A DNA stretch of 64,000 nt, taken from contig NZ_VTWT01000002.1 in the NCBI RefSeq assembly GCF_008727925.1, positions 434,001-498,000 on the forward strand, in the 5' to 3' direction. The translations under genes were made by a program, and so were the position numbers. A model generated the notes under the pieces. The model made no database searches, was not told where the DNA came from, and saw only the letters and a program-made list of their open reading frames with translations. The DNA comes from Adhaeribacter soli. Its GTDB lineage: Bacteria; Bacteroidota; Bacteroidia; Cytophagales; Hymenobacteraceae. Numbering within the stretch: position 1 is the first letter of the stretch; every line of letters starts with the position of its first letter. This document shows, piece after piece, positions 1 to 64,000 of this stretch.

Positions 1-934
1 TTTTCCGAACCACGTACATGGGCCGTTTTTCCACGCCCGCTAATGTGCGGCTCAGGTACTCGCCGATTATGCCCACAGCCAGCAGCAGCAAGCCGCCAAT
101 AAAAAGCAGCGTTACGATCAGGGAGGTCCAACCGGTGGTGTTTACCTGCACAAAGAATTTCCGGAGCAGAATAAAAAGCATGGCCATAAAACTAAAACCC
201 GCTATTAAGATGCCACACAAACTGATGCTTTTTAAAGGTACCGTAGAATGGTTAATTAGCATGTTGCCGATAATACCGAGTTGTTTGCCAAGCGTATAAC
301 CCGACTTTCCGGCCGGCCTTGGAGCATGCGCAACTTTTACGGCTGCCACACTATTCGTAGCCTGTAAAATAAGGGCAGGCAGGTATGGGTACGGCACCTG
401 GCAAGTAGCGAGGTAATCGGCTACCGGCCGGGAAATTAACCGGAAAGATGAAAACTGAACGGCAGTTGGTTTCTGAAACAGGCGGCAATCGAGCCAGGCT
501 TTCAGTTTTGAGCCAATCCTTTGCAAAAACGGCTGCTGAGGTTCTTCGAAATTGGCAAAAACCACGTCGTACTGCTGCAAGGCCAATAATTGGGGAAGTT
601 CTTCGGGTAAATGCTGCAGGTCGTCGTCTATGGTAATAATAAACTGCCCCTGAGCGTACCGGATGCCGCACAATGTAGCCGCATGCTGACCGAAATTCCG
701 GGCCAGTTGCACCACTTTCACTTCGGGATATTCCACCTGCAATTTTTCCAGCGCAGGCATGGTTTCCGGATTAATGGAGCCATCGTTCACAAAGATCAGT
801 TCGTAGGTTTGCCCCAGGTCCAGTTTCAGCACCTTATCTATGCGCAATGCTAATTCAGGCAGGGTAACCACAGAATTATAAACTGCCACCACAACCGAAT
901 ACATTACCGGCAAAGAAGAAGCATGTGCAGCCAT
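1..934 (-). CDS. Glycosyltransferase family 2, polyprenyl-phosphate type (3' end outside window)
   Basis: This is an open frame of 311 codons that runs off the left edge. The start at 934 gives a protein beginning MAAHASSLPVMYSVVVAVYN. The GT-A fold is visible as VVVAVYNS (about 14-21), ELIFVNDGS (45-53) and the metal/nucleotide-sugar motif TIDDDLQ (101-107). Two hydrophobic segments (about 232-252 and 265-288) lie near the end, with GEYLSR after the second. This arrangement is typical of DPM1/ArnC/GtrB-like enzymes that load a sugar from a nucleotide donor onto a lipid carrier at the inner membrane. The donor cannot be told. The next gene on the same strand (WbqC-like) also suggests surface-glycan work. 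Family assignment is firm, substrate unknown. Confidence 0.88.
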   Translation of the reverse strand, partial: MAAHASSLPVMYSVVVAVYNSVVTLPELALRIDKVLKLDLGQTYELIFVNDGSINPETMPALEKLQVEYPEVKVVQLARNFGQHAATLCGIRYAQGQFIITIDDDLQHLPEELPQLLALQQYDVVFANFEEPQQPFLQRIGSKLKAWLDCRLFQKPTAVQFSSFRLISRPVADYLATCQVPYPYLPALILQATNSVAAVKVAHAPRPAGKSGYTLGKQLGIIGNMLINHSTVPLKSISLCGILIAGFSFMAMLFILLRKFFVQVNTTGWTSLIVTLLFIGGLLLLAVGIIGEYLSRTLAGVEKRPMYVVRK

Positions 935-1294
935 AGTTCAGGTTAAGTGGAAACGGTACAAAAATGCAGAAAAAATCGATTCCGGCTATTAATTAAAATA
1001 CATTACGGTACCAGGATTGTCTGAACACGATTTTAAGGATTGATAAGATAGACAGGATTTTATTTCGAAGAAGTATCAATTCGATTCAAATTAAAAGGAG
1101 GCGGAATCTGCTCATTGATTTGAAAGCCCGGTGAAAGTTCTGAAACCAAAACTGAGCTTAAAGCAGCAATTCAGGCTACTTTTAACTTCTCTTTTTCTCA
1201 TCCGCTTCGTGTCAGAAGTAATTCTTTTGCCGAGAAATCATGTGAATCATTTAATCCTATAAATCCTAGTTCAGACAAAAAAGCTTGCCTACCC
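935..1294. other. Intergenic region with an imperfect inverted repeat
   Basis: I see no gene in these 360 bases. Near each end is a related tract: gtctgaacacgattttaagg at 1019-1038 and, on the opposite strand, gtctgaactaggatttatag ending near 1256. They form an imperfect inverted repeat enclosing about 240 bp, which looks like a decayed small mobile element. No transposase is encoded. Confidence 0.4.
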
Positions 1295-2044
1295 TCAGTT
1301 ACTAACCTTATTATTGCGAATGTTATTATTCCGGCCGGAAAAACTCAGCATATAATCTTTGGCGTTCGCTCCGGTTTGAAAAAGCAGATCCAGAATACTT
1401 ACCTCGTGCACGAACGGCGGAAAGAACTGGGGGTAATCCGGATAGCCGTTATAATTCATCCATTCCACCTTTATGCCGGCTGCTGCAAAAGCCTCCTCCT
1501 TTAAATACGCCTGTGCGGCCGGGCCGGAAAGATAAACCGAAGCGCCGGCCTGTTTACAGATATTTACCAGCCGTTCGTTTTTATCACCGGAAATTTCAAA
1601 CTCCTGCCAGTTCCGGATGCAGGTTTTAATATCTAAGATATCGCAGATTGTTTGAATGAAGGCTTCGTTTACCTGGCTCAGGTACTCAAATTCGGTTTTT
1701 AAATACAGGTCCTCAAACGTCTGCCGATAAAGTTCGAAATAAGGCGCTTTGCTGTAGTTTGCAACCAGACTTTTCCAATGCTTTTCCTGCCATAAAGGCT
1801 TCTGATTCAGCACCTTTACTTCCGAAACCGATAATTTTTCCAGGTAGGGGGCGTGCACCGGGATGGTAAGCCATTGCAGACCGTTAGGCGTTTTTATGCG
1901 ATTCCGGTTGCGCCAGTCGCGATCGGTGTATTGCACGCAATCGTACAGCACAAATTCATCCACGGAATTGATCAGGTCGAAATAACCTTTCCAGGGAATG
2001 TAACTGGATTGCAGAATGGCTACTTTTTTTCCGCTTTCGGGCAT
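1295..2044 (-). CDS. WbqC-like family protein
   Basis: This 249-residue protein has the WbqC-family signature at its start (VAILQSSYIPWKGYFDLI, then DEFVLYDCVQYTDRDWRNRN) and a conserved WLTIPV stretch near residue 60. Family members occur in O-antigen and other surface-polysaccharide clusters, and in many Bacteroidota as stand-alone genes; their biochemical reaction is not settled. No signal peptide or membrane segment is visible, so it is probably cytoplasmic. It lies 360 bp upstream of a glycosyltransferase on the same strand and is divergent from rpsP. The start at 2044 is about 25 bases below a good -7 promoter element at 2077-2084. Confidence 0.82.
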   Translation of the reverse strand: MPESGKKVAILQSSYIPWKGYFDLINSVDEFVLYDCVQYTDRDWRNRNRIKTPNGLQWLTIPVHAPYLEKLSVSEVKVLNQKPLWQEKHWKSLVANYSKAPYFELYRQTFEDLYLKTEFEYLSQVNEAFIQTICDILDIKTCIRNWQEFEISGDKNERLVNICKQAGASVYLSGPAAQAYLKEEAFAAAGIKVEWMNYNGYPDYPQFFPPFVHEVSILDLLFQTGANAKDYMLSFSGRNNNIRNNKVSN

Positions 2045-2076
2045 ATTCAGGCCGGTTTAATTCCTTATTCAGAACC

Positions 2077-2084
2077 CAAAGCTA
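2077..2084 (-). promoter_or_regulatory. Candidate -7 element for the WbqC-like gene
   Basis: On the minus strand this reads TAGCTTTG, an exact match to the Bacteroidota -7 consensus TAnnTTTG. The -33 box is poor. It would give a leader of roughly 25-30 bases before the start at 2044, and lies back to back with the rpsP promoter. Confidence 0.5.
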
Positions 2085-2126
2085 CGCAAAACCCGCTGAA
2101 TTACTTTTTCTTATCTTTTCCCTACC

Positions 2127-2158
2127 CTTTTTATTTCCGGAATAAGTACGTACCTTTG
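2127..2158 (+). promoter_or_regulatory. Promoter of the rpsP-rimM-trmD operon
   Basis: TACCTTTG at 2151-2158 matches the Bacteroidota -7 box TAnnTTTG. A T-rich weak -33 box (TTTT) ends 19 bases upstream. The rpsP start codon lies about 50 bases further on. Confidence 0.6.
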
Positions 2159-2211
2159 CACACTCAAAAAAGACGGACGGGTTCCGTCGCCTTAACAATT
2201 AGTTAACCAAT

Positions 2212-2751
2212 ATGGCTGTTAAAATCAGACTGGCCCGCAGAGGCCGCAAAAAAGCTGCAATGTATGATATCGTTGTAGCTGATGCTCGTGCACCACGTGA
2301 TGGTCGCTTTATCGAGAAACTGGGTACTTACAACCCGCTTACCAACCCTGCCACCATTAACTTCAGCCTGGACAAAGCGTTCGACTGGGTTATGAAAGGT
2401 GCTGAGCCGACCGATACTGTTCGGGCGATGCTGGCTTACCGTGGTATTCTTTACAAAAAACACTTACAGATTGGTGTAAACAAAGGCGCCCTTACCCAAG
2501 AGCAGGCCGATGCCAAATTTGAAGAGTGGACAGCTAACAAAGAAGCGAAGATCACTGGCAAAAAAGAATCTTTAAGCCAGAAGAAAGCTGATGCTCGTAA
2601 AGCTGCTTTAGCTGCTGAAGCGAAAGTTAGCGCTGACCGTGCTGAAGCGCTTCGTAAAAAAGCAGAAGCTGCTGCTGCTCCGGCTGTAGAAGCTGAAACT
2701 TCGGAAGAAGCTCCGGCTGCAGAAGGCGAAGCTACTGAAACAGAAGCTTAA
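2212..2751 (+). CDS. rpsP: 30S ribosomal protein S16
   Basis: The first 80 or so residues are canonical S16 (MAVKIRLARRGRKKAAMYDI, GRFIEKLGTYNPLT). S16 is an early assembly protein of the small subunit. The 179-residue length is about twice the bacterial norm: the last approximately 90 residues form a Lys/Ala then Ala/Glu-rich tail ending EGEATETEA. Long tails of this kind are usual in Bacteroidota S16, so this is not a fusion. The gene heads the rpsP-rimM-trmD cluster, ends 14 bp before rimM, and is preceded by a clear promoter. Confidence 0.97.
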   Translation: MAVKIRLARRGRKKAAMYDIVVADARAPRDGRFIEKLGTYNPLTNPATINFSLDKAFDWVMKGAEPTDTVRAMLAYRGILYKKHLQIGVNKGALTQEQADAKFEEWTANKEAKITGKKESLSQKKADARKAALAAEAKVSADRAEALRKKAEAAAAPAVEAETSEEAPAAEGEATETEA

Positions 2752-2765
2752 TAGTACCCCTTACC

Positions 2766-3347
2766 ATGAAGTTAGATGATTGCTTTCAATTGGGCTATAT
2801 CGTCCGGACGCATGGGGTAAAAGGCCAGGTAGTTGCGTTTTTCGACGTAGATTATCCGGAAGATTACGAAGAACTGGAATCAGTTTTCCTCCTTATGGGC
2901 GGAAAACTGGTTCCTTTTTTTGTTGACCGGATCGAACCGCTGGCCGGCGCAAAATTCATACTTAAGTTCGAAGACCTGGATACCATTCAGGAAGCCGAAA
3001 AGCTGAAATCAACGGCCCTTTACCTGCCGCTAACCGAATTGCCGGAGCTGGAAGAAGACCAGTTCTACTTTCACGAAGTAATCGGGTATGCCATTATTGA
3101 TGAAGCCTTAGGGGAACTGGGTACGGTAGCCGATTTTTACGAAATGCCGAACCAGGATCTGATGGCCATGATGTACAACGGCCATGAAGTGTTGATTCCG
3201 GTAGCCGACGAAATTATCCTGAAAACTGATAAAGCCGCTAAAAAGCTATTCGTAAAATTGCCGGAAGGTTTGCTTGAAGTTTATACCCAGCCTACTAACC
3301 GTCAGGAAGAAGAATTTGACGGCGACGAAGATTACACAGAAGCATAA
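2766..3347 (+). CDS. rimM: Ribosome maturation factor RimM
   Basis: RimM helps the 30S subunit mature near S19. This 193-residue protein has the N-terminal RimM barrel (LGYIVRTHGVKGQVVAFFDVDYPEDY) in the first 80 residues and a C-terminal PRC-barrel (HEVIGYAIID through EVLIPVADEII and LPEGLLEVY). An acidic tail (QEEEFDGDEDYTEA) follows. The gene is second in the operon, 14 bp after rpsP and only 3 bp before trmD, so the three are almost certainly cotranscribed and translationally coupled. Confidence 0.95.
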   Translation: MKLDDCFQLGYIVRTHGVKGQVVAFFDVDYPEDYEELESVFLLMGGKLVPFFVDRIEPLAGAKFILKFEDLDTIQEAEKLKSTALYLPLTELPELEEDQFYFHEVIGYAIIDEALGELGTVADFYEMPNQDLMAMMYNGHEVLIPVADEIILKTDKAAKKLFVKLPEGLLEVYTQPTNRQEEEFDGDEDYTEA

Positions 3348-3350
3348 GCG

Positions 3351-4028
3351 ATGCGGATCGATATTATCAGTTGCCAGCCCGACCTGCTGACCAGCTTTTT
3401 TACCCATTCCATTCTGAAACGTGCCCAGGAACGCCAGTTGGCCGAGATCCACGTGCACGACCTTCGTAAGTTTGCCATAAACAAGCACGGCCAGATAGAC
3501 GATTATGCGTTTGGCGGCGGTGCGGGCATGGTAATGATGATCGAACCGATCGATAAATGCATTTCGGGCCTGAAGGCGGAACGCAATTACGATGCGGTGA
3601 TCTACATGACGCCCGACGGCGAACTACTGAAACAGCCCGCTGTAAACCGGTTTTCGCTACTGAACAACATCATTATTTTGTGCGGCCATTACAAAGGCGT
3701 GGACGAACGGGTGCGGCAACTGTTTATCACCCACGAAATCAGCATCGGCGATTATGTACTTTCCGGTGGGGAACTGGGCGCTGCCGTGCTGGCCGATGCC
3801 ATTATCCGCATCATTCCCGGCGTGCTCAACGATGAATCTTCGGCCCTGACCGATTCTTTCCAGGATGGGTTGCTGGCGCCGCCGGTTTATACCCGCCCGG
3901 CCGATTATAACGGGCTGAAAGTGCCGGAAATTTTACTTTCGGGCAACCAGCCTAAAATTGAGGATTGGCGCCACGAGCAGGCAATTGCCCGCACAAAGAC
4001 CCGCCGGCCCGACCTTTTGGAGGATTAA
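3351..4028 (+). CDS. trmD: tRNA (guanine-37-N1)-methyltransferase
   Basis: TrmD methylates G37 beside the anticodon using S-adenosylmethionine, which guards the reading frame. The 225-residue protein begins [20 protein letters not shown] and carries the SPOUT trefoil-knot motifs [20 protein letters not shown] (near residue 110) and [20 protein letters not shown] (near 131-150). A C-terminal domain ends [11 protein letters not shown]. It is third in the operon; rplS follows after 116 bp with its own promoter. Confidence 0.97.
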
Positions 4029-4070
4029 AGCCTTAATTTTTAAGGTTTTAAGAAAAATTAACGAACTGCA

Positions 4071-4102
4071 TTTGTCTTACTCCAAACATTCTTTTATATT
4101 TG
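4071..4102 (+). promoter_or_regulatory. Promoter of rplS
   Basis: A TTTG box at 4071-4074 is followed after exactly 20 bases by TATATTTG at 4095-4102. This is a textbook Bacteroidota promoter (TTTG-N19/20-TAnnTTTG), and shows that rplS can be transcribed apart from rpsP-rimM-trmD. Confidence 0.75.
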
Positions 4103-4144
4103 CAGTCCGAAATCAGAAAAGAATATTTAATACTATAAAGAGCC

Positions 4145-4501
4145 ATGAGCCTACTGTTAGATTTAGTTAAAGAAGAATTCAACGAAAAACGCGCCTCTAT
4201 TCCAAATTTTTCAGCTGGCGATACTGTAAACATTCACGTAAAGATCCGTGAAGGCAACAAAGAAAGAATCCAGCAGTTCCAGGGCGTGGTTATTCAGCGT
4301 AGAAATGTAAACACCAACGGCGAAACTTTCACTGTGCGTAAAGTATCTAACCAGATCGGTCTGGAAAGAATTTTCCCTTTATTGTCGCCAAACATCGAGA
4401 AAATCGAATTAGTAAGAAGAGGTGTGGTACGTCGTGCCCGTCTGTTCTACCTGCGCGGCCTGAGCGGTAAAGCTTCCCGTATCAAGGAGAAAAGAAAATA
4501 A
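4145..4501 (+). CDS. rplS: 50S ribosomal protein L19
   Basis: The 118-residue protein matches L19 along its whole length: [49 protein letters not shown] and the basic end [11 protein letters not shown]19 sits at the interface of the ribosomal subunits. Gene position after trmD is the common bacterial order, but here it has a separate promoter and is followed directly by a strong terminator. Confidence 0.97.
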
Positions 4502-4527
4502 TTTAAGACTTCCCATAGTTTGCAAAG

Positions 4528-4560
4528 AGCCTGTTCTGTTTCGGAACGGGCTTTTTGTTT
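4528..4560 (+). terminator. Rho-independent terminator after rplS
   Basis: The arms AGCCTGTTCTG and CGGAACGGGCT pair around a TTT loop (4528-4551, with G-U pairs), followed by a T-rich run ending TTTTTGTTT. It starts 26 bases after the rplS stop codon. Confidence 0.85.
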
Positions 4561-4694
4561 TAGATGTGCTTCCGTTTTTGTAGCTTAGGGCAGGTCTTGC
4601 CTTCAGCGGAATTGTTTTTCGGCTTCCCCCATATTTTTAATTACCGAACTGAAACTGCTGCTTCAGGAAAGATTTCTTTTTAAAAAAACATTTT

Positions 4695-5378
4695 ATGGCT
4701 GAAAACCCGCTGCTGAAAAAACTTCGCCTGAAAGCGAATCAGAAAGTGCTTTTATTAAATGCTGAACATGCCTGGGAAACGCTTTTTCCCCTGGAAAACC
4801 CGGTAGATACGCAAGCTAACGGCAAGTACGATTTTATACTGGTGTTTGCGCCGGATAAAGCCACACTGGAGCAATTCGCGCCCATCTTGCAGCAAGGAGC
4901 CACAGCCGAAGCAATTGTCTGGGTAGCTTATTACAAAGGTTCCTCAAAAATTCAGACCGATCTTACCCGCGACAAAGGTTGGGAAAGCATGCCCGAAACG
5001 ATCTGGCAACCCCTAAGCTTAATTTCGCTGGATGAAAAATGGTCGGCATTCAGTTTCCGGCTGGCCGGCGACAAACCGGTAAAAGGCCGCCGGTCGTTGC
5101 GCGAAACGCCTTCCGAACCCATGGCTGCCAATCCTTTCATCGATTCGGTTAAGCGGGTAATTACGTTACCAGAAGACCTTGCCGAAGCATTTGCCCAAAA
5201 CGAAACTGCGGCCGGGAATTACGAAAAATTGTCGTTCACCAACCGCAAGGAATACGTGGTTTGGGTTACAGAGGCAAAACGCCCGGAAACCCGCCAAACC
5301 CGGGTTCAGGAAACGGTAAAGAAGCTGGAGCAGGGCCTGAAGAACCCGCGGGAGAAAGCGCTTTTAACGGCTTCGTAA
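4695..5378 (+). CDS. DUF3052-like / YdeI-OmpD-associated (OmdA-type) fusion protein
   Basis: The 227-residue protein appears to join two small domains. Residues about 1-120 (KVLLLNAEHAWETLF, KYDFILVFAPDKATLEQF, VWVAYYKGSSKIQTDLTRDK, LDEKWSAFSFRL) resemble DUF3052. Residues about 145-227 (LPEDLAEAFAQNETAAGNYE, FTNRKEYVVWVTEAKRPETR) match the OmdA/YdeI family, named for a link to bacteriocin protection. Neither domain has a known enzymatic reaction. No signal peptide is seen. The gene stands alone between the rplS terminator and an inverted-repeat element. Confidence 0.7.
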   Translation: MAENPLLKKLRLKANQKVLLLNAEHAWETLFPLENPVDTQANGKYDFILVFAPDKATLEQFAPILQQGATAEAIVWVAYYKGSSKIQTDLTRDKGWESMPETIWQPLSLISLDEKWSAFSFRLAGDKPVKGRRSLRETPSEPMAANPFIDSVKRVITLPEDLAEAFAQNETAAGNYEKLSFTNRKEYVVWVTEAKRPETRQTRVQETVKKLEQGLKNPREKALLTAS

Positions 5379-5460
5379 GGCGTTAGAGTTGCTCCTACTC
5401 TAACATCCCATTCCTGCTTCAATAGATTGTGAAACGTGCGGCATCGGTTTATAACTGACA

Positions 5461-5670
5461 TTACGCAAGCAGGAGAAAAGTCCCCCTTTGGAGGGGCAGG
5501 GGGAGGAAAGGAGAATTATTAAAGATTCTCCCCTTGAGGGGAGTTAGAGGGGTGTTTGATAGCAGAATTACTAAAAATACCCTTCGGCTCCTTTGAGGGA
5601 AGAGTATCAAATAAAGTGAAAATCCTCCCCCTACCCCCTCCAAAGGGGGACTTTTCTCCTGCTTGCGTAA
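5461..5670. repeat. 210 bp element with 47-bp terminal inverted repeats (MITE-like)
   Basis: The left arm (5461-5507, starting ttacgcaagcaggagaaaag) and the right arm (5623-5670, ending gcttgcgtaa) are near-perfect reverse complements, with one substitution and one indel. The enclosed 115 bp contains a further G/C-run motif (ctccccttgaggggagttag). No protein is plausible inside. Related G-run/C-run repeats are at 20305-20390, 51005-51092 and 63328-63490. The element fills most of the 351-base gap between the OmdA-type gene and the DUF1571 gene. Confidence 0.8.
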
Positions 5671-5729
5671 GATCAGTTACTTAATTTAACGAACAGCCAA
5701 CTTTTTACCCCTAAACGCTACCGTTCTTT

Positions 5730-6581
5730 ATGAAAAAGTATTTCCGTTCTGGATTGTTGCCCGCGCTGCTGATCCTGCTTTCTTTCCGGCCTGCTGCTCC
5801 TACCCCGACCCAGCTGATAGATCAGATGCTGGAAGCCGGCCGGAAGGTGCAGATCCTGAAATTTACGCTGCACAAGCAGGAACGCATTAAAGGCAAAATG
5901 GTAGCAGAAACATCGGTAGTGAAACTGCAGCAAAAGCCTTTTAAAGTTTACCTGAAATATGAAACGCCGAATCCGGGAATGGAAGTTTTGTTTGTAAGCG
6001 GCCAGAACAACAACGAAGCTTTTATCTGCCCCGCCAGTTTCCCGTGGACCACTCTCAGCTTGAACCCGAACGGCAGCACCATGCGCGCCGGTCAGCACCA
6101 CACGCTTTTCGAAGCGGGTTTCAGCCAGATCCTGAGCGTTACTGATTTCATACTGAAAAAATACGGCACCCAAGCAGAGAACATGCTGAGCACCAATGGC
6201 ACCGTGAACTGGAACGGAATAAATTGCTATAGTTTAACCTTGGAAAACCCGAACTTCAGATACGTACCTTATACCCTTGCCAAAGGCGAAAACCTGCTGA
6301 CCATTGCTCAAAAGCTAAAGTTAAGTGAATACATGCTGCTGGAACTGAACCCGGAACTCGATAATTATACCGACGGAGAAGCAGGACAAAAAATAAAGAT
6401 CCCCACGGATTATGCCCGCAAGATCAGTCTGCTTTTAGACCCGAAAACCAGCCTGCCGGTGCAAATAAAAATTTACGACGATAAAGGCTTATTTGAGCAA
6501 TACGAGTACCGGAACCTGCAGGTAAACCCCGCCATCGATCCGGCGGAATTCACAAAAACCTACAAAGGGTATAAGTTCTGA
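5730..6581 (+). CDS. DUF1571 protein with an inserted LysM domain
   Basis: The 283-residue protein starts with a signal peptide (MKKYFRSGLLPALLILLSFR) and is probably periplasmic or outer-membrane-attached. Residues about 28-175 match DUF1571 (QERIKGKMVAETSVVKLQQ, KPFKVYLKYETPNPGMEVLF). The end (LLLDPKTSLPVQIKIYDDKG, YEYRNLQVNPAIDPAEF) looks like the last part of the same fold. Between them, about 189-233, is a LysM-like peptidoglycan-binding unit (YTLAKGENLLTIAQKLKLSE ... GQKIKIP). A LysM placed inside the domain rather than at an end is unusual. Function is not known. Confidence 0.75.
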   Translation: MKKYFRSGLLPALLILLSFRPAAPTPTQLIDQMLEAGRKVQILKFTLHKQERIKGKMVAETSVVKLQQKPFKVYLKYETPNPGMEVLFVSGQNNNEAFICPASFPWTTLSLNPNGSTMRAGQHHTLFEAGFSQILSVTDFILKKYGTQAENMLSTNGTVNWNGINCYSLTLENPNFRYVPYTLAKGENLLTIAQKLKLSEYMLLELNPELDNYTDGEAGQKIKIPTDYARKISLLLDPKTSLPVQIKIYDDKGLFEQYEYRNLQVNPAIDPAEFTKTYKGYKF

Positions 6582-6646
6582 GGCCGGAATTCTTTTTCTT
6601 TCGAAGAAGTTTAGTACCTTAAACGCTGTTAAACTCAGGTAAAAAG

Positions 6647-7705
6647 ATGAAGATCCTTTACGGCGTTCCCGGCGAAGGCTTAGGCCATGCCACGCGGAGC
6701 CAGGTTATAATCCGGCATTTGCTCCAGCAAAACCACCAGGTGCAGGTCGTGTCCAGCTCCCGGGCCTTTGAACTGCTGAATCACAGCTTTCCGGGCTGCG
6801 TGCACGAAATAAAAGGCTTTCACCTGGCGTATAATAATGCGGCCGTTTCAAAGCTGAAAACGTTTACGAACAACCTGAAATCGGCACCGGAAAACCTGCG
6901 GGTAAACTTCAACAAATACCGTAAAATTCAGGAGGAGTTTGAGCCGGAGCTGGTCATTTCCGATTTCGAGTCGTTCAGTTATTTTTACGCCAAGTACCAC
7001 AAGTTGCCCATTATCAGCATCGACAACATGCAGATCATGAGCCGGGGCCGTTTGGACATCAAAATTCCGGAGGAACAGAAGAAGAATTTCCAGATCGGCA
7101 AAAACATTGTCCGGGCGAAGGTACCCCGCTGCCAGCATTACCTGATCACTTCCTTTTTCCCGGCATTTTTAGCGAAAGACCGCACTACGGTGGTTCCCCC
7201 GATCATGCGCGAAGCCATTCTGAAAGCCCAGCCTTCCAATGGACCGCACGTTTTGGTTTACCAGTCATCCACCTCGCAAAAGAACCTGATCAGTACGCTG
7301 CAGGAACTTCCGCTGGAAACATTCCGGGTTTACGGCTTCAACAAATCGGAAACGCATGGCAACGTTCAGCTCAAAGCCTTCAGCGAGCAGGGCTTTATCG
7401 ATGACCTGGCCAGTGCCAAGGCTGTGCTCACGAACGGCGGATTTTCGCTTATCAGCGAAGCTATTTACCTCCACAAACCGATCTGCAGCATTCCGCTGGA
7501 AAACCAGTTCGAGCAGTTTATGAATGCGGCCTACTTGCAGAAATTAGGCTACGGCCGCCATTTCGATACCATTACGCCGGATAATCTGCGGGCCTTCCTT
7601 TACGACGTAAATAACTATAAACTAAACCTGCAGGGCTATCATCAGAACGGCAACCTGGAGCTTTTTCGGGCTTTAGACACTTTGCTACCGACGCTGCATT
7701 GCTGA
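6647..7705 (+). CDS. MurG-like glycosyltransferase (GT-B fold)
   Basis: The 352-residue protein starts MKILYGVPGEGLGHATRSQV, the glycine-rich N-terminal loop of MurG-like GT-B enzymes (the archaeal MJ1255 / COG1819 type). A C-terminal nucleotide-sugar site is visible as AVLTNGGFSLISEAIYLHKP near residues 260-280, followed by IPLENQFEQFMNAAYLQKLG. No signal peptide or transmembrane segment is seen, so it probably acts on a glycolipid at the inner face of the membrane. Donor and acceptor are unknown. It starts 65 bp after the DUF1571 gene. Confidence 0.8.
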   Translation: MKILYGVPGEGLGHATRSQVIIRHLLQQNHQVQVVSSSRAFELLNHSFPGCVHEIKGFHLAYNNAAVSKLKTFTNNLKSAPENLRVNFNKYRKIQEEFEPELVISDFESFSYFYAKYHKLPIISIDNMQIMSRGRLDIKIPEEQKKNFQIGKNIVRAKVPRCQHYLITSFFPAFLAKDRTTVVPPIMREAILKAQPSNGPHVLVYQSSTSQKNLISTLQELPLETFRVYGFNKSETHGNVQLKAFSEQGFIDDLASAKAVLTNGGFSLISEAIYLHKPICSIPLENQFEQFMNAAYLQKLGYGRHFDTITPDNLRAFLYDVNNYKLNLQGYHQNGNLELFRALDTLLPTLHC

Positions 7706-7897
7706 TTGAATTGTTGATTGTTGATTGGATAATTTTTTGAGGATTTTTGTCCAAAACGGTATCGATTTCCGGGACTTTCTTGGGCTTTAACGGAAATAGA
7801 AATAAACACCCAGGTTAACCAGCAGGTGATAGGATGAGAAAACACTGAAGAAAAAAACAATTAACAATCAGCAATTAACAATCAGCAATTTAACAAT
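7706..7897. repeat. Intergenic low-complexity repeat (attaacaatcagca units)
   Basis: Between two convergent genes, 7859-7890 holds tandem copies of aattaacaatcagc, and gattgaattgttgattgttg at 7703-7722 is the reverse-complement form. Such runs are common debris in Bacteroidota genomes. There are no spacers, so this is not a CRISPR array. Confidence 0.5.
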
Positions 7898-8677
7898 TCA
7901 ACCATTTAATCTTGGCTTTTTCTCGGTGAGGTATTTCCAGTAACGGACGGGCATGTGGCGGAGATGCAGCTTTTTGTTTTTGCGTTCCGGAATGTTTACG
8001 TGGTGGAAATAGGTTTGCCAGAGTTGCTCATAGAGCGGTTCTTTTTCTTCCAGGATGTTGTTTGGTAAAGCGCCGGTTTTGGAATTAACCTGGGTTTCTT
8101 CCAGCGAAATAAAATCGGTTTTCTCCAGATCGTAGTAAAGTCCATAGCTTCGTTTCAGGTCGTAAATAAGCCAGCGCTGGTCGGCGTAACGTTTTTCGAA
8201 ATGGTCTTTAAGCAGCGGCAGTACGTTGTAATCGGGGGAAATGGTAGCGTAGAACAGGCTGTCTGCGGTTTTCTGAAAACGCACGAAGGCTTCCATGCGA
8301 TGCTTTTCCCGGAAGATCTGGCGGCTGATCTGGGAGATCTGCCGGACGCAATCGGCCGCGAAATTTTCTTCGATATTGGCCTGACTGGCAAAAACCAGTT
8401 CCACGTACCGGAAGATCAGCATTTCGAAGCCGGGTTGTTCCCAGAGAAAGGTTTTATAAAGGTCGGTACAGGCGTTTTCCGAAAGCTTCTTTTTCAGGCC
8501 TGTCCAAACCCGGGCGGCTTTCACCTCATCGGTAGGAATGAATTTGTTCTGCGCAAATATGCCGGGTTGTTCCTGCCCCTGCTTTTCAATTTTATCGGGC
8601 CAGGCTTTTTGCTCATACACTTCGAATATTACGGTAAGCAATCCTTCAAACGTGCCGTCGTAAGTATAGTAATGCAT
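7898..8677 (-). CDS. Probable DNA metabolism protein, DUF4130 (TIGR03915 type)
   Basis: The 259-residue protein begins MHYYTYDGTFEGLLTVIFEV, characteristic of the TIGR03915/DUF4130 family. The family is almost always encoded with the TIGR03916 radical SAM protein, whose gene lies just upstream here. The C-terminal part (PERKNKKLHLRHMPVRYWKY LTE, split here for readability) is the conserved DUF4130 end, which is distantly related to uracil-DNA-glycosylase-like folds. The proposed role is DNA repair or modification with the partner. The two genes are separated by 487 bp containing a 54-codon ORF, which is wider than the usual tight pairing. Confidence 0.83.
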   Translation of the reverse strand: MHYYTYDGTFEGLLTVIFEVYEQKAWPDKIEKQGQEQPGIFAQNKFIPTDEVKAARVWTGLKKKLSENACTDLYKTFLWEQPGFEMLIFRYVELVFASQANIEENFAADCVRQISQISRQIFREKHRMEAFVRFQKTADSLFYATISPDYNVLPLLKDHFEKRYADQRWLIYDLKRSYGLYYDLEKTDFISLEETQVNSKTGALPNNILEEKEPLYEQLWQTYFHHVNIPERKNKKLHLRHMPVRYWKYLTEKKPRLNG

Positions 8678-8752
8678 TGGTTAGAACCGGAAAAAGATAC
8701 TCCCTGAACAAATCTCAGAAATATGTAAATAAGCTATTTGTCTGAATAAAAT

Positions 8753-8786
8753 GCTGTAGCGTAGGGTTTAAACCCTACGCTACAGC
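8753..8786. repeat. Perfect 34-bp palindrome
   Basis: The arm gctgtagcgtagggttt is followed immediately by its exact reverse complement. A T-rich run follows on the plus strand. A sister palindrome with the same core AGGGTTTAAACCCT but different outer bases is at 63368-63403. Confidence 0.85.
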
Positions 8787-8931
8787 GTTTTTGATATGTA
8801 ATATCCTTCCAAGTAGCAAGACTAAACAAACGAATACCTTGAAAGATAAATGAATTGTATAATCTACTATATGGCCTTCTACATATTTTGATCCAGATAC
8901 TAATATCCAGATACTAATATCTTTTACTCAA

Positions 8932-9096
8932 TCATATATACCGGACAAAAACAGCTTCGGCGGCCCGTAGGTTGATCTGGGCATTTCCTTTGGGAGCCGG
9001 CACCGTGATCAGGCCATTCCGTTGTTTGAGGTAAAGTACCAGGTTGTTCAGTTTGCAACGGCAGGAAACAGGGTTAACTTTTGCTGAATATCTCAT
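8932..9096 (-). CDS. Small hypothetical protein (54 residues)
   Basis: The minus strand holds an ORF from ATG at 9096 to TGA at 8932 that translates to 54 residues. It starts MRYSAKVNPVSCRCKLNNLV and ends AAEAVFVRYI. Codon use looks like that of neighbouring genes, and no low-complexity sequence is present. It lies 68 bases downstream of the radical SAM gene and before the DUF4130 gene on the same strand, so it may be cotranscribed. It contains two cysteines in a CRC motif. I recognise no family; the coding call rests on the intact frame, composition and position. Confidence 0.5.
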   Translation of the reverse strand: MRYSAKVNPVSCRCKLNNLVLYLKQRNGLITVPAPKGNAQINLRAAEAVFVRYI

Positions 9097-9164
9097 AGCG
9101 TTGTATAGAATTAGTGGTTTAAAGATTCGGTTCGTTTTACTTTTTTCGGCTTAATACTTAGCGT

Positions 9165-10430
9165 TTAGCTGGCTTGCTGGAACAGTTCTAGTTGCTGTTT
9201 CACCAGCGAATTCCGGACGGAGCCTTCACCGAAGAGAATTCTCCGGCGAATGGCTTGTTCGGTATAGTCGCGTAGTTCGGGGCTTTTGCCGGCACAGGTA
9301 ATAAAGTACCGTGCCCGCTTCAGCACTACTCCGAACTTGTGCAAATGATCGAGGTGCAGCGGCGTAAAGCGGCGCGCCGCTACAATCCTCTTCGCCGACT
9401 TCACCCCGATCCCGGGAATGCGGAGGATCAGTTCGTAGTCGGCAGTGTTTATTTCTATTGGGAAAACCTGCAGGTTGCGCAAAGCCCAGGAAAGCTTCGG
9501 ATCAATTTCCAGGTCCAGGTTCGGGTGCTTCTCATCGGCAATTTCCGAAGCGGAAAAGCCGTAGAAGCGCATGAGCCAGTCGGCCTGGTACACGCGGTTT
9601 TCCCGGATCAGCGGCGGGTTTACCAACACCGGCAGGCGGCTGTCGGTGCTTACCGGCACGTAGCCCGAATAATACACCCGCTTCAGGTTGTAGTTCTGGT
9701 ATAACTGGCTGGAAAGGGAAAGGATCTGGTGGTCGTTTTCCTGGGAAGCGCCTACAATCAGCTGCGTGCTCTGCCCGGCCGGCGCAAACGCGGGCGCGTG
9801 TTTGAATAGTTTTACTTCTTCCTTGCTTTGCTTTAGCTGGGTGGTAATGGCAGCCATGGGCGTCAGGATTTCAGCATAGTTCTTTTCCGGCGCCAGGGTT
9901 TTCAGACTGTTTTCGGAAGGCAGCTCGATGTTTACGCTCAGGCGGTCAGCGTATAAGCCGGCTTCTTTGATCAGTTCGTCGCTGGCGCCGGGTATGGTTT
10001 TCAGGTGAATGTAGCCGTTAAATTTATGTTCGGTCCGGAGCTTTTTAGCAATGCGTACCAAACGTTCCATGGTATAATCGGCGTTCTTGAAAATGCCCGA
10101 GCTCAGAAACAAACCTTCTATGTAATTGCGACGGTAGAAATTTAGGGTCAGGTCTACTACTTCGTCTACGGTAAAGGCAGCGCGTTTAATGTCGTTGCTT
10201 TTGCGGGTAACGCAATAAGCGCAATCGTAAATGCAGAAATTGGTAAGCAGAATCTTCAGCAGCGATACGCAACGGCCGTCTTCGGTGTAGCTGTGGCAAA
10301 TACCCATGCCTTCGGCATTTCCCAGGCCTTTATTTGTGTTCTTCCGCTTGCCGCCGCTCGAGGAGCAGGAAACATCATACTTGGCCGCATCGGCTAATAT
10401 TTTTAGCTTTTCCTGTACCGTTTCTTTCAT
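9165..10430 (-). CDS. Putative DNA modification/repair radical SAM protein (TIGR03916 type)
   Basis: The 421-residue protein carries a radical SAM cluster CxxxCxxC as CIYDCAYC (C66, C70, C73), so it should bind a 4Fe-4S cluster and cleave S-adenosylmethionine. An earlier Cys-rich stretch (about 21-54, SCSSSGG ... GICHSYTEDGRC) is typical of the family. A C-terminal helix-hairpin-helix unit (about 340-365, IPGIGVKSAKRIVAAR) points to DNA binding. The family is known as the partner of DUF4130 proteins and is proposed, not proven, to repair or modify DNA. The start at 10430 fits the family beginning. Confidence 0.88.
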   Translation of the reverse strand: MKETVQEKLKILADAAKYDVSCSSSGGKRKNTNKGLGNAEGMGICHSYTEDGRCVSLLKILLTNFCIYDCAYCVTRKSNDIKRAAFTVDEVVDLTLNFYRRNYIEGLFLSSGIFKNADYTMERLVRIAKKLRTEHKFNGYIHLKTIPGASDELIKEAGLYADRLSVNIELPSENSLKTLAPEKNYAEILTPMAAITTQLKQSKEEVKLFKHAPAFAPAGQSTQLIVGASQENDHQILSLSSQLYQNYNLKRVYYSGYVPVSTDSRLPVLVNPPLIRENRVYQADWLMRFYGFSASEIADEKHPNLDLEIDPKLSWALRNLQVFPIEINTADYELILRIPGIGVKSAKRIVAARRFTPLHLDHLHKFGVVLKRARYFITCAGKSPELRDYTEQAIRRRILFGEGSVRNSLVKQQLELFQQAS

Positions 10431-10655
10431 GACGTAATTATACGACCTTTTTTACTAAATAAAAATGCTTTTAAACTAATTTATTTAGCAAATGTCGGAA
10501 TTTTGCTAAAAAGCAGATAGAACCGCCTGAGAAAGGGTAGGGAAACCGAATAAAAACTGATAAGCTTTATTTTCGTTAGGTGATGAAGCTTTCGGTTAAC
10601 ACTTTTAAATTGCGGCCTGCGTTCGTATATTATCGCTTTGCTTATACTTTTTGAA

Positions 10656-12518
10656 ATGCCGCTTTTTTCCTGGTTGTCGCGTTTGCTTTTACTGGCTTGC
10701 TTTTTAAGCTGGCCGGTAGCGGCTTACGCCCAGGCCCCGTACAAACCGAAACCGGAAAACGTGGTGCCGGATACCATAAAAAAGAAAGAGCCAGACCGTT
10801 TGCTGAAAGGGCTTCAGGAATATTCCAAGCGGCGGAGTTTGCCGGCCAAAGCAGTAAAAGCCTTGTTCAGTTTCAACCGGAAGCAGCAGCAGGATACCGG
10901 TCTCGATCCGGAACTCATCAACTACACCTTTGCCGAACACGATTATAAAATAGTCCGCAACATCGAGATCAAAACTCTTGACCCCTTCGGTTATTCCCTC
11001 GACGATTCGACCCGCGGGCCAAAAAACATTTTTGCAAAAGCCGGCAACCACATTCACATAAAAACGCACCGCGGGCGGGTAAGAAACAAATTGCTTTTCC
11101 GGCAAGGCGAACAACTGGAACCACAGGCCATTGTAGAATCGGAACGTTTATTGCGCCAGACGCCGCACATTCAGGATGCCCGCATCCGGGTAAACGAACT
11201 TACTTCCACCGCCGACAGCGTAGATATAATTGTTTCCACCAAAGATATTTTCAGCATTAGCGGCTCCGGCGCTTACAATGCTCCCAAGACCATGGGCGTA
11301 ATCGCGCTCAACGACCTGAACTTCCTTGGATTGGGCCACCAGATCCGCAACCGGGTTTGGCTCGGCATCGACGACCTGCCACAATCGTGGCAGTACCGGG
11401 GCGGCTACACGGTAGAGAATATTTACCGCACTTACATTACCGCCGATGCCAATTATTTCAACGATTATATAAACGAAATACTGGGTTTTAGCCTGAACCG
11501 GCAGTTCTACGCCACCACCACCAAATACGCCGGCGGCACGGCCGTAAACTGGTTCCGGGTCCGTTCCTTCCTTACCGACAGCACCCAGGACCTGCAATTC
11601 AATACCAAAGATTTCTGGCTGGCGCGCTCTTACAAACTAAAATCGTATAACCTGGGCTTCGAAAACCCGGGCCGGCTGATCGTAGGCGCCCGCATCCTGA
11701 ACATTAATTACACCGCCCTTCCCGCCGAAACAAAATACCTGAACACCACGCTTTACCTGGGCAGCGTGGGCTACAGTTACCGCAAATACTACAAAGACCG
11801 GTATTTATTCGGCTTTGGCCGCACCGAAGACGTTCCGGCCGGCAACCTGATGACGCTTACCCTGGGCTACGAATACGCCACTACCCGCATCCGGCAATAC
11901 CTGGGCGTTAGATCGAGTTTTGGAAAGTACCGGCAGAGATTCGGTTACCTTTACGGCTCCGCCGAATTCGGCAGTTTTATAAACCAGGGGAACTGGGAGC
12001 AAGGCGTGGTAAATACCGAAGTGCTGTATTTTACCCGGCTTTACAACCTGAACGGCTGGCTTATCCGGAATTTTTTCTGGAACCGCATGACCTATGGCCT
12101 ACGGCGCGACCCGGGGGAATTTGTGCAGATCAATAACTATGAAGGCATCCGGGGTTTCCGGCCGGGTTCGTTGCGGGGGCAAAGCAAATTTACCATTAAC
12201 CTGGAAAGCAACCTTTTCACCCCCATCTCATTTATAGGCTTTAAGCTGGCCGGCATCCTGTTCACCGACATTGGCTGGATCGCACCACCCGGTAAAGAAT
12301 CGCCCTTCAGCCAGAAACCTTATTATGGCATTGGCGCCGGCATCCGGTTCCGGAACGAGTATATTGGCTTGGGCAATATACAATTGCTTATAGCATATTA
12401 CCCTCGCATTCCGGCCGAAGAAAGCTTCAACAACCTCCGGCTCTACGAATCGTCGCGCCGCTATTACGAATTCCAGGACTTTTACTATTCCCAACCGACA
12501 GTGGCGCCTTTCCGCTAA
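10656..12518 (+). CDS. BamA/TamA-like outer membrane protein
   Basis: I choose ATG 10656 over the upstream in-frame TTG at 10638 because it gives a clean signal peptide (MPLFSWLSRLLLLACFLSWP, then VAAYAQA). The mature protein has one POTRA-like stretch (YKIVRNIEIKTLDPFGYSLD ... LLRQTPHIQDARIRV, about 88-175). A beta-barrel surface-antigen domain follows (about 195-620), with many alternating aromatic strands and GIRGFRPGSLRGQSKF near residue 500. It is shorter than BamA (620 residues), and the gene is alone, so it is better seen as a TamA-like or specialised barrel. It presumably sits in the outer membrane; its substrate is unknown. Confidence 0.78.
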   Translation: MPLFSWLSRLLLLACFLSWPVAAYAQAPYKPKPENVVPDTIKKKEPDRLLKGLQEYSKRRSLPAKAVKALFSFNRKQQQDTGLDPELINYTFAEHDYKIVRNIEIKTLDPFGYSLDDSTRGPKNIFAKAGNHIHIKTHRGRVRNKLLFRQGEQLEPQAIVESERLLRQTPHIQDARIRVNELTSTADSVDIIVSTKDIFSISGSGAYNAPKTMGVIALNDLNFLGLGHQIRNRVWLGIDDLPQSWQYRGGYTVENIYRTYITADANYFNDYINEILGFSLNRQFYATTTKYAGGTAVNWFRVRSFLTDSTQDLQFNTKDFWLARSYKLKSYNLGFENPGRLIVGARILNINYTALPAETKYLNTTLYLGSVGYSYRKYYKDRYLFGFGRTEDVPAGNLMTLTLGYEYATTRIRQYLGVRSSFGKYRQRFGYLYGSAEFGSFINQGNWEQGVVNTEVLYFTRLYNLNGWLIRNFFWNRMTYGLRRDPGEFVQINNYEGIRGFRPGSLRGQSKFTINLESNLFTPISFIGFKLAGILFTDIGWIAPPGKESPFSQKPYYGIGAGIRFRNEYIGLGNIQLLIAYYPRIPAEESFNNLRLYESSRRYYEFQDFYYSQPTVAPFR

Positions 12519-12931
12519 CGTTTAGGTTTTTAAGCCTGAAAGGCTGCTGTTTTTCAGGCAAGAAGGCTATTTCTCCGCCAGCCAAATGAACAAATTTAGT
12601 TTACTCAATTAAATGCCTCTCATTTCTGTTGTTTCGGAAGAAACGGTTTGCCGTGGCCTGTGGCGCACAGACCACCTTGCTGCCGCCAACTAAAAGCTAC
12701 AAAATTTAGAGACAGTGCTTCGGTCTGTGCGACACAGACCTAGGAGAGAATGTTTTTCTAAACCCTTGAAAAGTCCGCAATACTTTGAGTTAAACTTGCA
12801 GGTTCAGAACTGATCAAAGCAGGTTCCGGAATAAGTTTTTGGGTTAAATCGCCGGAAATAACGGAAACCTGCAGCTAATTCTTTAGTTTTAATCTTTATT
12901 TAGCAGCATTTACAAACTACATCTTACAACC
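12519..12931. repeat. Intergenic region with two palindromes sharing a CTGTG-CACAG core
   Basis: No gene is seen in these 413 bases. Two hairpins stand 70 bp apart: gtggcctgtg-gcg-cacagaccac near 12653-12675 (one mismatch) and ggtctgtg-cga-cacagacc at 12722-12740 (perfect). They share the same inner sequence and resemble the paired palindromes elsewhere in the window. Confidence 0.65.
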
Positions 12932-13768
12932 ATGGTCGAGATCGGCAAATACAATGAACTGGAAGTGGCAAAATTCGTGGATTTCGGGCTTTACCTCGAT
13001 TCCGAAGACGGCGAAATTCTGCTGCCTATCAAGTACATTCCGGAAGGCGTACAACTGGGCGACAAGCTGAACGTGTTCGTTTACCGCGATTCCGAAGACC
13101 GGATGATTGCCACCACCCTCCGCCCCAAAGCTACTGCCGGTCAGTTTGCCGCCTTGCCGGTGAAGGATGCCAGCCGTTTGGGCGCGTTCCTGGACTGGGG
13201 CCTGGAAAAAGACCTGTTCGTGCCTTTCCATAACCAGCGCGAGCCCATGCAGCCGGGCAAAACCTACGTGGTTTACATTTACCTCGACGAATCTTCGGAC
13301 CGCCTGGTGGGCACTGCCAAAATAAACAAGTACCTGAAACCTGCCGATGAAAACCTGAGCGAAGGCCAGAAGGTAGATCTGCTAATAACCGGCACTTCTG
13401 ATTTAGGCTACAACGTGATCATTAACCAGCAATACGGTGGAGTACTTTACCACAACGAAGTTTTCCGGAACCTGGAAATTGGTACCGAAACTGAAGGGTA
13501 TATCCGCAAATTGCGCGAAGACGGCAAAATTGACGTGAGCCTGCAACAGGCCGGTTACGCCGAAGTAAAAGATGCTTCTCAGGAGATCCTGGAAAAATTA
13601 CGGGCTGCCGGCGGCGTGCTTCCGCTTTCCGACAACAGCGAGCCTCAGGAAATTTACCGTTTATTGGGCATGAGCAAAAAGACCTTTAAAAAAGCCATCG
13701 GCACGCTCTACCGCCAGGGCTTGATTTCCCTTGAACCAGACCTGATCCGACTGCAGCGCGAAGAATAA
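12932..13768 (+). CDS. CvfB-like S1 RNA-binding protein
   Basis: The 278-residue protein matches the CvfB/YitL family (COG2996): several S1-like barrels (VAKFVDFGLYLDSEDGEILL; then GAFLDWGLEKDLFVPFHNQ; then a third around LLITGTSDLGYNVIINQQYG) and a C-terminal winged helix (LLGMSKKTFKKAIGTLYRQG). CvfB proteins bind RNA and affect expression of virulence or surface genes in Firmicutes; the role in Bacteroidota is unknown. It is cytoplasmic with no signal. The gene stands alone, 116 bp before an oxidoreductase on the same strand. Confidence 0.82.
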   Translation: MVEIGKYNELEVAKFVDFGLYLDSEDGEILLPIKYIPEGVQLGDKLNVFVYRDSEDRMIATTLRPKATAGQFAALPVKDASRLGAFLDWGLEKDLFVPFHNQREPMQPGKTYVVYIYLDESSDRLVGTAKINKYLKPADENLSEGQKVDLLITGTSDLGYNVIINQQYGGVLYHNEVFRNLEIGTETEGYIRKLREDGKIDVSLQQAGYAEVKDASQEILEKLRAAGGVLPLSDNSEPQEIYRLLGMSKKTFKKAIGTLYRQGLISLEPDLIRLQREE

Positions 13769-13883
13769 AACTTTTTTGGTTTTGGTCGGTTTGAGGAGGA
13801 AGTCCTTTTTCCCAGACAGGTCCAGACAACAGGATTGCGATTTATTCAGTAAACCGGTTGCATTACTTTAACGAACCCGAAAC

Positions 13884-14549
13884 ATGGCCCCACAGAAAAC
13901 TGCTCTTATTGCCGGCGCTACCGGCCTGGTTGGCAGCTATTGCCTGCGCATGCTCCTCCAAAGCGACCGTTACGCCAAAGTTACAGCCCTGGTCCGGAGG
14001 CCGCTGGACGTGCAGCACCCGAAACTGGAGCAAAAAGTGGTTGACTTCGATCAGCTGGCCACTACTCCCGGCATAATTGCCGACGATATTTTTTGCTGCC
14101 TGGGCACTACCATGAAAAAAGCGGGCTCGAAAGAAGCCTTTTATAAAGTAGATTATACTTATGTGGTGGACCTGGCCAAAATTACTTCCCGGCAGTTTGC
14201 CAGCCAGTTCTTAGTGGTTTCCGCCATGGGCGCCGACCCGGATTCGCTTATTTTTTATAACCGGGTGAAGGGAGAAATGGAAGAAGCCATCAAAAAGCTT
14301 TCCTTCACGGCCGTACATATTTTCCGGCCTTCCCTCCTGCTCGGCGAACGCCCGGAAACCCGGATCGGCGAAAAAGTTGGCGAAGTGGTGATGACGGCCT
14401 TAAAACCGGTTATGCTGGGCCCCCTTAAAAAATACCGGGCTGTACCCGCGCGCGACGTTGCCAAAGCCATGCTCGTAATGGCCATCGATGACGGCGGCGG
14501 CATCCAGATCCACGAATCCGATGAAATTAGTATGCTAGCTACGCCGTAA
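13884..14549 (+). CDS. NAD(P)-binding oxidoreductase of the HTATIP2/TIP30 type
   Basis: The 221-residue protein has an N-terminal Rossmann loop (ALIAGATGLVGSYCLRMLL, about 6-24) and an atypical short-chain dehydrogenase layout: DDIFCCLGTTMKKAGSKEAF near residue 70, VVSAMGADPDS near 112, and YNRVKGEMEEAI near 124, carrying the Tyr-xxx-Lys pair. This matches the TIP30-like group of small NAD(P)H-binding proteins. The substrate is not predictable. It is probably cytoplasmic. The gene is followed by an array of four palindromes, not by a classical terminator. Confidence 0.78.
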   Translation: MAPQKTALIAGATGLVGSYCLRMLLQSDRYAKVTALVRRPLDVQHPKLEQKVVDFDQLATTPGIIADDIFCCLGTTMKKAGSKEAFYKVDYTYVVDLAKITSRQFASQFLVVSAMGADPDSLIFYNRVKGEMEEAIKKLSFTAVHIFRPSLLLGERPETRIGEKVGEVVMTALKPVMLGPLKKYRAVPARDVAKAMLVMAIDDGGGIQIHESDEISMLATP

Positions 14550-14581
14550 AGACAATGCAGTCGACTTAAAGCAAAAGCGCT

Positions 14582-14695
14582 CTTCCAGACATCCGTGTCT
14601 GGAAGCAATCTGGCGGGGACATCTTTGTCCCCGGATGTATAAACGCGGACACGGATGTCCGCACCAGAATAAGTTTCAGACACAGATGTCTGAAA
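14582..14695. repeat. Cluster of four palindromes with a common GAC-N6-GTC core
   Basis: Four hairpins follow within 114 bp: 14582-14605 (cttccagac/gtctggaag), 14614-14633 (cggggac/gtccccg), 14645-14662 (gcggac/gtccgc) and 14674-14695 (tttcagac/gtctgaaa). Every one closes with GAC...GTC around a hexamer (atccgt, atcttt, acggat, acagat), while outer arms differ but still pair. They fill the gap after the oxidoreductase gene. The rest of the 477-base gap (to 15026) contains no gene; a further dispersed repeat copy is at 14894-14920. Confidence 0.85.
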
Positions 14696-14893
14696 CAGCG
14701 GTTATTTTTAATTCATAATCCTTAAAATGACGGCATTGCCCGTAGGGTGATTGGATATTAGTATCTGGACATTAAACCCGATTTTTATTAAAGTAGATTT
14801 CATAGCCTGACTCCCTTTCAGATTAAGCATTCCTTTTAGTCTGTCCAGTAATCGGTTTCACACCATTATTTCTAATTTTCAACAACCCGGAAA

Positions 14894-14920
14894 TTCATTG
14901 CCATCTGCTTTAGCTGACGG
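14894..14920 (+). repeat. Dispersed repeat copy 1 (TTCATTGC..TCTGCTTTAGCTGACGG)
   Basis: The sequence ttcattgccatctgctttag followed by ctgacgg recurs with one or two changes at 30290-30316 and 43606-43632 (both minus strand). The second half can fold as ccgtcagct/agcagacgg. All three copies are intergenic. Confidence 0.7.
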
Positions 14921-15026
14921 ATGCAGGGCATGATTTCCTTACCGGAAGCAATTCAACTCTTCTAAAATTTCCCAACCACCAGGTAAGAGGCGCCGTAATG
15001 CGGGGAGTAATTTCCTTTGCTTCTAT

Positions 15027-15809
15027 ATGAGTTCCCGCAACCTGGTTTCTTTTTTTCCCCGCGCTACTTCCTACGACCCGGAATGGGTGCAGCAGCACTC
15101 TATGGGCGAAAATGTGCTTTTCAACCTCGAAAGTCTTACCGAGAAAATAAAACTGAAACGTGGCATGCGCGTACTGGACCTGGGTTGCGGCAAAGCGATC
15201 AGCTCGGTTTTCCTGGCGCGGGAATTTGGGGTGCAGGTCTGGGCGGTAGACGAAGCCATTTCGGCCACCGAGAACCTGGAGCGGATAAAAGAAGGTGCGT
15301 GCGAAAACAGCGTTTTCCCGATCCAGGCCGATGCCCGCGCGCTGCCTTTTGCCGAAGGTTATTTCGATGCAGTGATTGTGGTAGATTCCTACACGTATTT
15401 CGGGACCGATGAGAAGTACCTGCCTTACATTTGCCGTTTCCTGAAGCCCGGCGGCGTAATTGCCATCGTAGACGTTTGCTTTACCCGCGAAATAGAAACG
15501 CCGACCCAGGTGCCCGCTTTTTTAAAGAAAGACTACAGCCATTACTGGTACTTTATTCATACAGTAGACTGGTGGCGGAAACTGTGGGAGAAAACCGGCC
15601 TGGTGCAGATCGAATGTGCCGAAGAACTACCCGCTAAAGACATTGTGCGGCAGGAATACGTCCGCTATTTCGAAGGAAAAACGAAAAAAGATGCGTTTGC
15701 CCGCGCCCTGGCGAAGGATAAAAACGGGCTGATCTCCTTTTTCCGGCTAATCGGCCGCCGCACCGACCGGGAGCCTTATCTGCAATCTTACAAAGAGGAA
15801 AAGAATTAA
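15027..15809 (+). CDS. Class I SAM-dependent methyltransferase
   Basis: The 260-residue protein shows Rossmann motif I VLDLGCGKAISSVFLAREFG (about 49-68), an acidic residue after strand 2 (VWAVDEAISA), motif III-like ADARALPFAEGYFDAVIVVD (about 99-118) and LKPGGVIAIVDV near 140. This is the fold of small-molecule methyltransferases of the UbiE/Methyltransf_11 type. The acceptor is not recognisable. No signal is present, so it is cytoplasmic. The next gene begins 70 bp downstream on the same strand but encodes an exported protein of unrelated type. Confidence 0.83.
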   Translation: MSSRNLVSFFPRATSYDPEWVQQHSMGENVLFNLESLTEKIKLKRGMRVLDLGCGKAISSVFLAREFGVQVWAVDEAISATENLERIKEGACENSVFPIQADARALPFAEGYFDAVIVVDSYTYFGTDEKYLPYICRFLKPGGVIAIVDVCFTREIETPTQVPAFLKKDYSHYWYFIHTVDWWRKLWEKTGLVQIECAEELPAKDIVRQEYVRYFEGKTKKDAFARALAKDKNGLISFFRLIGRRTDREPYLQSYKEEKN

Positions 15810-15879
15810 AGCCGGAAGTGCGCTACGCCTGTTACCCAACGCTGCCATTTGCGTACATACACCTGAAGACCACCTGCAT

Positions 15880-16437
15880 ATGAATAACCACGCCTTACTT
15901 CTAAAAGTTATATTCTGCCTCGGGGTACTGCTTTTGCTTGGTTTTAAAGGCCAGGCCCAGATGCGCCAGTATGAACAACTCCACAACCTGAACGGCGGCC
16001 CGGTTATTCATTACCGTACCGCGATCGGGGCACGCCTTGGCCCGCAATACGGCTTGACGGCAAAGCGCTTTTTGCGCGAAGGAAATGCGCTGGAAGCACT
16101 TTTAACCCGGCACTACGATAAAAAAGGCATTACCGGCACCCTGATGTACGAGTGGCACCGGAATGCTTTCGAAGCCAAAGGTTTGCTCTGGTATTATGGC
16201 GCGGGCTTTCATGTGGGGTATTATAAATACAATGAATATTTCCAGCCCAGCGAACCGGAAAGGCACGCCCGAGACGGTAGCTTCGTGGAAGCCGGCGTCG
16301 ACGGCATCATCGGCTTGGAATATGGATTCGCTTTTATTCCCCTGGCCTTAAGTGTCGATTTTAAACCCTACCTGAGCAACGTAAGCGGTCACTTGGGCGG
16401 CATCGATGCGGCGCTTTCCATTAAGTACGCCTTCTAG
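15880..16437 (+). CDS. Hypothetical small outer-membrane beta-barrel protein
   Basis: The 185-residue protein has a signal peptide (LLLKVIFCLGVLLLLGFKGQ, cleavage likely after QAQ). The mature part has short alternating strands with aromatic and glycine residues (YRTAIGARLGPQYGLTAKRF, LWYYGAGFHVGYYKYN, VEAGVDGIIGLEYGFAFIP) and ends in AALSIKYAF, a typical barrel C-terminus with terminal Phe. This fits a small eight-stranded outer-membrane barrel. No family name or function is recognised. It is followed 5 bases later by a strong palindrome that may end transcription. Confidence 0.65.
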   Translation: MNNHALLLKVIFCLGVLLLLGFKGQAQMRQYEQLHNLNGGPVIHYRTAIGARLGPQYGLTAKRFLREGNALEALLTRHYDKKGITGTLMYEWHRNAFEAKGLLWYYGAGFHVGYYKYNEYFQPSEPERHARDGSFVEAGVDGIIGLEYGFAFIPLALSVDFKPYLSNVSGHLGGIDAALSIKYAF

Positions 16438-16442
16438 TAGAA

Positions 16443-16475
16443 AAACCTCACAGGTCTTAGAGACCTGTGAGGTTT
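16443..16475. terminator. Palindrome between convergent genes, probable bidirectional terminator
   Basis: The arms aaacctcacaggtct and agacctgtgaggttt are exact reverse complements around a TAG loop. With A-rich and T-rich ends it could stop transcription from both sides. Very similar palindromes are dispersed in other Bacteroidota genomes, so it may be a repeat used as a terminator. Confidence 0.65.
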
Positions 16476-16741
16476 GGAGTTTTGAACCGGCAAAGATATC
16501 TTTCTGGAGCACAAAATACTTTCTTGCTTTTTCCTCCGAAAATCTGGAGGCTAACTCAAAAATGGCGATCATGTTGAGCACAAGTGAGCGTGAGGGAGCG
16601 CGTAACTTGCGAGCGTAGCGCTGAATCAACTCGTCGGCTACTAATAAAACCGTTACATCTGGCTTTGGTGCTGAGAGCCAACGAGGTCCTTCGCTTTCGC
16701 TCAGGATGACAGGTGGATTTTTGAGACAGCTCCTACCCTTT
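16476..16741. other. Intergenic debris with a dispersed repeat fragment
   Basis: No credible gene is seen; the apparent 143-codon minus-strand frame reads through repeat debris. The tract cgaggtccttcgctttcgct followed by caggatgacag (16680-16710) belongs to a dispersed family also seen in degenerate form at 30168-30210, 48056-48082 and 56084-56107. Confidence 0.45.
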
Positions 16742-17707
16742 TTACAGCGGAATATCGAAGTACGTATTGGTGAAACCACCGAAGCAACCGTAGCCGTTCT
16801 GTATATTGCCTTTTACCCGTACCGGTTCGGCAAATGGGTTTCCGTTGGAATCGTTATAGAGCTGCAGGCTTTTCAGGAATTTGTAATTGTCTTCGGTAAT
16901 GCTGCTCACGATCAGGCGGAGGTACTTCGGCTGAAAAGAATCGGTACCGTAACAATTCACTTTTCGGGAAATGGTAACTGTGGTGCCGTTAAAACTCTTG
17001 TCGTCGAAAGGCCGGAAACCGTAAAAATCGTTGTAGCGCACATCGGAAAAATGAATGTCGTTGATGTCGGTACCAATGCCGGAATCGTCTTCCTCTTCAT
17101 CGAAATAATTCCGCTCCGAGATCTTTTTCTGTTCATCTAACAACACGCCGTAGATCAGATAATAATTGTTTTCGTTGCCTTTATCCGGGATCGTTAACGT
17201 AACCCGACCGTTTACAGAATAGTACTCATCGCCGGTTTTGGTAAAGGAGCCCTGAATGCCAGAAATTTCGTTCGGCAGAGTTAAAGTGCTGGTTACCGGT
17301 TCGTAGCCAGGCGCGGAAACGGTTAAGGTATAGCGCTGACCGGCCTGAGGCGTGAATTCTGTAACCGGTTTGTAGTAGCCGTTGCCGAAATAATGGTTCG
17401 TTTCGGCATCGTTCGTGAAAGTTTCCACAACTTTGCCATTGGCATCGGTAATTACCACACTGGCATTGTTCAAACCGTCCATTTCCTGGGTAGAAAGAAT
17501 GCTCTGGCTGAAGCTTACAAAAGGCCGGAAGGTAGGAAAATATGCGTACAGGCTGCTGTCCAGCTTTTCGTTGCCGATGGTACAGCGTACCGCCAGTTTA
17601 GGCGTATGTTCCGGAATGGGTACTTCTACGGTGGTTTCGCAAGCAGGTAAAATTGCCGTTCCCGCTAAAAGAAGGGCCAGGTTTCTTACTTTTTTCAGAG
17701 AAAGCAT
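16742..17707 (-). CDS. DUF4249 lipoprotein, TonB-receptor partner
   Basis: The 321-residue protein begins with a lipoprotein signal (LALLLAGTAILPAC; lipid on the Cys near residue 23). It has the DUF4249 pattern: a first beta domain (PKLAVRCTIGNEKLDSSLYA, NASVVITDANGKVVETF, AGQRYTLTVSAPGYEPVTS) and a second with strongly acidic EEEDDSGIGTDINDIHF. DUF4249 genes regularly sit directly after TonB-dependent receptors in Bacteroidota, as here, with 5 bases between the stop of the receptor and this start. It is likely a surface accessory protein of the receptor. The transported substrate is unknown. Confidence 0.87.
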   Translation of the reverse strand: MLSLKKVRNLALLLAGTAILPACETTVEVPIPEHTPKLAVRCTIGNEKLDSSLYAYFPTFRPFVSFSQSILSTQEMDGLNNASVVITDANGKVVETFTNDAETNHYFGNGYYKPVTEFTPQAGQRYTLTVSAPGYEPVTSTLTLPNEISGIQGSFTKTGDEYYSVNGRVTLTIPDKGNENNYYLIYGVLLDEQKKISERNYFDEEEDDSGIGTDINDIHFSDVRYNDFYGFRPFDDKSFNGTTVTISRKVNCYGTDSFQPKYLRLIVSSITEDNYKFLKSLQLYNDSNGNPFAEPVRVKGNIQNGYGCFGGFTNTYFDIPL

Positions 17708-17712
17708 AGCGT

Positions 17713-20085
17713 TTAAAATTTAAAGCTTTTGGTGAACGAAGGCAGGATCGGGAACAAACTGATCTGCTTGAATTTCGGGCGGCGCTGACCGTTGCCGTAG
17801 CTGTAGCCTTCGTCGAAGTAAATGAAATACGGGTTTTTGCGGTTATAGGCATTGTACACGCCAAAGCTGTTCACCACTTCGCCCCAGCTTTTCTTTTTGG
17901 TCTGGTTCAGGCTGAAATCGATGCGGTGGTAAGGCGCCATCCGGAAGTTATTGCGGCTGCCGGAATCCCCGATCGGGCCGGAACCGCCCATGTAATACTG
18001 CACTTCATCTAAGGTAACCGCGTTGCCGGTGCCATAAACCCAGGTACCCGAAACATCGATGTCTTCGGTAAGCTGGTGCGAAACCACAATGGAAACATCG
18101 TGGCGGCGGTCGTAGCGGTACGGGTAAATTTCGCCGTTATTCAGGTCGGGGAATTTCCGGGTGGCCCAGGCCAGCGTATAGCCTACCCAACCGGTGGTTT
18201 TGCCCAACTTTTTCTGAATAAAAAACTCCATGCCGTAAGACCAGCCCTGGCCGGAAGTAACTTTATCTTCCCAGTTATTATCGGTGGTCCCTAAAAAGTC
18301 GGCACCTTCGTTAAACTCGATCAGGTGGTTCATTTTCTTGTAATACCCTTCCAGGCTTACTTCAAACTTATCGTCGAAAACCGTGCGGGCCAGGCCGAGG
18401 GCCACCTGCTCCGCCGACTGTGGTTTCACTTTCTTCGTGGCCGGCACCCAAAGGTCGGTCGGCAAGCCGATGGTGCTGTTGGTAAGCAGGTGAATGAACT
18501 GGGTGGTTTTGGCGTACGATGCTTTCAAGGCCAGGTCTTCAGTAAGGAGGTAACGGGCTGAAAGACGGGGTTCCAAGGATGGATAAACCTTTTTATCGAC
18601 CAGGAAATTATTGAAGCGCAAGCCGGCATTTACTTTCAGGCGGTCAGTCAGTTTTATATCATCTTCAATGTACACGGCTGCCTCGTGGCCTAAAACCTGG
18701 GTTCCTTTATCGATGTTGTTGGCTCCGTCGGAGAAGTTATCTTTTACCTGCAGGGCTCCCGGTTTAAAGCTGTGCAGAATGTACTGGCCGCCGAAGCGGA
18801 TGTAATGGTTGGCGGTCGGGGTAAAATCGAAATCGGATTTCAGGCTCAGGTCGCGGATGTTGGAAAAATAATGCAGCAGGAACTTATCCGTTTTCAGTTC
18901 GCCGTTCTGGTCCGGATACGTGGAATTATACTCGTTTCCGACGTCGAACTGGTATTTGGTGTAGGTAAAATGCGTGTTGGCAAAAAGCCGGTTGTTTACG
19001 ATGTGGTTCCAGCGAAGCGCCGTAGTTAAATTCCCCCAGCCCAGCCTCGAATTATTTTCTTCATCGCTCATTTTGAAACGCACGTAGAACTTGTCGTAAC
19101 CAGTGTAGGCGCTTAAGTAAAGACGGTCGCGCTGCCCGAATTTGTAGTTTACTTTTCCGTTCAGGTCGTAGAAATAATAGCCTGCCACCCCGGTTTGAAT
19201 GTTCATGAACGGGCGCATCAGGACATCGATATAGGTGCGGCGGGCAGAAATGATAAAAGAGGAAACATCTTTTTTGATCGGGCCTTCTACCGTAGCTTTG
19301 GCTGCAATAATGCCTACCGAACCTTCGCCGTGGTACTCGTTCATGTGGCCTTCTTTCATGTTAATATCGAGCACCGAAGAAAGGCGGCCGCCGTAACGCG
19401 CCGGGAAACCTCCCTTTATCAGTTCCACATTGTTTAAAGCATCGGCATTGAAGACGGAAAAGAAACCGAAGAGGTGTGAGGCATTGTACACCGGCGCGCC
19501 ATCGAGTAAAATCAGGTTCTGGTCGGGGCTGCCGCCGCGCACGTATAAGCCGCTTGAACCCTCACCACCAGATTGTACCCCAGGCAGCAACTGCAGGGTT
19601 TTCAGTACGTCCACTTCCCCGAAAAGCGCCGGCAGTTTCTTGATCTGGGCAATGGGCACCGAAACGGTACTCATGCGGGTGCTTTCCTTTATTTTTTCGC
19701 TTCTTTCCCCGATCACTTCCACGGCTTCCAGCTGACTGTTATTCCGGAGGCTGAAATTCTGCTCCAGGTTGCGGTTCAAGTAGGTGGTGTAGGCCATACG
19801 CTCGTAGCCCACGTACGTAATGACCAGCGAAACGGTATCCTGGGGCAGGGTGATGCTGTAAAAACCGAAGTTATTGGTGGAAGTGCCCTGGCCGGTTTTA
19901 GGGTTGTAAATACTTACCCCAATCAGGTTTTCGCCTGATTCGCTGTCGCGGATAAAGCCGTTAATGGTGAATTTAGCGGTTTGCGCCTGTGCTATGCCGG
20001 AAAGCAGCAGCAGGAAAAGCAAACTGCCGATCACCTTCGGGAAACGGATTCTGGATTGCCGGAAAGCCGGGAAAAATGGTAGCAT
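17713..20085 (-). CDS. TonB-dependent receptor with CarboxypepD_reg-like domain
   Basis: The 790-residue protein has a signal peptide (VIGSLLFLLLLSGIAQAQ, about 20-37). A CarboxypepD_reg-like domain follows (about 38-118, FTINGFIRDSESGENLIGVS ... VSLVITYVGYE). Next is a plug (about 140-240, with LYVRGGSPDQNLILLDGAPV and ELIKGGFPARYGGRLSSVLD), then a long barrel ending FPILPSFTKSFKF. It imports an unknown ligand across the outer membrane using TonB energy. It forms a two-gene unit with the DUF4249 lipoprotein downstream. No SusD-like partner or anti-sigma pair is present. A -7 promoter box lies about 120 bases upstream. Confidence 0.93.
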   Translation of the reverse strand: MLPFFPAFRQSRIRFPKVIGSLLFLLLLSGIAQAQTAKFTINGFIRDSESGENLIGVSIYNPKTGQGTSTNNFGFYSITLPQDTVSLVITYVGYERMAYTTYLNRNLEQNFSLRNNSQLEAVEVIGERSEKIKESTRMSTVSVPIAQIKKLPALFGEVDVLKTLQLLPGVQSGGEGSSGLYVRGGSPDQNLILLDGAPVYNASHLFGFFSVFNADALNNVELIKGGFPARYGGRLSSVLDINMKEGHMNEYHGEGSVGIIAAKATVEGPIKKDVSSFIISARRTYIDVLMRPFMNIQTGVAGYYFYDLNGKVNYKFGQRDRLYLSAYTGYDKFYVRFKMSDEENNSRLGWGNLTTALRWNHIVNNRLFANTHFTYTKYQFDVGNEYNSTYPDQNGELKTDKFLLHYFSNIRDLSLKSDFDFTPTANHYIRFGGQYILHSFKPGALQVKDNFSDGANNIDKGTQVLGHEAAVYIEDDIKLTDRLKVNAGLRFNNFLVDKKVYPSLEPRLSARYLLTEDLALKASYAKTTQFIHLLTNSTIGLPTDLWVPATKKVKPQSAEQVALGLARTVFDDKFEVSLEGYYKKMNHLIEFNEGADFLGTTDNNWEDKVTSGQGWSYGMEFFIQKKLGKTTGWVGYTLAWATRKFPDLNNGEIYPYRYDRRHDVSIVVSHQLTEDIDVSGTWVYGTGNAVTLDEVQYYMGGSGPIGDSGSRNNFRMAPYHRIDFSLNQTKKKSWGEVVNSFGVYNAYNRKNPYFIYFDEGYSYGNGQRRPKFKQISLFPILPSFTKSFKF

Positions 20086-20206
20086 TTTCTTCGAAAAAGT
20101 TAAGGGCCTGGTTCGGGTGGTACTTTTATCGGGAATGATCTTCCGGCGTCAGCTGCTATTATAAGTTCGTGATTATAAAGCCGCTTTCCCTGAAATTCCT
20201 TTCTAA

Positions 20207-20214
20207 CAAAGGTA
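20207..20214 (-). promoter_or_regulatory. Candidate -7 element for the TonB receptor operon
   Basis: Read on the minus strand this is TACCTTTG, matching TAnnTTTG. The -33 box at the expected distance is weak. It implies a leader of about 115 bases before the receptor start. Confidence 0.45.
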
Positions 20215-20525
20215 CAACTTATTCTTCAGACAACTTTCCTGGTGGGTACCCTTAGGGGTTGGTTATTTTTTCTGATTATGCAGGGGAATTTGTTTTTTAA
20301 AACAGGTCCCTCTCCTATTTTAAGAGAAGGCTGGAGTGAAGTAAAGCTCCCCTCCTTTTTTCAAGGAGGGGTTGGGGGTGGTTGTACCTCCGCCATTTAA
20401 ACCCAGCTACACAATCTCTTAATTTTCCGTAAAATCAGGTTCTTTTGGTATGTATTACAACGGGAAATTCTAAAAATTCTTTAATTCTGAAAATTCTGAT
20501 TCTGATATTTTATTGCTGGTACAGG

Positions 20526-20551
20526 AAAAAGGGCGACCACAAGGATCGCCC
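20526..20551 (-). terminator. Terminator after rimK
   Basis: On the minus strand gggcgatcc-ttgt-ggtcgccc is followed by TTTTT. It lies about 40 bases past the rimK stop codon at 20591. Confidence 0.75.
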
Positions 20552-20590
20552 CAACATTTGTTCGGCCAGTGGTTCTGGCGTTTGTGGTTT

Positions 20591-21505
20591 TTAATGGCCG
20601 GTTTCTCTTTTCTCTTTTTTTGCCCGTTTCTTTTTCACTAACTCTTCGGTATATTCGATGATCTTGCCGGCAATGTCCTGTTTGGTGGCTTTTTCGATGC
20701 CTTCCAGGCCGGGCGATGAATTTACTTCCAGAATTAATGGGCCGCGTTTGGATTGCAATATGTCTACTCCGGCAATGTCCAGGCCCAGGGTTTTGGCTGC
20801 AAGCAAAGCAGCGGCCCTTTCGGCGCGGGAAAGTTTTATGAGGCTGCCGGTGCCGCCGCGGTGCAGGTTGGAGCGGAATTCGCCTTCTTTGCCCTGGCGT
20901 TTCATGGCGCCTACTACCTGGCCGTTTACCACAAAGGCCCGGATGTCGGCGCCTTTGGCTTCGGAGATGAATTCCTGCACAATAATGCGGGCTTTCAGGT
21001 TATGAAATGCTTCGATCACCGATTCGGCGGCTTTTTCGTTTTCGGCTAGCACTACACCCAAGCCTTGGGTGCCTTCCAGTAACTTAATTACTAAAGGTGC
21101 ACCGCCTACTTGCTGAATAAGTTCCTTTACTTTAACGCCGTAATTGGTAAAAGCGGTTTTCGGCATGCCGAGTCCGGCTTTGGACAGGATCTGCAGGCAG
21201 CGAAGCTTGTCGCGGGAACGCACAATGGCTTGGGAATCTACGGCACTTTTTACTTTCATCATTTCGAACTGGCGTACTACGGCCGTGCCGTAAAACGTAA
21301 CCGAAGCCCCGATGCGCGGAATAATGGCATCGATACCGGTCAGTTTTTCGCCTTTGTACATAATGTAAGGGTGCCCGGCTTCGATGAGCAAATCGCATTT
21401 GAGGTGGTCGAGCACCAGTACGTCGTGGCCGCGTTGCTGGGCAGCTTCCACCAGGCGGCGGGTAGAATATAGTTTAGCGTCACGCGAAAGAATGGCAATT
21501 TTCAT
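20591..21505 (-). CDS. rimK: RimK-type ATP-grasp L-glutamate ligase
   Basis: RimK-family enzymes use ATP to add glutamate to a carboxyl terminus, classically of ribosomal protein S6. The 304-residue protein begins [20 protein letters not shown] and shows ATP-grasp features: [19 protein letters not shown]-like linker, [20 protein letters not shown] (about 133-152), [19 protein letters not shown] (about 174-193) and [20 protein letters not shown] (about 246-265), carrying metal ligands. A short basic tail ([14 protein letters not shown]) is extra. The start codon overlaps the stop of the upstream gene by one base (TAATG), so both are translationally coupled. Target in this organism not shown. 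Confidence 0.9.
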
Positions 21506-22008
21506 TAATCTTTGTTTTGTTTTTGTCTCTGACGTTTTTTATAAGCCACATTTTTCCGGGAAACATCCACGATAAAATGCCGCTTTAACAGCACCCGGCC
21601 TATTAAAACGGGGTAACGCATATCGCTCCGGTCGGAAAGCGAAAATTCAGCTAAAATGGTTTTATCAAACAACTGAATCGGCGTTTTGATTACGTAACGC
21701 TGCTGCACATCGCCGAACGAATTCTTGATATCGCGAAGATCGAACTCCCGGAACTCGAAAACCTTGTTGTTGTAATGCGGGTGAGATTCGTCCATGAATT
21801 TGCAACGGATCACGATGGAGCCGTCTTCCAGGGTTTCTTCGCGGATGTCGGTGCAGTGCAGGGCGGAAGTGTAGGCACCGGTATCAACTTTCGCTTCCAC
21901 TTCATAGAGTTCAAGCTCCGGAAAATCGACCAGCTCGCGGCGGCCAATGGTTCGCTTTTGAGGACGTTTGTGCATCGGGTAAAATTCTGTACTTATTTCC
22001 GCTTCCAA
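21505..22008 (-). CDS. RimK/LysX-associated protease-like protein (PF05618, retropepsin-like)
   Basis: The 167-residue protein matches the family annotated as ATP-dependent zinc protease of the RimK/LysX group. The conserved start is [13 protein letters not shown] (about 41-53). The D-T-G-A motif is the hallmark of retropepsin-like aspartic proteases, so the zinc label is doubtful. A second conserved run is [13 protein letters not shown] ... [10 protein letters not shown]. It overlaps rimK by one base and so probably works on the same modification, perhaps trimming or processing the glutamylated product; that is inference. The end is basic ([11 protein letters not shown]). Confidence 0.83.
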
Positions 22009-22158
22009 GATACGGTTTCCGGCCCTTTATGCCCTGACCCGATCCAACATTATTTTTCACTTTTCGGGCAAAAAACCTACCCTTTTCAGATTACCCGCTC
22101 TTAAGTATATCAGTTAGAGGCAATTGCCGTATACCCAGAACAAATCAAGTTCCTGCTT

Positions 22159-22671
22159 ATGAAGAAGTTTCTGTTCATATTTTCAGTTTTATTCCTTTTC
22201 TGCAGCGCCTTTCAGGTCCAGGCGCAAAACGCTGCTTCGCGGCAAGGCCATGGCGCAGCTACGATGCAGGAACTGGGTCAGGCGGTTTTTAATGCTTTGC
22301 AGCAAAACCAGTTCAGTGGCTTGGATAATTTCCTGCCCGATGAAACCGACCTGAAGGCTTTGCGAAGAAAAAGCTCCGAAGATATGCGGCTGGTACTGGA
22401 AAGAACCACGCCGGATACCGTGCGGCAAAACCTGCAGAAACAATTTTCCTTTATGATGGACCGGGCCAGTGCGGGCATGTTCAACTGGTCGGCCTGGACT
22501 TTGGCTGCTACCAAAGCTACCCGGAAAGATCCGAAGAACCCGCTTTTATATAAGGTACGGGTGGCCATTGCCGATGCGGCAGCCAATGAAAAGTACGTGC
22601 TTTTCGAAGCCTTTCAGATCCGCAACCGCTACTTTCTTTTCAAACAGCTCGATTTTACCTCCGAAATTTAA
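22159..22671 (+). CDS. Hypothetical exported protein, paralogue of the next gene
   Basis: The 170-residue protein has a signal peptide (FLFIFSVLFLFCSAFQVQAQ). The mature domain begins with a helix (ATMQELGQAVFNALQQNQFS), then GLDNFLPDETDLKALR, and ends in a beta strand YVLFEAFQIRNRYFLFKQLD. The next gene encodes the same layout (KELGKELYTALQTGNTDRLT, YLPSDAELKDLK, TFEALKIDKRVFLFRQIQ), so the two are diverged duplicates. The pattern is that of a small NTF2-like or DUF-type periplasmic domain, but I recognise no named family. Confidence 0.7.
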   Translation: MKKFLFIFSVLFLFCSAFQVQAQNAASRQGHGAATMQELGQAVFNALQQNQFSGLDNFLPDETDLKALRRKSSEDMRLVLERTTPDTVRQNLQKQFSFMMDRASAGMFNWSAWTLAATKATRKDPKNPLLYKVRVAIADAAANEKYVLFEAFQIRNRYFLFKQLDFTSEI

Positions 22672-22810
22672 CTTTTTAATTCAGGCGTTTACCATCATAT
22701 CAGGTAAGTACAAATAAATTACAATTTTATTTCAACATGACCAGCTTCTTTCCGCGTATAGTTCTAAAAACAAACAAAACCAATCTATTACAAATCTAAG
22801 AACAAACCGA

Positions 22811-22818
22811 GGGAGGAA
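22811..22818 (+). promoter_or_regulatory. Unusually strong Shine-Dalgarno sequence
   Basis: GGGAGGAA lies 5 bases before the ATG at 22824. Most genes in this window have no such site, as is normal for Bacteroidota, so this one stands out and confirms the start. Confidence 0.7.
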
Positions 22819-22823
22819 TTATC

Positions 22824-23393
22824 ATGAAGAAGACTTTCACGTGGGCTTTCAGCTTTTTGCTAGTGCTTTTATTTATCGGAACCGCTTCAGCGCAAAACCC
22901 GCTGTTTGGAAAAAAGAAACCGCTGCCTTCTACCCGCGGCAAAGCCAGCGTTAAGGAACTTGGCAAGGAATTATACACCGCTTTGCAAACCGGCAACACC
23001 GACCGGCTTACCATTTACCTGCCCAGCGATGCGGAATTAAAGGATTTAAAGAAAAACAATGCCACAACCGATGAAATGAAGGATATTGTGAGCAGCGTAG
23101 GCGCAGACCAGCTGGAAAGCAACCTGCAACAGGAAATCGACGCGCTGAAAGGCCAGATGGCCGCCGATTCGTTCCGGGTAAATAACAGCACTCTGGTTTC
23201 AGTTACCGGCACCCGCCCCAATTCCAAAACGCCTAATATTACGGCCGTAACCGTAAACCTGACGGATGAGAAAGAGCGGCCTTACACTCTGACCTTTGAA
23301 GCGCTGAAGATCGATAAACGGGTATTTCTGTTCCGCCAGATCCAGGCTAAAAAGGAAATGCAGGTGGCCAATTTGCTGGAAGAAAAGCCGTAA
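22824..23393 (+). CDS. Hypothetical exported protein, paralogue of the preceding gene
   Basis: The 189-residue protein has a signal peptide (FTWAFSFLLVLLFIGTASAQ) and the same domain plan as its neighbour: helix KELGKELYTALQTGNTDRLT, motif IYLPSDAELKDLKK, a long helix (SVGADQLESNLQQEIDALKG) and closing strands TLTFEALKIDKRVFLFRQIQ. It is more charged than the neighbour. It is separated from it by 152 bp and has its own strong ribosome binding site, so it may be the better expressed copy. A terminator follows. Function is unknown; location is presumably periplasmic. Confidence 0.72.
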   Translation: MKKTFTWAFSFLLVLLFIGTASAQNPLFGKKKPLPSTRGKASVKELGKELYTALQTGNTDRLTIYLPSDAELKDLKKNNATTDEMKDIVSSVGADQLESNLQQEIDALKGQMAADSFRVNNSTLVSVTGTRPNSKTPNITAVTVNLTDEKERPYTLTFEALKIDKRVFLFRQIQAKKEMQVANLLEEKP

Positions 23394-23428
23394 GTTTTTG
23401 GCGTGTTAATGCTATGAAATTGATATGA

Positions 23429-23457
23429 AAAAGTCCCGGATTGCTCCGGGACTTTTT
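23429..23457. terminator. Bidirectional terminator between convergent genes
   Basis: aaagtcccgga-ttgc-tccgggacttt forms a perfect 11-bp stem with a T run on one side and an A run on the other. It serves the exported-protein gene on the plus strand and the hydrolase gene on the minus strand. Confidence 0.85.
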
Positions 23458-23477
23458 GGTTTCTTATAGATTCGATT

Positions 23478-24287
23478 TCACTTCTTAAAATCCGGATGCT
23501 GGTGCAGGTAGTTTCCTACTTCGGCTAAAAGATGAGAATGCCCGGTTTTCAGGGTAATTACCTGGCAGTTTTGCAGGGCATCGGTAAAGAATTTCAGGCC
23601 TTGCGCGGTGATGATCTGGTCGAAATGGCCGAGGAAAAGCACGAGGGGAACTCGGGTGCTGTTGAGCAGTTCGATGGTTTGGTTAATGTCGAAAACGAGC
23701 AGTCGGAAGCCGGTCCAGCTTTTGTAGATCTTCAGGCGTTTACTGGGACTGTTCATCTGGTGGGCGGCAAACCGCAAAATGCCGGGGTGCATGAGTTTGT
23801 AGCGCCCCATTACCCGCACGAATTTAAAAAAGGGCTCCGGCTTTACCACCGTGCGCTTAAATAAGCCGGACAACCAACCGGGATAAGTAGCAACGTTGTA
23901 CCAGAAACTGGTTTTAATACCATCGGGCGCAACCAGAAAAATGCTATGAATTCTGTCCGTAAAACCCTCCAGTACCGTTAAAGCAAACTTCCCTCCCATG
24001 CTAAAACCGGCCACCGAAAACGACTTGATATTCTCTGTTTCCAGAAATCGGTTTATTAAGGTAGTCAGGAATTCTTTGGTAAGCGGCGCGTGCGGTTTAT
24101 CGAGCCAGCTCTGGCCGTGGTAAAACAGATCGAAGGCGAAGATGGTGTACTGGTCTTTGATGGCATCGGCCACCGGCTCATAATAGGAACTGTCCTGTCC
24201 GAAACCGTGGAACGCCAGCAGCACCCGCGGCCCATGCCCCAGTTTCCGGTAGTGCAGTTTAGTTTTTCCTTCGGTTATGAAAGGCAT
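23478..24287 (-). CDS. Alpha/beta hydrolase
   Basis: The 269-residue protein has the alpha/beta-hydrolase core: oxyanion region LLAFHGFGQDSSYYEPVADA (about 24-43), nucleophile elbow VAGFSMGGKFALTVLEGF (Ser about residue 95), the acid in LGHFDQIITAQG (about 220) and the histidine in LKTGHSHLLAEVG (about 250). No signal peptide is seen, so it is cytoplasmic. The substrate is unknown; esterase, lipase-like and C-C hydrolase roles are all possible. It is flanked by terminator-like hairpins and appears monocistronic. Confidence 0.83.
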   Translation of the reverse strand: MPFITEGKTKLHYRKLGHGPRVLLAFHGFGQDSSYYEPVADAIKDQYTIFAFDLFYHGQSWLDKPHAPLTKEFLTTLINRFLETENIKSFSVAGFSMGGKFALTVLEGFTDRIHSIFLVAPDGIKTSFWYNVATYPGWLSGLFKRTVVKPEPFFKFVRVMGRYKLMHPGILRFAAHQMNSPSKRLKIYKSWTGFRLLVFDINQTIELLNSTRVPLVLFLGHFDQIITAQGLKFFTDALQNCQVITLKTGHSHLLAEVGNYLHQHPDFKK

Positions 24288-24302
24288 TTTTTTAATGTGC
24301 TA

Positions 24303-24511
24303 TTTTTTTTAATGTGCTAATTTGTTAATTTGGAAATTTGAAAATGGAGCAATTTGGAAATATGGAATTCCGGGTGACGGTTTTCATTTGCTGTAGAGAC
24401 GCGATGCATCGCGTCTTTACCACCGGGTTTTCCACCATCACGACCTGTTTTTTCAACCCAAACCCTACCCTTTTCCCAAAAAACCAACAACGAACAACCA
24501 GCAACCAACAA
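24303..24511. repeat. Intergenic repeats: aatttgg-type run and an imperfect 28-bp palindrome
   Basis: 24303-24365 is an A/T-G run built of aatttggaaatttgaaaatg-like units. 24393-24420 is a palindrome gtagagacgcgatg/catcgcgtctttac with one mismatch; close relatives are widespread in bacteria as dispersed hairpins. I see no gene here. Confidence 0.6.
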
Positions 24512-25075
24512 CTACAATTTCGCCACACCGCCAGAAACGACGAACTTCATCACTTCGCTGCTTGGTAGCTGGATAAAGCGGACATTGTCTTTTTTCACAA
24601 ACCAGAGTTCGCCGGAAATATTATAGGAATCGGGAAAATAAACGGCTACCAGGTCTTCCATGTGCAGGCTTTCGAGGTTATCCTGGGTAATGAAGCCCAT
24701 GCGGAAGGTTTCGGGTGTGTCGTGCATTTTTACCATTACCGGGCAATTGAATTTTTGGTTATCGCCGACAAAGGCATCGAAAAGGTCTTTCAGGGAAGAG
24801 TAAATAATGCTTACCAGCGGCACTTTGGTAAGAATGCGCTCGGCAAGTACCAGGAAAGGCCGCACTAAAAACGAGGAACCCAGATAACCGACAACAGTAA
24901 GCAGGATAATGATAATGAAGATACCCAGTCCAGGGATCCGGCCAATCATCGGCAATTCCCCGATATCAAAGATTTCATCGAGCCAGGCAATTACGGCTAC
25001 GATTATGTAAATGGTAAGCGTGATCGGCGCTATGATCAGGAAGCCATTCAGGAAGTATTTAAAAAGGCGTTTCAT
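24512..25075 (-). CDS. DUF502 family membrane protein
   Basis: The 187-residue protein begins MKRLFKYFLNGFLIIAPITL and has two transmembrane segments (about 12-33 and 51-73, with GLGIFIIIILLTVVGYLGSS). A soluble part follows, including PLVSIIYSSLKDLFDAFVGD and VAVYFPDSYNISGELWFV. This is the DUF502 pattern, found in many bacteria and in plant chloroplast/Golgi proteins (the LIKE-COV family). Its role is unknown; in plants, homologues affect trafficking and patterning. It is probably an inner-membrane protein. Terminator-like hairpins lie on both sides. Confidence 0.88.
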   Translation of the reverse strand: MKRLFKYFLNGFLIIAPITLTIYIIVAVIAWLDEIFDIGELPMIGRIPGLGIFIIIILLTVVGYLGSSFLVRPFLVLAERILTKVPLVSIIYSSLKDLFDAFVGDNQKFNCPVMVKMHDTPETFRMGFITQDNLESLHMEDLVAVYFPDSYNISGELWFVKKDNVRFIQLPSSEVMKFVVSGGVAKL

Positions 25076-25201
25076 GCAATAATGAGCTAATTTTTTAATG
25101 TGCTAATGTGCTATTTCTGTTAAAACTGAAAGCATTTAGTCACAGCTGAAAAGGAATTTGTCTGATATCCGACTCTTTAATTTGAAAGACGGTCAAACAA
25201 A

Positions 25202-25223
25202 AAGCCCTGCATTTGCAGGGCTT
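25202..25223. terminator. Terminator downstream of ispH
   Basis: aagccctgc-attt-gcagggctt is a perfect 9-bp stem preceded by an A run, so it works as a terminator for the minus-strand cmk-ispH unit. It is 70 bases past the ispH stop. Confidence 0.75.
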
Positions 25224-25294
25224 AAAGTTACGATATTCTGTACGGTTTCGGTTATTACTTTTTAAGCAGGAATGCTACCGTTTTCTGGCTTTGC

Positions 25295-26179
25295 TCAGGC
25301 GCTTTGCAGGGTTATTTCCCGGATATGGTCTGCTACCTGCTGCATGAGCCACATTGGGGTGGAGGTGGCGCCGCAAATGCCTACGGAATTGGCATTATCG
25401 AACCAGGCGGCATCCAGTTCCTCTCCGTTCTCTACAAAATAACTTTGCGGGTTTTCGCGCTGACAAACCGCATAAAGGGCTTTTCCATTGGAGCTTTTCT
25501 TGCCGCTAACAAAAATGATTACGTCGTGCTGGCGGGCAAAAACGGTTAGCTGTGGTTCGCGGTTGCTTACCTGGCGGCAAATGCTGTCGTTGGCATCGAG
25601 CTTCTGGAGCGAGCCTTGGGCCGCCAGCATCCGTTCTTCAATTACGCTCTTAATGTGGTAGAACCCTTTGGTACTTTTGGTGGTCTGGCTGAAAAGCGTT
25701 ACCGGACGGCTGAAATCCACTTTATCCAAGTCAGCCTCGGTGGTCACGATGATGGCTTCGTCGCGGGTCTGGCCGGCAATACCGATCACTTCGGCGTGGC
25801 CCTGCTGCCCGTAGATCACGATCTGACCGTTCTGCTGGGAAATAGAATCGTAGGCGTGCTTTACGCGGTTCTGCAATTTCAATACTACCGGGCAGGAAGC
25901 ATCGATGAGTTCAATGTTGTTTTGCAGCGCGATCTGGTAGGTTTCCGGCGGTTCGCCGTGCGCCCGGATCAGCACTTTGCAGTCGTGCAGGTTTTTAAGC
26001 TGTTCGTGGTCTATAATGCGGAGGCCTTTTTCGTAAAGGCGCTTTACTTCCATGCTGTTGTGTACAATATCGCCGAGGCAATAAAGCTCTTCCACTTCCT
26101 GCATTTCATCTTCGGCCATCTGAATGGCAAACTCTACTCCGAAGCAATAACCAGAATTCTTATCGATTGTAATTTCCAT
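25295..26179 (-). CDS. ispH: 4-hydroxy-3-methylbut-2-enyl diphosphate reductase
   Basis: IspH is the last enzyme of the MEP pathway and makes IPP and DMAPP with a 4Fe-4S cluster. The 294-residue protein holds the three cluster cysteines at C12 (GYCFGVEFAI), C96 (IDASCPVVLKLQ) and C201 (DSICRQVSNREPQL), and the substrate histidines in DIVHN (H40) and RAHGEPPE (H74). The end shows the expected VGICGATSTPMWLMQQV. It lies 14 bp after cmk on the same strand, a pairing common in Bacteroidota, and shares its transcript. Confidence 0.95.
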   Translation of the reverse strand: MEITIDKNSGYCFGVEFAIQMAEDEMQEVEELYCLGDIVHNSMEVKRLYEKGLRIIDHEQLKNLHDCKVLIRAHGEPPETYQIALQNNIELIDASCPVVLKLQNRVKHAYDSISQQNGQIVIYGQQGHAEVIGIAGQTRDEAIIVTTEADLDKVDFSRPVTLFSQTTKSTKGFYHIKSVIEERMLAAQGSLQKLDANDSICRQVSNREPQLTVFARQHDVIIFVSGKKSSNGKALYAVCQRENPQSYFVENGEELDAAWFDNANSVGICGATSTPMWLMQQVADHIREITLQSA

Positions 26180-26193
26180 GCGCTACTTCAACA

Positions 26194-26895
26194 CTAAATC
26201 CGTTCAGAAAATTCTTTTGTGAAAATTTTTGCTGCCACTTTATCCATTACAAAATCTACCTGCTCATCGATGGTAATATGAGAAGTGTCGAGCAGTACGG
26301 CATCCGGAGCCTGGCGCAACGGACTTTCGGCCCGGGTAGAGTCGATGTGGTCGCGTTTTTTCAGGTTCTCGATAATAATATCCAGATCAACCATCTGGTC
26401 TTTGGCCAGTAATTCCTGCTGGCGCCGCTGGGCGCGGGTAATTACGTCGGCGGTCATAAAAACTTTTACTTCGGCATCCGGAAAAACAGTGGTTCCTATG
26501 TCGCGACCGTCCATTACTACGCCCCGCTTTTTACCCATTTTCTGCTGCTCTTTCACCATGGCGTGGCGCACGGCCGGGATCACGCTTACTTCGCTTACCT
26601 TGTCGGTTACGTACATTTTGCGGATCTCGTCTTCCACGTTCAGGCCGTTCAGGTAGGTTTCGTTCCGGTGGGTTTTAACGTTGCGCTTAAAGGTTACCGA
26701 AATATTTTCGAGCGCTTTTTTTATGCCGTGGTCGTCGGCCACATCGATGTAGTTCTGAAGAAAATACAGCGTTACGGCCCGGTACATGGCGCCGGTGTCG
26801 ATGTAGGCATAGCCCAGTTCTTTGGCTACCAGTTTGGCCGTGGTGCTTTTACCACAGGAAGAATGACCATCGATGGCAACAACTATTTTCTTCAT
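26194..26895 (-). CDS. cmk: Cytidylate kinase
   Basis: Cytidylate kinase phosphorylates CMP and dCMP. The 233-residue protein starts MKKIVVAIDGHSSCGKSTTA, with a P-loop at about 9-17. It also has the CMP-binding stretch YIDTGAMYRAVTLYFL, GVVMDGRDIGTTVFPDAEVK (about 120-139), the lid RAQRRQQELL and the late motif RDHIDSTRAESPLRQAPDAV. Length and motifs are those of the normal enzyme. It heads the cmk-ispH unit. Confidence 0.96.
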   Translation of the reverse strand: MKKIVVAIDGHSSCGKSTTAKLVAKELGYAYIDTGAMYRAVTLYFLQNYIDVADDHGIKKALENISVTFKRNVKTHRNETYLNGLNVEDEIRKMYVTDKVSEVSVIPAVRHAMVKEQQKMGKKRGVVMDGRDIGTTVFPDAEVKVFMTADVITRAQRRQQELLAKDQMVDLDIIIENLKKRDHIDSTRAESPLRQAPDAVLLDTSHITIDEQVDFVMDKVAAKIFTKEFSERI

Positions 26896-27147
26896 AATTC
26901 GGGTACTCTAAAGGTAAGCTAGCAGTCTTTTAAAGGACACGGAATCGCCTTGCCTGCCTTAGGCGGTTTCCGGTTTTTGTAACGTCGCGCCCGCGGACTG
27001 CAGCTCGATTCCAGCAGAACCGTGAGCATCAGCAGTAACAGGAAATATGAAAATATCTTTCTCAAATCGCGGTTTTTTCGGCAAAGATAAGCTAATTTAC
27101 CGTTCCATTAACGCTTTTAAAATCAAAATTATCAGCACCTGCTCCTT

Positions 27148-28785
27148 ATGAATAAACGAGATTTCAGCCTCAGCGGCCAGCTTATAGATATTGAAAACCA
27201 GGAAATTTACAGCGGCACCGTTCAGGTAGAAAACGGCAAGATTGTAAAAATTATTAGAGAAGATACTTCTGAAAAGCAGTACATTCTTCCCGGCTTTACA
27301 GATGCTCACGTGCACGTAGAAAGCTCCATGCTCGTGCCGCGCGAGTTTGCCCGTTTAGCCGTAGTGCACGGCACCGTGGCAACCGTTTCGGACCCGCACG
27401 AGATCGGCAACGTGCTGGGCCTGAAAGGCGTGGAATACATGCTCGAAAACGGTGCTCAGGTTCCCTTTAAGTTTTATTTCGGCGCGCCGAGCTGTGTACC
27501 GGCAACGCCTTTCGAAACGGCCGGCGCCGAAATAACCGCCGAAGACATTGAAGAGCTTTTCCAGAAACCGGAAATAAAATACCTGGCCGAAATGATGAAC
27601 TGGCCCGGCGTACTGAACCGCGACCCGGAGGTGATGCGGAAAATTACCCTGGCCCAGAAGTTCGGCAAACAGGTAGACGGCCACGCGCCCGGCTTGCGGG
27701 GCGAACAGGCACGCCAGTACATAGAAGCCGGCATGACCACCGATCACGAGTGTTTTACGAAAGAAGAAGCGCTCGATAAACTCAGATACGGCATGAAGAT
27801 CCTGATCCGGGAAGGCAGCGCGGCAAAAAATTTCGAAGCTTTAATTGAGCTGCTGCACGATTACCCGGACATGATGATGTTCTGTTCCGACGATAAGCAC
27901 CCGGATAATTTAGTGGAAAGCCACATAAACGAATTGGTAAAACGCGCGCTTGCCAAAGGAATAGATCTGTTTAAGGTACTAAAAGCCGCCTGCCTGAACC
28001 CGGTAAAACATTATCAGCTGGAAGTCGGCCTGCTACGCGAAAACGACCCGGCCGATTTTATTGTGGTGAACAACCTGCAGGATTTTGAAGTGCAGCAAAC
28101 CTATATAAACGGTATGCTGGTGGCCGAAAAAGGTAAAACCAACATCGAATTCGCCCCAAGCACCTTGATCAACAATTTCGATACCGACCTGAAAAAGCCG
28201 GAGCAGTTCCGGCTCGCCGCTCAGGAAGGCGAAAAAGTGCGGGTAATCGAGGCTTTCGACGGGCAGCTGATCACCAAAGAATCCTGGCAGAACGCAAAGG
28301 TGGAAAATGGAAATGCGGTTTCGGATGTGGCAAACGATGTACTGAAAATTACCGTCGTTAACCGTTACCAGAATGCCGAACCGGCTGTTGCATTTATTAA
28401 AAATATCGGGCTGAAATCCGGGGCAATCGCTTCTTCCGTAGGGCATGATTCGCACAACATTGTAGCCGTTGGTTGCGACGATGAAAGCATTTGCCGGGCG
28501 GTAAACCTGATCATTAAAGCCAAAGGCGGCGTAGCGGCTGTAGATGGTCCGGCCGAAAAATTACTGGCCCTTCCGGTAGCCGGCATCATGAGCGCCGAAG
28601 ACGGCTACGAAGTGGCCCAAGCTTATTCCCGGATCGATGCGATGGCCAAAGCCATGGGCAGCACCCTCGCCTCCCCTTTCATGACGCTCAGCTTTATGGC
28701 CCTGCTCGTGATCCCGGCCCTGAAACTCTCCGACAAAGGCCTGTTCGATGGCGAAAGCTTCCGGTTCGTGAATCCGGTGGAGTGA
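27148..28785 (+). CDS. ade: Adenine deaminase
   Basis: The 545-residue protein is a member of the amidohydrolase superfamily that turns adenine into hypoxanthine in purine salvage. Metal-binding motifs are visible as [11 protein letters not shown] (about 51-61), [18 protein letters not shown] (about 75-92), VDGHAPGL (about 176-183), [11 protein letters not shown] and [12 protein letters not shown] (about 248-259). The C-terminal half contains [20 protein letters not shown] and [20 protein letters not shown], both typical of bacterial Ade. It is monocistronic. An A/T-rich inverted-repeat tract follows. Confidence 0.95.
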
Positions 28786-29058
28786 TGATTTGGAGATTTG
28801 AAGATGTGGAAATTTGAAGATGTGGGAATTAGATAATGTGATAATGCGAAAAATCAGGCAATTTGAAGGTCGTAGAATTTTGAAATTCAATTGTAAAATC
28901 TGGCACCTTAGTCGTGCAGTTTATAATTGAAGCTTAAGCACAACTTTTTCAGCTGAAAAGCATACCATTACCCGAAAATCATGTCGCATTACTTCATTTT
29001 CTAATTACCACATTATCCAATTTCCAAATCTTCAAATTTTCAAATCTCCAAATTAGAA
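28786..29058. repeat. Inverted pair of aatttgaag/cttcaaatt low-complexity runs
   Basis: 28786-28825 (gatttggagatttgaagatg...) and 29015-29055 (...catcttcaaattttcaaatctccaaatta type) are inverted relatives that enclose about 190 bp without a gene. The same type of run occurs at 24303-24365. They lie between ade and the TSUP gene. Confidence 0.55.
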
Positions 29059-29061
29059 AAA

Positions 29062-29916
29062 ATGCTCGACCAGGTTCTGATCTTTGTAATCGGTATTATC
29101 GTGAGTGCCTTTGGTACGCTGGTTGGGTTTGGTGGCGGCATTTTTATGGTGCCCATTCTTATTATTTTCTTTCAGTACTCTATCGAAAATGCCATTGGGG
29201 CTACCCTGGCTTCGCTGCTGCCGGCTTCCCTGATCTCTTCGTTCTTTAATTACAGGGAGAAGAATATCGATTACCTAGTGGCTACTTTAATTCAGGTCCC
29301 GGCCATTGCCGGGACCATTACCGGGGCGTTTCTGGTGGCTTTTATGCCGGTACTAGAAATGCAGTTCTTCTTTGCTTTTTTTGTGATTGCGCTCAGCATT
29401 TACCTGCTTTCCACCCGGAAAAGTCCCGCTCAAAGTCCGAAGAAATCTACCATGTACCGGCTGCGCCGCATGCCTACCACGTTTATCCGACGAAACCGGC
29501 ATAAAAAGGTGGCTTACCGGCTGAACGGGGGCATTATTGGGTTGTTCGGTTACCTTTCTGGCTGCATTGCGGGTTTATTTGGCGTTGGGGGCGGATTCCT
29601 GCAAACGCCGTTTATGATCCGGGTTTTCCGGATGCCGCCGCAAATTGCCACTTCCACTTCGCTTTTCATTTTAATTATTACGAGCTTCTCCGGACTGGTA
29701 AGCCACTATTTGCTCGGGCACGTGATCTGGCTGAAAACAATGCCCCTGATGGCTGCTTTTGCCATTGGCGCGGCTTACGGCAAAGTATTGCGCCATCGTC
29801 GGACAAAGCTTCCCGGTACGGAGATCATGATCGGGGTCGGTTTGTTTCTGGCCGGAATAGGCCTGATTCTGAATATCCTGATCCGGTCGAACTACTTTCA
29901 GCAACTGGTTAAGTAG
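29062..29916 (+). CDS. TSUP family permease (sulfite exporter TauE/SafE-like)
   Basis: The 284-residue protein has about eight hydrophobic segments and the two family repeats, visible as GTLVGFGGGIFMVPILIIFF (about 20-39) and CIAGLFGVGGGFLQTPFMIR (about 168-188). TSUP proteins move sulfur oxyanions or small organic anions across the inner membrane. A basic loop (about 113-150, with RLRRMPTTFIRRNRHKK) separates the two halves. Substrate cannot be assigned; the nearest sulfur gene is the cystathionine beta-synthase-like gene 2.5 kb away on the other strand. Confidence 0.85.
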   Translation: MLDQVLIFVIGIIVSAFGTLVGFGGGIFMVPILIIFFQYSIENAIGATLASLLPASLISSFFNYREKNIDYLVATLIQVPAIAGTITGAFLVAFMPVLEMQFFFAFFVIALSIYLLSTRKSPAQSPKKSTMYRLRRMPTTFIRRNRHKKVAYRLNGGIIGLFGYLSGCIAGLFGVGGGFLQTPFMIRVFRMPPQIATSTSLFILIITSFSGLVSHYLLGHVIWLKTMPLMAAFAIGAAYGKVLRHRRTKLPGTEIMIGVGLFLAGIGLILNILIRSNYFQQLVK

Positions 29917-30377
29917 TTTTTCCGGCGGAAATAATAGCGTTTGAAGCTGCTTCATAAATTCATAAGTTATGCTGAATGGGGAAGATTTTGGGTTAAAATT
30001 TCTGTAAGTGAAAATGACATAAAAGTTTACCGTGGCCGGTGAGTACACCGGACACCATGCTGCCGTAGCCTTTCCTGCTTTTTCTACTGGTGCATGACCA
30101 TGTTAATTTTTAGAAAGTGGGATTACAAATCCCACGGCTCAGTTATGACGGGATTACAAATCCCGTCAAGCAAATCGCTCAGGCCTTCGCGATCGCTTAG
30201 GATGACAATCTTTTTTAGCATAGCCTCTGGTTTTTCTGCCGGAAATAGTAGCGTTTGTGTTAGTATCTAAGAAAGGTACATCCTGCTTTCCGTCAGCTAA
30301 AGCAGACGGCAATGAAAATTTCAGCCGAAAAAAAAGGCTGAAGCTCAGAGCATTCAAATTGGGCTTTATTCCAGAAG
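29917..30377. repeat. Intergenic region with paired GGATTACAAATCC palindromes and dispersed repeats
   Basis: No gene is seen in these 461 bases. Palindromes stand at 30117-30135 (gtgggatt-aca-aatcccac) and 30147-30167 (gacgggatt-aca-aatcccgtc), with a common inner sequence and different paired outer bases. A tcttcg/ctcaggatgac-type fragment follows (30168-30210), then copy 2 of the TCTGCTTTAGCTGACGG repeat on the minus strand (30290-30316). Confidence 0.75.
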
Positions 30378-30824
30378 TTATGAATTAGGAATAGATTGCT
30401 TTTCTTCCGGGAAGTGGCGGCTTATCAGGCTGGACATTTTCTCGGCAGTAAGCGGTTTGGTGAGGTATTCGATACGGTATTTTTTCGATTTCTCGATATC
30501 TAAGGGATGCGAGGAGGTGGACAAAAAGGCCAGCACGATCCGGCTCCGGAAATCGTTGTCCAGTTTCTCGTAAAGGTCCATGAATTCGAACCCGTCCATA
30601 ACCGGCATATTAACGTCCAGCAAAATAAGATCGGGGCGGAAATATTCCGGGCTTTGCAGATCGTAATTGTTGCGGCTGATATTATAGAGGTAGTTGAAAG
30701 CCTGGTTTCCGTTCGGCAACACCTTCACTTTTGAGCAAAGCCCAAGCCGGGCAAATAACCGCTGATTCAGAAAATTATTCGTTTCGTCATCGTCAATCAG
30801 CAAGATGCCATCCAGTTTCTTCAT
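30378..30824 (-). CDS. Single-domain response regulator (CheY-like)
   Basis: The 148-residue protein is only a receiver domain: acidic pocket LLIDDDETNNF (D11-D13), phospho-acceptor LILLDVNMPVMDGFEF (D70), the switch Ser/Thr region VLAFLSTSSHPLD and the lysine in YLTKPLTAEKM. There is no output domain, so it must act on a protein partner or return phosphate to another protein. It lies 51 bp downstream of the sensor kinase gene on the same strand and is surely its cotranscribed partner. Confidence 0.92.
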   Translation of the reverse strand: MKKLDGILLIDDDETNNFLNQRLFARLGLCSKVKVLPNGNQAFNYLYNISRNNYDLQSPEYFRPDLILLDVNMPVMDGFEFMDLYEKLDNDFRSRIVLAFLSTSSHPLDIEKSKKYRIEYLTKPLTAEKMSSLISRHFPEEKQSIPNS

Positions 30825-30875
30825 TTCTGTTCCTGCTAACAGTTTGGTTTTCAGAAGTAAAACAACAACGTGGCG

Positions 30876-32156
30876 TTATTGTTTGGGCAAATATACTTCA
30901 AAGGTACTTCCTTCCCCAATTTTACTTTTCACTTTTATGCGGCCATTATTGTTATCCAGGATCCGTTTTACAATATAAAGCCCGATGCCCGAACCGGTTA
31001 CCTGATCGTTGAGACGGCGGAAAAGCGAAAATATCTTGTATTCGTGTTTTTCCAGGTCGATGCCCTGGCCATTATCGGCAATGCGGAGCAGGCAGCAGTT
31101 CGGAATAGGCTCTGTCTGCACGAGGACATGCGGTTTGCGTAACGGGTTGTGGTATTTTAAAGCATTGCTGATCAGGTTATAAAGAATGCTTTTCAGATCC
31201 TGCCGGCAGAAATGAATGTTTTTAACCCTGGAGAAGTCAGCTTCGATGGTAGCGCCGGTTTGCGCGATCAGGTCCTGAATATCGGATTTCACTTCTTCCA
31301 GCACTTCGGCAAAACTAACTTCTTCCACCGGTGGGTTCGTTACTTCGTTCTGCAAGCGGCTTACTTCCGTAAGGTCCAGAATGGTACGATCCACTTTGAG
31401 CAAAGAGCCGTCCAGGCGTTTCAGAATGGCGTTTACGTGCTCGCTCCGTTGGGGAATTTCTTCTTTCAAGGCAGTAACCAGACCTTCTATGTTAACGATC
31501 GGGGCCTTCAGATCGTTGGAGGCACAGTAAACAAAATTATCGAGATCGGCATTGATGCGCACCAGTTCCTGATTTTTCTCCAGCAAGTCTTCTTCGGTCC
31601 GTTTCCGGATCTCGATCTCTCTTTCCAGTTCGCGGTTGGTTTTAATAAGCTGGGCGGTACGTTGCTGCACCCGGGTCTCGAGGGCTTCGTTGGCCTGGCG
31701 CAAGGCAACCTGGGCGCGTTCGCGTTCGGCCACTTCTTCGCGGAGCCGGGCATTTACTTTCTCCAGCCGGTCGTGGCTGGGCAGGGCCAGTAATGTAGGA
31801 ACAGCCCGGAGCAGGACCACCGCTGTAGAAACCGAAACCAGGCCGGTGATAATTTTTATGGCTCCCTGCAGTCGGTAAAATGGTTTCCAGACCGTTATGA
31901 TCTCGATTAAATGCGTGGCGCCACAGGCAAAAATAAAGAGCGCGAACAGCAGGAAAAGGGGTCTGTGGGTAAGATCTTTCCGCTTCCGGGTAATGTAAAA
32001 CAGAATAGGCGGAATGGAAAAGTAAGCCAGGGAGGTAAGGCCATCGCCTATTACATTGGTAAACAGGATCTCCGGCCGCCAGAAATAGCAATGCCCATGC
32101 GGCATAAACCCGTTAGACTCGAAAAGCTTTTGCAGATATTCTACCATTGTTATCAA
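30876..32156 (-). CDS. Ethylene-receptor-like membrane histidine kinase with Asn in place of the phospho-acceptor His
   Basis: The 426-residue protein begins with an extracytoplasmic stretch (GHCYFWRPEI, 21-30), then three membrane segments (about 34-55, 66-88, 97-122). The segments resemble the ethylene-binding domain of plant ETR1: DGLTSLAYFSIP (38-49) and FACGATHLIEI (76-86). D38, Y45, I48, P49, I75, C78 and H82 match ETR1 D25, Y32, I35, P36, I62, C65 and H69 with a constant offset of 13. A coiled coil (about 128-205) leads to the dimerisation helix. There the usual SHDLKAP reads SNDLKAP, with N214 replacing the phospho-accepting His (codon AAC). The ATPase domain looks intact (LYNLISNALKY, ADNGQGI, GSGIGLYIVK). 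A CheY-like gene follows 51 bp downstream. Confidence 0.88.
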   Translation of the reverse strand: MITMVEYLQKLFESNGFMPHGHCYFWRPEILFTNVIGDGLTSLAYFSIPPILFYITRKRKDLTHRPLFLLFALFIFACGATHLIEIITVWKPFYRLQGAIKIITGLVSVSTAVVLLRAVPTLLALPSHDRLEKVNARLREEVAERERAQVALRQANEALETRVQQRTAQLIKTNRELEREIEIRKRTEEDLLEKNQELVRINADLDNFVYCASNDLKAPIVNIEGLVTALKEEIPQRSEHVNAILKRLDGSLLKVDRTILDLTEVSRLQNEVTNPPVEEVSFAEVLEEVKSDIQDLIAQTGATIEADFSRVKNIHFCRQDLKSILYNLISNALKYHNPLRKPHVLVQTEPIPNCCLLRIADNGQGIDLEKHEYKIFSLFRRLNDQVTGSGIGLYIVKRILDNNNGRIKVKSKIGEGSTFEVYLPKQ

Positions 32157-32422
32157 AACTTAATAATGGAAGATGCTGACCCAAGCACTGCCGCCGGCCT
32201 GTTGCCACTTTTCACGCAATACTTAATAACTGATATACGCATTGGATAAAAAAATAGAATGCCGGCAGTATGTTTTTAATTTTTGATTATCTGAAACAAC
32301 TTCTTAATGACAGAATTTTAATTCACAAAAAAAAGCCGGCTTATGCAAGATAGCCGGCTTTTTTACGTTTTTTATAATTAACAAGGGTAATTATTGCAAA
32401 AATACCCAGAATTGGGGATGCC
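32157..32422. other. Intergenic region between cystathionine beta-synthase-like and sensor kinase genes
   Basis: Apart from the terminator at 32330-32363 I see no gene or clear promoter in this region. Confidence 0.4.
32330..32363 (-). terminator. Terminator after the cystathionine beta-synthase-like gene
   Basis: aaaagccggc and gccggctttttt pair around the loop ttatgcaagata. The stem has A and T runs on either side, so it may work in both directions. It lies 60 bases past the stop of the minus-strand gene. Confidence 0.75.
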
Positions 32423-33406
32423 TTAATCCAGGTAACCCTGATTTTTCATCCACTCGTCGTTGTAAATTTTACCCAGATAACGGGTGCCGTGGTCCGGTAG
32501 AATAATCACCATCACGTCGTTTTCGGTCATGTGCTGGCGGGCATATTCCAGGGCGCCATAAACCGCCGAACCGGAAGACCAGCCTACAAATAAACCTTCT
32601 TCCTTAGACAAGCGGCGGGCCATTAAAGCGGCATCTTTATCGGTAACTTTAATGAACTGATCGATCACGTCGAAATCTACGTTTTTCGGCAGGATATCTT
32701 CCCCGATGCCTTCGGTAGCGTACGAGTAAATCTCGTTCTCATCGAAAATGCCGGTTTCCTTGTATTTTTTGAACACCGAGCCATACGTATCGAGGCCAAT
32801 CACTTTCAGGTTCGGGTTCTGCTCTTTCAGGTATTTACCGGTACCGCAAATCGTGCCGCCCGTGCCTACGCCTGCCGCAAAAACGGTTACTTTGCCATCG
32901 GTCTGTTTCCAGATCTCCGGGCCGGTGCCTTCGTAGTGCGCGGCAGTGTTGGAAAGGTTATCGTACTGGTTCGGGTAAAATGAATTCGGGATGTCCTGGT
33001 TTAACTGTCTGGCAACCGAGTAATAGGAACGCGGATCGTCGGGGGTAACGTTGGTTGGGGTAACCACCACCTCTGCTCCTACGGCCCGCAGAATGTCCAT
33101 TTTCTCTTTGCTTTGCTTATCGGGCATGGTGAAAATACACTTGTAGCCTTTTGCCTGGGCGGCCAAAGCCAGCCCCATTCCGGTGTTGCCGGAAGTACCT
33201 TCAATAATGGTTCCGCCCGGTTTCAGGATACCGGCTTTCTCGGCATCTTCGATCATGCGGATGGCCATACGGTCTTTTACGGAGTTGCCCGGGTTAAAAT
33301 ATTCTACTTTGGCCAGGATGGTACCTTTAATACCTTCGGTTACTTTATTGAGCTTTACCAGCGGCGTGTTGCCAATGGCTTCGGTTACGTGGTTGTAGTA
33401 TTGCAC
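32423..33406 (-). CDS. Cystathionine beta-synthase / cysteine synthase-like PLP enzyme
   Basis: The 327-residue protein is a fold-type II PLP enzyme. The PLP lysine is K44 in NPGNSVKDRMA, the phosphate loop is GTSGNTGMGL (about 69-78), and a second glycine loop is GVGTGGTICGTGKYLKEQNP (about 179-198). The phrases IYSYATEGIGEDILPKNVDF and LPDHGTRYLGKIYNDEWM are closer to cystathionine beta-synthases than to CysK. The C-terminal regulatory CBS pair is absent. It should condense serine (or O-acetylserine) with homocysteine or sulfide; sequence alone does not decide which. Confidence 0.83.
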   Translation of the reverse strand: MQYYNHVTEAIGNTPLVKLNKVTEGIKGTILAKVEYFNPGNSVKDRMAIRMIEDAEKAGILKPGGTIIEGTSGNTGMGLALAAQAKGYKCIFTMPDKQSKEKMDILRAVGAEVVVTPTNVTPDDPRSYYSVARQLNQDIPNSFYPNQYDNLSNTAAHYEGTGPEIWKQTDGKVTVFAAGVGTGGTICGTGKYLKEQNPNLKVIGLDTYGSVFKKYKETGIFDENEIYSYATEGIGEDILPKNVDFDVIDQFIKVTDKDAALMARRLSKEEGLFVGWSSGSAVYGALEYARQHMTENDVMVIILPDHGTRYLGKIYNDEWMKNQGYLD

Positions 33407-33683
33407 TTCTTATTTAATTAAAAATTAGAAATTATGAATTAGAAATGAGGCGCTTAAAACAATCGCCTTATGTAAAGCAAAGGTAGGAAGATTTTTTGGG
33501 AATGATAGAACCTTGTTTTGGGATGAAAAACGAAAGGTTTGGCGGAAGAAAGCGCTGTAATGATTAGAAAAAGCGGATTACTTTTATAAAGAAAAATAAA
33601 TTAATAACAGCATGCAACGATTGATCGTTTTTTTGCGACCTGTATTCAGTAGCCTTCTTCAACTACCTAACCCACTCTTGGAT

Positions 33684-36323
33684 ATGAAAAAACTTCTTCT
33701 CTTATGCCTCCTGTCCGCGCTTACTTCCTTTAAAACGTCTGCCCAATTCTTTCAATGGGCTAAGTCTCAGGAAAATACTATTGATGGTACAAACCTGGCT
33801 GCAGGCAATAATCTGCTTGCTACAACCGGTTCTTTTTTCCGGACCATTACCCTTGGTAACCAGGTTCTATCCAGCCCTGATTCCAATAATCATTACCTGG
33901 CAGTAAGCGATCATGCCGGTAATGTACTTTGGGCAAAACATATTAAAAGTTACAGCTTTAATAAACCCAGCGTAACGGTAGATGCCAATCAGAATATTTT
34001 AATAGCCGGAACATTCCGCAGCTCGCTTGATATAGACGGTTTGCTTTTTCAGGGCAGTTCACCAAATAAACATGGTGTATTTGTAGCAAAGTTTAAACCT
34101 ACCGGTACCTTGCTCTGGGCTCGCAGTTCGGATGTAACTACCGGCAATCTTAGCTCCAATCATCTTTCTGCTTCGGTTGCCGCCGATGGGGCAGGTAATG
34201 TTTACGTAGGTGGTGATTTCAATAATTCGCTGACTTTTAACGGAACAAGCATTACAGCTTTATCAGGAAACAATGCGTTCCTGGTAAAATATGATGCCGC
34301 CGGTACCCTTCTATGGGCAAATACCGTTGGTTCTTCTACCTGGCAGGACCGGAATGTTAAAATTAATGTAACTCCTACCGGTTACGTCTATCTTTCAAAT
34401 ATTTTTGGTATTGTTACTCAACCCTTTTTTGGCTTTTCTGTTACTAAGATCAACCCTGCAGGAACCGTTCTCTGGAATAAACTAACTAACGGAAGTATTT
34501 TCGATATCAATCTGACAGTCGATGAATTGGAGAACACTTATATATCCGGCTATCTCACGGGCAACATCACGATTGGGAATACTACCATAACAGCCAATCC
34601 TAACAACTTCTTTTTGGCCAAGTTAAATTCTTCAGGTAACTGGAAATGGGCTAAATCTATTTCTGCTAACTTCCCTCCCCCCACTGGAGCTCCTCCAACT
34701 TTTTTAGATTTTCCTAAAACATATTACACTCCTAAAAAAGAACTAGCAGTTGCAACGGCTGGCGCAGTCACGAAACTTGATACGGCAGGAACAGTTCTCT
34801 GGACCAATAGTGCTACGGGCAATATTTATTCTTCCGGGCTTAGCGGCGATCAATTTGGTAATCTCTTTGTTTCAGGCCAATTTCACTCCGGTAATGCCCA
34901 GTTCAGCGCTACTACGCTGAGTACTTCTGCTTTTAGTGCAGGATTCTTAGCCAAAGTTACCAGGGAGGCGAATACAATTTCCGGTACTGTGTTCAGGGAT
35001 ATGAACAGCAATGGTATTTTAGATGCATCTGAAAGCCCTTTCAGCCAGGTAATGGTCGCAACTACGCCTGGGCCGATTTATGGCTTGTCCTCTTCCGATG
35101 GCACTTATAATATTTACTTACCATCCGGAAGTTCAGCGGTAGCTCTCCCTAACCCGCCCCGGTATTATACAGCTGTACCGGCAAACCATATTGTAACTTT
35201 TAGCGGAATGAACCAGGTACTGGCTAATAAAGATTTTGCTTTACAACCTATTCCGAACAGTAATGATGTGAAAGTGGCGGTAACCAACCTGGCTCCTGCC
35301 CGGCCGGGCTTTACTTTCAAGTACCTTCTAACCTATCAAAATGTAGGCACCACTACTTTATCGGACACGCTGTCGTTCACTTACAACACCACAAACCTGA
35401 TTTTTGGCTCCAGCACCACAGTACCGGTTAGCCATAATAATGGAAAACTAACCTGGTATTATCAGAATTTGCAACCTGACGAAACCCGCAGCATAGAGCT
35501 TACTTTTTCAGTGCCAGTCTCTACGGTTTTAGGTACTTCCATCCAGGCCGCTGCCAGCATTAAACCATTTACTATCGATCTGAACAAGGAAGATAACAAC
35601 GCCATACATCACCTGACGGTTGTGGGCTCTTACGACCCAAACGACAAGCAGGTAGACAAACCCACCCTGACCCTTTTGGAAGCTGCGAATGGCAACATGC
35701 TTGATTACACCATCCGTTTCCAGAATACCGGTACCGATACCGCTTTTACGGTGATCGTTACGGATAAAGTACCTGCCAACCTGAACCTGGTAAATTTTGA
35801 AATGGTAGCAGCCAGCCACGCCTATAAATTAAGTCTGGAAGATAACCAGCTTGTATGGCGCTTCGATAATATTCTTTTGCCCGACAGCAACCGCAACGAA
35901 CCGGCCAGCCATGGCTTTGCCCGCTTCCGCATTAAAACCAAACCGGGTCTGGCTCTGGGCGATTCTGTTGCTAATAAGGCTGCCATTTACTTCGATTACA
36001 ATGCGCCGGTAATTACCAATTACGCCATTACGAGAGTAGCCAACCCGACTGGAGTGAAAGAAGCCAAAGCCGGACTACAACCTTTCAGCCTTCACCCGAA
36101 CCCGGCAAAGAATTACGTAATGGTAGCTTCTGCATTCAAGAAACAAACGGTTTCTACCGTAAGCCTGGTAAACCTGTTAGGCCAGATCCTTCACCAGGTA
36201 ACGCTGCCGGCTAACGAGCAGATCCATTACCAGATGCCGCTGAACAACCTGCCGAAGGGAGTTTATGTAGTGCAGCTGGAAACTGAAAATGGCCGGCAAA
36301 CCCAGCGATTGGTGATCCGGTAG
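33684..36323 (+). CDS. Large T9SS-exported cell-surface protein (paralogue 1)
   Basis: I start at ATG 33684, not 33612, because it gives the signal peptide shared with both paralogues (MKKLLLLCLLSALTSFKTSA) and because 33612-33683 aligns with the non-coding leaders of the other copies. The 879-residue protein has a repeat region (about 25-430) with G-T-L-L-W-A-type strands every 45-60 residues, probably a beta-propeller. An SdrD-B-like domain with calcium-type DMNSNGILDASE follows (about 435-500). A DUF7619-like beta region (about 520-790, [24 protein letters not shown]) precedes a type IX secretion tail (about 805-879, ending RQTQRLVIR). It is likely a secreted or surface-anchored adhesin-like protein. 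Confidence 0.82.
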   Translation: MKKLLLLCLLSALTSFKTSAQFFQWAKSQENTIDGTNLAAGNNLLATTGSFFRTITLGNQVLSSPDSNNHYLAVSDHAGNVLWAKHIKSYSFNKPSVTVDANQNILIAGTFRSSLDIDGLLFQGSSPNKHGVFVAKFKPTGTLLWARSSDVTTGNLSSNHLSASVAADGAGNVYVGGDFNNSLTFNGTSITALSGNNAFLVKYDAAGTLLWANTVGSSTWQDRNVKINVTPTGYVYLSNIFGIVTQPFFGFSVTKINPAGTVLWNKLTNGSIFDINLTVDELENTYISGYLTGNITIGNTTITANPNNFFLAKLNSSGNWKWAKSISANFPPPTGAPPTFLDFPKTYYTPKKELAVATAGAVTKLDTAGTVLWTNSATGNIYSSGLSGDQFGNLFVSGQFHSGNAQFSATTLSTSAFSAGFLAKVTREANTISGTVFRDMNSNGILDASESPFSQVMVATTPGPIYGLSSSDGTYNIYLPSGSSAVALPNPPRYYTAVPANHIVTFSGMNQVLANKDFALQPIPNSNDVKVAVTNLAPARPGFTFKYLLTYQNVGTTTLSDTLSFTYNTTNLIFGSSTTVPVSHNNGKLTWYYQNLQPDETRSIELTFSVPVSTVLGTSIQAAASIKPFTIDLNKEDNNAIHHLTVVGSYDPNDKQVDKPTLTLLEAANGNMLDYTIRFQNTGTDTAFTVIVTDKVPANLNLVNFEMVAASHAYKLSLEDNQLVWRFDNILLPDSNRNEPASHGFARFRIKTKPGLALGDSVANKAAIYFDYNAPVITNYAITRVANPTGVKEAKAGLQPFSLHPNPAKNYVMVASAFKKQTVSTVSLVNLLGQILHQVTLPANEQIHYQMPLNNLPKGVYVVQLETENGRQTQRLVIR

Positions 36324-36351
36324 TTTTTCTGCAGCAATACCTACCATTTAT

Positions 36352-36388
36352 AAACCGGCTGCTTTTAAAAAGGCAGCCGGTTTTGTTT
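36352..36388 (+). terminator. Terminator after T9SS paralogue 1
   Basis: aaaccggctgc and gcagccggtttt flank a short A/T loop, followed by TTTTGTTTTA. Nearly identical terminators follow paralogues 2 and 3, showing that the duplicated unit included the terminator. Confidence 0.85.
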
Positions 36389-36496
36389 TATTAGGACATT
36401 GGAGAAATAAAATTTAATCCTGTTGCAACGTTTTGGAGGTTTATTGCGACTTCCTTATATAACATTTTATTAACAACCTAAGTTGGACATTAACTC

Positions 36497-36631
36497 ATGA
36501 AAAAGCTTCTTTTTCCCACCAACGACCAGATCCATTACCCGCTGCCGCTAAACAACCTGCCAAAAGGCGTTTATGTAGTGCAGCTGGAAACTGAAAATGG
36601 CCGGCAAACCCAGCGATTGGTAATCCGGTAG
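36497..36631 (+). pseudogene. Fourth T9SS paralogue collapsed to an in-frame 44-codon ORF
   Basis: From ATG 36497 an intact frame encodes MKKLLFPTNDQIHYPLPLNN and continues [10 protein letters not shown] ... RQTQRLVIR to TAG at 36629-36631. The first five or six residues match the start of the signal peptide of the paralogues. All the rest matches the last approximately 38 residues of their T9SS tail. The upstream 110 bases align with the leaders of paralogues 1 and 3 (aaataaaattt, gcaacgttttg). About 2.5 kb of the gene is therefore missing between the start and the tail, without loss of frame. It has no usable signal peptide, so it is most likely a dead remnant, though still an ORF. A degraded terminator (ccgggtg...accgggttgtttt) is visible at about 36664-36697. 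Confidence 0.8.
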
Positions 36632-36806
36632 TTTTTTAGCATAAATACTTACCGTTTCTGAGCCCGGGTGCTTTTTACAAATGTAACCGGGTTGTTTTCA
36701 ATTCTTTCCGGCAATGAAAGCCCGCATATATATCCTGAACATCTGCATGCATACGCCTAAACTCTGAGAATATACTTCAAAAAGGAATAGAAAGCATTAT
36801 TTATTT

Positions 36807-36837
36807 TTTGTTAAAATAGAAAATTTCATTACTTTAC
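36807..36837 (+). promoter_or_regulatory. Candidate promoter of T9SS paralogue 2
   Basis: TTTG at 36807-36810 is followed after 19 bases by TACTTTAC at 36830-36837, a good -33/-7 pair with one mismatch in the -7 box. The start codon is 24 bases on. Confidence 0.5.
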
Positions 36838-36861
36838 TTCTGTTAAACCAACTCTGCCACT

Positions 36862-39549
36862 ATGAAAAGAACGCTACTTCTCCTGTTTTTAACAATTGCC
36901 GGTTCCCTGACTGTACGGGGCCAGGCCTTTCAATGGGCAAACTTACAGGGCACAGATTATTTCCCTTCGATCCAATCAGATGGAGCAAATTTAATTTCTG
37001 CGGGAGAAATTACTACCCCTACCGTATTCGGCAGCCAAACTTTTTCCGGCGGCTGTTACCTGGCCAAACATAACACTAATGGCTCATTGGTCTGGGCAAA
37101 GAATATTATTGGAGCAACAATCCAGATAGAAATAGCAACCGATCGGAATAAAAACATTTTAATTGCCGGCGCTTACCGGGATTCTTTATTTATTGATACC
37201 GTGATTTTTAAAACGCCAAGACGGCATCAAAAAGAAGCATTTATTGCTAAGTTCAATCCTAGTGGAAATTTAATCTGGATACAAAAACTTATTGCCTCTT
37301 CGAACCCTTTGCTAACGCTTGATGGTAATGACAATATATATTTAGCTGGTAGTTTTCAGGGCACTTTGTCAATTGGAAATACTTCTTTAATTGCCAATGG
37401 CATCAACAGTACATATCTGGCTAAATTTGATAGTAACGGCAGATTGCAGTGGGTAAAAAATACAACAGACAACACAAACAATGTTGCTTATTTTTTTGAG
37501 CCCTATACGAATCTGCAGGGAGGGTTGAATGAGGACGTTTATACCGTAGCTGTATTTAGCAAAACCCATCCTTCAGGGGAACTAACGATTACTAAATACA
37601 ATAAGCAGGGGCAAAAACTATGGGACAAACGAATAGAATATTTAGGTCACAATGGTCCTTTTGACCCCAGGCCCTCTTTGAGCCTTGATTCTACGGAGCA
37701 CCTCTACCTTAGCGATAGAATTTTAGGAAACACCATTATTAGAATTGACAATACAAGTTTAACATTTTCTGATACTTCAACAGACAATACGCTCTTTACA
37801 AAACTGAGCCCGACAGGTAAATTAACATGGGCAAAAATACTGCCCTTTGGGAGTCGGGTAATTGGCACAAGACTGGCAAAGGAAATCAGGAATGAATTAA
37901 CCATGACCAGAGATTTTGCAGATTGGAGAACAGGTAAAGAATCGAACCACATCTCAAGGCTGGATACGGCCGGCAATATTCTAGACTCTAAGACCATAAA
38001 TGCAAGAACCTTTGACCCTCTGACCAGATCTTTCGGTATTTATGGCATTACATTAGACGATGAAAACAACCAATATATAACAGGAGGTGTTTTAGGCACT
38101 ATTCGCTTAGGTTCTTTAACGATCAATGGTCTACTTCAGGGGCCAATGACACCCTCTAATGGCCCAACAAGGGTTAGCGGTTACATTGCTAAAATCCTGA
38201 ATCATTTCAATACCGTTTCCGGCAATTTATTTATCGATGCGAACGGTAATGGGGTAAAAGATACCGGGGAAAAACCTTACCAGGAGGGTATAATTGAAAT
38301 AAACCCGATGATGGCCTATGCTGTTAGCGACTCCAATGGCAATTATTTGGCGTACTTACCAAAGGGCAATTTTAATTTAACGCCTTCCGCTTCCATTCTG
38401 AATTACACAATTTCGCCCCAAAACCATAGCGTTTCCTTTACCGGAACTAACCAGACCCAGGTCAAAGATTTTGGCTTTGCGCCGATCCCGAACCGTAACG
38501 ATGTAAAAATAACCGTTACAGCTATGACGCCGTCACGGCCGGGCTTTCCGCTAAAATACCGGGTAACGTATAAAAATGTGGGCACTACAACCCTTTCCGA
38601 CAGCCTCAACTTAAAATATGATCAGGCTAATCTGACTTTGGGCTCTGTTTCCGTAACCCCGGCCGTTCACCAAGGGAATTATTTGCGGTGGAATTACCAG
38701 AACCTGCAGCCAAACGAAAGCCGGAATATTGACCTGCAATTCACGGTTAACGTTTCTACTCCCCGAAGTACGGTTTTAATTGCCCCATCTTACATTAGCC
38801 CCTTTGCTACAGACCATTTTAAAGCAAATAATACCGACACCTTAAGGCACCCCGTTACCGGCTCTTACGACCCGAACGACAAGCAGGTGAATCTGGATAA
38901 ATTAAGCCCAACCCAGGTAAATTCCGGTCAGTTATTAGGCTATGTGATCCGCTTTCAGAATACCGGAAACGATACGGCTTTTACCGTGGTGGTACGCGAT
39001 TCTATCGGCGACAAATTACAAATATCTTCTTTTGAAATGCTTTCTGCCAGCCATGCTTATACGTTTCGGATACTGGATAAGGGCATAATTGAATGGCGCT
39101 TTGAAAACATTCTATTACCCGACAGCAACCGGAACGAACCAGCCAGTCATGGCTTTATCCGGTACCGGATTAAACCTAAAAGCAACCTGAAATTAGGGGA
39201 TGAAATTAAAGGAAGAGCCGCTATTTACTTCGATTTCAACGAACCGATATTTACCAACTTTGCCCTTACCCGCATTGCCGAACCGAACCGCAATCCTTTT
39301 GTAAGTGATTTTTATCTTTATCCGAACCCGGCTAAAAATTACGTTACCGTGGCTGCCGATCTGAAAAACCGCAGTTCGGCCACTATCAGCCTTATGAACA
39401 TATTAGGCCAGACCATTTCGAAAGTTACTTTACCCGGCAACGAGCAACTACATTATAAATTACCATTGAACAACCTGCCGAAAGGTGTTTATGTAGTGCA
39501 GCTGGAAACCGGGAACGGCCGGCGAACCCAGCGATTGGTGATCCAGTAG
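36862..39549 (+). CDS. Large T9SS-exported cell-surface protein (paralogue 2)
   Basis: The 895-residue protein has the same plan as its neighbours. A signal peptide (MKRTLLLLFLTIAGSLTVRG) is followed by a repeat region with LVWAKN-, LIWIQK-, LQWVKN- and LTWAKI-type strands. The B-type domain has a calcium-like loop IDANGNGVKDTGE (about 456-468). The DUF7619-like region has [10 protein letters not shown] and [14 protein letters not shown], and the T9SS tail (YPNPAKNYVTVAAD ... RRTQRLVIQ) ends the protein. It is the most divergent of the three, especially in the N-terminal repeats, which suggests different ligands. The tail directs export through the type IX system and anchoring or release at the cell surface; ligand is unknown. 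Confidence 0.82.
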   Translation: MKRTLLLLFLTIAGSLTVRGQAFQWANLQGTDYFPSIQSDGANLISAGEITTPTVFGSQTFSGGCYLAKHNTNGSLVWAKNIIGATIQIEIATDRNKNILIAGAYRDSLFIDTVIFKTPRRHQKEAFIAKFNPSGNLIWIQKLIASSNPLLTLDGNDNIYLAGSFQGTLSIGNTSLIANGINSTYLAKFDSNGRLQWVKNTTDNTNNVAYFFEPYTNLQGGLNEDVYTVAVFSKTHPSGELTITKYNKQGQKLWDKRIEYLGHNGPFDPRPSLSLDSTEHLYLSDRILGNTIIRIDNTSLTFSDTSTDNTLFTKLSPTGKLTWAKILPFGSRVIGTRLAKEIRNELTMTRDFADWRTGKESNHISRLDTAGNILDSKTINARTFDPLTRSFGIYGITLDDENNQYITGGVLGTIRLGSLTINGLLQGPMTPSNGPTRVSGYIAKILNHFNTVSGNLFIDANGNGVKDTGEKPYQEGIIEINPMMAYAVSDSNGNYLAYLPKGNFNLTPSASILNYTISPQNHSVSFTGTNQTQVKDFGFAPIPNRNDVKITVTAMTPSRPGFPLKYRVTYKNVGTTTLSDSLNLKYDQANLTLGSVSVTPAVHQGNYLRWNYQNLQPNESRNIDLQFTVNVSTPRSTVLIAPSYISPFATDHFKANNTDTLRHPVTGSYDPNDKQVNLDKLSPTQVNSGQLLGYVIRFQNTGNDTAFTVVVRDSIGDKLQISSFEMLSASHAYTFRILDKGIIEWRFENILLPDSNRNEPASHGFIRYRIKPKSNLKLGDEIKGRAAIYFDFNEPIFTNFALTRIAEPNRNPFVSDFYLYPNPAKNYVTVAADLKNRSSATISLMNILGQTISKVTLPGNEQLHYKLPLNNLPKGVYVVQLETGNGRRTQRLVIQ

Positions 39550-39577
39550 TTTCTCTGCAGAAATTCCTACCATTCAT

Positions 39578-39612
39578 AAACCGGCTGCTTCTGAAAGGCA
39601 GCCGGTTTTGTT
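39578..39612 (+). terminator. Terminator after T9SS paralogue 2
   Basis: aaaccggctgc and gcagccggtttt pair around ttctgaaag, followed by TTTTGTTTTA. It is the second copy of the shared terminator. Confidence 0.85.
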
Positions 39613-39718
39613 TTACCGGAACAAGGAAAAAATAAAATTTCAGGGAAGCAGCGTTTTGATTATAAGCTTTGTTTTCATAATATAACACCTGATTTATTCC
39701 TGACCTAACATCGCAACC

Positions 39719-42418
39719 ATGAAAAAACTTTATCTTTTATGTTGGCTTATACTATTGAACTGCCTGAGCGCCTCTGCCCAATATTTTCAGTGGGCCAAAG
39801 CGCAATCCGCCATTACAAATGGACCTGTACTGGCAGCCGGCAACAATTTTATTGCCGCTACCGGACAATTTCATCGGTCTATAACTTTTGGAAGCCAAAC
39901 GCTCACCAGTCCCGATACTTTAAATGCCTATCTGGCCGCGTACGATTTAGGAGGTAATCCACTTTGGGCGAAACATATTATCAGCAATAGTTATTTTCAG
40001 CACCATGTAACCGTAGATCAGAACAACAATATAATTTTAGCGGGTACTTTCCAGGATTCGCTCTACATCGGGAGCTTACTGTTTAAAGGTACAACGCCCA
40101 ATAGTCAGGGCGTATTTGTTGCCAAGTACAATGCTGCCGGAACGCTCCTTTGGGCCCAAAGTTCAGCGATTACTACTACTACCCAGCCGCGGGGCATCTC
40201 CGTTTCTGCCGATGCCAATGGCAATGTTTATTTGTCGGGCATTTTTGGAGGCAACATCAGCTTTGGAAGCAATACTTTCTCTTCACCTAACAGTTATGCA
40301 TTTCTGGCAAAATACGATTCAAACGGTTTGTTACAATGGGCAAAAGTGCCATATCCTAACTTGTATGTGTCGGATGTAAAAGCTAAAGCAACAGGTAGTA
40401 GCCACCTTTATTTCGCCGTTTCGACAGATAGCGCAGGTCTAAGGGTAAGTAAACTGAATGGGAGCGGCACGATGGCTTGGGAGGCATTTGTGAGTGGTAT
40501 TAACAGGTTAAACATCAGGTTCGATATTGCCACCGATAATGCCGGGCATGCCTATATTAGCGGTAGTGGTGGAAGCCCAATCATATTTTCTAACATGATA
40601 GGGGCCTATACAATAAGCAATGGAACTATGGCAAATAACCGGCCTGTTTTCATAGCTAAGTTAACTCAGACCGGTAACTGGACCTGGAAAAATTGGCTGG
40701 CTACCGGAAGCTACACGGCGGAGGGACCTGCTATCTTTTACAACGAAAACAATAACCGAATAACGGTTTCGGGTGCCTATACAGGGGCTGCTTCCTTTAA
40801 TAATACGAACCCGATACCAAGCGTGCCGGCAACTACTTTCAATTCCTTTGCTGTAAACTTAGATACAGCCGGAACCCATAACTGGACAAACGTGGTAAAC
40901 GGCACCAACTTTAACAGTAATTCCGGTTTAACCGGCGACGCCAACGGCAACCTTTATATTGCGGGCTTATTTCATAGAGGTGCCATTAACTTCAATACCC
41001 ATGTGCTGAATTCAACTTCCGTACAAACCGGTTATCTGGCCAAGCTGTCGAGCGATATAAACCAGGTAAGCGGAACCGTGTTCGTGGATGCCAACGGGAA
41101 CGGAACAAAAGACAGCAACGAGCTGCCTTTCCCCAATTTAATTCTGGAAACTTCGCCTGCTCCGGCAATCCAATATGCAACGAGTAATAATGGCGATTAC
41201 AGATTCTATTTACCTGCCGGAACTTTCAGCTTAAATGTACCGAATACGCCCCGCCATCATACCCTGGCGCCAGCCAGCCAATCTGTAACCTTTAGCGGCT
41301 TAAACCAGACTCAGACAGGAAAGGATTTTGCGCTGCAGCCAATCCCGAACCGGCAGGACGTTAGCGTTACGGTAACCAACCTCACTCCTGCCCGTCCGGG
41401 ATTTACGCTGAAGTACCGGTTAACCTTCCGGAATATCGGTACCACCCCGCAGTCGGACAGTATTTCCTTAAATTTTAACGCTGCAGCACTTTCCTTTGCT
41501 TCATCAACCGTAGTGCCGGCCGTACAACAAGCCGGAAACCTGAAATGGTTTTATCAGAATCTTCAGCCTTATGAGAAACGGGAGATCGATATTACAATGA
41601 ACGTGGCCACTACTGCCGTTTTAGGGGCAAACCTGCAGACCCTGGCAACTATTAAACCTTTTACCGGCGATCTGTTTGTTCAGGACAACCGGGACACGCT
41701 CAACTTTCCGGTAACCGGTTCTTACGATCCAAACGATAAACAGGTAAACAACCAGACTCTGACTCCAGCTCAGGTGGCCGGCGGCCGCCTCTTAGACTAT
41801 ACCATCCGTTTCCAGAATACAGGTACCGATACCGCTTTTACTGTAGTAGTAATAGACTCTATCAGCGATAAATTACAAATGCCAACCTTCGAGTTACTAT
41901 CTGCCAGCCACCCTTACACCTTCCGCTTACTGGAAAATGGCATGGGCGAATGGCGTTTCGACAATATCCTGCTGCCCGACAGTAACCGCAACGAACCGGC
42001 CAGCCATGGTTTTATCCGCTACCGGATTCAGCCCAAAAACAACCTGGTGTTGGGCGATGAAATCAGATCCAGAGCAGCCATTTACTTCGACTACAACGCA
42101 CCGGTTATGACCAATTATGCCATTACCAGGGTAGCGAACCCGACCGGAATAAAAGAGGCAAAGGCCGGTCTGCAAGCTTTCAGCCTTTACCCGAACCCGG
42201 CCAGGAACTACGTAATGGTAGCTGCTGCTTACAAAAAGAAAACGGTTTCAACCGTAAGCCTGGTAAACCTGTTAGGCCAGACCCTTCACAAAGTAACCCT
42301 GCCGGCTAACGACCAGATCCATTTCCAGATGCCGCTGAACAACCTGCCAAAAGGCGTTTATGTGGTACAACTGGAAACCGAAATTGGACGGCAGACGCAA
42401 CGCCTGGTAATTCAGTAG
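39719..42418 (+). CDS. Large T9SS-exported cell-surface protein (paralogue 3)
   Basis: The 899-residue protein begins with a signal peptide ([16 protein letters not shown]) and YFQWAKAQ, almost as in paralogue 1 (FFQWAKSQ). The repeat region has LLWAQS-, LQWAKV- and WTWKNW-type strands. The B-type loop [13 protein letters not shown] lies at about 455-467. The DUF7619-like region and the sorting tail follow ([20 protein letters not shown] ... RQTQRLVIQ). Its last 120 residues are much closer to paralogue 1 than to paralogue 2, although paralogue 2 lies between. This points to gene conversion or a later duplication. Export by T9SS to the surface is expected. Confidence 0.82.
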
Positions 42419-42446
42419 TTTTCCTTCAGAAAACCCTACCATTTAC

Positions 42447-42483
42447 AAACCGGCTGCTTTTTAAAGGCAGCCGGTTTTGTTTA
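42447..42483 (+). terminator. Terminator after T9SS paralogue 3
   Basis: aaaccggctgc and gcagccggtttt pair around tttttaaag, followed by TTTTGTTT. It is the third copy of the shared terminator. Confidence 0.85.
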
Positions 42484-42573
42484 AAAGATTCAGATCAGGC
42501 TTACAGCCAGCAGAATCTGAAAACCTGTAAAAACGCTGATCTACCAGCCGGAAAAACTAAAAACGGGTGCAGT

Positions 42574-42604
42574 TTTGCACCGGCCGGAAAAAAGCCTATT
42601 TTTG
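42574..42604 (+). promoter_or_regulatory. Promoter of sucD
   Basis: TTTG at 42574-42577 is followed after 19 bases by TATTTTTG at 42597-42604, a full match to the Bacteroidota promoter pattern. The leader to the sucD ATG is about 38 bases. Confidence 0.72.
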
Positions 42605-42648
42605 CAGAAGCGTTTAAATTTGCATTAAAACCACTTAACGAAATACCA

Positions 42649-43539
42649 ATGAGCGTATTAGTAAATAAGAATTCCAAAGTAATTGTGCAGGGCTTTACCG
42701 GCTCGGAAGGTTCTTTCCACGCGCAGCAAATGATCGAATACGGCACCAACGTGGTTGGCGGCGTTACGCCGGGCAAAGGCGGCAGCATGCACCTGGATCG
42801 TCCGGTATTTAACACGGTGGCTGAAGCTGTTCAGAAAGCCGGCGCTAATACTTCCATTATTTTCGTACCACCTGCTTTTGCAGCCGATGCTATCCTGGAA
42901 GCGGCTGAAGCCGGTATCAGCGTGATCATCTGCATTACCGAAGGTATTCCGGTAAAAGACATGATCGCGGTAAAAGCGTATCTGAAAGATAAAAAAACTA
43001 CCCTGATCGGACCAAACTGCCCGGGTGTAATTACCCCAGGCGAAGCGAAAGTAGGCATCATGCCGGGCTTCGTTTTCAAGCCAGGCCGTATCGGTATCGT
43101 TTCTAAATCCGGAACGTTAACCTACGAAGCTGCTGACCAGATCGTGAAAGCCGGTTTAGGCATTTCTACGGCTATCGGTATCGGTGGCGACCCGATCATC
43201 GGAACGCCAACTAAAAATGCAGTTGAGTTATTGATGAACGACCCGGAAACCGACGCGATCGTAATGATCGGTGAGATTGGCGGTAACTACGAGGCGGTTG
43301 CTTCTGAATACATCAAATCTACCGGCAACAAAAAACCGGTAGTAGGTTTCATCGCCGGCCAGACTGCCCCTAAAGGCCGTCGGATGGGCCACGCCGGTGC
43401 GATCATCGGTGGCGCGGACGATACTGCAGAAGCTAAAATGCGCATCATGCGTGAGAATGGTATCTTCGTAGTTGAGTCTCCGGCTGAGATCGGCGAAACG
43501 ATGGTGAAAGCCCTGAAAGGCGAAGCGGTTAACGCTTAA
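42649..43539 (+). CDS. sucD: Succinate-CoA ligase (ADP-forming) subunit alpha
   Basis: The 296-residue protein matches Suc[21 protein letters not shown] with the CoA-binding Rossmann loop (about 13-22), [34 protein letters not shown] (about 118-137) and the phospho-histidine region [16 protein letters not shown] (about 246-261). It makes succinyl-CoA or the reverse in the citric acid cycle, with the beta subunit SucC. sucC is not in the window, so the two subunits are encoded apart, and this gene has its own promoter and terminator. Confidence 0.96.
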
Positions 43540-43560
43540 TCGTGTTAGCTTAAAAATAAG

Positions 43561-43598
43561 AAAGCCCTGCTGTGAAAACGGCGGGGCTTTTTGTTTTG
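43561..43598 (+). terminator. Terminator after sucD
   Basis: aagccctgc and gcggggctt pair (one G-U) around tgtgaaaacg, followed by TTTTTGTTTTG. It begins about 20 bases past the sucD stop. Confidence 0.82.
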
Positions 43599-43605
43599 CC
43601 GTGCA

Positions 43606-43632
43606 CCGTCAGCTAAAGCAGACTGCAATGAA
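43606..43632 (-). repeat. Dispersed repeat copy 3 (TTCATTGC..TCTGCTTTAGCTGACGG)
   Basis: On the minus strand this reads ttcattgcagtctgctttag followed by ctgacgg, matching 14894-14920 and 30290-30316. Confidence 0.7.
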
Positions 43633-43663
43633 ATAATGCTGAGAATCGTTTTGCTGGCATTTT

Positions 43664-43863
43664 TCTGGCGCAAGTGTTAAGCGAAGCGTCACTTGGGCTT
43701 AAAGAACAAGCGGAAGTCTCCTGACTTCCGTACCCCACCTAACAGCTAAAAACAGGGAGGGCTTTTTTGAATATGTGATTTTAGTTTTTCTAACATGCCA
43801 GTCTGGAGACTGGCTTTTGTCTATCAGGCCCAAGTGACGCTAACGCTTAACACTTGCGCCAGA
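43664..43863. repeat. 200-bp nested inverted-repeat element
   Basis: A left arm at 43664-43698 (tctggcgcaagtgttaagcg...) and a right arm at 43828-43863 are reverse complements except at the central gaa/tta. Inside stand two smaller palindromes with related cores: cggaagtc-tcct-gacttccg (43711-43730) and gccagtct-gg-agactggc (43797-43814). No protein is encoded. The element occupies the gap between sucD and the next, convergent gene. Confidence 0.8.
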
Positions 43864-43975
43864 ATTCTGTAAAATAAAAAGCCCTTAACTATAAAGTCAA
43901 AGGCTATCTTGTACTTTCAAGGTCTAAAACCTACCAGTTAAAAGTCGAAAATTCGAACCTCGAACAATCGAAACC

Positions 43976-44452
43976 TCAACTGGCTAAGCGCTGCTCAAAC
44001 TCCAGGTCAAACGGAATGGCTTCGGAGTAATCCTCTTCGTCGAACCATTCGGCGATGTCGTCTACTTTTACTTTCGGGCCTTCTACTACCAGGTGATCTT
44101 TGCGGATGTAAACGGTAACGGCCGGGGTGAAAAAACTGCTTTGCACCAGGGCTTTGTTGAAAAACAAACGGTTTGCGCGGCCGCCTTTCAGACTATAGCC
44201 GTTTTTGTAAAACATGCGCCGAAGTTTCTCCAGGCAGGCTTCCTTGTCTTCGAAACGGATCTTAATGCGGTGTGCCCGGTTCAGGTACAGGCTAATAGCT
44301 ACCAGCACAAATACCGAAAAACTGTACCCGATCCAGGTATAGGAATTGGCCGCATTGGAAAACATTTCCCGGTTCAGGAAAAAGAGCAGGTAAACGCTCA
44401 GAAAAATAATATTCGGGAAAATAACTTTCAGGTAGAAAATAGTTTTGCTCAT
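43976..44452 (-). CDS. Hypothetical membrane protein with a C-terminal soluble domain
   Basis: The 158-residue protein has two transmembrane segments (about 9-25, VIFPNIIFLSVYLLFFL; about 40-58, YSFSVFVLVAISLYL). A soluble part (about 60-158) contains DKEACLEKLRRMFYKNGYSL, DHLVVEGPKVKVDDIAEWF and an acidic end. No family is recognised. The N-terminal topology places the soluble part in the cytoplasm. The gene is monocistronic; the upstream 350 bases show no clear promoter. Confidence 0.6.
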   Translation of the reverse strand: MSKTIFYLKVIFPNIIFLSVYLLFFLNREMFSNAANSYTWIGYSFSVFVLVAISLYLNRAHRIKIRFEDKEACLEKLRRMFYKNGYSLKGGRANRLFFNKALVQSSFFTPAVTVYIRKDHLVVEGPKVKVDDIAEWFDEEDYSEAIPFDLEFEQRLAS

Positions 44453-44804
44453 GGCAACCAGCGCTATAAATATCCAACGATTTCCGGCTCCTGATTCTTG
44501 CTTCCTGAACCCGGCTGCCGGAGAAGTCTCCTAACGGAAAAAACCATACCGAAAGTTGCATTCACTTACAGATTCAGAGAAACTTCGGCCTTTAGCCTTC
44601 TTAAGTACAATTCCGTTCCTGAAAAATTTTCAAACCTCCTCTGGAACGTAAACCCAGGCTTAAGAATCAGGGATCAGGGCTAACCGCCCGTGCGTTTACC
44701 GCTCGCTAATTTTTAGTAAAGGAACTGAACTTCGGAAAGAAAAACTTTTTGTCTGCCGTATAACGTAACCTGCTATACACCGCTTAACTCTAAACCTGAA
44801 AACT
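44453..44804. other. Divergent intergenic region without recognised features
   Basis: This 352-base gap separates the hypothetical membrane protein (minus) from the PEBP-family gene (plus). I found no ORF, repeat or convincing promoter in it. Confidence 0.4.
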
Positions 44805-45257
44805 ATGAACGATATTCAAGAACCTTATTTAATGCTATCCAGCCCAGCCTTCACGGAGGGCCAGCACATTCCCGAAAAATATACCTGCGATGGTGAAAAT
44901 GTGAGTCCGCTGCTGCAGATCGGCGATATTCCGGAGGGCACCGAAAGCCTGGCCCTAATCCTGGAAGACCCTGACGCCCCACACGGCACTTTTACGCACT
45001 GGCTCATCTGGGACATGCCGCCGATCCATACCATTATGGAAGGTGAAAAACTGGGCACGGAAGGAAAAAACGATTTCGGCCAAATGGGCTACGGCGGCCC
45101 CTGCCCACCCAACGGTACGCACCGCTATTATTTCAGACTGTATGCCCTGAGCCAGAAACTGAACTTACCGGAAAATACCTCGAAGGAAGAACTTCTGAAG
45201 GCCATAGAACCGGTGAAACTGGCGAAGGCAGAATTAATGGGGAAATATAACCGGTAG
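44805..45257 (+). CDS. YbhB/YbcL family (PEBP / Raf kinase inhibitor-like) protein
   Basis: The 150-residue protein carries the family core: FTEGQHIPEKYTCDGENVSP (about 13-32), LALILEDPDAPHGTFTHWLI (about 47-66) with the conserved D-P-D-A-P, and GYGGPCPPNGTHRYYFRLYA (about 90-109) with the ligand-pocket P-P-x-G-x-H-R-Y. These proteins bind phosphorylated or anionic ligands; the bacterial role is unclear. No signal peptide is seen. It is monocistronic and followed by palindromes, not by genes on its strand. Confidence 0.92.
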   Translation: MNDIQEPYLMLSSPAFTEGQHIPEKYTCDGENVSPLLQIGDIPEGTESLALILEDPDAPHGTFTHWLIWDMPPIHTIMEGEKLGTEGKNDFGQMGYGGPCPPNGTHRYYFRLYALSQKLNLPENTSKEELLKAIEPVKLAKAELMGKYNR

Positions 45258-45526
45258 TTTTTCAGGCTAAATGGTAGCATTTCTGAGTTTACCACTACGC
45301 TCTTCCAGGCTAAGCTCCTAAGCTCTTCCGGATTTGTAATCCGGAAGTTTATAGCTTCGGATTTACAAATCCGACTTTTTCGCAGAAAAAGCCTACCAAT
45401 TTTTGAAATTTCATTTTCAAATTAACACCTGTGCAAGGCGGATTACAAATCCGCGGTTACTTGCTTCCGGATCACAGATCCGGAAGAGCAATAGGTAGAC
45501 TTTAAAACGCTACCCTTAACAAACAA
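45258..45526. repeat. Cluster of GGATTACAAATCC-type palindromes
   Basis: Four hairpins lie within 165 bp: 45325-45347 (cttccggatt-tgt-aatccggaag), 45357-45374 (tcggattt-ac-aaatccga), 45438-45454 (gcggatt-aca-aatccgc) and 45464-45486 (cttccggatc-aca-gatccggaag). Their core is the same as at 30117-30167, but the arms differ. No gene is seen in the 343-base gap. Confidence 0.8.
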
Positions 45527-45556
45527 AAAACCCGCAAGCTTTGGCTTGCGGGTTTT
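45527..45556. terminator. Terminator downstream of rny
   Basis: aaaacccgcaagc-tttg-gcttgcgggtttt is a perfect 13-bp stem with A and T runs on both sides. It lies 45 bases past the rny stop on the minus strand and may also stop readthrough from the PEBP side. Confidence 0.85.
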
Positions 45557-45600
45557 CCAAAAATCGAACATTCGAACTTCGAACAATCGAAAAGTCGAGT

Positions 45601-47163
45601 TTACTTCGCGTACGCCACCGAACGCATTTCGCGGATAACGGTGATCTTGATCTGGCCCGGGTACTGCATTTCTTTCTCGATCTTCTGGGAGATGTCGAAA
45701 GAAAGCTGAGTGGCGCGTTCGTCGGTTACGTTGTCGGCATCTACCATTACGCGGAGCTCGCGGCCGGCCTGGATGGCGTAGCACTGGTTCACACCTTCGA
45801 AGCTTAAGGCAGTTTCTTCCAGTTCTTTCAGACGCTTGATGTACGACTCCATGATTTCGCGGCGGGCGCCCGGGCGGGAACCGGAGATCGCATCGCAGGC
45901 CTGAACCAACGGCGAAACCATTGCGGTCATTTCAATTTCGTCGTGGTGAGCACCAATGGCGTTTACTACGTCCGGATGTTCTTTGTATTTTTTGGCCAGC
46001 TCCATACCGATGATGGCGTGCGGCAGTTCCGGTTCTTCGGTGGTTACTTTACCAATATCGTGGAGTAAGCCGGCGCGTTTGGCGTGTTTCACGTTCAGGC
46101 CAAGTTCGGCGGCCATTGTGGCGCAAAGGTTGGCTACTTCGCGGGAGTGCTGCAGTAAGTTCTGGCCGTAAGAAGAACGGAAACGCATACGGCCAACCAT
46201 TTTGATCAGTTCCGGATGCAGGCCGTGAATGCCCAGATCGATAACGGTACGCTCGCCAATTTCCACAATTTCCTCTTCAATGGATTTCTTCGTTTTAGCA
46301 ACTACTTCCTCGATGCGGGCCGGGTGAATACGACCGTCAGCAACTAAACGGTGTAATGCTAAACGAGCAATTTCGCGGCGAACCGGATCGAAGCCGGAAA
46401 TAATGATGGCTTCCGGGGTATCGTCTACAATAATTTCTACGCCGGTGGCAGCTTCTAAAGCACGGATATTACGGCCTTCGCGACCAATAATTTTACCTTT
46501 TACGTCGTCGGATTCGATGTTGAAAATGGAAACGCAGTTCTCGATGGCGTGCTCGGAGGCGGTGCGCTGAATGGTTTCTAAAACAACTTTTTTAGCGTCT
46601 TTGGCGGCCGTTAATTTGGCGTTGGCAACGGTGTCTTTAATGTAAGAAGAAGCCTGAATTTGCGCTTCGTTTTTGAGGGCTTCCACCATTTGCTCACGAG
46701 CTTCGGAAGCGGTTAAACCGGCAATTTTCTCGAGCTGGCTAACGATGGACTGGTGTTCTTTTTCTACCTGTTCCTGGCGCTTTTTCAGGCCTTCGAGCTG
46801 GGTGTTTAAGGTTTCGCGGAGGGTTTCTACTTCTTTTTCTTTCTTCTTGTGGTCCTCGATCTGCTTGGCTACGGCTTGTTCGCGCTGCTTTACTTTTTGT
46901 TCGTTCTGAATGATGAGGTTTTTCTTCTTGTTGGAATCTTCTTCAAATTCCGCTTTCAGGCGCAAAAATTTCTCTTTGCTTTCGAGCATGCGCTCTTTCT
47001 TGATGTTCTCGGCGTTGATCTCGGCTTCGCGCAGGATGAGTTTGGCTTTTTCGCGGGCATCTTCTTCCTGCTTGGCAAAGACCTTTTGCAGCAGTGAACG
47101 GCCAATCAGTACGCCGGCAACAAGCCCGACGACTAAGGCGATGATGATATAGACAATGGTCAT
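45601..47163 (-). CDS. rny: Ribonuclease Y
   Basis: RNase Y is a membrane-bound endonuclease that starts mRNA decay. The 520-residue protein has an N-terminal membrane anchor ([20 protein letters not shown], 2-21), a long coiled coil (about 28-195), a KH domain with [20 protein letters not shown] (about 222-241) and an HD domain with [10 protein letters not shown] (about 362-371) and GAHHDEIEM (about 408). Order and length match the family. It is the last gene of a minus-strand run (coiled-coil gene, zapA, rny) that in relatives commonly follows pheT. Confidence 0.96.
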
Positions 47164-47238
47164 AACTATAATTTAAGGGTGTATAAATTATAGCAGCACG
47201 GGGCAAAAACCGTTCAGAATGGGCTGGGCAATGCTTTA

Positions 47239-47544
47239 TTACTGTTCCGCTTTTTCGTCTAAATTAAGAGCGTTCAGCGTGTCGTTTAACCGGGTGAGCT
47301 TGTCGGAAAAAGTGGTATCGGATTGCGTTACAGCCTGCACCGTTTTCAGGCGGTCGGCGGCAGTTTCCAGGGCCACCATGGCCAGCAGGTCCTGTTTATC
47401 GGTAATGCCGAACTGGTCGCGGAACAGTTTGAGCCGTTCGTTGAGGAATTTTCCGGCAACGCGCAATCGTTCTTCTTCTTCCGGCGAAACGCGCATCGGA
47501 TAATCGCGGTCAGCTATTTTAATTTTAATAGATAACTCATTCAT
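47239..47544 (-). CDS. zapA: Cell division protein ZapA
   Basis: ZapA binds FtsZ and bundles its filaments at the division site. The 101-residue protein shows the globular head (LSIKIKIADRDYPMRVSPEE, EERLRVAGKFLNERL) and then a coiled-coil helix (QDLLAMVALETAADRLKTVQ). It sits 75 bp upstream of rny and downstream of a small coiled-coil gene, all on the minus strand. Confidence 0.9.
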   Translation of the reverse strand: MNELSIKIKIADRDYPMRVSPEEEERLRVAGKFLNERLKLFRDQFGITDKQDLLAMVALETAADRLKTVQAVTQSDTTFSDKLTRLNDTLNALNLDEKAEQ

Positions 47545-47718
47545 TTCCTTTGCTCTTTGTTCTTTTTCCGGTTAATGTTGTTTGGTACGGGTGTTAAAAT
47601 GTATAAACCTTTCGTTTGTTTTTACAGCTTTCCGGCACTTTTGGGGGCTAAAACGCTAGCATATTTGCCGCTTATCCGGGCAAAACCCAACCGGGAAACA
47701 CAAGTAACGCACAACCGC

Positions 47719-48018
47719 TTAGTCTCTTAAATAAGCAATGCACTTATCTATTTCGCGGATATATTCGTTTATTTTCAGCTTTAATTCTGTGGCATTCGCA
47801 GCATCGGCTGCTATTGTATTCACAATTTTACCAATATTTTCCTGATTTTGAAAATTTTTTATTTCCTGTTCCTTCTCTCCTAACGCGGTTTGGAGCCGTT
47901 TTATTTCGGCCTGGGCATTGGCCAGCTCGCGCTGCAAACCCTGGTAACGGGCTATCAGCTTCGAAACTTTGGCTTCGACGCTCCGCAGTTGGTCTAATTG
48001 AGAGGCTTTGGTTTCCAT
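47719..48018 (-). CDS. Small coiled-coil protein upstream of zapA
   Basis: The 99-residue protein is almost wholly helical. A coiled coil runs over about 1-60 (SQLDQLRSVEAKVSKLIARY, LQRELANAQAEIKRLQTALG), then a conserved-looking end NATELKLKINEYIREIDKCI with AYLRD. The position before zapA and its shape suggest a division-related partner of ZapA, comparable in layout to ZapB; that is inference. In the relatives I know of, a small coiled-coil gene stands between pheT and zapA, so this is probably the same gene, now separated from pheT by 12 kb. Confidence 0.65.
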   Translation of the reverse strand: METKASQLDQLRSVEAKVSKLIARYQGLQRELANAQAEIKRLQTALGEKEQEIKNFQNQENIGKIVNTIAADAANATELKLKINEYIREIDKCIAYLRD

Positions 48019-48106
48019 ATTGGTGTGCGAAGATAGGGATTTTTGGGGGTTCTTTGGGCATTCTGAGCGTAGCCGAGAAAACCAATGGGAAAATTGGAAT
48101 ATGAAT

Positions 48107-48883
48107 TTAAATAACTTTACATTCTTTACTAATCATTACAAACTGACGAAATTCCTTTGGAAGATTCGTATGTATTTTCCCGTGGATTAGATAGTTCCCT
48201 CTTTGTTTAGGTATTGTATGAAGAATAATATTTGGTCCAACTTTCACAGGTTTCAATCTTATTCTGGTTTTTAGATCCTGGTTTTCAATATATAAGCTAT
48301 CAAGATTGAATTTCACATCTGAAAAGGCATAATCAGATAATTTAAAAGTTAAATAAATAGAATCACCAAGAGAGATTTGATGAGAGCTAATTTCTGAAGG
48401 TAAAAGTCCACCCAAATAACATCGAAATTCATCTGCTCCAACCTTACTTGCGTTATTGGCTTGCAAAACTGTTTCTGCTTTCAATGTCCAGAAAAAAAGC
48501 TTTAGATGGAACAAGGAATCACTGTTTGAAGTAAAATCGTTTTTGGCTTTGATAAGATCGTTTAAAACCTGCTTATTTTCAAGAATAGAAAGATGTTTGA
48601 TAATTGAATCTGAGTAGACCAATAAAGCCTCTTTATTTCCTTCCTTTAGATAATTATTTCTCCATCCTTTCATCAGTTTAGCATCATTCAAAACCGGAAC
48701 ATCTGTTTTTCGATTTCCTCCTTTAACTACCGCATTTTCTATACTGGCAGTTGTTCCATCTAAATCCCAAAGTAATTTACTGCAAAACTCACCAATCAAA
48801 GCCAGATCAGAATCTTTCCTTCTTTCATTACAAGAAAGAATTAGCAAAGAAATTACAATAAGTAGAATGATGTTTTTCATCAT
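48107..48883 (-). CDS. Hypothetical lipoprotein, AT-rich gene
   Basis: The 258-residue protein has a lipoprotein signal (NIILLIVISLLILSCNERRK, lipidated Cys near 18). An N-terminal helical half (about 25-135) and a beta-rich C-terminal half follow (about 145-258, SLGDSIYLTFKLSDYAFSDV, GPNIILHTIPKQRGNYLI). A layout of helical domain then Ig-like strands faintly recalls the gliding/secretion protein GldM, but I cannot support homology. The gene is visibly AT-rich beside rny/zapA, as expected for acquired DNA, and opens the accessory region. Function is unknown. Confidence 0.6.
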   Translation of the reverse strand: MMKNIILLIVISLLILSCNERRKDSDLALIGEFCSKLLWDLDGTTASIENAVVKGGNRKTDVPVLNDAKLMKGWRNNYLKEGNKEALLVYSDSIIKHLSILENKQVLNDLIKAKNDFTSNSDSLFHLKLFFWTLKAETVLQANNASKVGADEFRCYLGGLLPSEISSHQISLGDSIYLTFKLSDYAFSDVKFNLDSLYIENQDLKTRIRLKPVKVGPNIILHTIPKQRGNYLIHGKIHTNLPKEFRQFVMISKECKVI

Positions 48884-49065
48884 ATGAAGATAACCGAAAT
48901 TTCTATATCCATATTGTTGTAGTTAAGCTTTTCTTCTATTTAGAACCAAAAATATCCTCTTGTTAACTATTAGTTGTTACTAAAATAAAATTATATTTGA
49001 ATTAGCACCTAGCACTCTGATATTGCAGACCTCCATTTAAGGAGAAACAAACCATCTATTAAACT

Positions 49066-50055
49066 ATGAAAATTTTCATTTCACATTCGTCGAAAAATAA
49101 AGATTACGGAAATACACTTGTTGACCTTTTGATATCAACTGGCGTAAATAGCGATGACATTATATTTACAAGTAATGATGCACATGGAATCCAAACCGGC
49201 AAAAATATATTTGATTGGCTAAAAAGCAGAATCAGTGAAAAACCATTTGTAATATATTTATTATCACCTGATTATTATAAAAGCGTTGCCTGTTTAAATG
49301 AAATGGGCGCTGCTTGGATAGTTGAGAATAATCATGCAATGATTTTTACTCCAGACTTCGACTTGAATTGCTATGAGTTTCAGAATGGAGCTCTTGACCC
49401 AAGAGAGATGGGCTTTTATATAAATAACGAAAACCGAATGCTTTTATTTATAGAAGCATTAAAACCTAAATTCTCAATAACAAACAACAATGTCTTAATA
49501 AATCAAAAGGTGAAACAGCTTATTGAATCTATTAAGCCATTCCACACAGATAGAACGGATTCATCAAATTTCAGAACAATAGAATCTATATCTACCGTAG
49601 AAAATGCACTGATAGGAAAGTTTGAAGGGCGAGCACTAGACATTTTAAAAAGCCCTATTGATAATATTACAACTGATGGGAAATCAAGATTTTATTCGGA
49701 CTTATTTGAGGGGAAACTAAAAAAGGAAGAGGCTTTTCTAGCGAGATATATTATAGATACAGATAGATTTAATCTTGGAACTGGTTGGCAAGAATCAGGT
49801 GAAATTGAAAGAATTAAAACTTGGGAAGATATCAATTGCTTTGAAAACATTTTATCAAACAATTACCATAGCGTAATAAAAAGACTTGAAATGAAAAAAT
49901 TACTTCTTGTCTCTGAGGTAACAAGTCATGGAAATCCCAAAGAGATGTGTTTAGTGGAGAATTTTGCAAATGAACTTCTTGATCCAAGTAAAGTACTCCT
50001 CGATAAATTGAATGAAATTGTCACTACTACTCAAAACGAAGAATTGCCTTTTTAA
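49066..50055 (+). CDS. TIR-domain protein with unknown C-terminal domain
   Basis: The 329-residue protein starts with a TIR domain (about 1-160): KIFISHSSKNKDYGNTLVDL, DDIIFTSNDAHGIQTGKNIF, YLLSPDYYKSVACLNEMGAA. E79 in CLNEMGAAW is at the position of the catalytic Glu of NAD-cleaving TIRs. The remaining approximately 165 residues have no family I recognise. Bacterial TIR proteins of this type act in antiphage defence by NAD depletion or signal making, but no Thoeris (ThsA) or other known partner is adjacent. The gene is strongly AT-rich and lies next to another AT-rich gene, both suggesting transfer. A hairpin repeat follows 22 bases after the stop. Confidence 0.8.
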   Translation: MKIFISHSSKNKDYGNTLVDLLISTGVNSDDIIFTSNDAHGIQTGKNIFDWLKSRISEKPFVIYLLSPDYYKSVACLNEMGAAWIVENNHAMIFTPDFDLNCYEFQNGALDPREMGFYINNENRMLLFIEALKPKFSITNNNVLINQKVKQLIESIKPFHTDRTDSSNFRTIESISTVENALIGKFEGRALDILKSPIDNITTDGKSRFYSDLFEGKLKKEEAFLARYIIDTDRFNLGTGWQESGEIERIKTWEDINCFENILSNNYHSVIKRLEMKKLLLVSEVTSHGNPKEMCLVENFANELLDPSKVLLDKLNEIVTTTQNEELPF

Positions 50056-50077
50056 TAATATTGAATCCTGCAATTGT

Positions 50078-50118
50078 AAAAATGGTTAAACCGCTTCCCC
50101 AGCAGTTTAACCATTTTT
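50078..50118. repeat. pheT-type hairpin, copy A
   Basis: aaaaatggttaaac and gtttaaccattttt pair exactly around cgcttccccagca. The same hairpin, with a similar loop, recurs at 56111-56152, 57740-57780 and 60047-60084. It could terminate the TIR gene. Confidence 0.85.
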
Positions 50119-50217
50119 CATTTTACCCCTTTCCAAAATTCCCCAAACCCTGCTGACAAGCCGTTGTCATTCGTCGGTGGTAGTTTTGTTCCATACTTCA
50201 AAAACCAATAAAAAATT

Positions 50218-50715
50218 ATGGAAAACACCTTAGAAAAAACCCCAACTACCGCTTCTTTTATTTCCCCTGCTAATATGCTGGCGCACTGGCTGGGCCACCG
50301 CAGCGTTACCCGCAAGGTAATTGCCGCTTTCCCGGAAAAAGAACTGTTCGAATTCTCCATCGGCGGCATGCGGACGTTCGCAGCGATGGTACAGGAACTT
50401 TTAGCCATCGGGGCACCAGGTATGCGGGAAATCGCGATGGAAACCGGCGAAAAACTAAACGAGGCCATTAAAGAAGCCAACTCCAAAGAAAATATCCTGC
50501 GTTTATGGGATGAATCAACGGAAGAAATTACCCGGCTTTGGGCGCAGGTTCCGGCAGAGCGTTTTAACGAAAAGATCGTAGCATTCGGGCAATACGAAGG
50601 TACGGTTTGGTCCACCATTCTTTATTATATCGATAACGAACTCCATCACCGCGCACAGGCCTACGTGTATTTACGCGCGTTAAACATTGAGCCGCCTTTT
50701 TTCTACGCAGGTTAA
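50218..50715 (+). CDS. DinB family protein
   Basis: The 165-residue protein matches the DinB four-helix-bundle superfamily: a first helix LAHWLGHRSVTRKVIAAFPE with a possible metal His, a second TFAAMVQELLAIGAPGMREI, and IDNELHHRAQAYVYLRAL (about 137-154) with the paired His residues of the metal site. Members are metal-dependent enzymes or thiol-transferases; the reaction here is not known. GC content returns to the genome level from this gene on. A small gene follows 10 bp later and is probably cotranscribed. Confidence 0.82.
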   Translation: MENTLEKTPTTASFISPANMLAHWLGHRSVTRKVIAAFPEKELFEFSIGGMRTFAAMVQELLAIGAPGMREIAMETGEKLNEAIKEANSKENILRLWDESTEEITRLWAQVPAERFNEKIVAFGQYEGTVWSTILYYIDNELHHRAQAYVYLRALNIEPPFFYAG

Positions 50716-50725
50716 TGCTGGCTTT

Positions 50726-50947
50726 ATGAAAACAGTACTGGTATTTAAAACGTCGGTGGTTACGGAGCAACAGGCCGGCCGACTAAAACCCGTATTGGAT
50801 AAGCTGATGCATGCCCGCGAAAAGTGGAACTTCGACTTGGAAGATTGCGACCGCATTCTCCGGGTCGAAGCTTTTACCTTGCGGGCTTCGGTGGTAATTG
50901 CAGAGCTGAACCGGGCCGGGTTTTTCTGCGCTGAACTGGAAGATTAA
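50726..50947 (+). CDS. Small conserved-looking hypothetical protein (73 residues)
   Basis: I start at ATG 50726, ten bases past the dinB-like stop; the longer frame would overlap that gene by 29 bases. The protein begins MKTVLVFKTSVVTEQQAGRL and ends AGFFCAELED. The beta-alpha-beta-beta-alpha-beta rhythm (VLVFKTSVV, LKPVLDKLM, WNFDLEDCDRILRVEA, VVIAELNRAGFFCAEL) is that of a ferredoxin-like fold, as in heavy-metal-associated or ACT-like domains, but the metal-binding CxxC is missing. Function is unknown. Confidence 0.62.
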   Translation: MKTVLVFKTSVVTEQQAGRLKPVLDKLMHAREKWNFDLEDCDRILRVEAFTLRASVVIAELNRAGFFCAELED

Positions 50948-51004
50948 TTTCCTTGGCAAAGATTCCCCCTTTGAAGCAGGGACGTTTCATTCTGGCTAAT
51001 GACT

Positions 51005-51092
51005 ATCCCCTTGAGGGGATTATAGGGGTGTTAGCACGTTTTTCGATAAATTCTGCAGGAGTAAACACCCCTCCAACTCCCCTCAAGGGGAG
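51005..51092. repeat. Inverted repeat of the cccctTGAGGGG type
   Basis: Left arm 51005-51033 (tccccttgaggggattatag...) and right arm 51063-51092 (acacccctccaactcccctc...) are imperfect reverse complements around 29 bp. The inner sequence is shared with the core of the 5461-5670 element (ctccccttgaggggagttag). Confidence 0.65.
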
Positions 51093-51124
51093 AGTCCTTT
51101 ATAGCAAACTTTCTTCCAAAGAAG

Positions 51125-52117
51125 TTAAAGGACAGCGTAAACCTCTTCGGTTGACTTCTTCAGGTTGGCCGCAGCTTTTTCCAGCAGTTCCCCTACCGTT
51201 TCGCGGAAGCTTTCCGGCGAAACGATCTCCGCGCAATCGCCGAACATTAGGTACCAACGCGCCAGACCTTCGGTGCAGCTGCTGGTTTTAAAGGTCATTT
51301 CCACGTGGTCGGTCCGAATTATTTCCGAAACAAAGCCGTAGTATTTCCTTCCCGATTCCAGGTACCGCGCCGCTTCTTTGGTTACTCTTAGCACCACTTC
51401 GGTTTCGCCGGCGGGAATTTCTGTTTGTTTCCGGTAAGCTTCTACGTTTTCGTGCTGCCGGGTGAAGGGTTGATCGGTGCGTTTTAAGCCTACCATGCGG
51501 TCGGTGCGGAACTGGCGGTAACTCTGGCGCAGGTGGCAATAGGCCATGATGTACCAGCGGTTATTTTCGTTGAACAAACCCACCGGCTCAATAATACGGT
51601 GCGACGTTTCTTCAGCATACCCGGTTCGGTATTCCAGCGCCACCTGCTTTTTTTCGGCAATACTGCTCATAATAATGCTCAGCGCATCGGGCGTATTTTC
51701 ATTAAAAACCTTGGCCGAATTGTTTACCCAAACCTGCGTTTCAAGGGTGGCGATCTGGTCTTTGGTATTGGCCCGCAGCACCGATTTCACCTTAAACATG
51801 GCCGATTCGAAACTGGCGCCCAGACTGCGGTCGCTGAATTTCTGCATCAGTTTTTCGGCGGCCACAAAGCTACTGGCTTCTTCGGGTGTAAACATGACCG
51901 GCGGCAAGCGGTACCCATCCAGCAACGAATACCCCACGCCCGCTTCTCCGGTAACCGGCACCCCGGAAGCTTCCAACGACCGGATATCGCGGTAAATGGT
52001 CCGCAAACTGACTTCAAAACGGTCGGCGAGTTCCTGCGCCTTCACCACCCTGCCCGATTGCAGGTGAATCAGAATGGCCACAATGCGGTCGAAGCGGTTC
52101 AGGGTTTCGGTATCCAT
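51125..52117 (-). CDS. YafY/WYL-type transcriptional regulator
   Basis: I choose ATG 52117 over 52162 since MDTETLNRFDRIVAILIHLQ matches the usual beginning of this family. The 330-residue protein has an N-terminal winged helix (about 5-65, AQELADRFEVSLRTIYRDIR with SLEASGVPV), a WYL domain (about 130-205, KKQVALEYRTGY, IIEPVGLFNENNRWYIMAYC) and a WCX C-terminal part (to residue 330). WYL regulators bind nucleotide-like or other ligands and control stress or defence genes. It is divergent from the ArsR operon, from which it is separated by 138 bp, but no matching operator half-sites near its start were found. Confidence 0.87.
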   Translation of the reverse strand: MDTETLNRFDRIVAILIHLQSGRVVKAQELADRFEVSLRTIYRDIRSLEASGVPVTGEAGVGYSLLDGYRLPPVMFTPEEASSFVAAEKLMQKFSDRSLGASFESAMFKVKSVLRANTKDQIATLETQVWVNNSAKVFNENTPDALSIIMSSIAEKKQVALEYRTGYAEETSHRIIEPVGLFNENNRWYIMAYCHLRQSYRQFRTDRMVGLKRTDQPFTRQHENVEAYRKQTEIPAGETEVVLRVTKEAARYLESGRKYYGFVSEIIRTDHVEMTFKTSSCTEGLARWYLMFGDCAEIVSPESFRETVGELLEKAAANLKKSTEEVYAVL

Positions 52118-52205
52118 AGACAGGCGGGTTAGCTTTTCAAATTTAAGGAAATAACGTTCCACTCTTCCCTAAACTGATTAAGGTTTTAAAATTTTTAGCC
52201 AACTA

Positions 52206-52237
52206 ATTGCGTAGCCAAATAACTACACATATATTTG
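52206..52237 (+). promoter_or_regulatory. Promoter of the ArsR-SRPBCC-DoxX-DUF4256 operon
   Basis: A -33 box ATTG at 52206-52209 is followed after 20 bases by TATATTTG at 52230-52237, an exact -7 consensus. The start codon at 52256 would be only about 12-14 bases after the transcription start. Operator copies overlap both boxes. Confidence 0.72.
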
Positions 52238-52255
52238 TAGTCAAATAACTACACA
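52211..52255 (+). promoter_or_regulatory. Duplicated operator, candidate ArsR-regulator binding sites
   Basis: GTAGCCAAATAACTACACA at 52211-52229 and GTAGTCAAATAACTACACA at 52237-52255 differ by one base and are offset by 26 bp. Each copy holds an inverted repeat GTAG..(A)ACTAC. Copy 1 covers the -33/-7 spacer and copy 2 spans from the -7 box to the base before the ATG. This is the layout of an autorepressor site. Confidence 0.7.
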
Positions 52256-52591
52256 ATGAATTTAAGACGCGACGTTTTCCAGGCCATCGCCGACCCGACC
52301 AGAAGGGCCATTTTGCTGCTGGTAGCTTCCCAAGCCATGACAGCCGGCGCCATCGCCGCCAATTTTGACACCGCCAGACCTACCGTTTCCAAACACCTGC
52401 AAATTCTTACCGAATGCGAATTGCTGAAACAGGAACAAAACGGCCGTGAAATTTACTACCACCTGAACGCTAAGAAAATGAAAGCAGTAGCCGATTTTCT
52501 GGAGCCTTTCCGCGAATTGTGGGACGATCGTTTCAATAAACTGGAAGCCATTATGAAAGCGAAAATGCAGGAGGAACAGAAGAAAAAATAA
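52256..52591 (+). CDS. ArsR-family (HTH) transcriptional repressor
   Basis: The 111-residue protein starts [20 protein letters not shown], the classic beginning of ArsR-type winged helices. The recognition region is [20 protein letters not shown] (about 38-57) and a wing follows ([17 protein letters not shown]). Metal-binding ELCVCDL-type cysteines are absent, so it does not look like a metal sensor; the group linked to SRPBCC (AHSA1) genes usually lacks them. It is the first gene of a four-gene operon and most likely represses it through the duplicated operator overlapping its own promoter. Confidence 0.92.
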
Positions 52592-52597
52592 AACGCT

Positions 52598-53062
52598 ATG
52601 GAAAAGAAAACAAAAATAGCTGCCGAAGACGGCAAGCAGGATTTGGTCATTACCCGGGAATTTGAGCTGCCGCTGGAATGGCTTTTCAAAGCCTACGAAG
52701 ACCCCGAAATTGTGGCGCAATGGATGGGCACAAAAGTGCTGAAACTGGAAAACAAAAAACACGGCAGCTGGCAGTTCGAAACCACCGACCCGAAAGGAAA
52801 CAAACACGGTTTTAACGGTACGATCCACGAATTTGTGCCGAACCAGAAAATTACCCGCACTTTCGAAATGGAGAATACGCCTTTTCCGGTGCAACTGGAA
52901 TTCCTGGAATTTGAATCGCTATCGGAAAGCAGCAGCAAACTCACCATGCACATCGTGTACAGGTCGGCGGCCCTTCGTGATCAGATGCTGGCCTTGCCTT
53001 TTGCGCAGGGCATAAATATGGCGCACAACCGCCTGCAGGAAATTGTAAATAAGTTAATATAA
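52598..53062 (+). CDS. SRPBCC (AHSA1-like) domain protein
   Basis: The 154-residue protein matches the AHSA1/SRPBCC START-like fold: ITREFELPLEWLFKAYEDPE (about 19-38), VAQWMGTKVLKLENKKHGSW (about 39-58), a beta sheet through IHEFVPNQKITRTFEME and a long C-terminal helix FAQGINMAHNRLQEIVNKL. The fold binds small hydrophobic ligands; ligand unknown. It starts 6 bp after the ArsR gene. The bases around its start (aaaacgctATGGAAAAGA) are repeated at the start of the next gene. Confidence 0.88.
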   Translation: MEKKTKIAAEDGKQDLVITREFELPLEWLFKAYEDPEIVAQWMGTKVLKLENKKHGSWQFETTDPKGNKHGFNGTIHEFVPNQKITRTFEMENTPFPVQLEFLEFESLSESSSKLTMHIVYRSAALRDQMLALPFAQGINMAHNRLQEIVNKLI

Positions 53063-53068
53063 AACGCT

Positions 53069-53464
53069 ATGGAAAAGAGAAACAAAATTATTTATTGGGT
53101 TGCTACCTGCTGGCTGGCCTTGGGAATGCTTTCTACTGGAATGGTGCAGTTGTTAAAAGTAGATTCGGAAGTGGAAAATATTACCAAACTGGGTTATCCG
53201 GTTTACTTTTTAACCATCTTAGGAGCCTGGAAATTGCTGGGTTCTGCCGTAGTGCTGATGCCCGGATTTCCGTTACTAAAAGAATGGGCATATGCCGGCT
53301 TTTTCTTTGCAATGTCGGGCGCAACTTTTTCCCGGATCATGGCGGGCGATCCTATAAATGAGATCTTTCCTTCTTTGCTTCTGCTGGCTTTAACCGTAAT
53401 TTCCTGGTATTTCCGGCCAGCCGATAGAAAAGTTAACTTTACGCCTTATGCCTCACTACAATAA
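53069..53464 (+). CDS. DoxX family membrane protein
   Basis: The 131-residue protein has four hydrophobic segments (about 8-26, 44-66, 74-93, 98-117), including YFLTILGAWKLLGSAVVLMP and WAYAGFFFAMSGATFSRIMA. This is the DoxX/DoxX-like pattern. DoxX proteins are linked to quinone or thiosulfate redox work in some bacteria; the role of this short form is unknown. It lies 6 bp after the SRPBCC gene and 18 bp before the DUF4256 gene, so it is clearly cotranscribed in an order common in Bacteroidota. Confidence 0.85.
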   Translation: MEKRNKIIYWVATCWLALGMLSTGMVQLLKVDSEVENITKLGYPVYFLTILGAWKLLGSAVVLMPGFPLLKEWAYAGFFFAMSGATFSRIMAGDPINEIFPSLLLLALTVISWYFRPADRKVNFTPYASLQ

Positions 53465-53482
53465 AATAGAACTATAAACATT

Positions 53483-54049
53483 ATGAACACCGATACAAAA
53501 ACCTTAGCTGAAGATCAATTGGGAGAACTTCTCAACACGTTGAAAGCCCGTTTCGAAAAAAATATGAACCGCCATGAAGGCCATTCGTGGGCAGAGGTTG
53601 AAGCTAAGTTAGGAGCCAGCCCGGAAAAATTGTGGTCGCTGCATGAAATGGAAAGAACCGGCGGTGAGCCCGATGTGGTTGGTCAGGATGGAAGTACGGG
53701 CGAATTTATTTTCTTCGATTGCGCTGCAGAAACCCCAAAAGAACGCCGCAGCATTTGCTATGATCACGAAGCACTGGAAGCCAGAAAAGCCAATAAACCG
53801 GAAAACAGCGCCATGATGATGGCCGAAGAAATGGGCATTACGCTTTTAACCGAAGAGCAGTACCAGGAATTGCAGCAACTGGGGAATTTCGATACGAAAA
53901 CCTCGAGCTGGCTGCTTACTCCGCCTGCTGTCCGGAAACTAGGTGGTGCCATTTTTGGTGATCGGAGGTTCAACCGGGTTTTTGTGTATCACAACGGGGC
54001 GGAATCTTACTATGCTGCCCGCGGGTTTCGGGGTTGGCTGCAGGTTTAG
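53483..54049 (+). CDS. DUF4256 protein
   Basis: The 188-residue protein matches DUF4256 over its full length: LLNTLKARFEKNMNRHEGHS, EKLWSLHEMERTGGEPDVVG (about 52-71), EFIFFDCAAETPKERRSICY, and the conserved end FDTKTSSWLLTPPAVRKLGG through AESYYAARGFRG. Function is unknown; the fixed sequence pattern suggests an enzyme. It is last in the ArsR operon. Two truncated relatives of this gene lie downstream (55208-55318 and 57802-57975). They share features with each other (CDRRY, VFTYH) that this copy lacks, so they come from a diverged paralogue, not from a recent copy of this gene. Confidence 0.9.
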   Translation: MNTDTKTLAEDQLGELLNTLKARFEKNMNRHEGHSWAEVEAKLGASPEKLWSLHEMERTGGEPDVVGQDGSTGEFIFFDCAAETPKERRSICYDHEALEARKANKPENSAMMMAEEMGITLLTEEQYQELQQLGNFDTKTSSWLLTPPAVRKLGGAIFGDRRFNRVFVYHNGAESYYAARGFRGWLQV

Positions 54050-54253
54050 GTTTTACTGCTCTTTCCTTAGAACTCACATCCCCGGCCTATTCCCTGACAG
54101 GCTGCAATTTTTGCACTTCAGGCCAAGCACCTTCGTTTTGTCGGAAAACAGGACGGGGTAAAGGCTTATACAGGCCAAAGTGATAGACAGATTAAACTGG
54201 CCAGGTCCGAAACTTTCGTGTTTCAGAAATCTGAAAAATTAAACTACCTGAGA

Positions 54254-55129
54254 ATGAAAAAAATTACTACCGTTTTATTGCTGACGCTGTACGCTACCTT
54301 GCTCTTTGGCCAGGCTAAAAAGGCCAAACAAAAAGAAAACAGCAAACCGTTTGTGCTTGGCGTAACGGAAGAAGTTCAATCAAAAGTATTGGGCGAAAAA
54401 CGGACGCTGAACATTTATCTTCCGGAAGGGTACAATCCGAAAGACACTACCAATTACCCGGTAATTTATTTGCTCGATGGTTCCGCCGACGAAGATTTCA
54501 TTCACATTGTCGGGCTGGTGCAATACAACAGTTTTGAATGGATAAACCGCGTTCCGAAATCCATTGTAGTCGGCATTGCAACGGTAGACAGAAGAAGAGA
54601 TTTTACTTTCCCTACAACCATTGAAAAAGACAAAAAAGCCTACCCCACTACCGGCGGTTCCGATAAATTCATCGCTTTTATAGAAACCGAATTACAACCT
54701 TTTATCCAAAGCAAATTCAAAACCAACGCTTCCAAAACCCTTATCGGGCAATCGTTAGGCGGACTTATAGCGACCGAAATCTTATTTAAAAAGCCGGCTT
54801 TATTTACCAAATATGTAATTGTAAGCCCTAGCTTGTGGTGGGACAATGGCACCTTATTAAACCAAACTCCGGAAACCATTAAAGCGGTATTTAACCAGCC
54901 AAAACAAATTTACATTGGCGTAGGCAAAGAAGGCCTAACTTCTATCGAAAATCCGCACGTTATGGAAGTTGATGCCAATATTTTAGCCGACAAGCTTAAA
55001 ACCGCCAATAAAAGTAAAACCTCGAACGTCTTTTTTGATTACCTGCCGGAAGAAGATCACGCTACAATTATGCACCAAGCAGTTTTGAATGCGTTTAAGG
55101 TTATTTATTCAAACGGGAAACTGAAGTAA
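54254..55129 (+). CDS. Exported alpha/beta-hydrolase-fold esterase (esterase D / enterochelin esterase type)
   Basis: I start at ATG 54254, which gives the signal peptide MKKITTVLLLTLYATLLFGQ; an upstream ATG at 54218 would bury it. The 291-residue protein matches the PF00756 esterase family: LNIYLPEGYNPKDTTNYPVI and YLLDGSADEDFIHIVGLVQY (about 60-100), the nucleophile elbow TLIGQSLGGLIATEILF (about 163-179), VSPSLWWDNG (about 192-201) and the histidine in PEEDHATIMHQAV (about 268). It is probably periplasmic. Substrates of the family include siderophore esters, S-formylglutathione and acyl-sugars; none can be picked here. Confidence 0.85.
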   Translation: MKKITTVLLLTLYATLLFGQAKKAKQKENSKPFVLGVTEEVQSKVLGEKRTLNIYLPEGYNPKDTTNYPVIYLLDGSADEDFIHIVGLVQYNSFEWINRVPKSIVVGIATVDRRRDFTFPTTIEKDKKAYPTTGGSDKFIAFIETELQPFIQSKFKTNASKTLIGQSLGGLIATEILFKKPALFTKYVIVSPSLWWDNGTLLNQTPETIKAVFNQPKQIYIGVGKEGLTSIENPHVMEVDANILADKLKTANKSKTSNVFFDYLPEEDHATIMHQAVLNAFKVIYSNGKLK

Positions 55130-55450
55130 TCCTTATCTGCCTATTCCCTGAAATACAGTGTTTTTGTAATGTTCACTTTCCGGTTTGTTGAGTAACAAGC
55201 CAGGGATGTGAAGAAACTCCGCCAAGCCATCGTTTGCGATCGCCGCTACAGCCAGGTTTTCACGTATCACAAGGGGGCAGAATCTTACTATGCGGCCAGG
55301 GGTTTCGGGGATCGTTAAGAGTGTGAGATTTACTTTAAGCTCCTGAATTGTTGCTAATGCACAAAGAGAGACATTGCTGGGATTGGCGAAGGTTGGAGAA
55401 GTAAACCAATGAAAGAAGAACGGCCAATGGAAAATTTCGTAAATTGAACC
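55130..55450. other. Intergenic region carrying a broken DUF4256 copy
   Basis: Besides the gene fragment at 55208-55318 I see no feature in these 320 bases. Confidence 0.5.
55208..55318 (+). pseudogene. Truncated DUF4256 gene, remnant 1
   Basis: The frame reads VKKLRQAIVCDRRYSQVFTY and then HKGAESYYAARGFGDR to a stop at 55318. It covers only the last approximately 36 residues of DUF4256, and the conserved GGAIF is already changed to RQAIV. The ending is frameshifted relative to the family (GFRGSLRV expected). It is dead sequence. Confidence 0.8.
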
Positions 55451-55681
55451 ATGGAAGATTTATTAAGCCGCATCACCCTGAATCCGGAGATTTGTCACGG
55501 TAAACCGACAATCCGGAATAAACGCTATCCGGTAGACCTCATTCTGGACCTGCTAACCTCCGGCATGACGGAACAGGAAATTCTGGAAGATTACCCGAAG
55601 CTGGAACGAGAAGATATTCTGGCCTGCCTAGCCTATGCCGCTCGTTTAACCAGAACCAAAACCTATTTCAAAACGGCATGA
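55451..55681 (+). CDS. DUF433 protein, probable antitoxin
   Basis: The 76-residue protein matches DUF433: LLSRITLNPEICHGKPTIRN (about 4-23), YPVDLILDLLTSGMTEQEIL and EDYPKLEREDILACLAYAAR. These small helical proteins, which have an HTH-like core, are the usual partner of DUF5615 PIN-like toxins. The next gene overlaps this one by four bases (ATGA), so the pair is translationally coupled. The antitoxin is likely to bind both the toxin and its own promoter; that is inference from the family. Confidence 0.9.
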   Translation: MEDLLSRITLNPEICHGKPTIRNKRYPVDLILDLLTSGMTEQEILEDYPKLEREDILACLAYAARLTRTKTYFKTA

Positions 55682-56034
55682 GGTTTCTGATTGATGCGCA
55701 ATTGCCATCAAAGTTATGCGAGATTCTGCAGAAAGCCGGTTTTAGTGCTATTCACGTAGATGCTTTACCCGCCGGTGATGAGACTTCCGATAAAGATATT
55801 GCCACTTATGCCGATCAACACAATTTAATTGTGATCACCAAAGATGGGGATTTTTACCATTCGCACATGATCCTTAGGCAGCCTCAAAAGTTACTTTTAA
55901 TTACAACCGGAAACCTAAAGAACCGCGCACTCTTCGACCTCTTCCGGGCAAATGCTTTAGTCATCAGAAACCTGTTCGAAACCTGCCATTATGTGGAGAT
56001 GACTAATGATAGTATTATTGGTCATGAAGGGTAA
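55678..56034 (+). CDS. DUF5615 PIN-like protein, probable toxin
   Basis: The 118-residue protein begins MRFLIDAQLPSKLCEILQKA, with the first conserved Asp of PIN-like nucleases (D6). It continues with DETSDKDIATYADQHNLIVI (about 38-57) and TKDGDFYHSHMILRQPQKLL (about 58-77), which carries the second acidic cluster (D60, D62). This is the DUF5615 family, predicted RNases of toxin-antitoxin pairs with DUF433. The active-site acids look intact. A pheT-type hairpin follows 76 bases after the stop. Confidence 0.9.
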   Translation: MRFLIDAQLPSKLCEILQKAGFSAIHVDALPAGDETSDKDIATYADQHNLIVITKDGDFYHSHMILRQPQKLLLITTGNLKNRALFDLFRANALVIRNLFETCHYVEMTNDSIIGHEG

Positions 56035-56342
56035 AATCTGATATCAAAATCAGGATAGCGAACCATTCTACCAACTTGATGAGATTTTCGCTCCGTTCGA
56101 AATGACAATAAAAAATGGTTAAACAACTTCTTCAGCGGTTTAACCATTTTTTGTTTTTGGCCTTTTAATTTCAATTTTGAATCACGTTTCTAAATTGCTT
56201 TTCGAACCGCTTATTGTGAATTTAACAACGATAAAACCTTCTTTTACCTGAATAATGCTATATTTGAACAAAAATAAAGGTTTATCTGGCTGATATATTT
56301 ATGTTTTCGATCCAATAATTACTGACTAATAAAATAAGCTTT
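56035..56342. other. Intergenic region with hairpin copy B
   Basis: No gene is seen. The tract gattttcgctccgttcgaaa with tgacaata (56084-56110) belongs to the dispersed gctcaggatgac family, and 56111-56152 is hairpin copy B. Confidence 0.5.
56111..56152. repeat. pheT-type hairpin, copy B
   Basis: aaaaatggttaaac and gtttaaccattttt pair exactly around aacttcttcagcg. It is the second of four copies; compare 50078-50118. Confidence 0.85.
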
Positions 56343-57698
56343 TTGAAAAAGTTTTTACCATTAATAATTGTAATTTCTACTTCCTGCAGTTCTAAAATCT
56401 ATAAGCAGAAACCCGCCATTAGAAGCTTAAAGACTGAAACTTTAAGTGTTAATTACCAGGGGCTGCTGGTACAGACCCTGGAAAGTAAAAACATCAACGA
56501 AGACACGATCCAATTTGATTTTACTTATTGGAACGGCTGGAAAGATTCGAAGTTTTATTCAGAAAAAGATACCGTTTTCATTACCAATAATGGAATTGAG
56601 CGGGAATTTATTAACTGGATCAGCGGGAAAGACACTACCGTGCTGGATATTTACAAACAGTTTAACCCTGGCACGTATGATGCTCATTACAAGGCAAAAA
56701 ATCAGGGGAAAGTAAATGTTACTATTCCGGAAGTATATGAACTTACCCAGATTCTGTTTGCCCTGACAGACCATGCAAAACCCGGTTTGGTGGACCGGAA
56801 CACGGAATATTATAAGCGGGTACAAGCTTACTTTTCACCATTCAAAAACCATCCGGTTTTCAAAAAACTCCAAACGGAATTAAATAATGACCTTTATATT
56901 AACCTCCGGGAAAACAGCGCAGCCTATTTATTCGATGGTCAAAATATAGTTCTCTCCCATACCTATTCGGGCTTCAGAGCCAGAGACAAGTTTAAAAAGC
57001 TGTTGCCGCTTATCCAGGATTTTGCCTTAAAAAGTGACTTCCAGAACTTCTATAAGCAAGAGAAACCCTTTTATGAAAAGCTGGAATCGCTTGAGTATGA
57101 AAATGCCCAGATAAAAGAAGCCTGGGATTGGCTGCAAATTCAATTCCCTTCCAGAGTAGATGCTTATCGCATTATTATGAGCCCCTTAGAAGGAGGCTGG
57201 CACAGCATCCGCTTCTTCGAAAATAATAATTTCAAGGAGAATATCATCTTTATGTCGGCCCCTCCGCTTATAAGTAAAGACCAGGCTGGCCCCGGCATAA
57301 ACGATGCTTTGGTTTTAAGAAGGATCTTTACGGAGATGGATCATAATTACGTGAACCCTACCTCCGATAAGTACTTGAAAGACATAAATGAGGCAATGTC
57401 GAACGTTGGAAAGTGGAATATAAAAAACAGTTACAGAAGCCCTTCCGAAACCTTCAATGAGTATATGACCTGGGCAGTTTTCGGGTTATACATTTATGAC
57501 CGCTTTGGCGAAGCTACCTATAATAAGGTTGTATCGCAGCCAGTAGATTTTATGGAGAAAAACCGGGGCTTTGTAAAATTTGGCGATTTCAATAAGTACT
57601 TGCTCGAATTGTTTAAGAAACACAAACAAGAAAAAAAGGTGGTTGAACTGTATCCGGAAATACTAAAGTGGGTTAAAAATGAGAATTCTAATAGCTAA
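56343..57698 (+). CDS. DUF4932 lipoprotein with degenerate HExxH motif
   Basis: The start codon is TTG at 56343, because it gives a lipoprotein signal (KKFLPLIIVISTSCSSK, lipidated Cys near 15) and no ATG lies nearby. The 451-residue protein resembles DUF4932: AYFSPFKNHPVFKKLQTELN (about 161-180), YRIIMSPLEGGWHSIRFFE, PPLISKDQAGPGINDALVLR (about 305-324), then FTEMDHNYVNP (about 329-339) and SPSETFNEYMTWAVFG. Family members usually show an HExxH-like metal site in the HEF-H-xxVNP position; here it reads T330-E331-M-D-H334. It may be a non-catalytic relative. The gene is moderately AT-rich, and hairpin copy C follows. Confidence 0.7.
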   Translation: MKKFLPLIIVISTSCSSKIYKQKPAIRSLKTETLSVNYQGLLVQTLESKNINEDTIQFDFTYWNGWKDSKFYSEKDTVFITNNGIEREFINWISGKDTTVLDIYKQFNPGTYDAHYKAKNQGKVNVTIPEVYELTQILFALTDHAKPGLVDRNTEYYKRVQAYFSPFKNHPVFKKLQTELNNDLYINLRENSAAYLFDGQNIVLSHTYSGFRARDKFKKLLPLIQDFALKSDFQNFYKQEKPFYEKLESLEYENAQIKEAWDWLQIQFPSRVDAYRIIMSPLEGGWHSIRFFENNNFKENIIFMSAPPLISKDQAGPGINDALVLRRIFTEMDHNYVNPTSDKYLKDINEAMSNVGKWNIKNSYRSPSETFNEYMTWAVFGLYIYDRFGEATYNKVVSQPVDFMEKNRGFVKFGDFNKYLLELFKKHKQEKKVVELYPEILKWVKNENSNS

Positions 57699-57739
57699 CA
57701 ATACTTTATAAAATCATTAGAAACTATTCCCAAAACAAA

Positions 57740-57780
57740 AAAAATGGTTAAACCGCTTCATCAGTAGTTTAACCATTTTT
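57740..57780. repeat. pheT-type hairpin, copy C
   Basis: aaaaatggttaaac and gtttaaccattttt pair exactly around cgcttcatcagta. It sits about 20 bases before the broken DUF4256 gene. The bases after it (gttttaaggcc) resemble those after copy D (cattttaagccc). Confidence 0.85.
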
Positions 57781-57801
57781 GTTTTAAGGCCTCCCCTATT
57801 G

Positions 57802-57975
57802 CAGTTGGGCAAGTTCGATACGAAAACCTCGAGCTGGGTGAAAACGCCGGCGGCCATCCGAGAACTGGGCGGGGCTATCTTTTGCGACCGCCGCTACAAC
57901 CAGGTTTTCACGTATCATAACGGGGCGGAATCTTATTATGCCGCCAAGGGATTTCGGGGTTCGTTGCGGGTTTGA
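57802..57975 (+). pseudogene. Truncated DUF4256 gene, remnant 2
   Basis: A frame of 57 codons reads QLGKFDTKTSSWVKTPAAIR and continues ELGGAIFCDRRYNQVFTYHN ... GFRGSLRV to TGA at 57973-57975. This is the intact C-terminal 57 residues of a DUF4256 protein, but the first approximately 130 codons are missing. The break lies about 20 bases past hairpin copy C. It preserves the family consensus better than the full gene at 53483-54049 (CDRR, SLRV). A stem-loop (aagcctc/gaggctt, 57998-58028) still follows it as its terminator. Confidence 0.85.
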
Positions 57976-57997
57976 GTTTCGTTGCTTAGAAGTTTTG

Positions 57998-58028
57998 AAG
58001 CCTCTCTTTTTGGGAGGCTTTTGTTTTT
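57998..58028 (+). terminator. Terminator of the broken DUF4256 gene
   Basis: aagcctc and gaggctt pair around tcttttttgg-like bases, followed by TTTTGTTTTT. It lies about 22 bases past the stop of the remnant gene, so the 3' end of the lost gene is complete. Confidence 0.7.
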
Positions 58029-58200
58029 GCATTTGTAAAAAGTTTTAAAATTAACGGGGTTTTGGAAGGTTTGTTGAAAGTGAAATTATTTATCGTTCAG
58101 AATTTACAACACAATTCATATTGTAATTTATAGAAAGAAAACTATATTTGATTCGAAAGACTTACTTTCAAAGGGACTATTTAAAATATATACAAGGTAA

Positions 58201-59985
58201 ATGATTCTTAAAACTATCCACATCAAAAGGTTTAGGTCAATCATTGATTTAAAGCTTGAATTAAATACAAAAAATAATTTTGCTACCATATGTGGATCAA
58301 ATAATTCAGGTAAGACTAATGTTCTTAAAGCATTAAATATCTTCTTTAATCCTTCAGAATACATTTTAAAAGATGATGTTCCAAATCATAAAATTGGGTC
58401 ACGAGGTGGTGCGACATATCCAGAAATTTCATTAACCTTCGTAAAAGGAGATACAACACATTTAATTAAAAGGTCTTTTGGCGTTGACGGAATCCAATCC
58501 GAAGAATATGAAAAGGTCACAAATAATCTTGGAAAACCAGTAAAGTCAAAACAAGATCCGAATGAAATTATAAAGCTATTAGGACATATTGAGTTCTTCT
58601 TTATTCCTGCTATAAACATCTCTTTTCCTACCTTGATAAATAACTTAATTGATGACGTTTATGAATTGGAATATGAAAAAACAAGGTTTTATGGCCTAAA
58701 GAAAGATTTGAAAGATTCATTTGAAAAATACACATCTGGGCTTTTAGAAATATTAAACAAACTTGCTAGTGAAATAAACCCCATTTTTAAAGAATTTAAT
58801 GACAACTGGAGCGTAAGTTTTGATAATACTTCAGATATTAAAAAATTTAAAGACTTAATCTCAGAGGATATAGAGTTTTATTTAAATGATTTTTCAAACA
58901 GAAATATTCAAGGTAAAGGATCAGGGCTTCAAAGATTAGGGTACATTTTACTTCACAGTAAAATTATCTTCAAACTTAAAAAGAAGAACGTAATTCTATG
59001 TATCGATGAGCCAGATGTTTACCTTCATCAAGGACTTCAAAAGAAGTTACACAGCCATTTATTAGATATTTCAAAAAAGCACCAAGTAATTATTACTTCT
59101 CATTCTCAAACCTTTATTGATTGCTATAAATTAGACAATGTTTTTCTATTAGATTTAGAAATTGGTGAAGAAATATTTTACCAAAGGTCACAAACAAAAT
59201 ATCACCCATTAAATACGACCTTAGTAAACATAAAAGAAGATAATGGCCTAAAGAAAATCAGAGAATATTTAGGCATTACAGATGAAGATTATGAGCTATT
59301 AGAAAACTACAATATTATAGTTGAAGGGGAATCTGACAAAAAATACATAACAGAGTTATCTAACTTTTTTGGCATAGATGTACCTAATATTATTTATTCT
59401 GGAGGTGCAACAAAAATTGATAAATATTTGGAGTTTTATGAGTCATTCTATAAAGACCGAGATTTCAAACCTAAGATCAGAGTCCTTTTTGATAATGATG
59501 ATGAAGGCAGAAAAGAATATAATAAACTTAGGAGCAAAATCAATTCTTTGAGGAATATTAAAGCAACAATTGAATTCGTTCCTAACTGTTTTGGCGAGCT
59601 CCCTAATATAGAGGACGTTAAAGCTAATAAAGTAAAATGCAATTTCGAAATTGAAGATTTCGTTTTCCCAGAAGTTTTACATTTCCTTTCAACGGAGATA
59701 ATGAAGAAGATTGAACTTAATACATTCAAATTCACCGCTCTAGAAAAAAAAGTTAAAGCACCAGCTTTTAAGGAAAAAGGTGTTCTTTATAATATCGAAC
59801 TATTAAAAAATGATCTTAATCTTGAAGAAGGTGTAAAAATTGACTTTACTGGAGAACAAGCCAAAAATGGAATGGTAGGTTTGTTCAAAATTAAAGGCAG
59901 CAAAAAGATGGGAGAATTAATACAAAATGCAGATATAAAATATCCAGAAGTAAAGAAGTTCTTAGGAAAAATACAAAAGGCATAG
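58201..59985 (+). CDS. OLD-family ATP-dependent endonuclease (AAA ATPase plus TOPRIM)
   Basis: The 594-residue protein has an ABC-type ATPase: Walker A GSNNSGKTN (32-40), signature-like GSGLQRLGYIL (about 241-251), Walker B VILCIDEPDVYLHQ (264-277, D269/E270) and an H-loop TSHSQTF (H301). A TOPRIM domain follows: NIIVEGESDKKYI (371-383, E375) and VLFDNDDEGRKEY (428-440, D431/D433). This is an Overcoming-Lysogenisation-Defect nuclease. Such proteins act in antiphage defence alone or with a helicase (Gabija) or other partner; none is adjacent. The gene is strongly AT-rich and lies against pheT, both signs of transfer. Confidence 0.88.
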   Translation: MILKTIHIKRFRSIIDLKLELNTKNNFATICGSNNSGKTNVLKALNIFFNPSEYILKDDVPNHKIGSRGGATYPEISLTFVKGDTTHLIKRSFGVDGIQSEEYEKVTNNLGKPVKSKQDPNEIIKLLGHIEFFFIPAINISFPTLINNLIDDVYELEYEKTRFYGLKKDLKDSFEKYTSGLLEILNKLASEINPIFKEFNDNWSVSFDNTSDIKKFKDLISEDIEFYLNDFSNRNIQGKGSGLQRLGYILLHSKIIFKLKKKNVILCIDEPDVYLHQGLQKKLHSHLLDISKKHQVIITSHSQTFIDCYKLDNVFLLDLEIGEEIFYQRSQTKYHPLNTTLVNIKEDNGLKKIREYLGITDEDYELLENYNIIVEGESDKKYITELSNFFGIDVPNIIYSGGATKIDKYLEFYESFYKDRDFKPKIRVLFDNDDEGRKEYNKLRSKINSLRNIKATIEFVPNCFGELPNIEDVKANKVKCNFEIEDFVFPEVLHFLSTEIMKKIELNTFKFTALEKKVKAPAFKEKGVLYNIELLKNDLNLEEGVKIDFTGEQAKNGMVGLFKIKGSKKMGELIQNADIKYPEVKKFLGKIQKA

Positions 59986-60046
59986 AACCAATTTGACCTA
60001 TCTAATTAGGAATTAAGCTTCTTTCAAGAAAAACAAATTACCCTTA

Positions 60047-60084
60047 AAAAAATGGTTAAACCGCTTTCGCAGTTTAACCATTTT
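60047..60084. terminator. pheT terminator, hairpin copy D
   Basis: aaaatggttaaac and gtttaaccatttt pair around cgctttcgca. It lies 21 bases past the pheT stop (minus strand), so it is the natural pheT terminator and also faces the OLD gene. Three further copies stand at 50078, 56111 and 57740. Confidence 0.85.
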
Positions 60085-60104
60085 CCATTTTAAGCCCTTC
60101 AAAC

Positions 60105-62519
60105 TTACTTCCTAATAACCGCGCCGAGCTGCTTTTCGAACTGCTGCATCAGGCGGCTCATCGTGCTTTCGATGGTTTTGTCGGTGAGGGTTTGCTGTTT
60201 GTCCAGGAGCGTGAAGCTGATGGCGATGGCTTTTTTACCAGCTTCAATTTTGTCGCCTTCGTACACGTCGAACACGTTGATGTCCTGGAGGAGTTTGCGT
60301 TCGGTGCGTTCAGCGATCTGTTTTATCTGCTCAAAGCTTACCGTTTTATCCAGCACCAAAGAAAGGTCGCGGCGCACTTCCGGGAACTTGGCCAGCTCTT
60401 CGAAAACGGCGTTGTCTTTGTAGTTGCGGGTCAAATATTCCCAGTTCAGTTCGGCGTACCAAACCGGTTCTTTCACGTCGGCCTGCTTGGCTACGGCCGG
60501 GTTTACCAGCCCGATGTGCGCCACGGTTACGTCGTTCTTCAGGTAGGTAATGCCGTCGGCTAAATATGCGTGTTCGGTTGGCTTGGTAGTGAAGTTGCGG
60601 GCGTTGAGTTTTACCAGTAAATTCTGTACCGTTTCGGCCAGTTCGTAGAACGAGGTTTTGCCGGAAGGCTGGCGCCAGGTTTCGGCGGCGGTGTTGCCGG
60701 TGACAAATAGAACCAGTTGCGTCTGCTCTTTATATTTGCCGTTTTCCTGCCAGTAGATTTTGCCGAATTCGTACATTTTCAGGTCTTTCTGCTTCCGGTT
60801 GATGTTGCGGCGCAGCGTTTCGAGGCCGGAATAAACCAGCGTTTTGCGCATCACGTCCAGATCTTCGGAATTGTAGTTCAGAATGCGCACCAGACTTTCG
60901 TCGCGGTTTTCGGTACCGTTTTCGTAGTATTTCGAATCGGTGAGCGAGTTGGTCATAATTTCGTGGAAACCCTGGCTCGAAAGCTGGTTCGAAATGGTGC
61001 TTTTCAGCACTTCCGGGTCCGGGTGCGGGAATTGCGCCAGGAAACTCGCCGACAAATTCGGTTTCAGCTCCACGTGGTTGAAGCCGTAAATGCGTAGGAT
61101 TTCTTCCACCACGTCGGCTTCGCGTTTCACGTCTACTTTGTGCGGCGGCACGCTCAGCTGCAAATGGCTTTCCGATTCGCCTTCAATTAAAATATTCAGG
61201 TCGGTGAGGATGCTTTTGATGCGCTCCACGCCAATGTACTGGCCAATTAAGCGGTGTACGCGGTCGATGTTCAGCGCAATTTTGAAGTTCTCGATCGGCT
61301 GCGGATACACGTCCACAATCTCGGAAGTAACTTCGCCGCCGGCAATTTCCTGGATGATGAGCGCCGCACGTTTCAGGGCGAAAATAACCATGTGCGGATC
61401 GGTGCCGCGTTCGTAACGGAACGAAGAATCGGTTTTGATGCCGTGTCCCTGCGCCGTTTTCCGGATATGCTCCGGCTGGAAATACGCCGACTCCAGGAAA
61501 ATATTGGTGGTTTCTTCAGTTACGCCCGCTTTTTTGCCGCCGAAAACACCCGCAATTACCATCGGTTCTTCGGCGCTGCAGATCATCAGGTCAGTAGCGC
61601 GGAGTTTGCGTTCCACGCCGTCTAAGGTTACAAAAGTCTGGCCTTCGGTAGCTTCCTGCACGATGATCTTTTTACCGGCAATTTTATCGGCATCGAAAGC
61701 GTGCATCGGCTGGCCCAGTTCGTGCAGCACGTAATTGGTCGCATCCACCACGTTGTTGATCGGCGACAAACCAATGCTTTTCAGCCGGTGCTGCAACCAC
61801 TCCGGGCTCTCCCCTACTTTCACTCCGCTGATGCTTACGCCCGCATATCTCGGACAAGCTTCGGTATTGCGAACTTCCACCTCGATTGGGGCAGAGTTAT
61901 TTTTTACGTGGAAAGCGCTGATGTTCGGCAGATTAGCTTCGGTTTTCAGCAAAGCCTGCAAGTCGCGGGCCACGCCGAAATGCGAAGCCGCATCGGCGCG
62001 GTTCGGGGTTAAGCCAATTTCGAAAACGCTATCGGATTGCAAACCAAAGTAATGCGCGGCAGCCGTACCGTTCGGCAAATTCGTATCGAGCACCATAATG
62101 CCCGCGTGCGACGCTCCCAACCCAATTTCATCTTCCGCACAGATCATTCCTTCGGAAGCTGCGCCGCGAATTTTCGATTTCTTAATTTTGAACGGTTCCC
62201 CGGAAGCCGGGAATAATTCCGCGCCTACGGTTGCTACCACCACTTTCTGGCCGGCTGCTACGTTCGGGGCGCCGCACACGATCTGGGACGGTTCCGCTTC
62301 GCCAATGTCCACGGTGGTAATGCTCAGTTTATCGGCATCCGGGTGTTTTTCGCAGGTCAGCACTTCGCCGATCACGATTCCCTGTAAGCCGCCTTTAATG
62401 CGGTCGTATTGTTCAATTCCTTCCACTTCCAGGCCCGCGCCGGTCAGCAAAGCGCCAATTTCTTCGGCAAGTTTATCGGTAGAAATGAATTGTTTAAGCC
62501 ACTCGTATGATATCAGCAT
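60105..62519 (-). CDS. pheT: Phenylalanine-tRNA ligase subunit beta
   Basis: The 804-residue protein is a full-length PheT: an N-terminal tRNA-binding domain (about 40-155, IVIGEVLTCEKHPDADKLSI, QIVCGAPNVAAGQ), the B3/B4 domain with GLTPNRADAASHFGVARDLQ (about 173-192), NVVDATNYVLHELGQPMHAF and IMVIAGVFGG-like stretch, B5 (about 410-480), the catalytic-like fold and the C-terminal FDX-ACB domain (FPEVRRDLSLVLDKTVSFEQ, about 708-727). PheT binds and helps edit mischarged tRNA in a tetramer with PheS. pheS is not in the window. Its hairpin terminator follows directly. Confidence 0.97.
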   Translation of the reverse strand: MLISYEWLKQFISTDKLAEEIGALLTGAGLEVEGIEQYDRIKGGLQGIVIGEVLTCEKHPDADKLSITTVDIGEAEPSQIVCGAPNVAAGQKVVVATVGAELFPASGEPFKIKKSKIRGAASEGMICAEDEIGLGASHAGIMVLDTNLPNGTAAAHYFGLQSDSVFEIGLTPNRADAASHFGVARDLQALLKTEANLPNISAFHVKNNSAPIEVEVRNTEACPRYAGVSISGVKVGESPEWLQHRLKSIGLSPINNVVDATNYVLHELGQPMHAFDADKIAGKKIIVQEATEGQTFVTLDGVERKLRATDLMICSAEEPMVIAGVFGGKKAGVTEETTNIFLESAYFQPEHIRKTAQGHGIKTDSSFRYERGTDPHMVIFALKRAALIIQEIAGGEVTSEIVDVYPQPIENFKIALNIDRVHRLIGQYIGVERIKSILTDLNILIEGESESHLQLSVPPHKVDVKREADVVEEILRIYGFNHVELKPNLSASFLAQFPHPDPEVLKSTISNQLSSQGFHEIMTNSLTDSKYYENGTENRDESLVRILNYNSEDLDVMRKTLVYSGLETLRRNINRKQKDLKMYEFGKIYWQENGKYKEQTQLVLFVTGNTAAETWRQPSGKTSFYELAETVQNLLVKLNARNFTTKPTEHAYLADGITYLKNDVTVAHIGLVNPAVAKQADVKEPVWYAELNWEYLTRNYKDNAVFEELAKFPEVRRDLSLVLDKTVSFEQIKQIAERTERKLLQDINVFDVYEGDKIEAGKKAIAISFTLLDKQQTLTDKTIESTMSRLMQQFEKQLGAVIRK

Positions 62520-62666
62520 TTTTTTAGACGCAAGATGTAAGACATAAGATTTAAGACTTTTGAAGCTTTGCTTCTTTGACCAGACAGGAAAATCCTATGT
62601 CTTAAGTCTTGTGTCTTAAATCTGATTAACCCGTAAAATTAGCTATTTCCGCAGAAAATTCCGGTT
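62520..62666. repeat. Intergenic inverted low-complexity tract (taagac/gtctta)
   Basis: 62528-62560 (acgcaagatgtaagacataa...) and 62595-62626 (...cctatgtcttaagtcttgtg) are imperfect inverted relatives. There is no gene. Confidence 0.5.
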
Positions 62667-63314
62667 TTACTTGGTGAAGTTCTTTTCGCCGGCGGGTATT
62701 TTTATGGGCAGGCGGTTTTCTTTTGGCGGTACCGGGCAGTTGTATTCGGCATTGTAGGCGCAGAAAGGATTGTAGGCTTTATTGAAATCTACCTCGATGC
62801 CGGCGGCATTTGGTCTGGGCATGGGCAGGTCTAAAAAGCGGCCGCCGCCGTAGGTTTCGAAGCCGTTGGTTCTATCGGTAAAGGGTACGAAAAGCTTGGG
62901 TGTGCCTTCTTCGTTTACTTTTTTGAACAACGTGAGTTCGTAGGGTTTATCGTCTACTTCGAAGGTGGCTTTACCGAATTTCAGGTAGGCTTCCGGTTCG
63001 CCACCGGTCATTTGCATGGGGTAGGTTTCCGGGTTTTCGTACACTTCTAGGTCGGCTAAGAATTTGTAATCCGGATTGGTCGGGAAGTAATCGAGGCTGT
63101 CGAATTTGGGACGCAGGGCTTCATCTAAGGGCGAATTGCGGCCTTTGAATTCGCGGTTTTTATCCCGGCGCACTTTCTGGATGCTTTGCAGGTACTGACT
63201 ATTGTTGAAGATCAGATCGCTGAGGAAATAAACGGCTATTACGCCCAGGCCTAGCAAGATGATCCAGGTTTTTAAGCTTAAACGCATACGGTTTCGGAGA
63301 ATGGGTTCAGGCAA
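62667..63314 (-). CDS. DUF1684 protein with N-terminal membrane anchor
   Basis: The 215-residue protein has a transmembrane anchor (about 14-32, WIILLGLGVIAVYFLSDLIF). The DUF1684 domain follows (about 80-215): YKFLADLEVYENPETYPMQM, YLKFGKATFEVDDKPYELTL, FVPFTDRTNGFETYGGGRFL and NKAYNPFCAYNAEYNCPVPP. The last stretch with paired Cys and Pro is the family signature; its function is not known. A second possible start (Met 10, 63287) would also keep the anchor. It is probably exposed on the outer side of the inner membrane. Confidence 0.85.
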   Translation of the reverse strand: MPEPILRNRMRLSLKTWIILLGLGVIAVYFLSDLIFNNSQYLQSIQKVRRDKNREFKGRNSPLDEALRPKFDSLDYFPTNPDYKFLADLEVYENPETYPMQMTGGEPEAYLKFGKATFEVDDKPYELTLFKKVNEEGTPKLFVPFTDRTNGFETYGGGRFLDLPMPRPNAAGIEVDFNKAYNPFCAYNAEYNCPVPPKENRLPIKIPAGEKNFTK

Positions 63315-63327
63315 AGATACGGGTTTT

Positions 63328-63490
63328 ACCCCACCCTGCCCTCCCCTAAAAACAGGGGAGGGTTCAAAAACGTAGCGCAGGGTTTAAACCCTGCGCTACG
63401 TTTCAAATTTAAAAGCCCTGTCTCTTCTAGAATTTCTTAAATCCTGTCCAATAAAAAGCCCTCCCCTGAATTAGGGGAGGGTTGGCTGGG
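63328..63490. repeat. Intergenic G/C-run repeats and a perfect palindrome
   Basis: ccctcccctaaaaacagggg (63339-63358) and gccctcccctgaattagggg (63459-63478) form two short hairpins of the ggggaggg type. Between them, 63368-63403 is a perfect 36-bp palindrome (aaacgtagcgcagggttt and its reverse complement), related to 8753-8786. The first hairpin could stop transcription from radC. Confidence 0.75.
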
Positions 63491-63491
63491 G

Positions 63492-64000
63492 TCACAGCAA
63501 CCCTTCATCGGCAAAGCTGTAGTAATCGTTGTCGGTGAAAATGATGTGATCTAAAACCGGCAGGTCGAATAGTAAACCAGCTTCTTTTACTTTTTTGGTG
63601 AGGGAAATATCGGCGGCGCTGGGTTTGGTGTTGCCGGATGGGTGATTGTGCACCAGGATAATGGAACTGGCTAAATTCTCTAAAGCGTGTTTGAAGATGA
63701 TCTTCGGGTCGGCTACGGTGCCGGCCACGCCGCCGCTGCTGATGCAGATCTTTTTCATGACCACGTTGGCGCGATTCAGTAAAATGATCCAGAATTCTTC
63801 GTGCGGCAGGTCGAGCAGGTGCGGTTTAATGTAGTTGTAAATATCGGTGCTGCAGGTAATTGTGGTGCGGGCAGCAGCAGCCGTTTCCTTTCTTCTCCGG
63901 CCTAATTCCAATGCGCTCACAATGGTTATGGCTTTGGCTTCGCCGATGCCGTCGAATTTGGTGAGCTCTTTAACCGAAAGCTTGGCCAAGGCATTCAGGT
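63492..64000 (-). CDS. radC: RadC/UPF0758 family JAB-domain protein (5' end outside window)
   Basis: The frame stays open to the right edge (the residues before the apparent start read LNAL), so about 60 residues are missing. Visible are the helix-hairpin-helix (VKELTKFDGIGEAKAITIVS, near the edge) and the JAB/MPN metalloprotease-like domain: LPHEEFWIILLNRANVVMKK, GGVAGTVADPKIIFKHALEN and the zinc motif ILVHNHPSGNTKPSAADISL (H-x-H-x10-D). RadC was named for a repair phenotype that proved to belong to another gene; its true role is unclear. The zinc ligands look intact. Confidence 0.93.
   Translation of the reverse strand, partial: LNALAKLSVKELTKFDGIGEAKAITIVSALELGRRRKETAAAARTTITCSTDIYNYIKPHLLDLPHEEFWIILLNRANVVMKKICISSGGVAGTVADPKIIFKHALENLASSIILVHNHPSGNTKPSAADISLTKKVKEAGLLFDLPVLDHIIFTDNDYYSFADEGLL

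What the first reader, a model, noticed from the sequence alone, without database searches (positions are those of the whole stretch)
31500..31530. Phospho-acceptor histidine replaced by asparagine (SHDLKAP to SNDLKAP)
In this class of kinases the H-box reads SHDLKAP. Here codon 214 is AAC (Asn), read directly from the sequence, while the ATP-binding N, G1 and G2 boxes are intact and a receiver-only gene lies 51 bp downstream. Such a protein cannot autophosphorylate at the normal site. It could be a pseudokinase that regulates a partner, act as a phosphatase toward the receiver, use another residue, or reflect a one-base error (CAC to AAC).
Basis: partly seen in the sequence, partly recalled or inferred. 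Interest (0 to 1): 0.72.

Follow-up and report, generated by a model that had tools for sequence, protein, structure and literature searches.

The report
Ethylene-receptor-like kinase without its histidine
A bacterium carries a sensor resembling the plant ethylene receptor whose kinase half has lost the histidine it would need to pass on a phosphate, and in a related genus the same gene has kept a different non-working residue at that spot under selection, which suggests a sensor that signals without the usual phosphate transfer.

Summary
In detail: codon 31517-31515 (-) is AAC, Asn, where the class has His; ATP-binding boxes and the downstream receiver are intact. Among 23 positional orthologues in the family (cysteine synthase upstream, receiver downstream), 7 have His, 15 (all in genus g6) have Arg, 1 (the window) has Asn. 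In the only same-genus species held, the gene stops just before the H-box, and kinase and receiver are missing from the locus. The Arg kinases are not decaying: dN/dS 0.05-0.09, Arg kept by four different codons, receivers intact in 15 of 15, although their ethylene site is mostly lost. So canonical phosphotransfer was lost at this locus at least once, probably twice, and g6 maintains a pseudokinase plus receiver. Best reading: a pseudo-histidine kinase working like Caulobacter DivL. For the window's own Asn copy, early decay is a serious rival because of the sister. The residue needed for HisKA phosphatase activity (T/N at H+4) is absent, so the phosphatase idea is unlikely. New variant of a known kind; no biochemistry done.

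The parts
30876..32156 (-). ETR1_N receptor pseudo-histidine kinase, 426 aa from TTG, 423 aa from the likelier ATG at 32147
31782..32069 (-). ETR1_N ethylene-binding-type sensor, three TM-length helices in the model; all seven ethylene-binding residues present (D, Y, I, P, I, C, H)
   Evidence: PF25487, E 1.1e-32, 112.6 bits, cut-off 27; helices
31515..31517 (-). AAC, Asn214 (Asn211 from ATG) in place of the phospho-acceptor His
31503..31505 (-). Ala at H+4, where HisKA phosphatases need Thr or Asn
   Evidence: PMC3510030 passages
31152..31178 (-). N box NLISNALKY, intact
31059..31076 (-). G1 box DNGQGI, intact
31011..31031 (-). F box FSLFRRL
30978..30995 (-). G2 box GSGIGL, intact
30378..30824 (-). 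Single-domain receiver, Asp70 (30615-30617), Thr103 and Lys123 present
   Evidence: PF00072
32423..33406 (-). Cysteine synthase-like gene (name recalled from its sequence, no family search), upstream neighbour used to define positional orthologues
   Evidence: found in 24 of 35 ETR1_N loci of the family: the 23 with a receiver and the same-genus species
29062..29916 (+). TauE/SafE-type permease (name recalled from its sequence), frequent downstream neighbour
   Evidence: in 19 of those 24 loci
27148..28785 (+). Adenine deaminase-like gene (name recalled from its sequence), where synteny with the same-genus species resumes
   Evidence: in 20 of those 24 loci

Best explanation
The gene encodes a bacterial ethylene-receptor-type sensor (ETR1_N, coiled coil, DHp, ATP-binding domain) that has become a pseudo-histidine kinase. 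It can probably still dimerise, bind ATP and dock its receiver, but cannot form phospho-histidine at the normal site. Most likely it works like Caulobacter DivL: the transmitter reads or holds the neighbouring receiver, which is phosphorylated by another kinase, and the sensor changes that interaction by conformation rather than by phosphotransfer. Shown by sequence: Asn at the site, intact ATP boxes, intact receiver, intact ethylene-binding residues, a syntenic Arg clade under purifying selection. Inferred: ATP binding, receiver docking, an outside phosphate donor, and function of the Asn copy itself.
For: Of 23 positional orthologues 7 have His, 15 Arg, 1 Asn. Arg is encoded by CGT 8, CGC 4, AGA 2, CGG 1, so the residue is kept while the codon drifts. 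Kinase-domain dN/dS in the Arg clade is 0.049-0.094 in the 5 of 6 pairs that gave a value, against 0.12 in the 2 of 5 His-bearing pairs that gave one (both of these from other loci); receiver 0.05-0.10 in 6 of 6 Arg-clade pairs. Receivers keep the Asp, Thr and Lys in the window and in 15 of 15 Arg loci. The window kinase departs from 3 of 42 outgroup-conserved columns (one is the His), His-bearing relatives from 0-3, and its kinase-domain branch (0.73) is within the range of paths to His-bearing relatives from the same fork, about 0.55-0.75 summed from the printed tree. HK853 with its His mutated to Ala crystallises with its receiver, itself mutated at the Asp (PDB 6rh7, 6rh8, titles). DivL lacks His, keeps the other boxes, showed neither kinase nor phosphatase activity and binds the phosphorylated receiver DivK (PMC4211667, abstract and passages).
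Against: No biochemistry. The window's Asn is seen in one assembly of one species; the only same-genus species held has no kinase part and no receiver at this locus, which fits relaxed need for the output in this genus. In the receiver tree the window's end branch is flagged as long (0.95, median 0.18), although it has no near relative in that tree. The Arg clade has mostly lost the ethylene site (1-3 of 7 residues kept), so it may not do the same job. No candidate outside kinase or partner was identified. The DivL parallel is functional analogy (22% identity in the fold match), not shown homology of function.
Confidence: 0.5

Rival explanations
1. The window copy is in early decay: the output is no longer needed in this genus, the Asn is an ordinary inactivating change, and no pseudokinase function exists in this species.
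For: The only same-genus species held (PheT protein 96% identical) has the gene ending just before the H-box (frame of 218 codons, 209 aa from its ATG), with kinase part, receiver and permease missing from the locus and another gene on the opposite strand in their place. The sensor differs strongly between the two species (59% identity, dN/dS 0.22 against 0.06-0.07 for three other genes; dS 1.4, near saturation), and the other species' sensor is further from 10 of 10 orthologues than the window's. The window's receiver branch is flagged long.
Against: In the window the frame is open, all ATP boxes, 7 of 7 ethylene residues and the receiver are intact, conserved columns are kept, and the kinase branch is not longer than those of His-bearing relatives. 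A recent loss would look the same.
Confidence: 0.28
2. Split-labour kinase: the Asn subunit still binds ATP and phosphorylates the His of a partner kinase in a mixed dimer.
For: The N, G1, F and G2 boxes and the Asp next to the site are kept. Trans-phosphorylation by a His-to-Asn mutant of NRII is recalled only: none of the 12 papers listed of 323 holds 'H139N'. Mixed dimers of the native paralogous kinases ChrS and HrrS were seen (PMC9491836, abstract and passages).
Against: This is the only ETR1_N protein of the genome, so no partner with the same sensor is at hand; other partners were not looked for. In PMC9491836 a passage, cut in what I saw, says that an interaction could not be observed in a further test.
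Confidence: 0.12
3. A phosphatase for the receiver.
For: Kinase-dead bifunctional kinases can keep phosphatase activity (recalled general knowledge).
Against: H+4 is Ala, not Thr/Asn; in the four HisKA proteins tested in PMC3510030 that residue was required for phosphatase activity. It is Ser or Ala in the 7 His-bearing positional orthologues too.
Confidence: 0.05
4. One-base error in the assembly (CAC read as AAC).
For: A single change would explain it, and only one assembly is held.
Against: The same locus carries Arg in 15 related species, and a different ETR1_N kinase of the same order (L212, codon AAT) also has Asn, so loss of this His does occur in such proteins.
Confidence: 0.05

Closest known systems
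Bacterial ethylene receptors SynEtr1 (Synechocystis) and AzoEtr1 (Azospirillum brasilense)
   Same: N-terminal three-helix ethylene-binding domain with the seven binding residues, C-terminal histidine-kinase module; AzoEtr1 is also followed by a gene for a 135-aa response regulator without another output motif (PMC11819568, passages).
   Different: SynEtr1 signals by His phosphorylation and AzoEtr1 is predicted to; here the His is Asn (Arg in g6). AzoEtr1 has a PAS domain, none was reported here.
Plant subfamily 2 ethylene receptors (ETR2, ERS2, EIN4)
   Same: Ethylene-receptor sensor on a diverged kinase; of the three in Arabidopsis only EIN4 kept the phosphorylated His (PMC3611092, passages).
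   Different: Plant ones have a GAF domain and an extra TM helix, are reported to have Ser/Thr kinase activity and act on CTR1 (PMC3485614 and PMC3611092, passages); here a separate receiver gene follows. That the bacterial loss is independent of the plant one is inferred, not tested.
DivL pseudo-histidine kinase (Caulobacter)
   Same: His replaced, other kinase boxes kept, pairs with a separate receiver protein, DivK; sequence and fold match to PDB 4q20.
   Different: Tyr instead of Asn or Arg, PAS sensors, essential cell-cycle role (PMC4211667, passages); only about 22% identity.

Membership tests
Bacterial ethylene receptor (ETR1_N histidine kinase) | ETR1_N domain over the Pfam cut-off | tested here: met
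   112.6 bits, cut-off 27
Bacterial ethylene receptor (ETR1_N histidine kinase) | Seven ethylene-binding residues | tested here: met
   DYIPICH, 7 of 7 (D25 and C65 are named in the passages seen of PMC11819568, the other five positions are recalled); 5 of 7 in the same-genus species, 1-3 of 7 in the 15 g6 proteins
Bacterial ethylene receptor (ETR1_N histidine kinase) | Binds ethylene through copper | not testable with these tools
   needs a binding assay
Active HisKA histidine kinase | Phospho-acceptor His | tested here: not met
   HisKA (PF00512) is not among the families reported at E 0.001
Active HisKA histidine kinase | N, G1, F, G2 boxes and HATPase_c | tested here: met
Active HisKA histidine kinase | Thr/Asn at H+4 (phosphatase activity) | tested here: not met
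   Ala
Pseudo-histidine kinase (DivL type, by mechanism) | His replaced while the rest of the transmitter is conserved | tested here: met
   strongest in the Arg clade
Pseudo-histidine kinase (DivL type, by mechanism) | Binds a phosphorylated receiver without kinase or phosphatase activity | not testable with these tools
   a receiver gene is next door; binding untested
Plant subfamily 2 ethylene receptors | GAF domain and extra N-terminal TM helix | tested here: not met
   no GAF domain reported at E 0.001; three TM-length helices before the coiled coil in the model

The most novel reading that the evidence does not exclude
At this locus in Hymenobacteraceae an ethylene-receptor kinase has been turned, probably more than once, into a phosphotransfer-free sensor that takes its neighbouring receiver as an input. 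Information then flows from receiver to receptor, as in DivL but gated by a gas-sensor domain in the window species, in parallel with the kinase-dead ethylene receptors of plants.
Probability: 0.25. Interest if true: 0.75.

Novelty: new variant of a known kind. Interest (0 to 1): 0.58.

Why it matters
Plant ethylene receptors signal mainly without histidine-kinase activity, whereas the two bacterial ones discussed in PMC11819568 use, or are predicted to use, phosphotransfer. A bacterial ethylene-receptor locus where the kinase His has been dropped while the receiver and ATP site are kept offers a natural series (His, Asn, Arg, kinase missing) in related bacteria for testing what such receptors do without phosphotransfer. 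In the Arg clade the ethylene site is mostly lost as well and the pseudokinase is still under selection, which separates the sensor's role from the transmitter's.

Tried and rejected
Alternative His acceptor: the window protein has no His in its first DHp helix and one in the stretch up to the end of the second (RSEHVNA, 26 residues after the Asn); in the Arg clade no His column of that stretch is shared by all, the best being 9 of 15. Tyr at -3 is found in 15 of 15 Arg proteins but not in the window; not pursued.

One shared loss for window and Arg clade: the trees put the His-bearing g3 next to the Arg clade and the window outside (92/69 in the kinase tree, 89/86 in the concatenated tree), which means two losses, but holding window and Arg clade together is not rejected (AU p 0.35 and 0.31). 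Not settled. The PheT tree did not resolve the order of the genera.

Other look-alikes: of the 33 loci with a gap or Glu at the column, duplicates included, 32 carry a recognisable H-box of another type elsewhere (HHRVKN, LHNVGN, AHEINNP, REIHD and the like). The one left, L057 (a MAG), seems to lack the H-box by an in-frame gap and has a disturbed 3' end; not counted as a loss. 27 ETR1_N proteins had no kinase match and were dropped from the census.

dN/dS: YN00 gave no value for several saturated pairs; these are left out and the counts above say so.

Literature: no paper of the library holds both 'Hymenobacter' and 'ethylene receptor'. Seen as listings only: 8 of 8; 20 of 26; 12 of 63; 12 of 323; 3 of 3; 8 of 78; 3 of 4. 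None of the listed titles or abstract starts describes a bacterial ethylene receptor without its His; only open-licence PMC papers are held. Of six papers I saw passages, of none the whole text.

Full report
WHAT IS THERE. The codon at 31517-31515 on the minus strand is AAC. It sits in DNFVYCASNDLKAPIVN, where the His-bearing orthologues read SHDLK followed by S, A or V and P. The ORF is 426 aa from a TTG; alignment with orthologues favours the ATG at 32147 (423 aa, Asn211). The N, G1, F and G2 boxes are intact, and a 148-aa receiver-only gene with its Asp, Thr and Lys follows after 51 bp.

WHAT THE PROTEIN IS. Pfam gives ETR1_N (ethylene receptor N-terminal domain, 112.6 bits, E 1.1e-32) and HATPase_c; HisKA is not reported at E 0.001. 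The seven positions needed for ethylene binding in plant ETR1 are D, Y, I, P, I, C, H here, 7 of 7 (D25 and C65 are named in the passages seen of PMC11819568, the other five positions are recalled). The AlphaFold model has three TM-length helices, a long coiled coil running into the first DHp helix with the Asn inside it, and a kinase ATP domain (mean pLDDT 82, pTM 0.51, monomer). The best PDB fold matches are HK853 with its receiver RR468, including complexes of HK853 H260A with RR468 D53A (6rh7, 6rh8); DivL (4q20) is at ranks 21-22. It is the only ETR1_N protein found in the genome.

ORTHOLOGUES. In 204 genomes of the family, 34 have ETR1_N, 35 matches in all. All 35 were fetched. By locus, 23 have a cysteine synthase-like gene upstream and a receiver downstream. 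Of these 23 the H-box residue is His in 7 (3 of genus g2, 4 of g3), Arg in 15 (all of genus g6) and Asn in 1, the window. Of the 12 other matches, one is the same-genus species G001 (below), 10 carry a kinase with His (9; the second match of G033) and one (G025) is a 239-aa frame without a kinase match. By shared DNA with named records, four g2 genomes are Pontibacter and one g3 genome is Adhaeribacter aerolatus; Adhaeribacter belongs to Hymenobacteraceae.

THE ARG CLADE. The Arg codon is CGT in 8, CGC in 4, AGA in 2, CGG in 1: the amino acid is kept while the codon changes. Kinase-domain dN/dS is 0.049-0.094 in the 5 of 6 pairs that gave a value; the 2 of 5 His-bearing pairs with a value gave 0.12, both from other loci. 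Sensor dN/dS is higher in the Arg clade (0.11-0.33 in 4 of 6 pairs) than in His-bearing pairs (0.03-0.17 in 4 of 5), with overlap. In this clade only 1-3 of 7 ethylene residues remain, yet 15 of 15 keep a receiver with Asp, Thr and Lys. This looks like a maintained pseudokinase with a maintained receiver and a relaxed sensor.

THE SAME-GENUS SPECIES. G001, the only other species of the genus held, has the gene at the same place (cysteine synthase upstream, adenine deaminase beyond), but its frame ends after 218 codons (209 aa from its ATG), right before the H-box; kinase part, receiver and permease are missing from the locus and another gene on the opposite strand lies there. PheT is 96% identical between the two species, CysM 91%, the deaminase 89%, but the sensor only 59% (dN/dS 0.22, with dS 1.4, against 0.06-0.07); in 10 of 10 comparisons G001's sensor is further from the orthologues than the window's. 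So that copy seems to drift while the window's sensor looks ordinary. This is the strongest fact against a working pseudokinase in the window species.

THE WINDOW COPY ITSELF. It departs from 3 of 42 columns conserved in 19 His-bearing outgroup kinases (the His, a His-to-Asn in the ATP lid, a Glu-to-Asp); the 10 His-bearing relatives depart from 0-3 and the Arg clade from 3-7. Of 63 columns invariant in those 10 it departs from 4, the Arg clade from 8-11; each of the 10 left out in turn departs from 0-4 of 63-67, a milder test since genus mates stay in. Its branch in the kinase tree (0.73) is within the range of paths to His-bearing relatives from the same fork. In the receiver tree its end branch (0.95) is flagged as long; it has no near relative there, and the paths to g3 receivers are longer still. 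There is no sign of long decay of the kinase; a recent loss would look the same.

HOW MANY LOSSES. In trees of the kinase domain, and of linker plus kinase plus receiver with the H column blanked, the window does not group with the Arg clade; His-bearing g3 is next to it (92/69 and 89/86). But a tree holding window and Arg clade together is not rejected (AU p 0.35 and 0.31). Two losses are likelier, one is possible. A further Asn occurs in a different ETR1_N kinase of the order (L212, codon AAT, 7 of 7 ethylene residues); 11 similar kinases of the order (THILSHN) have His.

HOW RARE. The census took ETR1_N proteins from the family (35 of 35), the order (24 loci and 60 regions out of the matches), the phylum (20 loci) and named genomes (the best 80 of 229). 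With duplicates largely removed, 174 loci had a kinase match: 127 with His (one of them also with a second, unaligned stretch), 15 Arg, 2 Asn, and 30 with a gap or a misaligned Glu at this column. Of the gap or Glu loci, 32 of 33 (duplicates included) have an H-box of another type elsewhere; L057 is the exception. In the window's own genome 22 of 22 other alignable kinases have His, and so do 16 of 16 kinases matched without a sensor alignment in other genomes of the family and order (L019-L034).

MECHANISM. The normal site cannot be phosphorylated, by sequence. HisKA phosphatase activity needs Thr/Asn at H+4 (PMC3510030, abstract and passages); here it is Ala, and it is Ser or Ala in the His-bearing positional orthologues. 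This leaves conformational signalling, trans-phosphorylation of a partner, or no function. DivL is the model for the first: no His, other boxes kept, no kinase or phosphatase activity seen, specific binding of a phosphorylated receiver (PMC4211667, abstract and passages). The arrangement here, receptor followed by a receiver-only gene, is that of AzoEtr1 (PMC11819568, passages). In Arabidopsis the subfamily 2 ethylene receptors have a diverged kinase, and all but EIN4 lack the His (PMC3611092, passages). I commit to a pseudokinase of DivL-like action for the locus as the likeliest reading (0.5), with decay of the window copy next (0.28).

VERDICT. Real, correctly read, and part of something larger than one codon: loss of phosphotransfer, probably repeated, at an ethylene-receptor-type locus in one bacterial family. 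It is a new variant of a known kind. The case for function rests on selection and synteny alone, and mostly on the Arg clade.

Noticed in passing
L163 (G001:C22:137900-146200): Same-genus species: ETR1_N gene ends just before the H-box; kinase part, receiver and permease are missing from the locus and another gene lies there; the sensor diverges fast.
   Followed up: yes
L212, about 2803-4413: Another ETR1_N kinase, of a different family in the same order, with Asn (AAT) at the His position: NFTHILSNNLRDH.
   Followed up: partly
L184, L185, L187, L188, L191, L192, L195, L198, L199, L200: ETR1_N proteins of about 155-182 aa without a kinase match in the same ORF.
   Followed up: no
window 33612-42418: Three tandem proteins of 895-903 aa that look alike by eye, with similar C-terminal ends.
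   Followed up: no
window 49066-50055 and 58201-59985: A protein beginning like a TIR domain and an AAA/OLD-like ATPase (both judged by eye, not searched); possible defence genes.
   Followed up: no
L057: ETR1_N kinase of a MAG that seems to lack the whole H-box by an in-frame gap; its 3' end looks frameshifted.
   Followed up: partly
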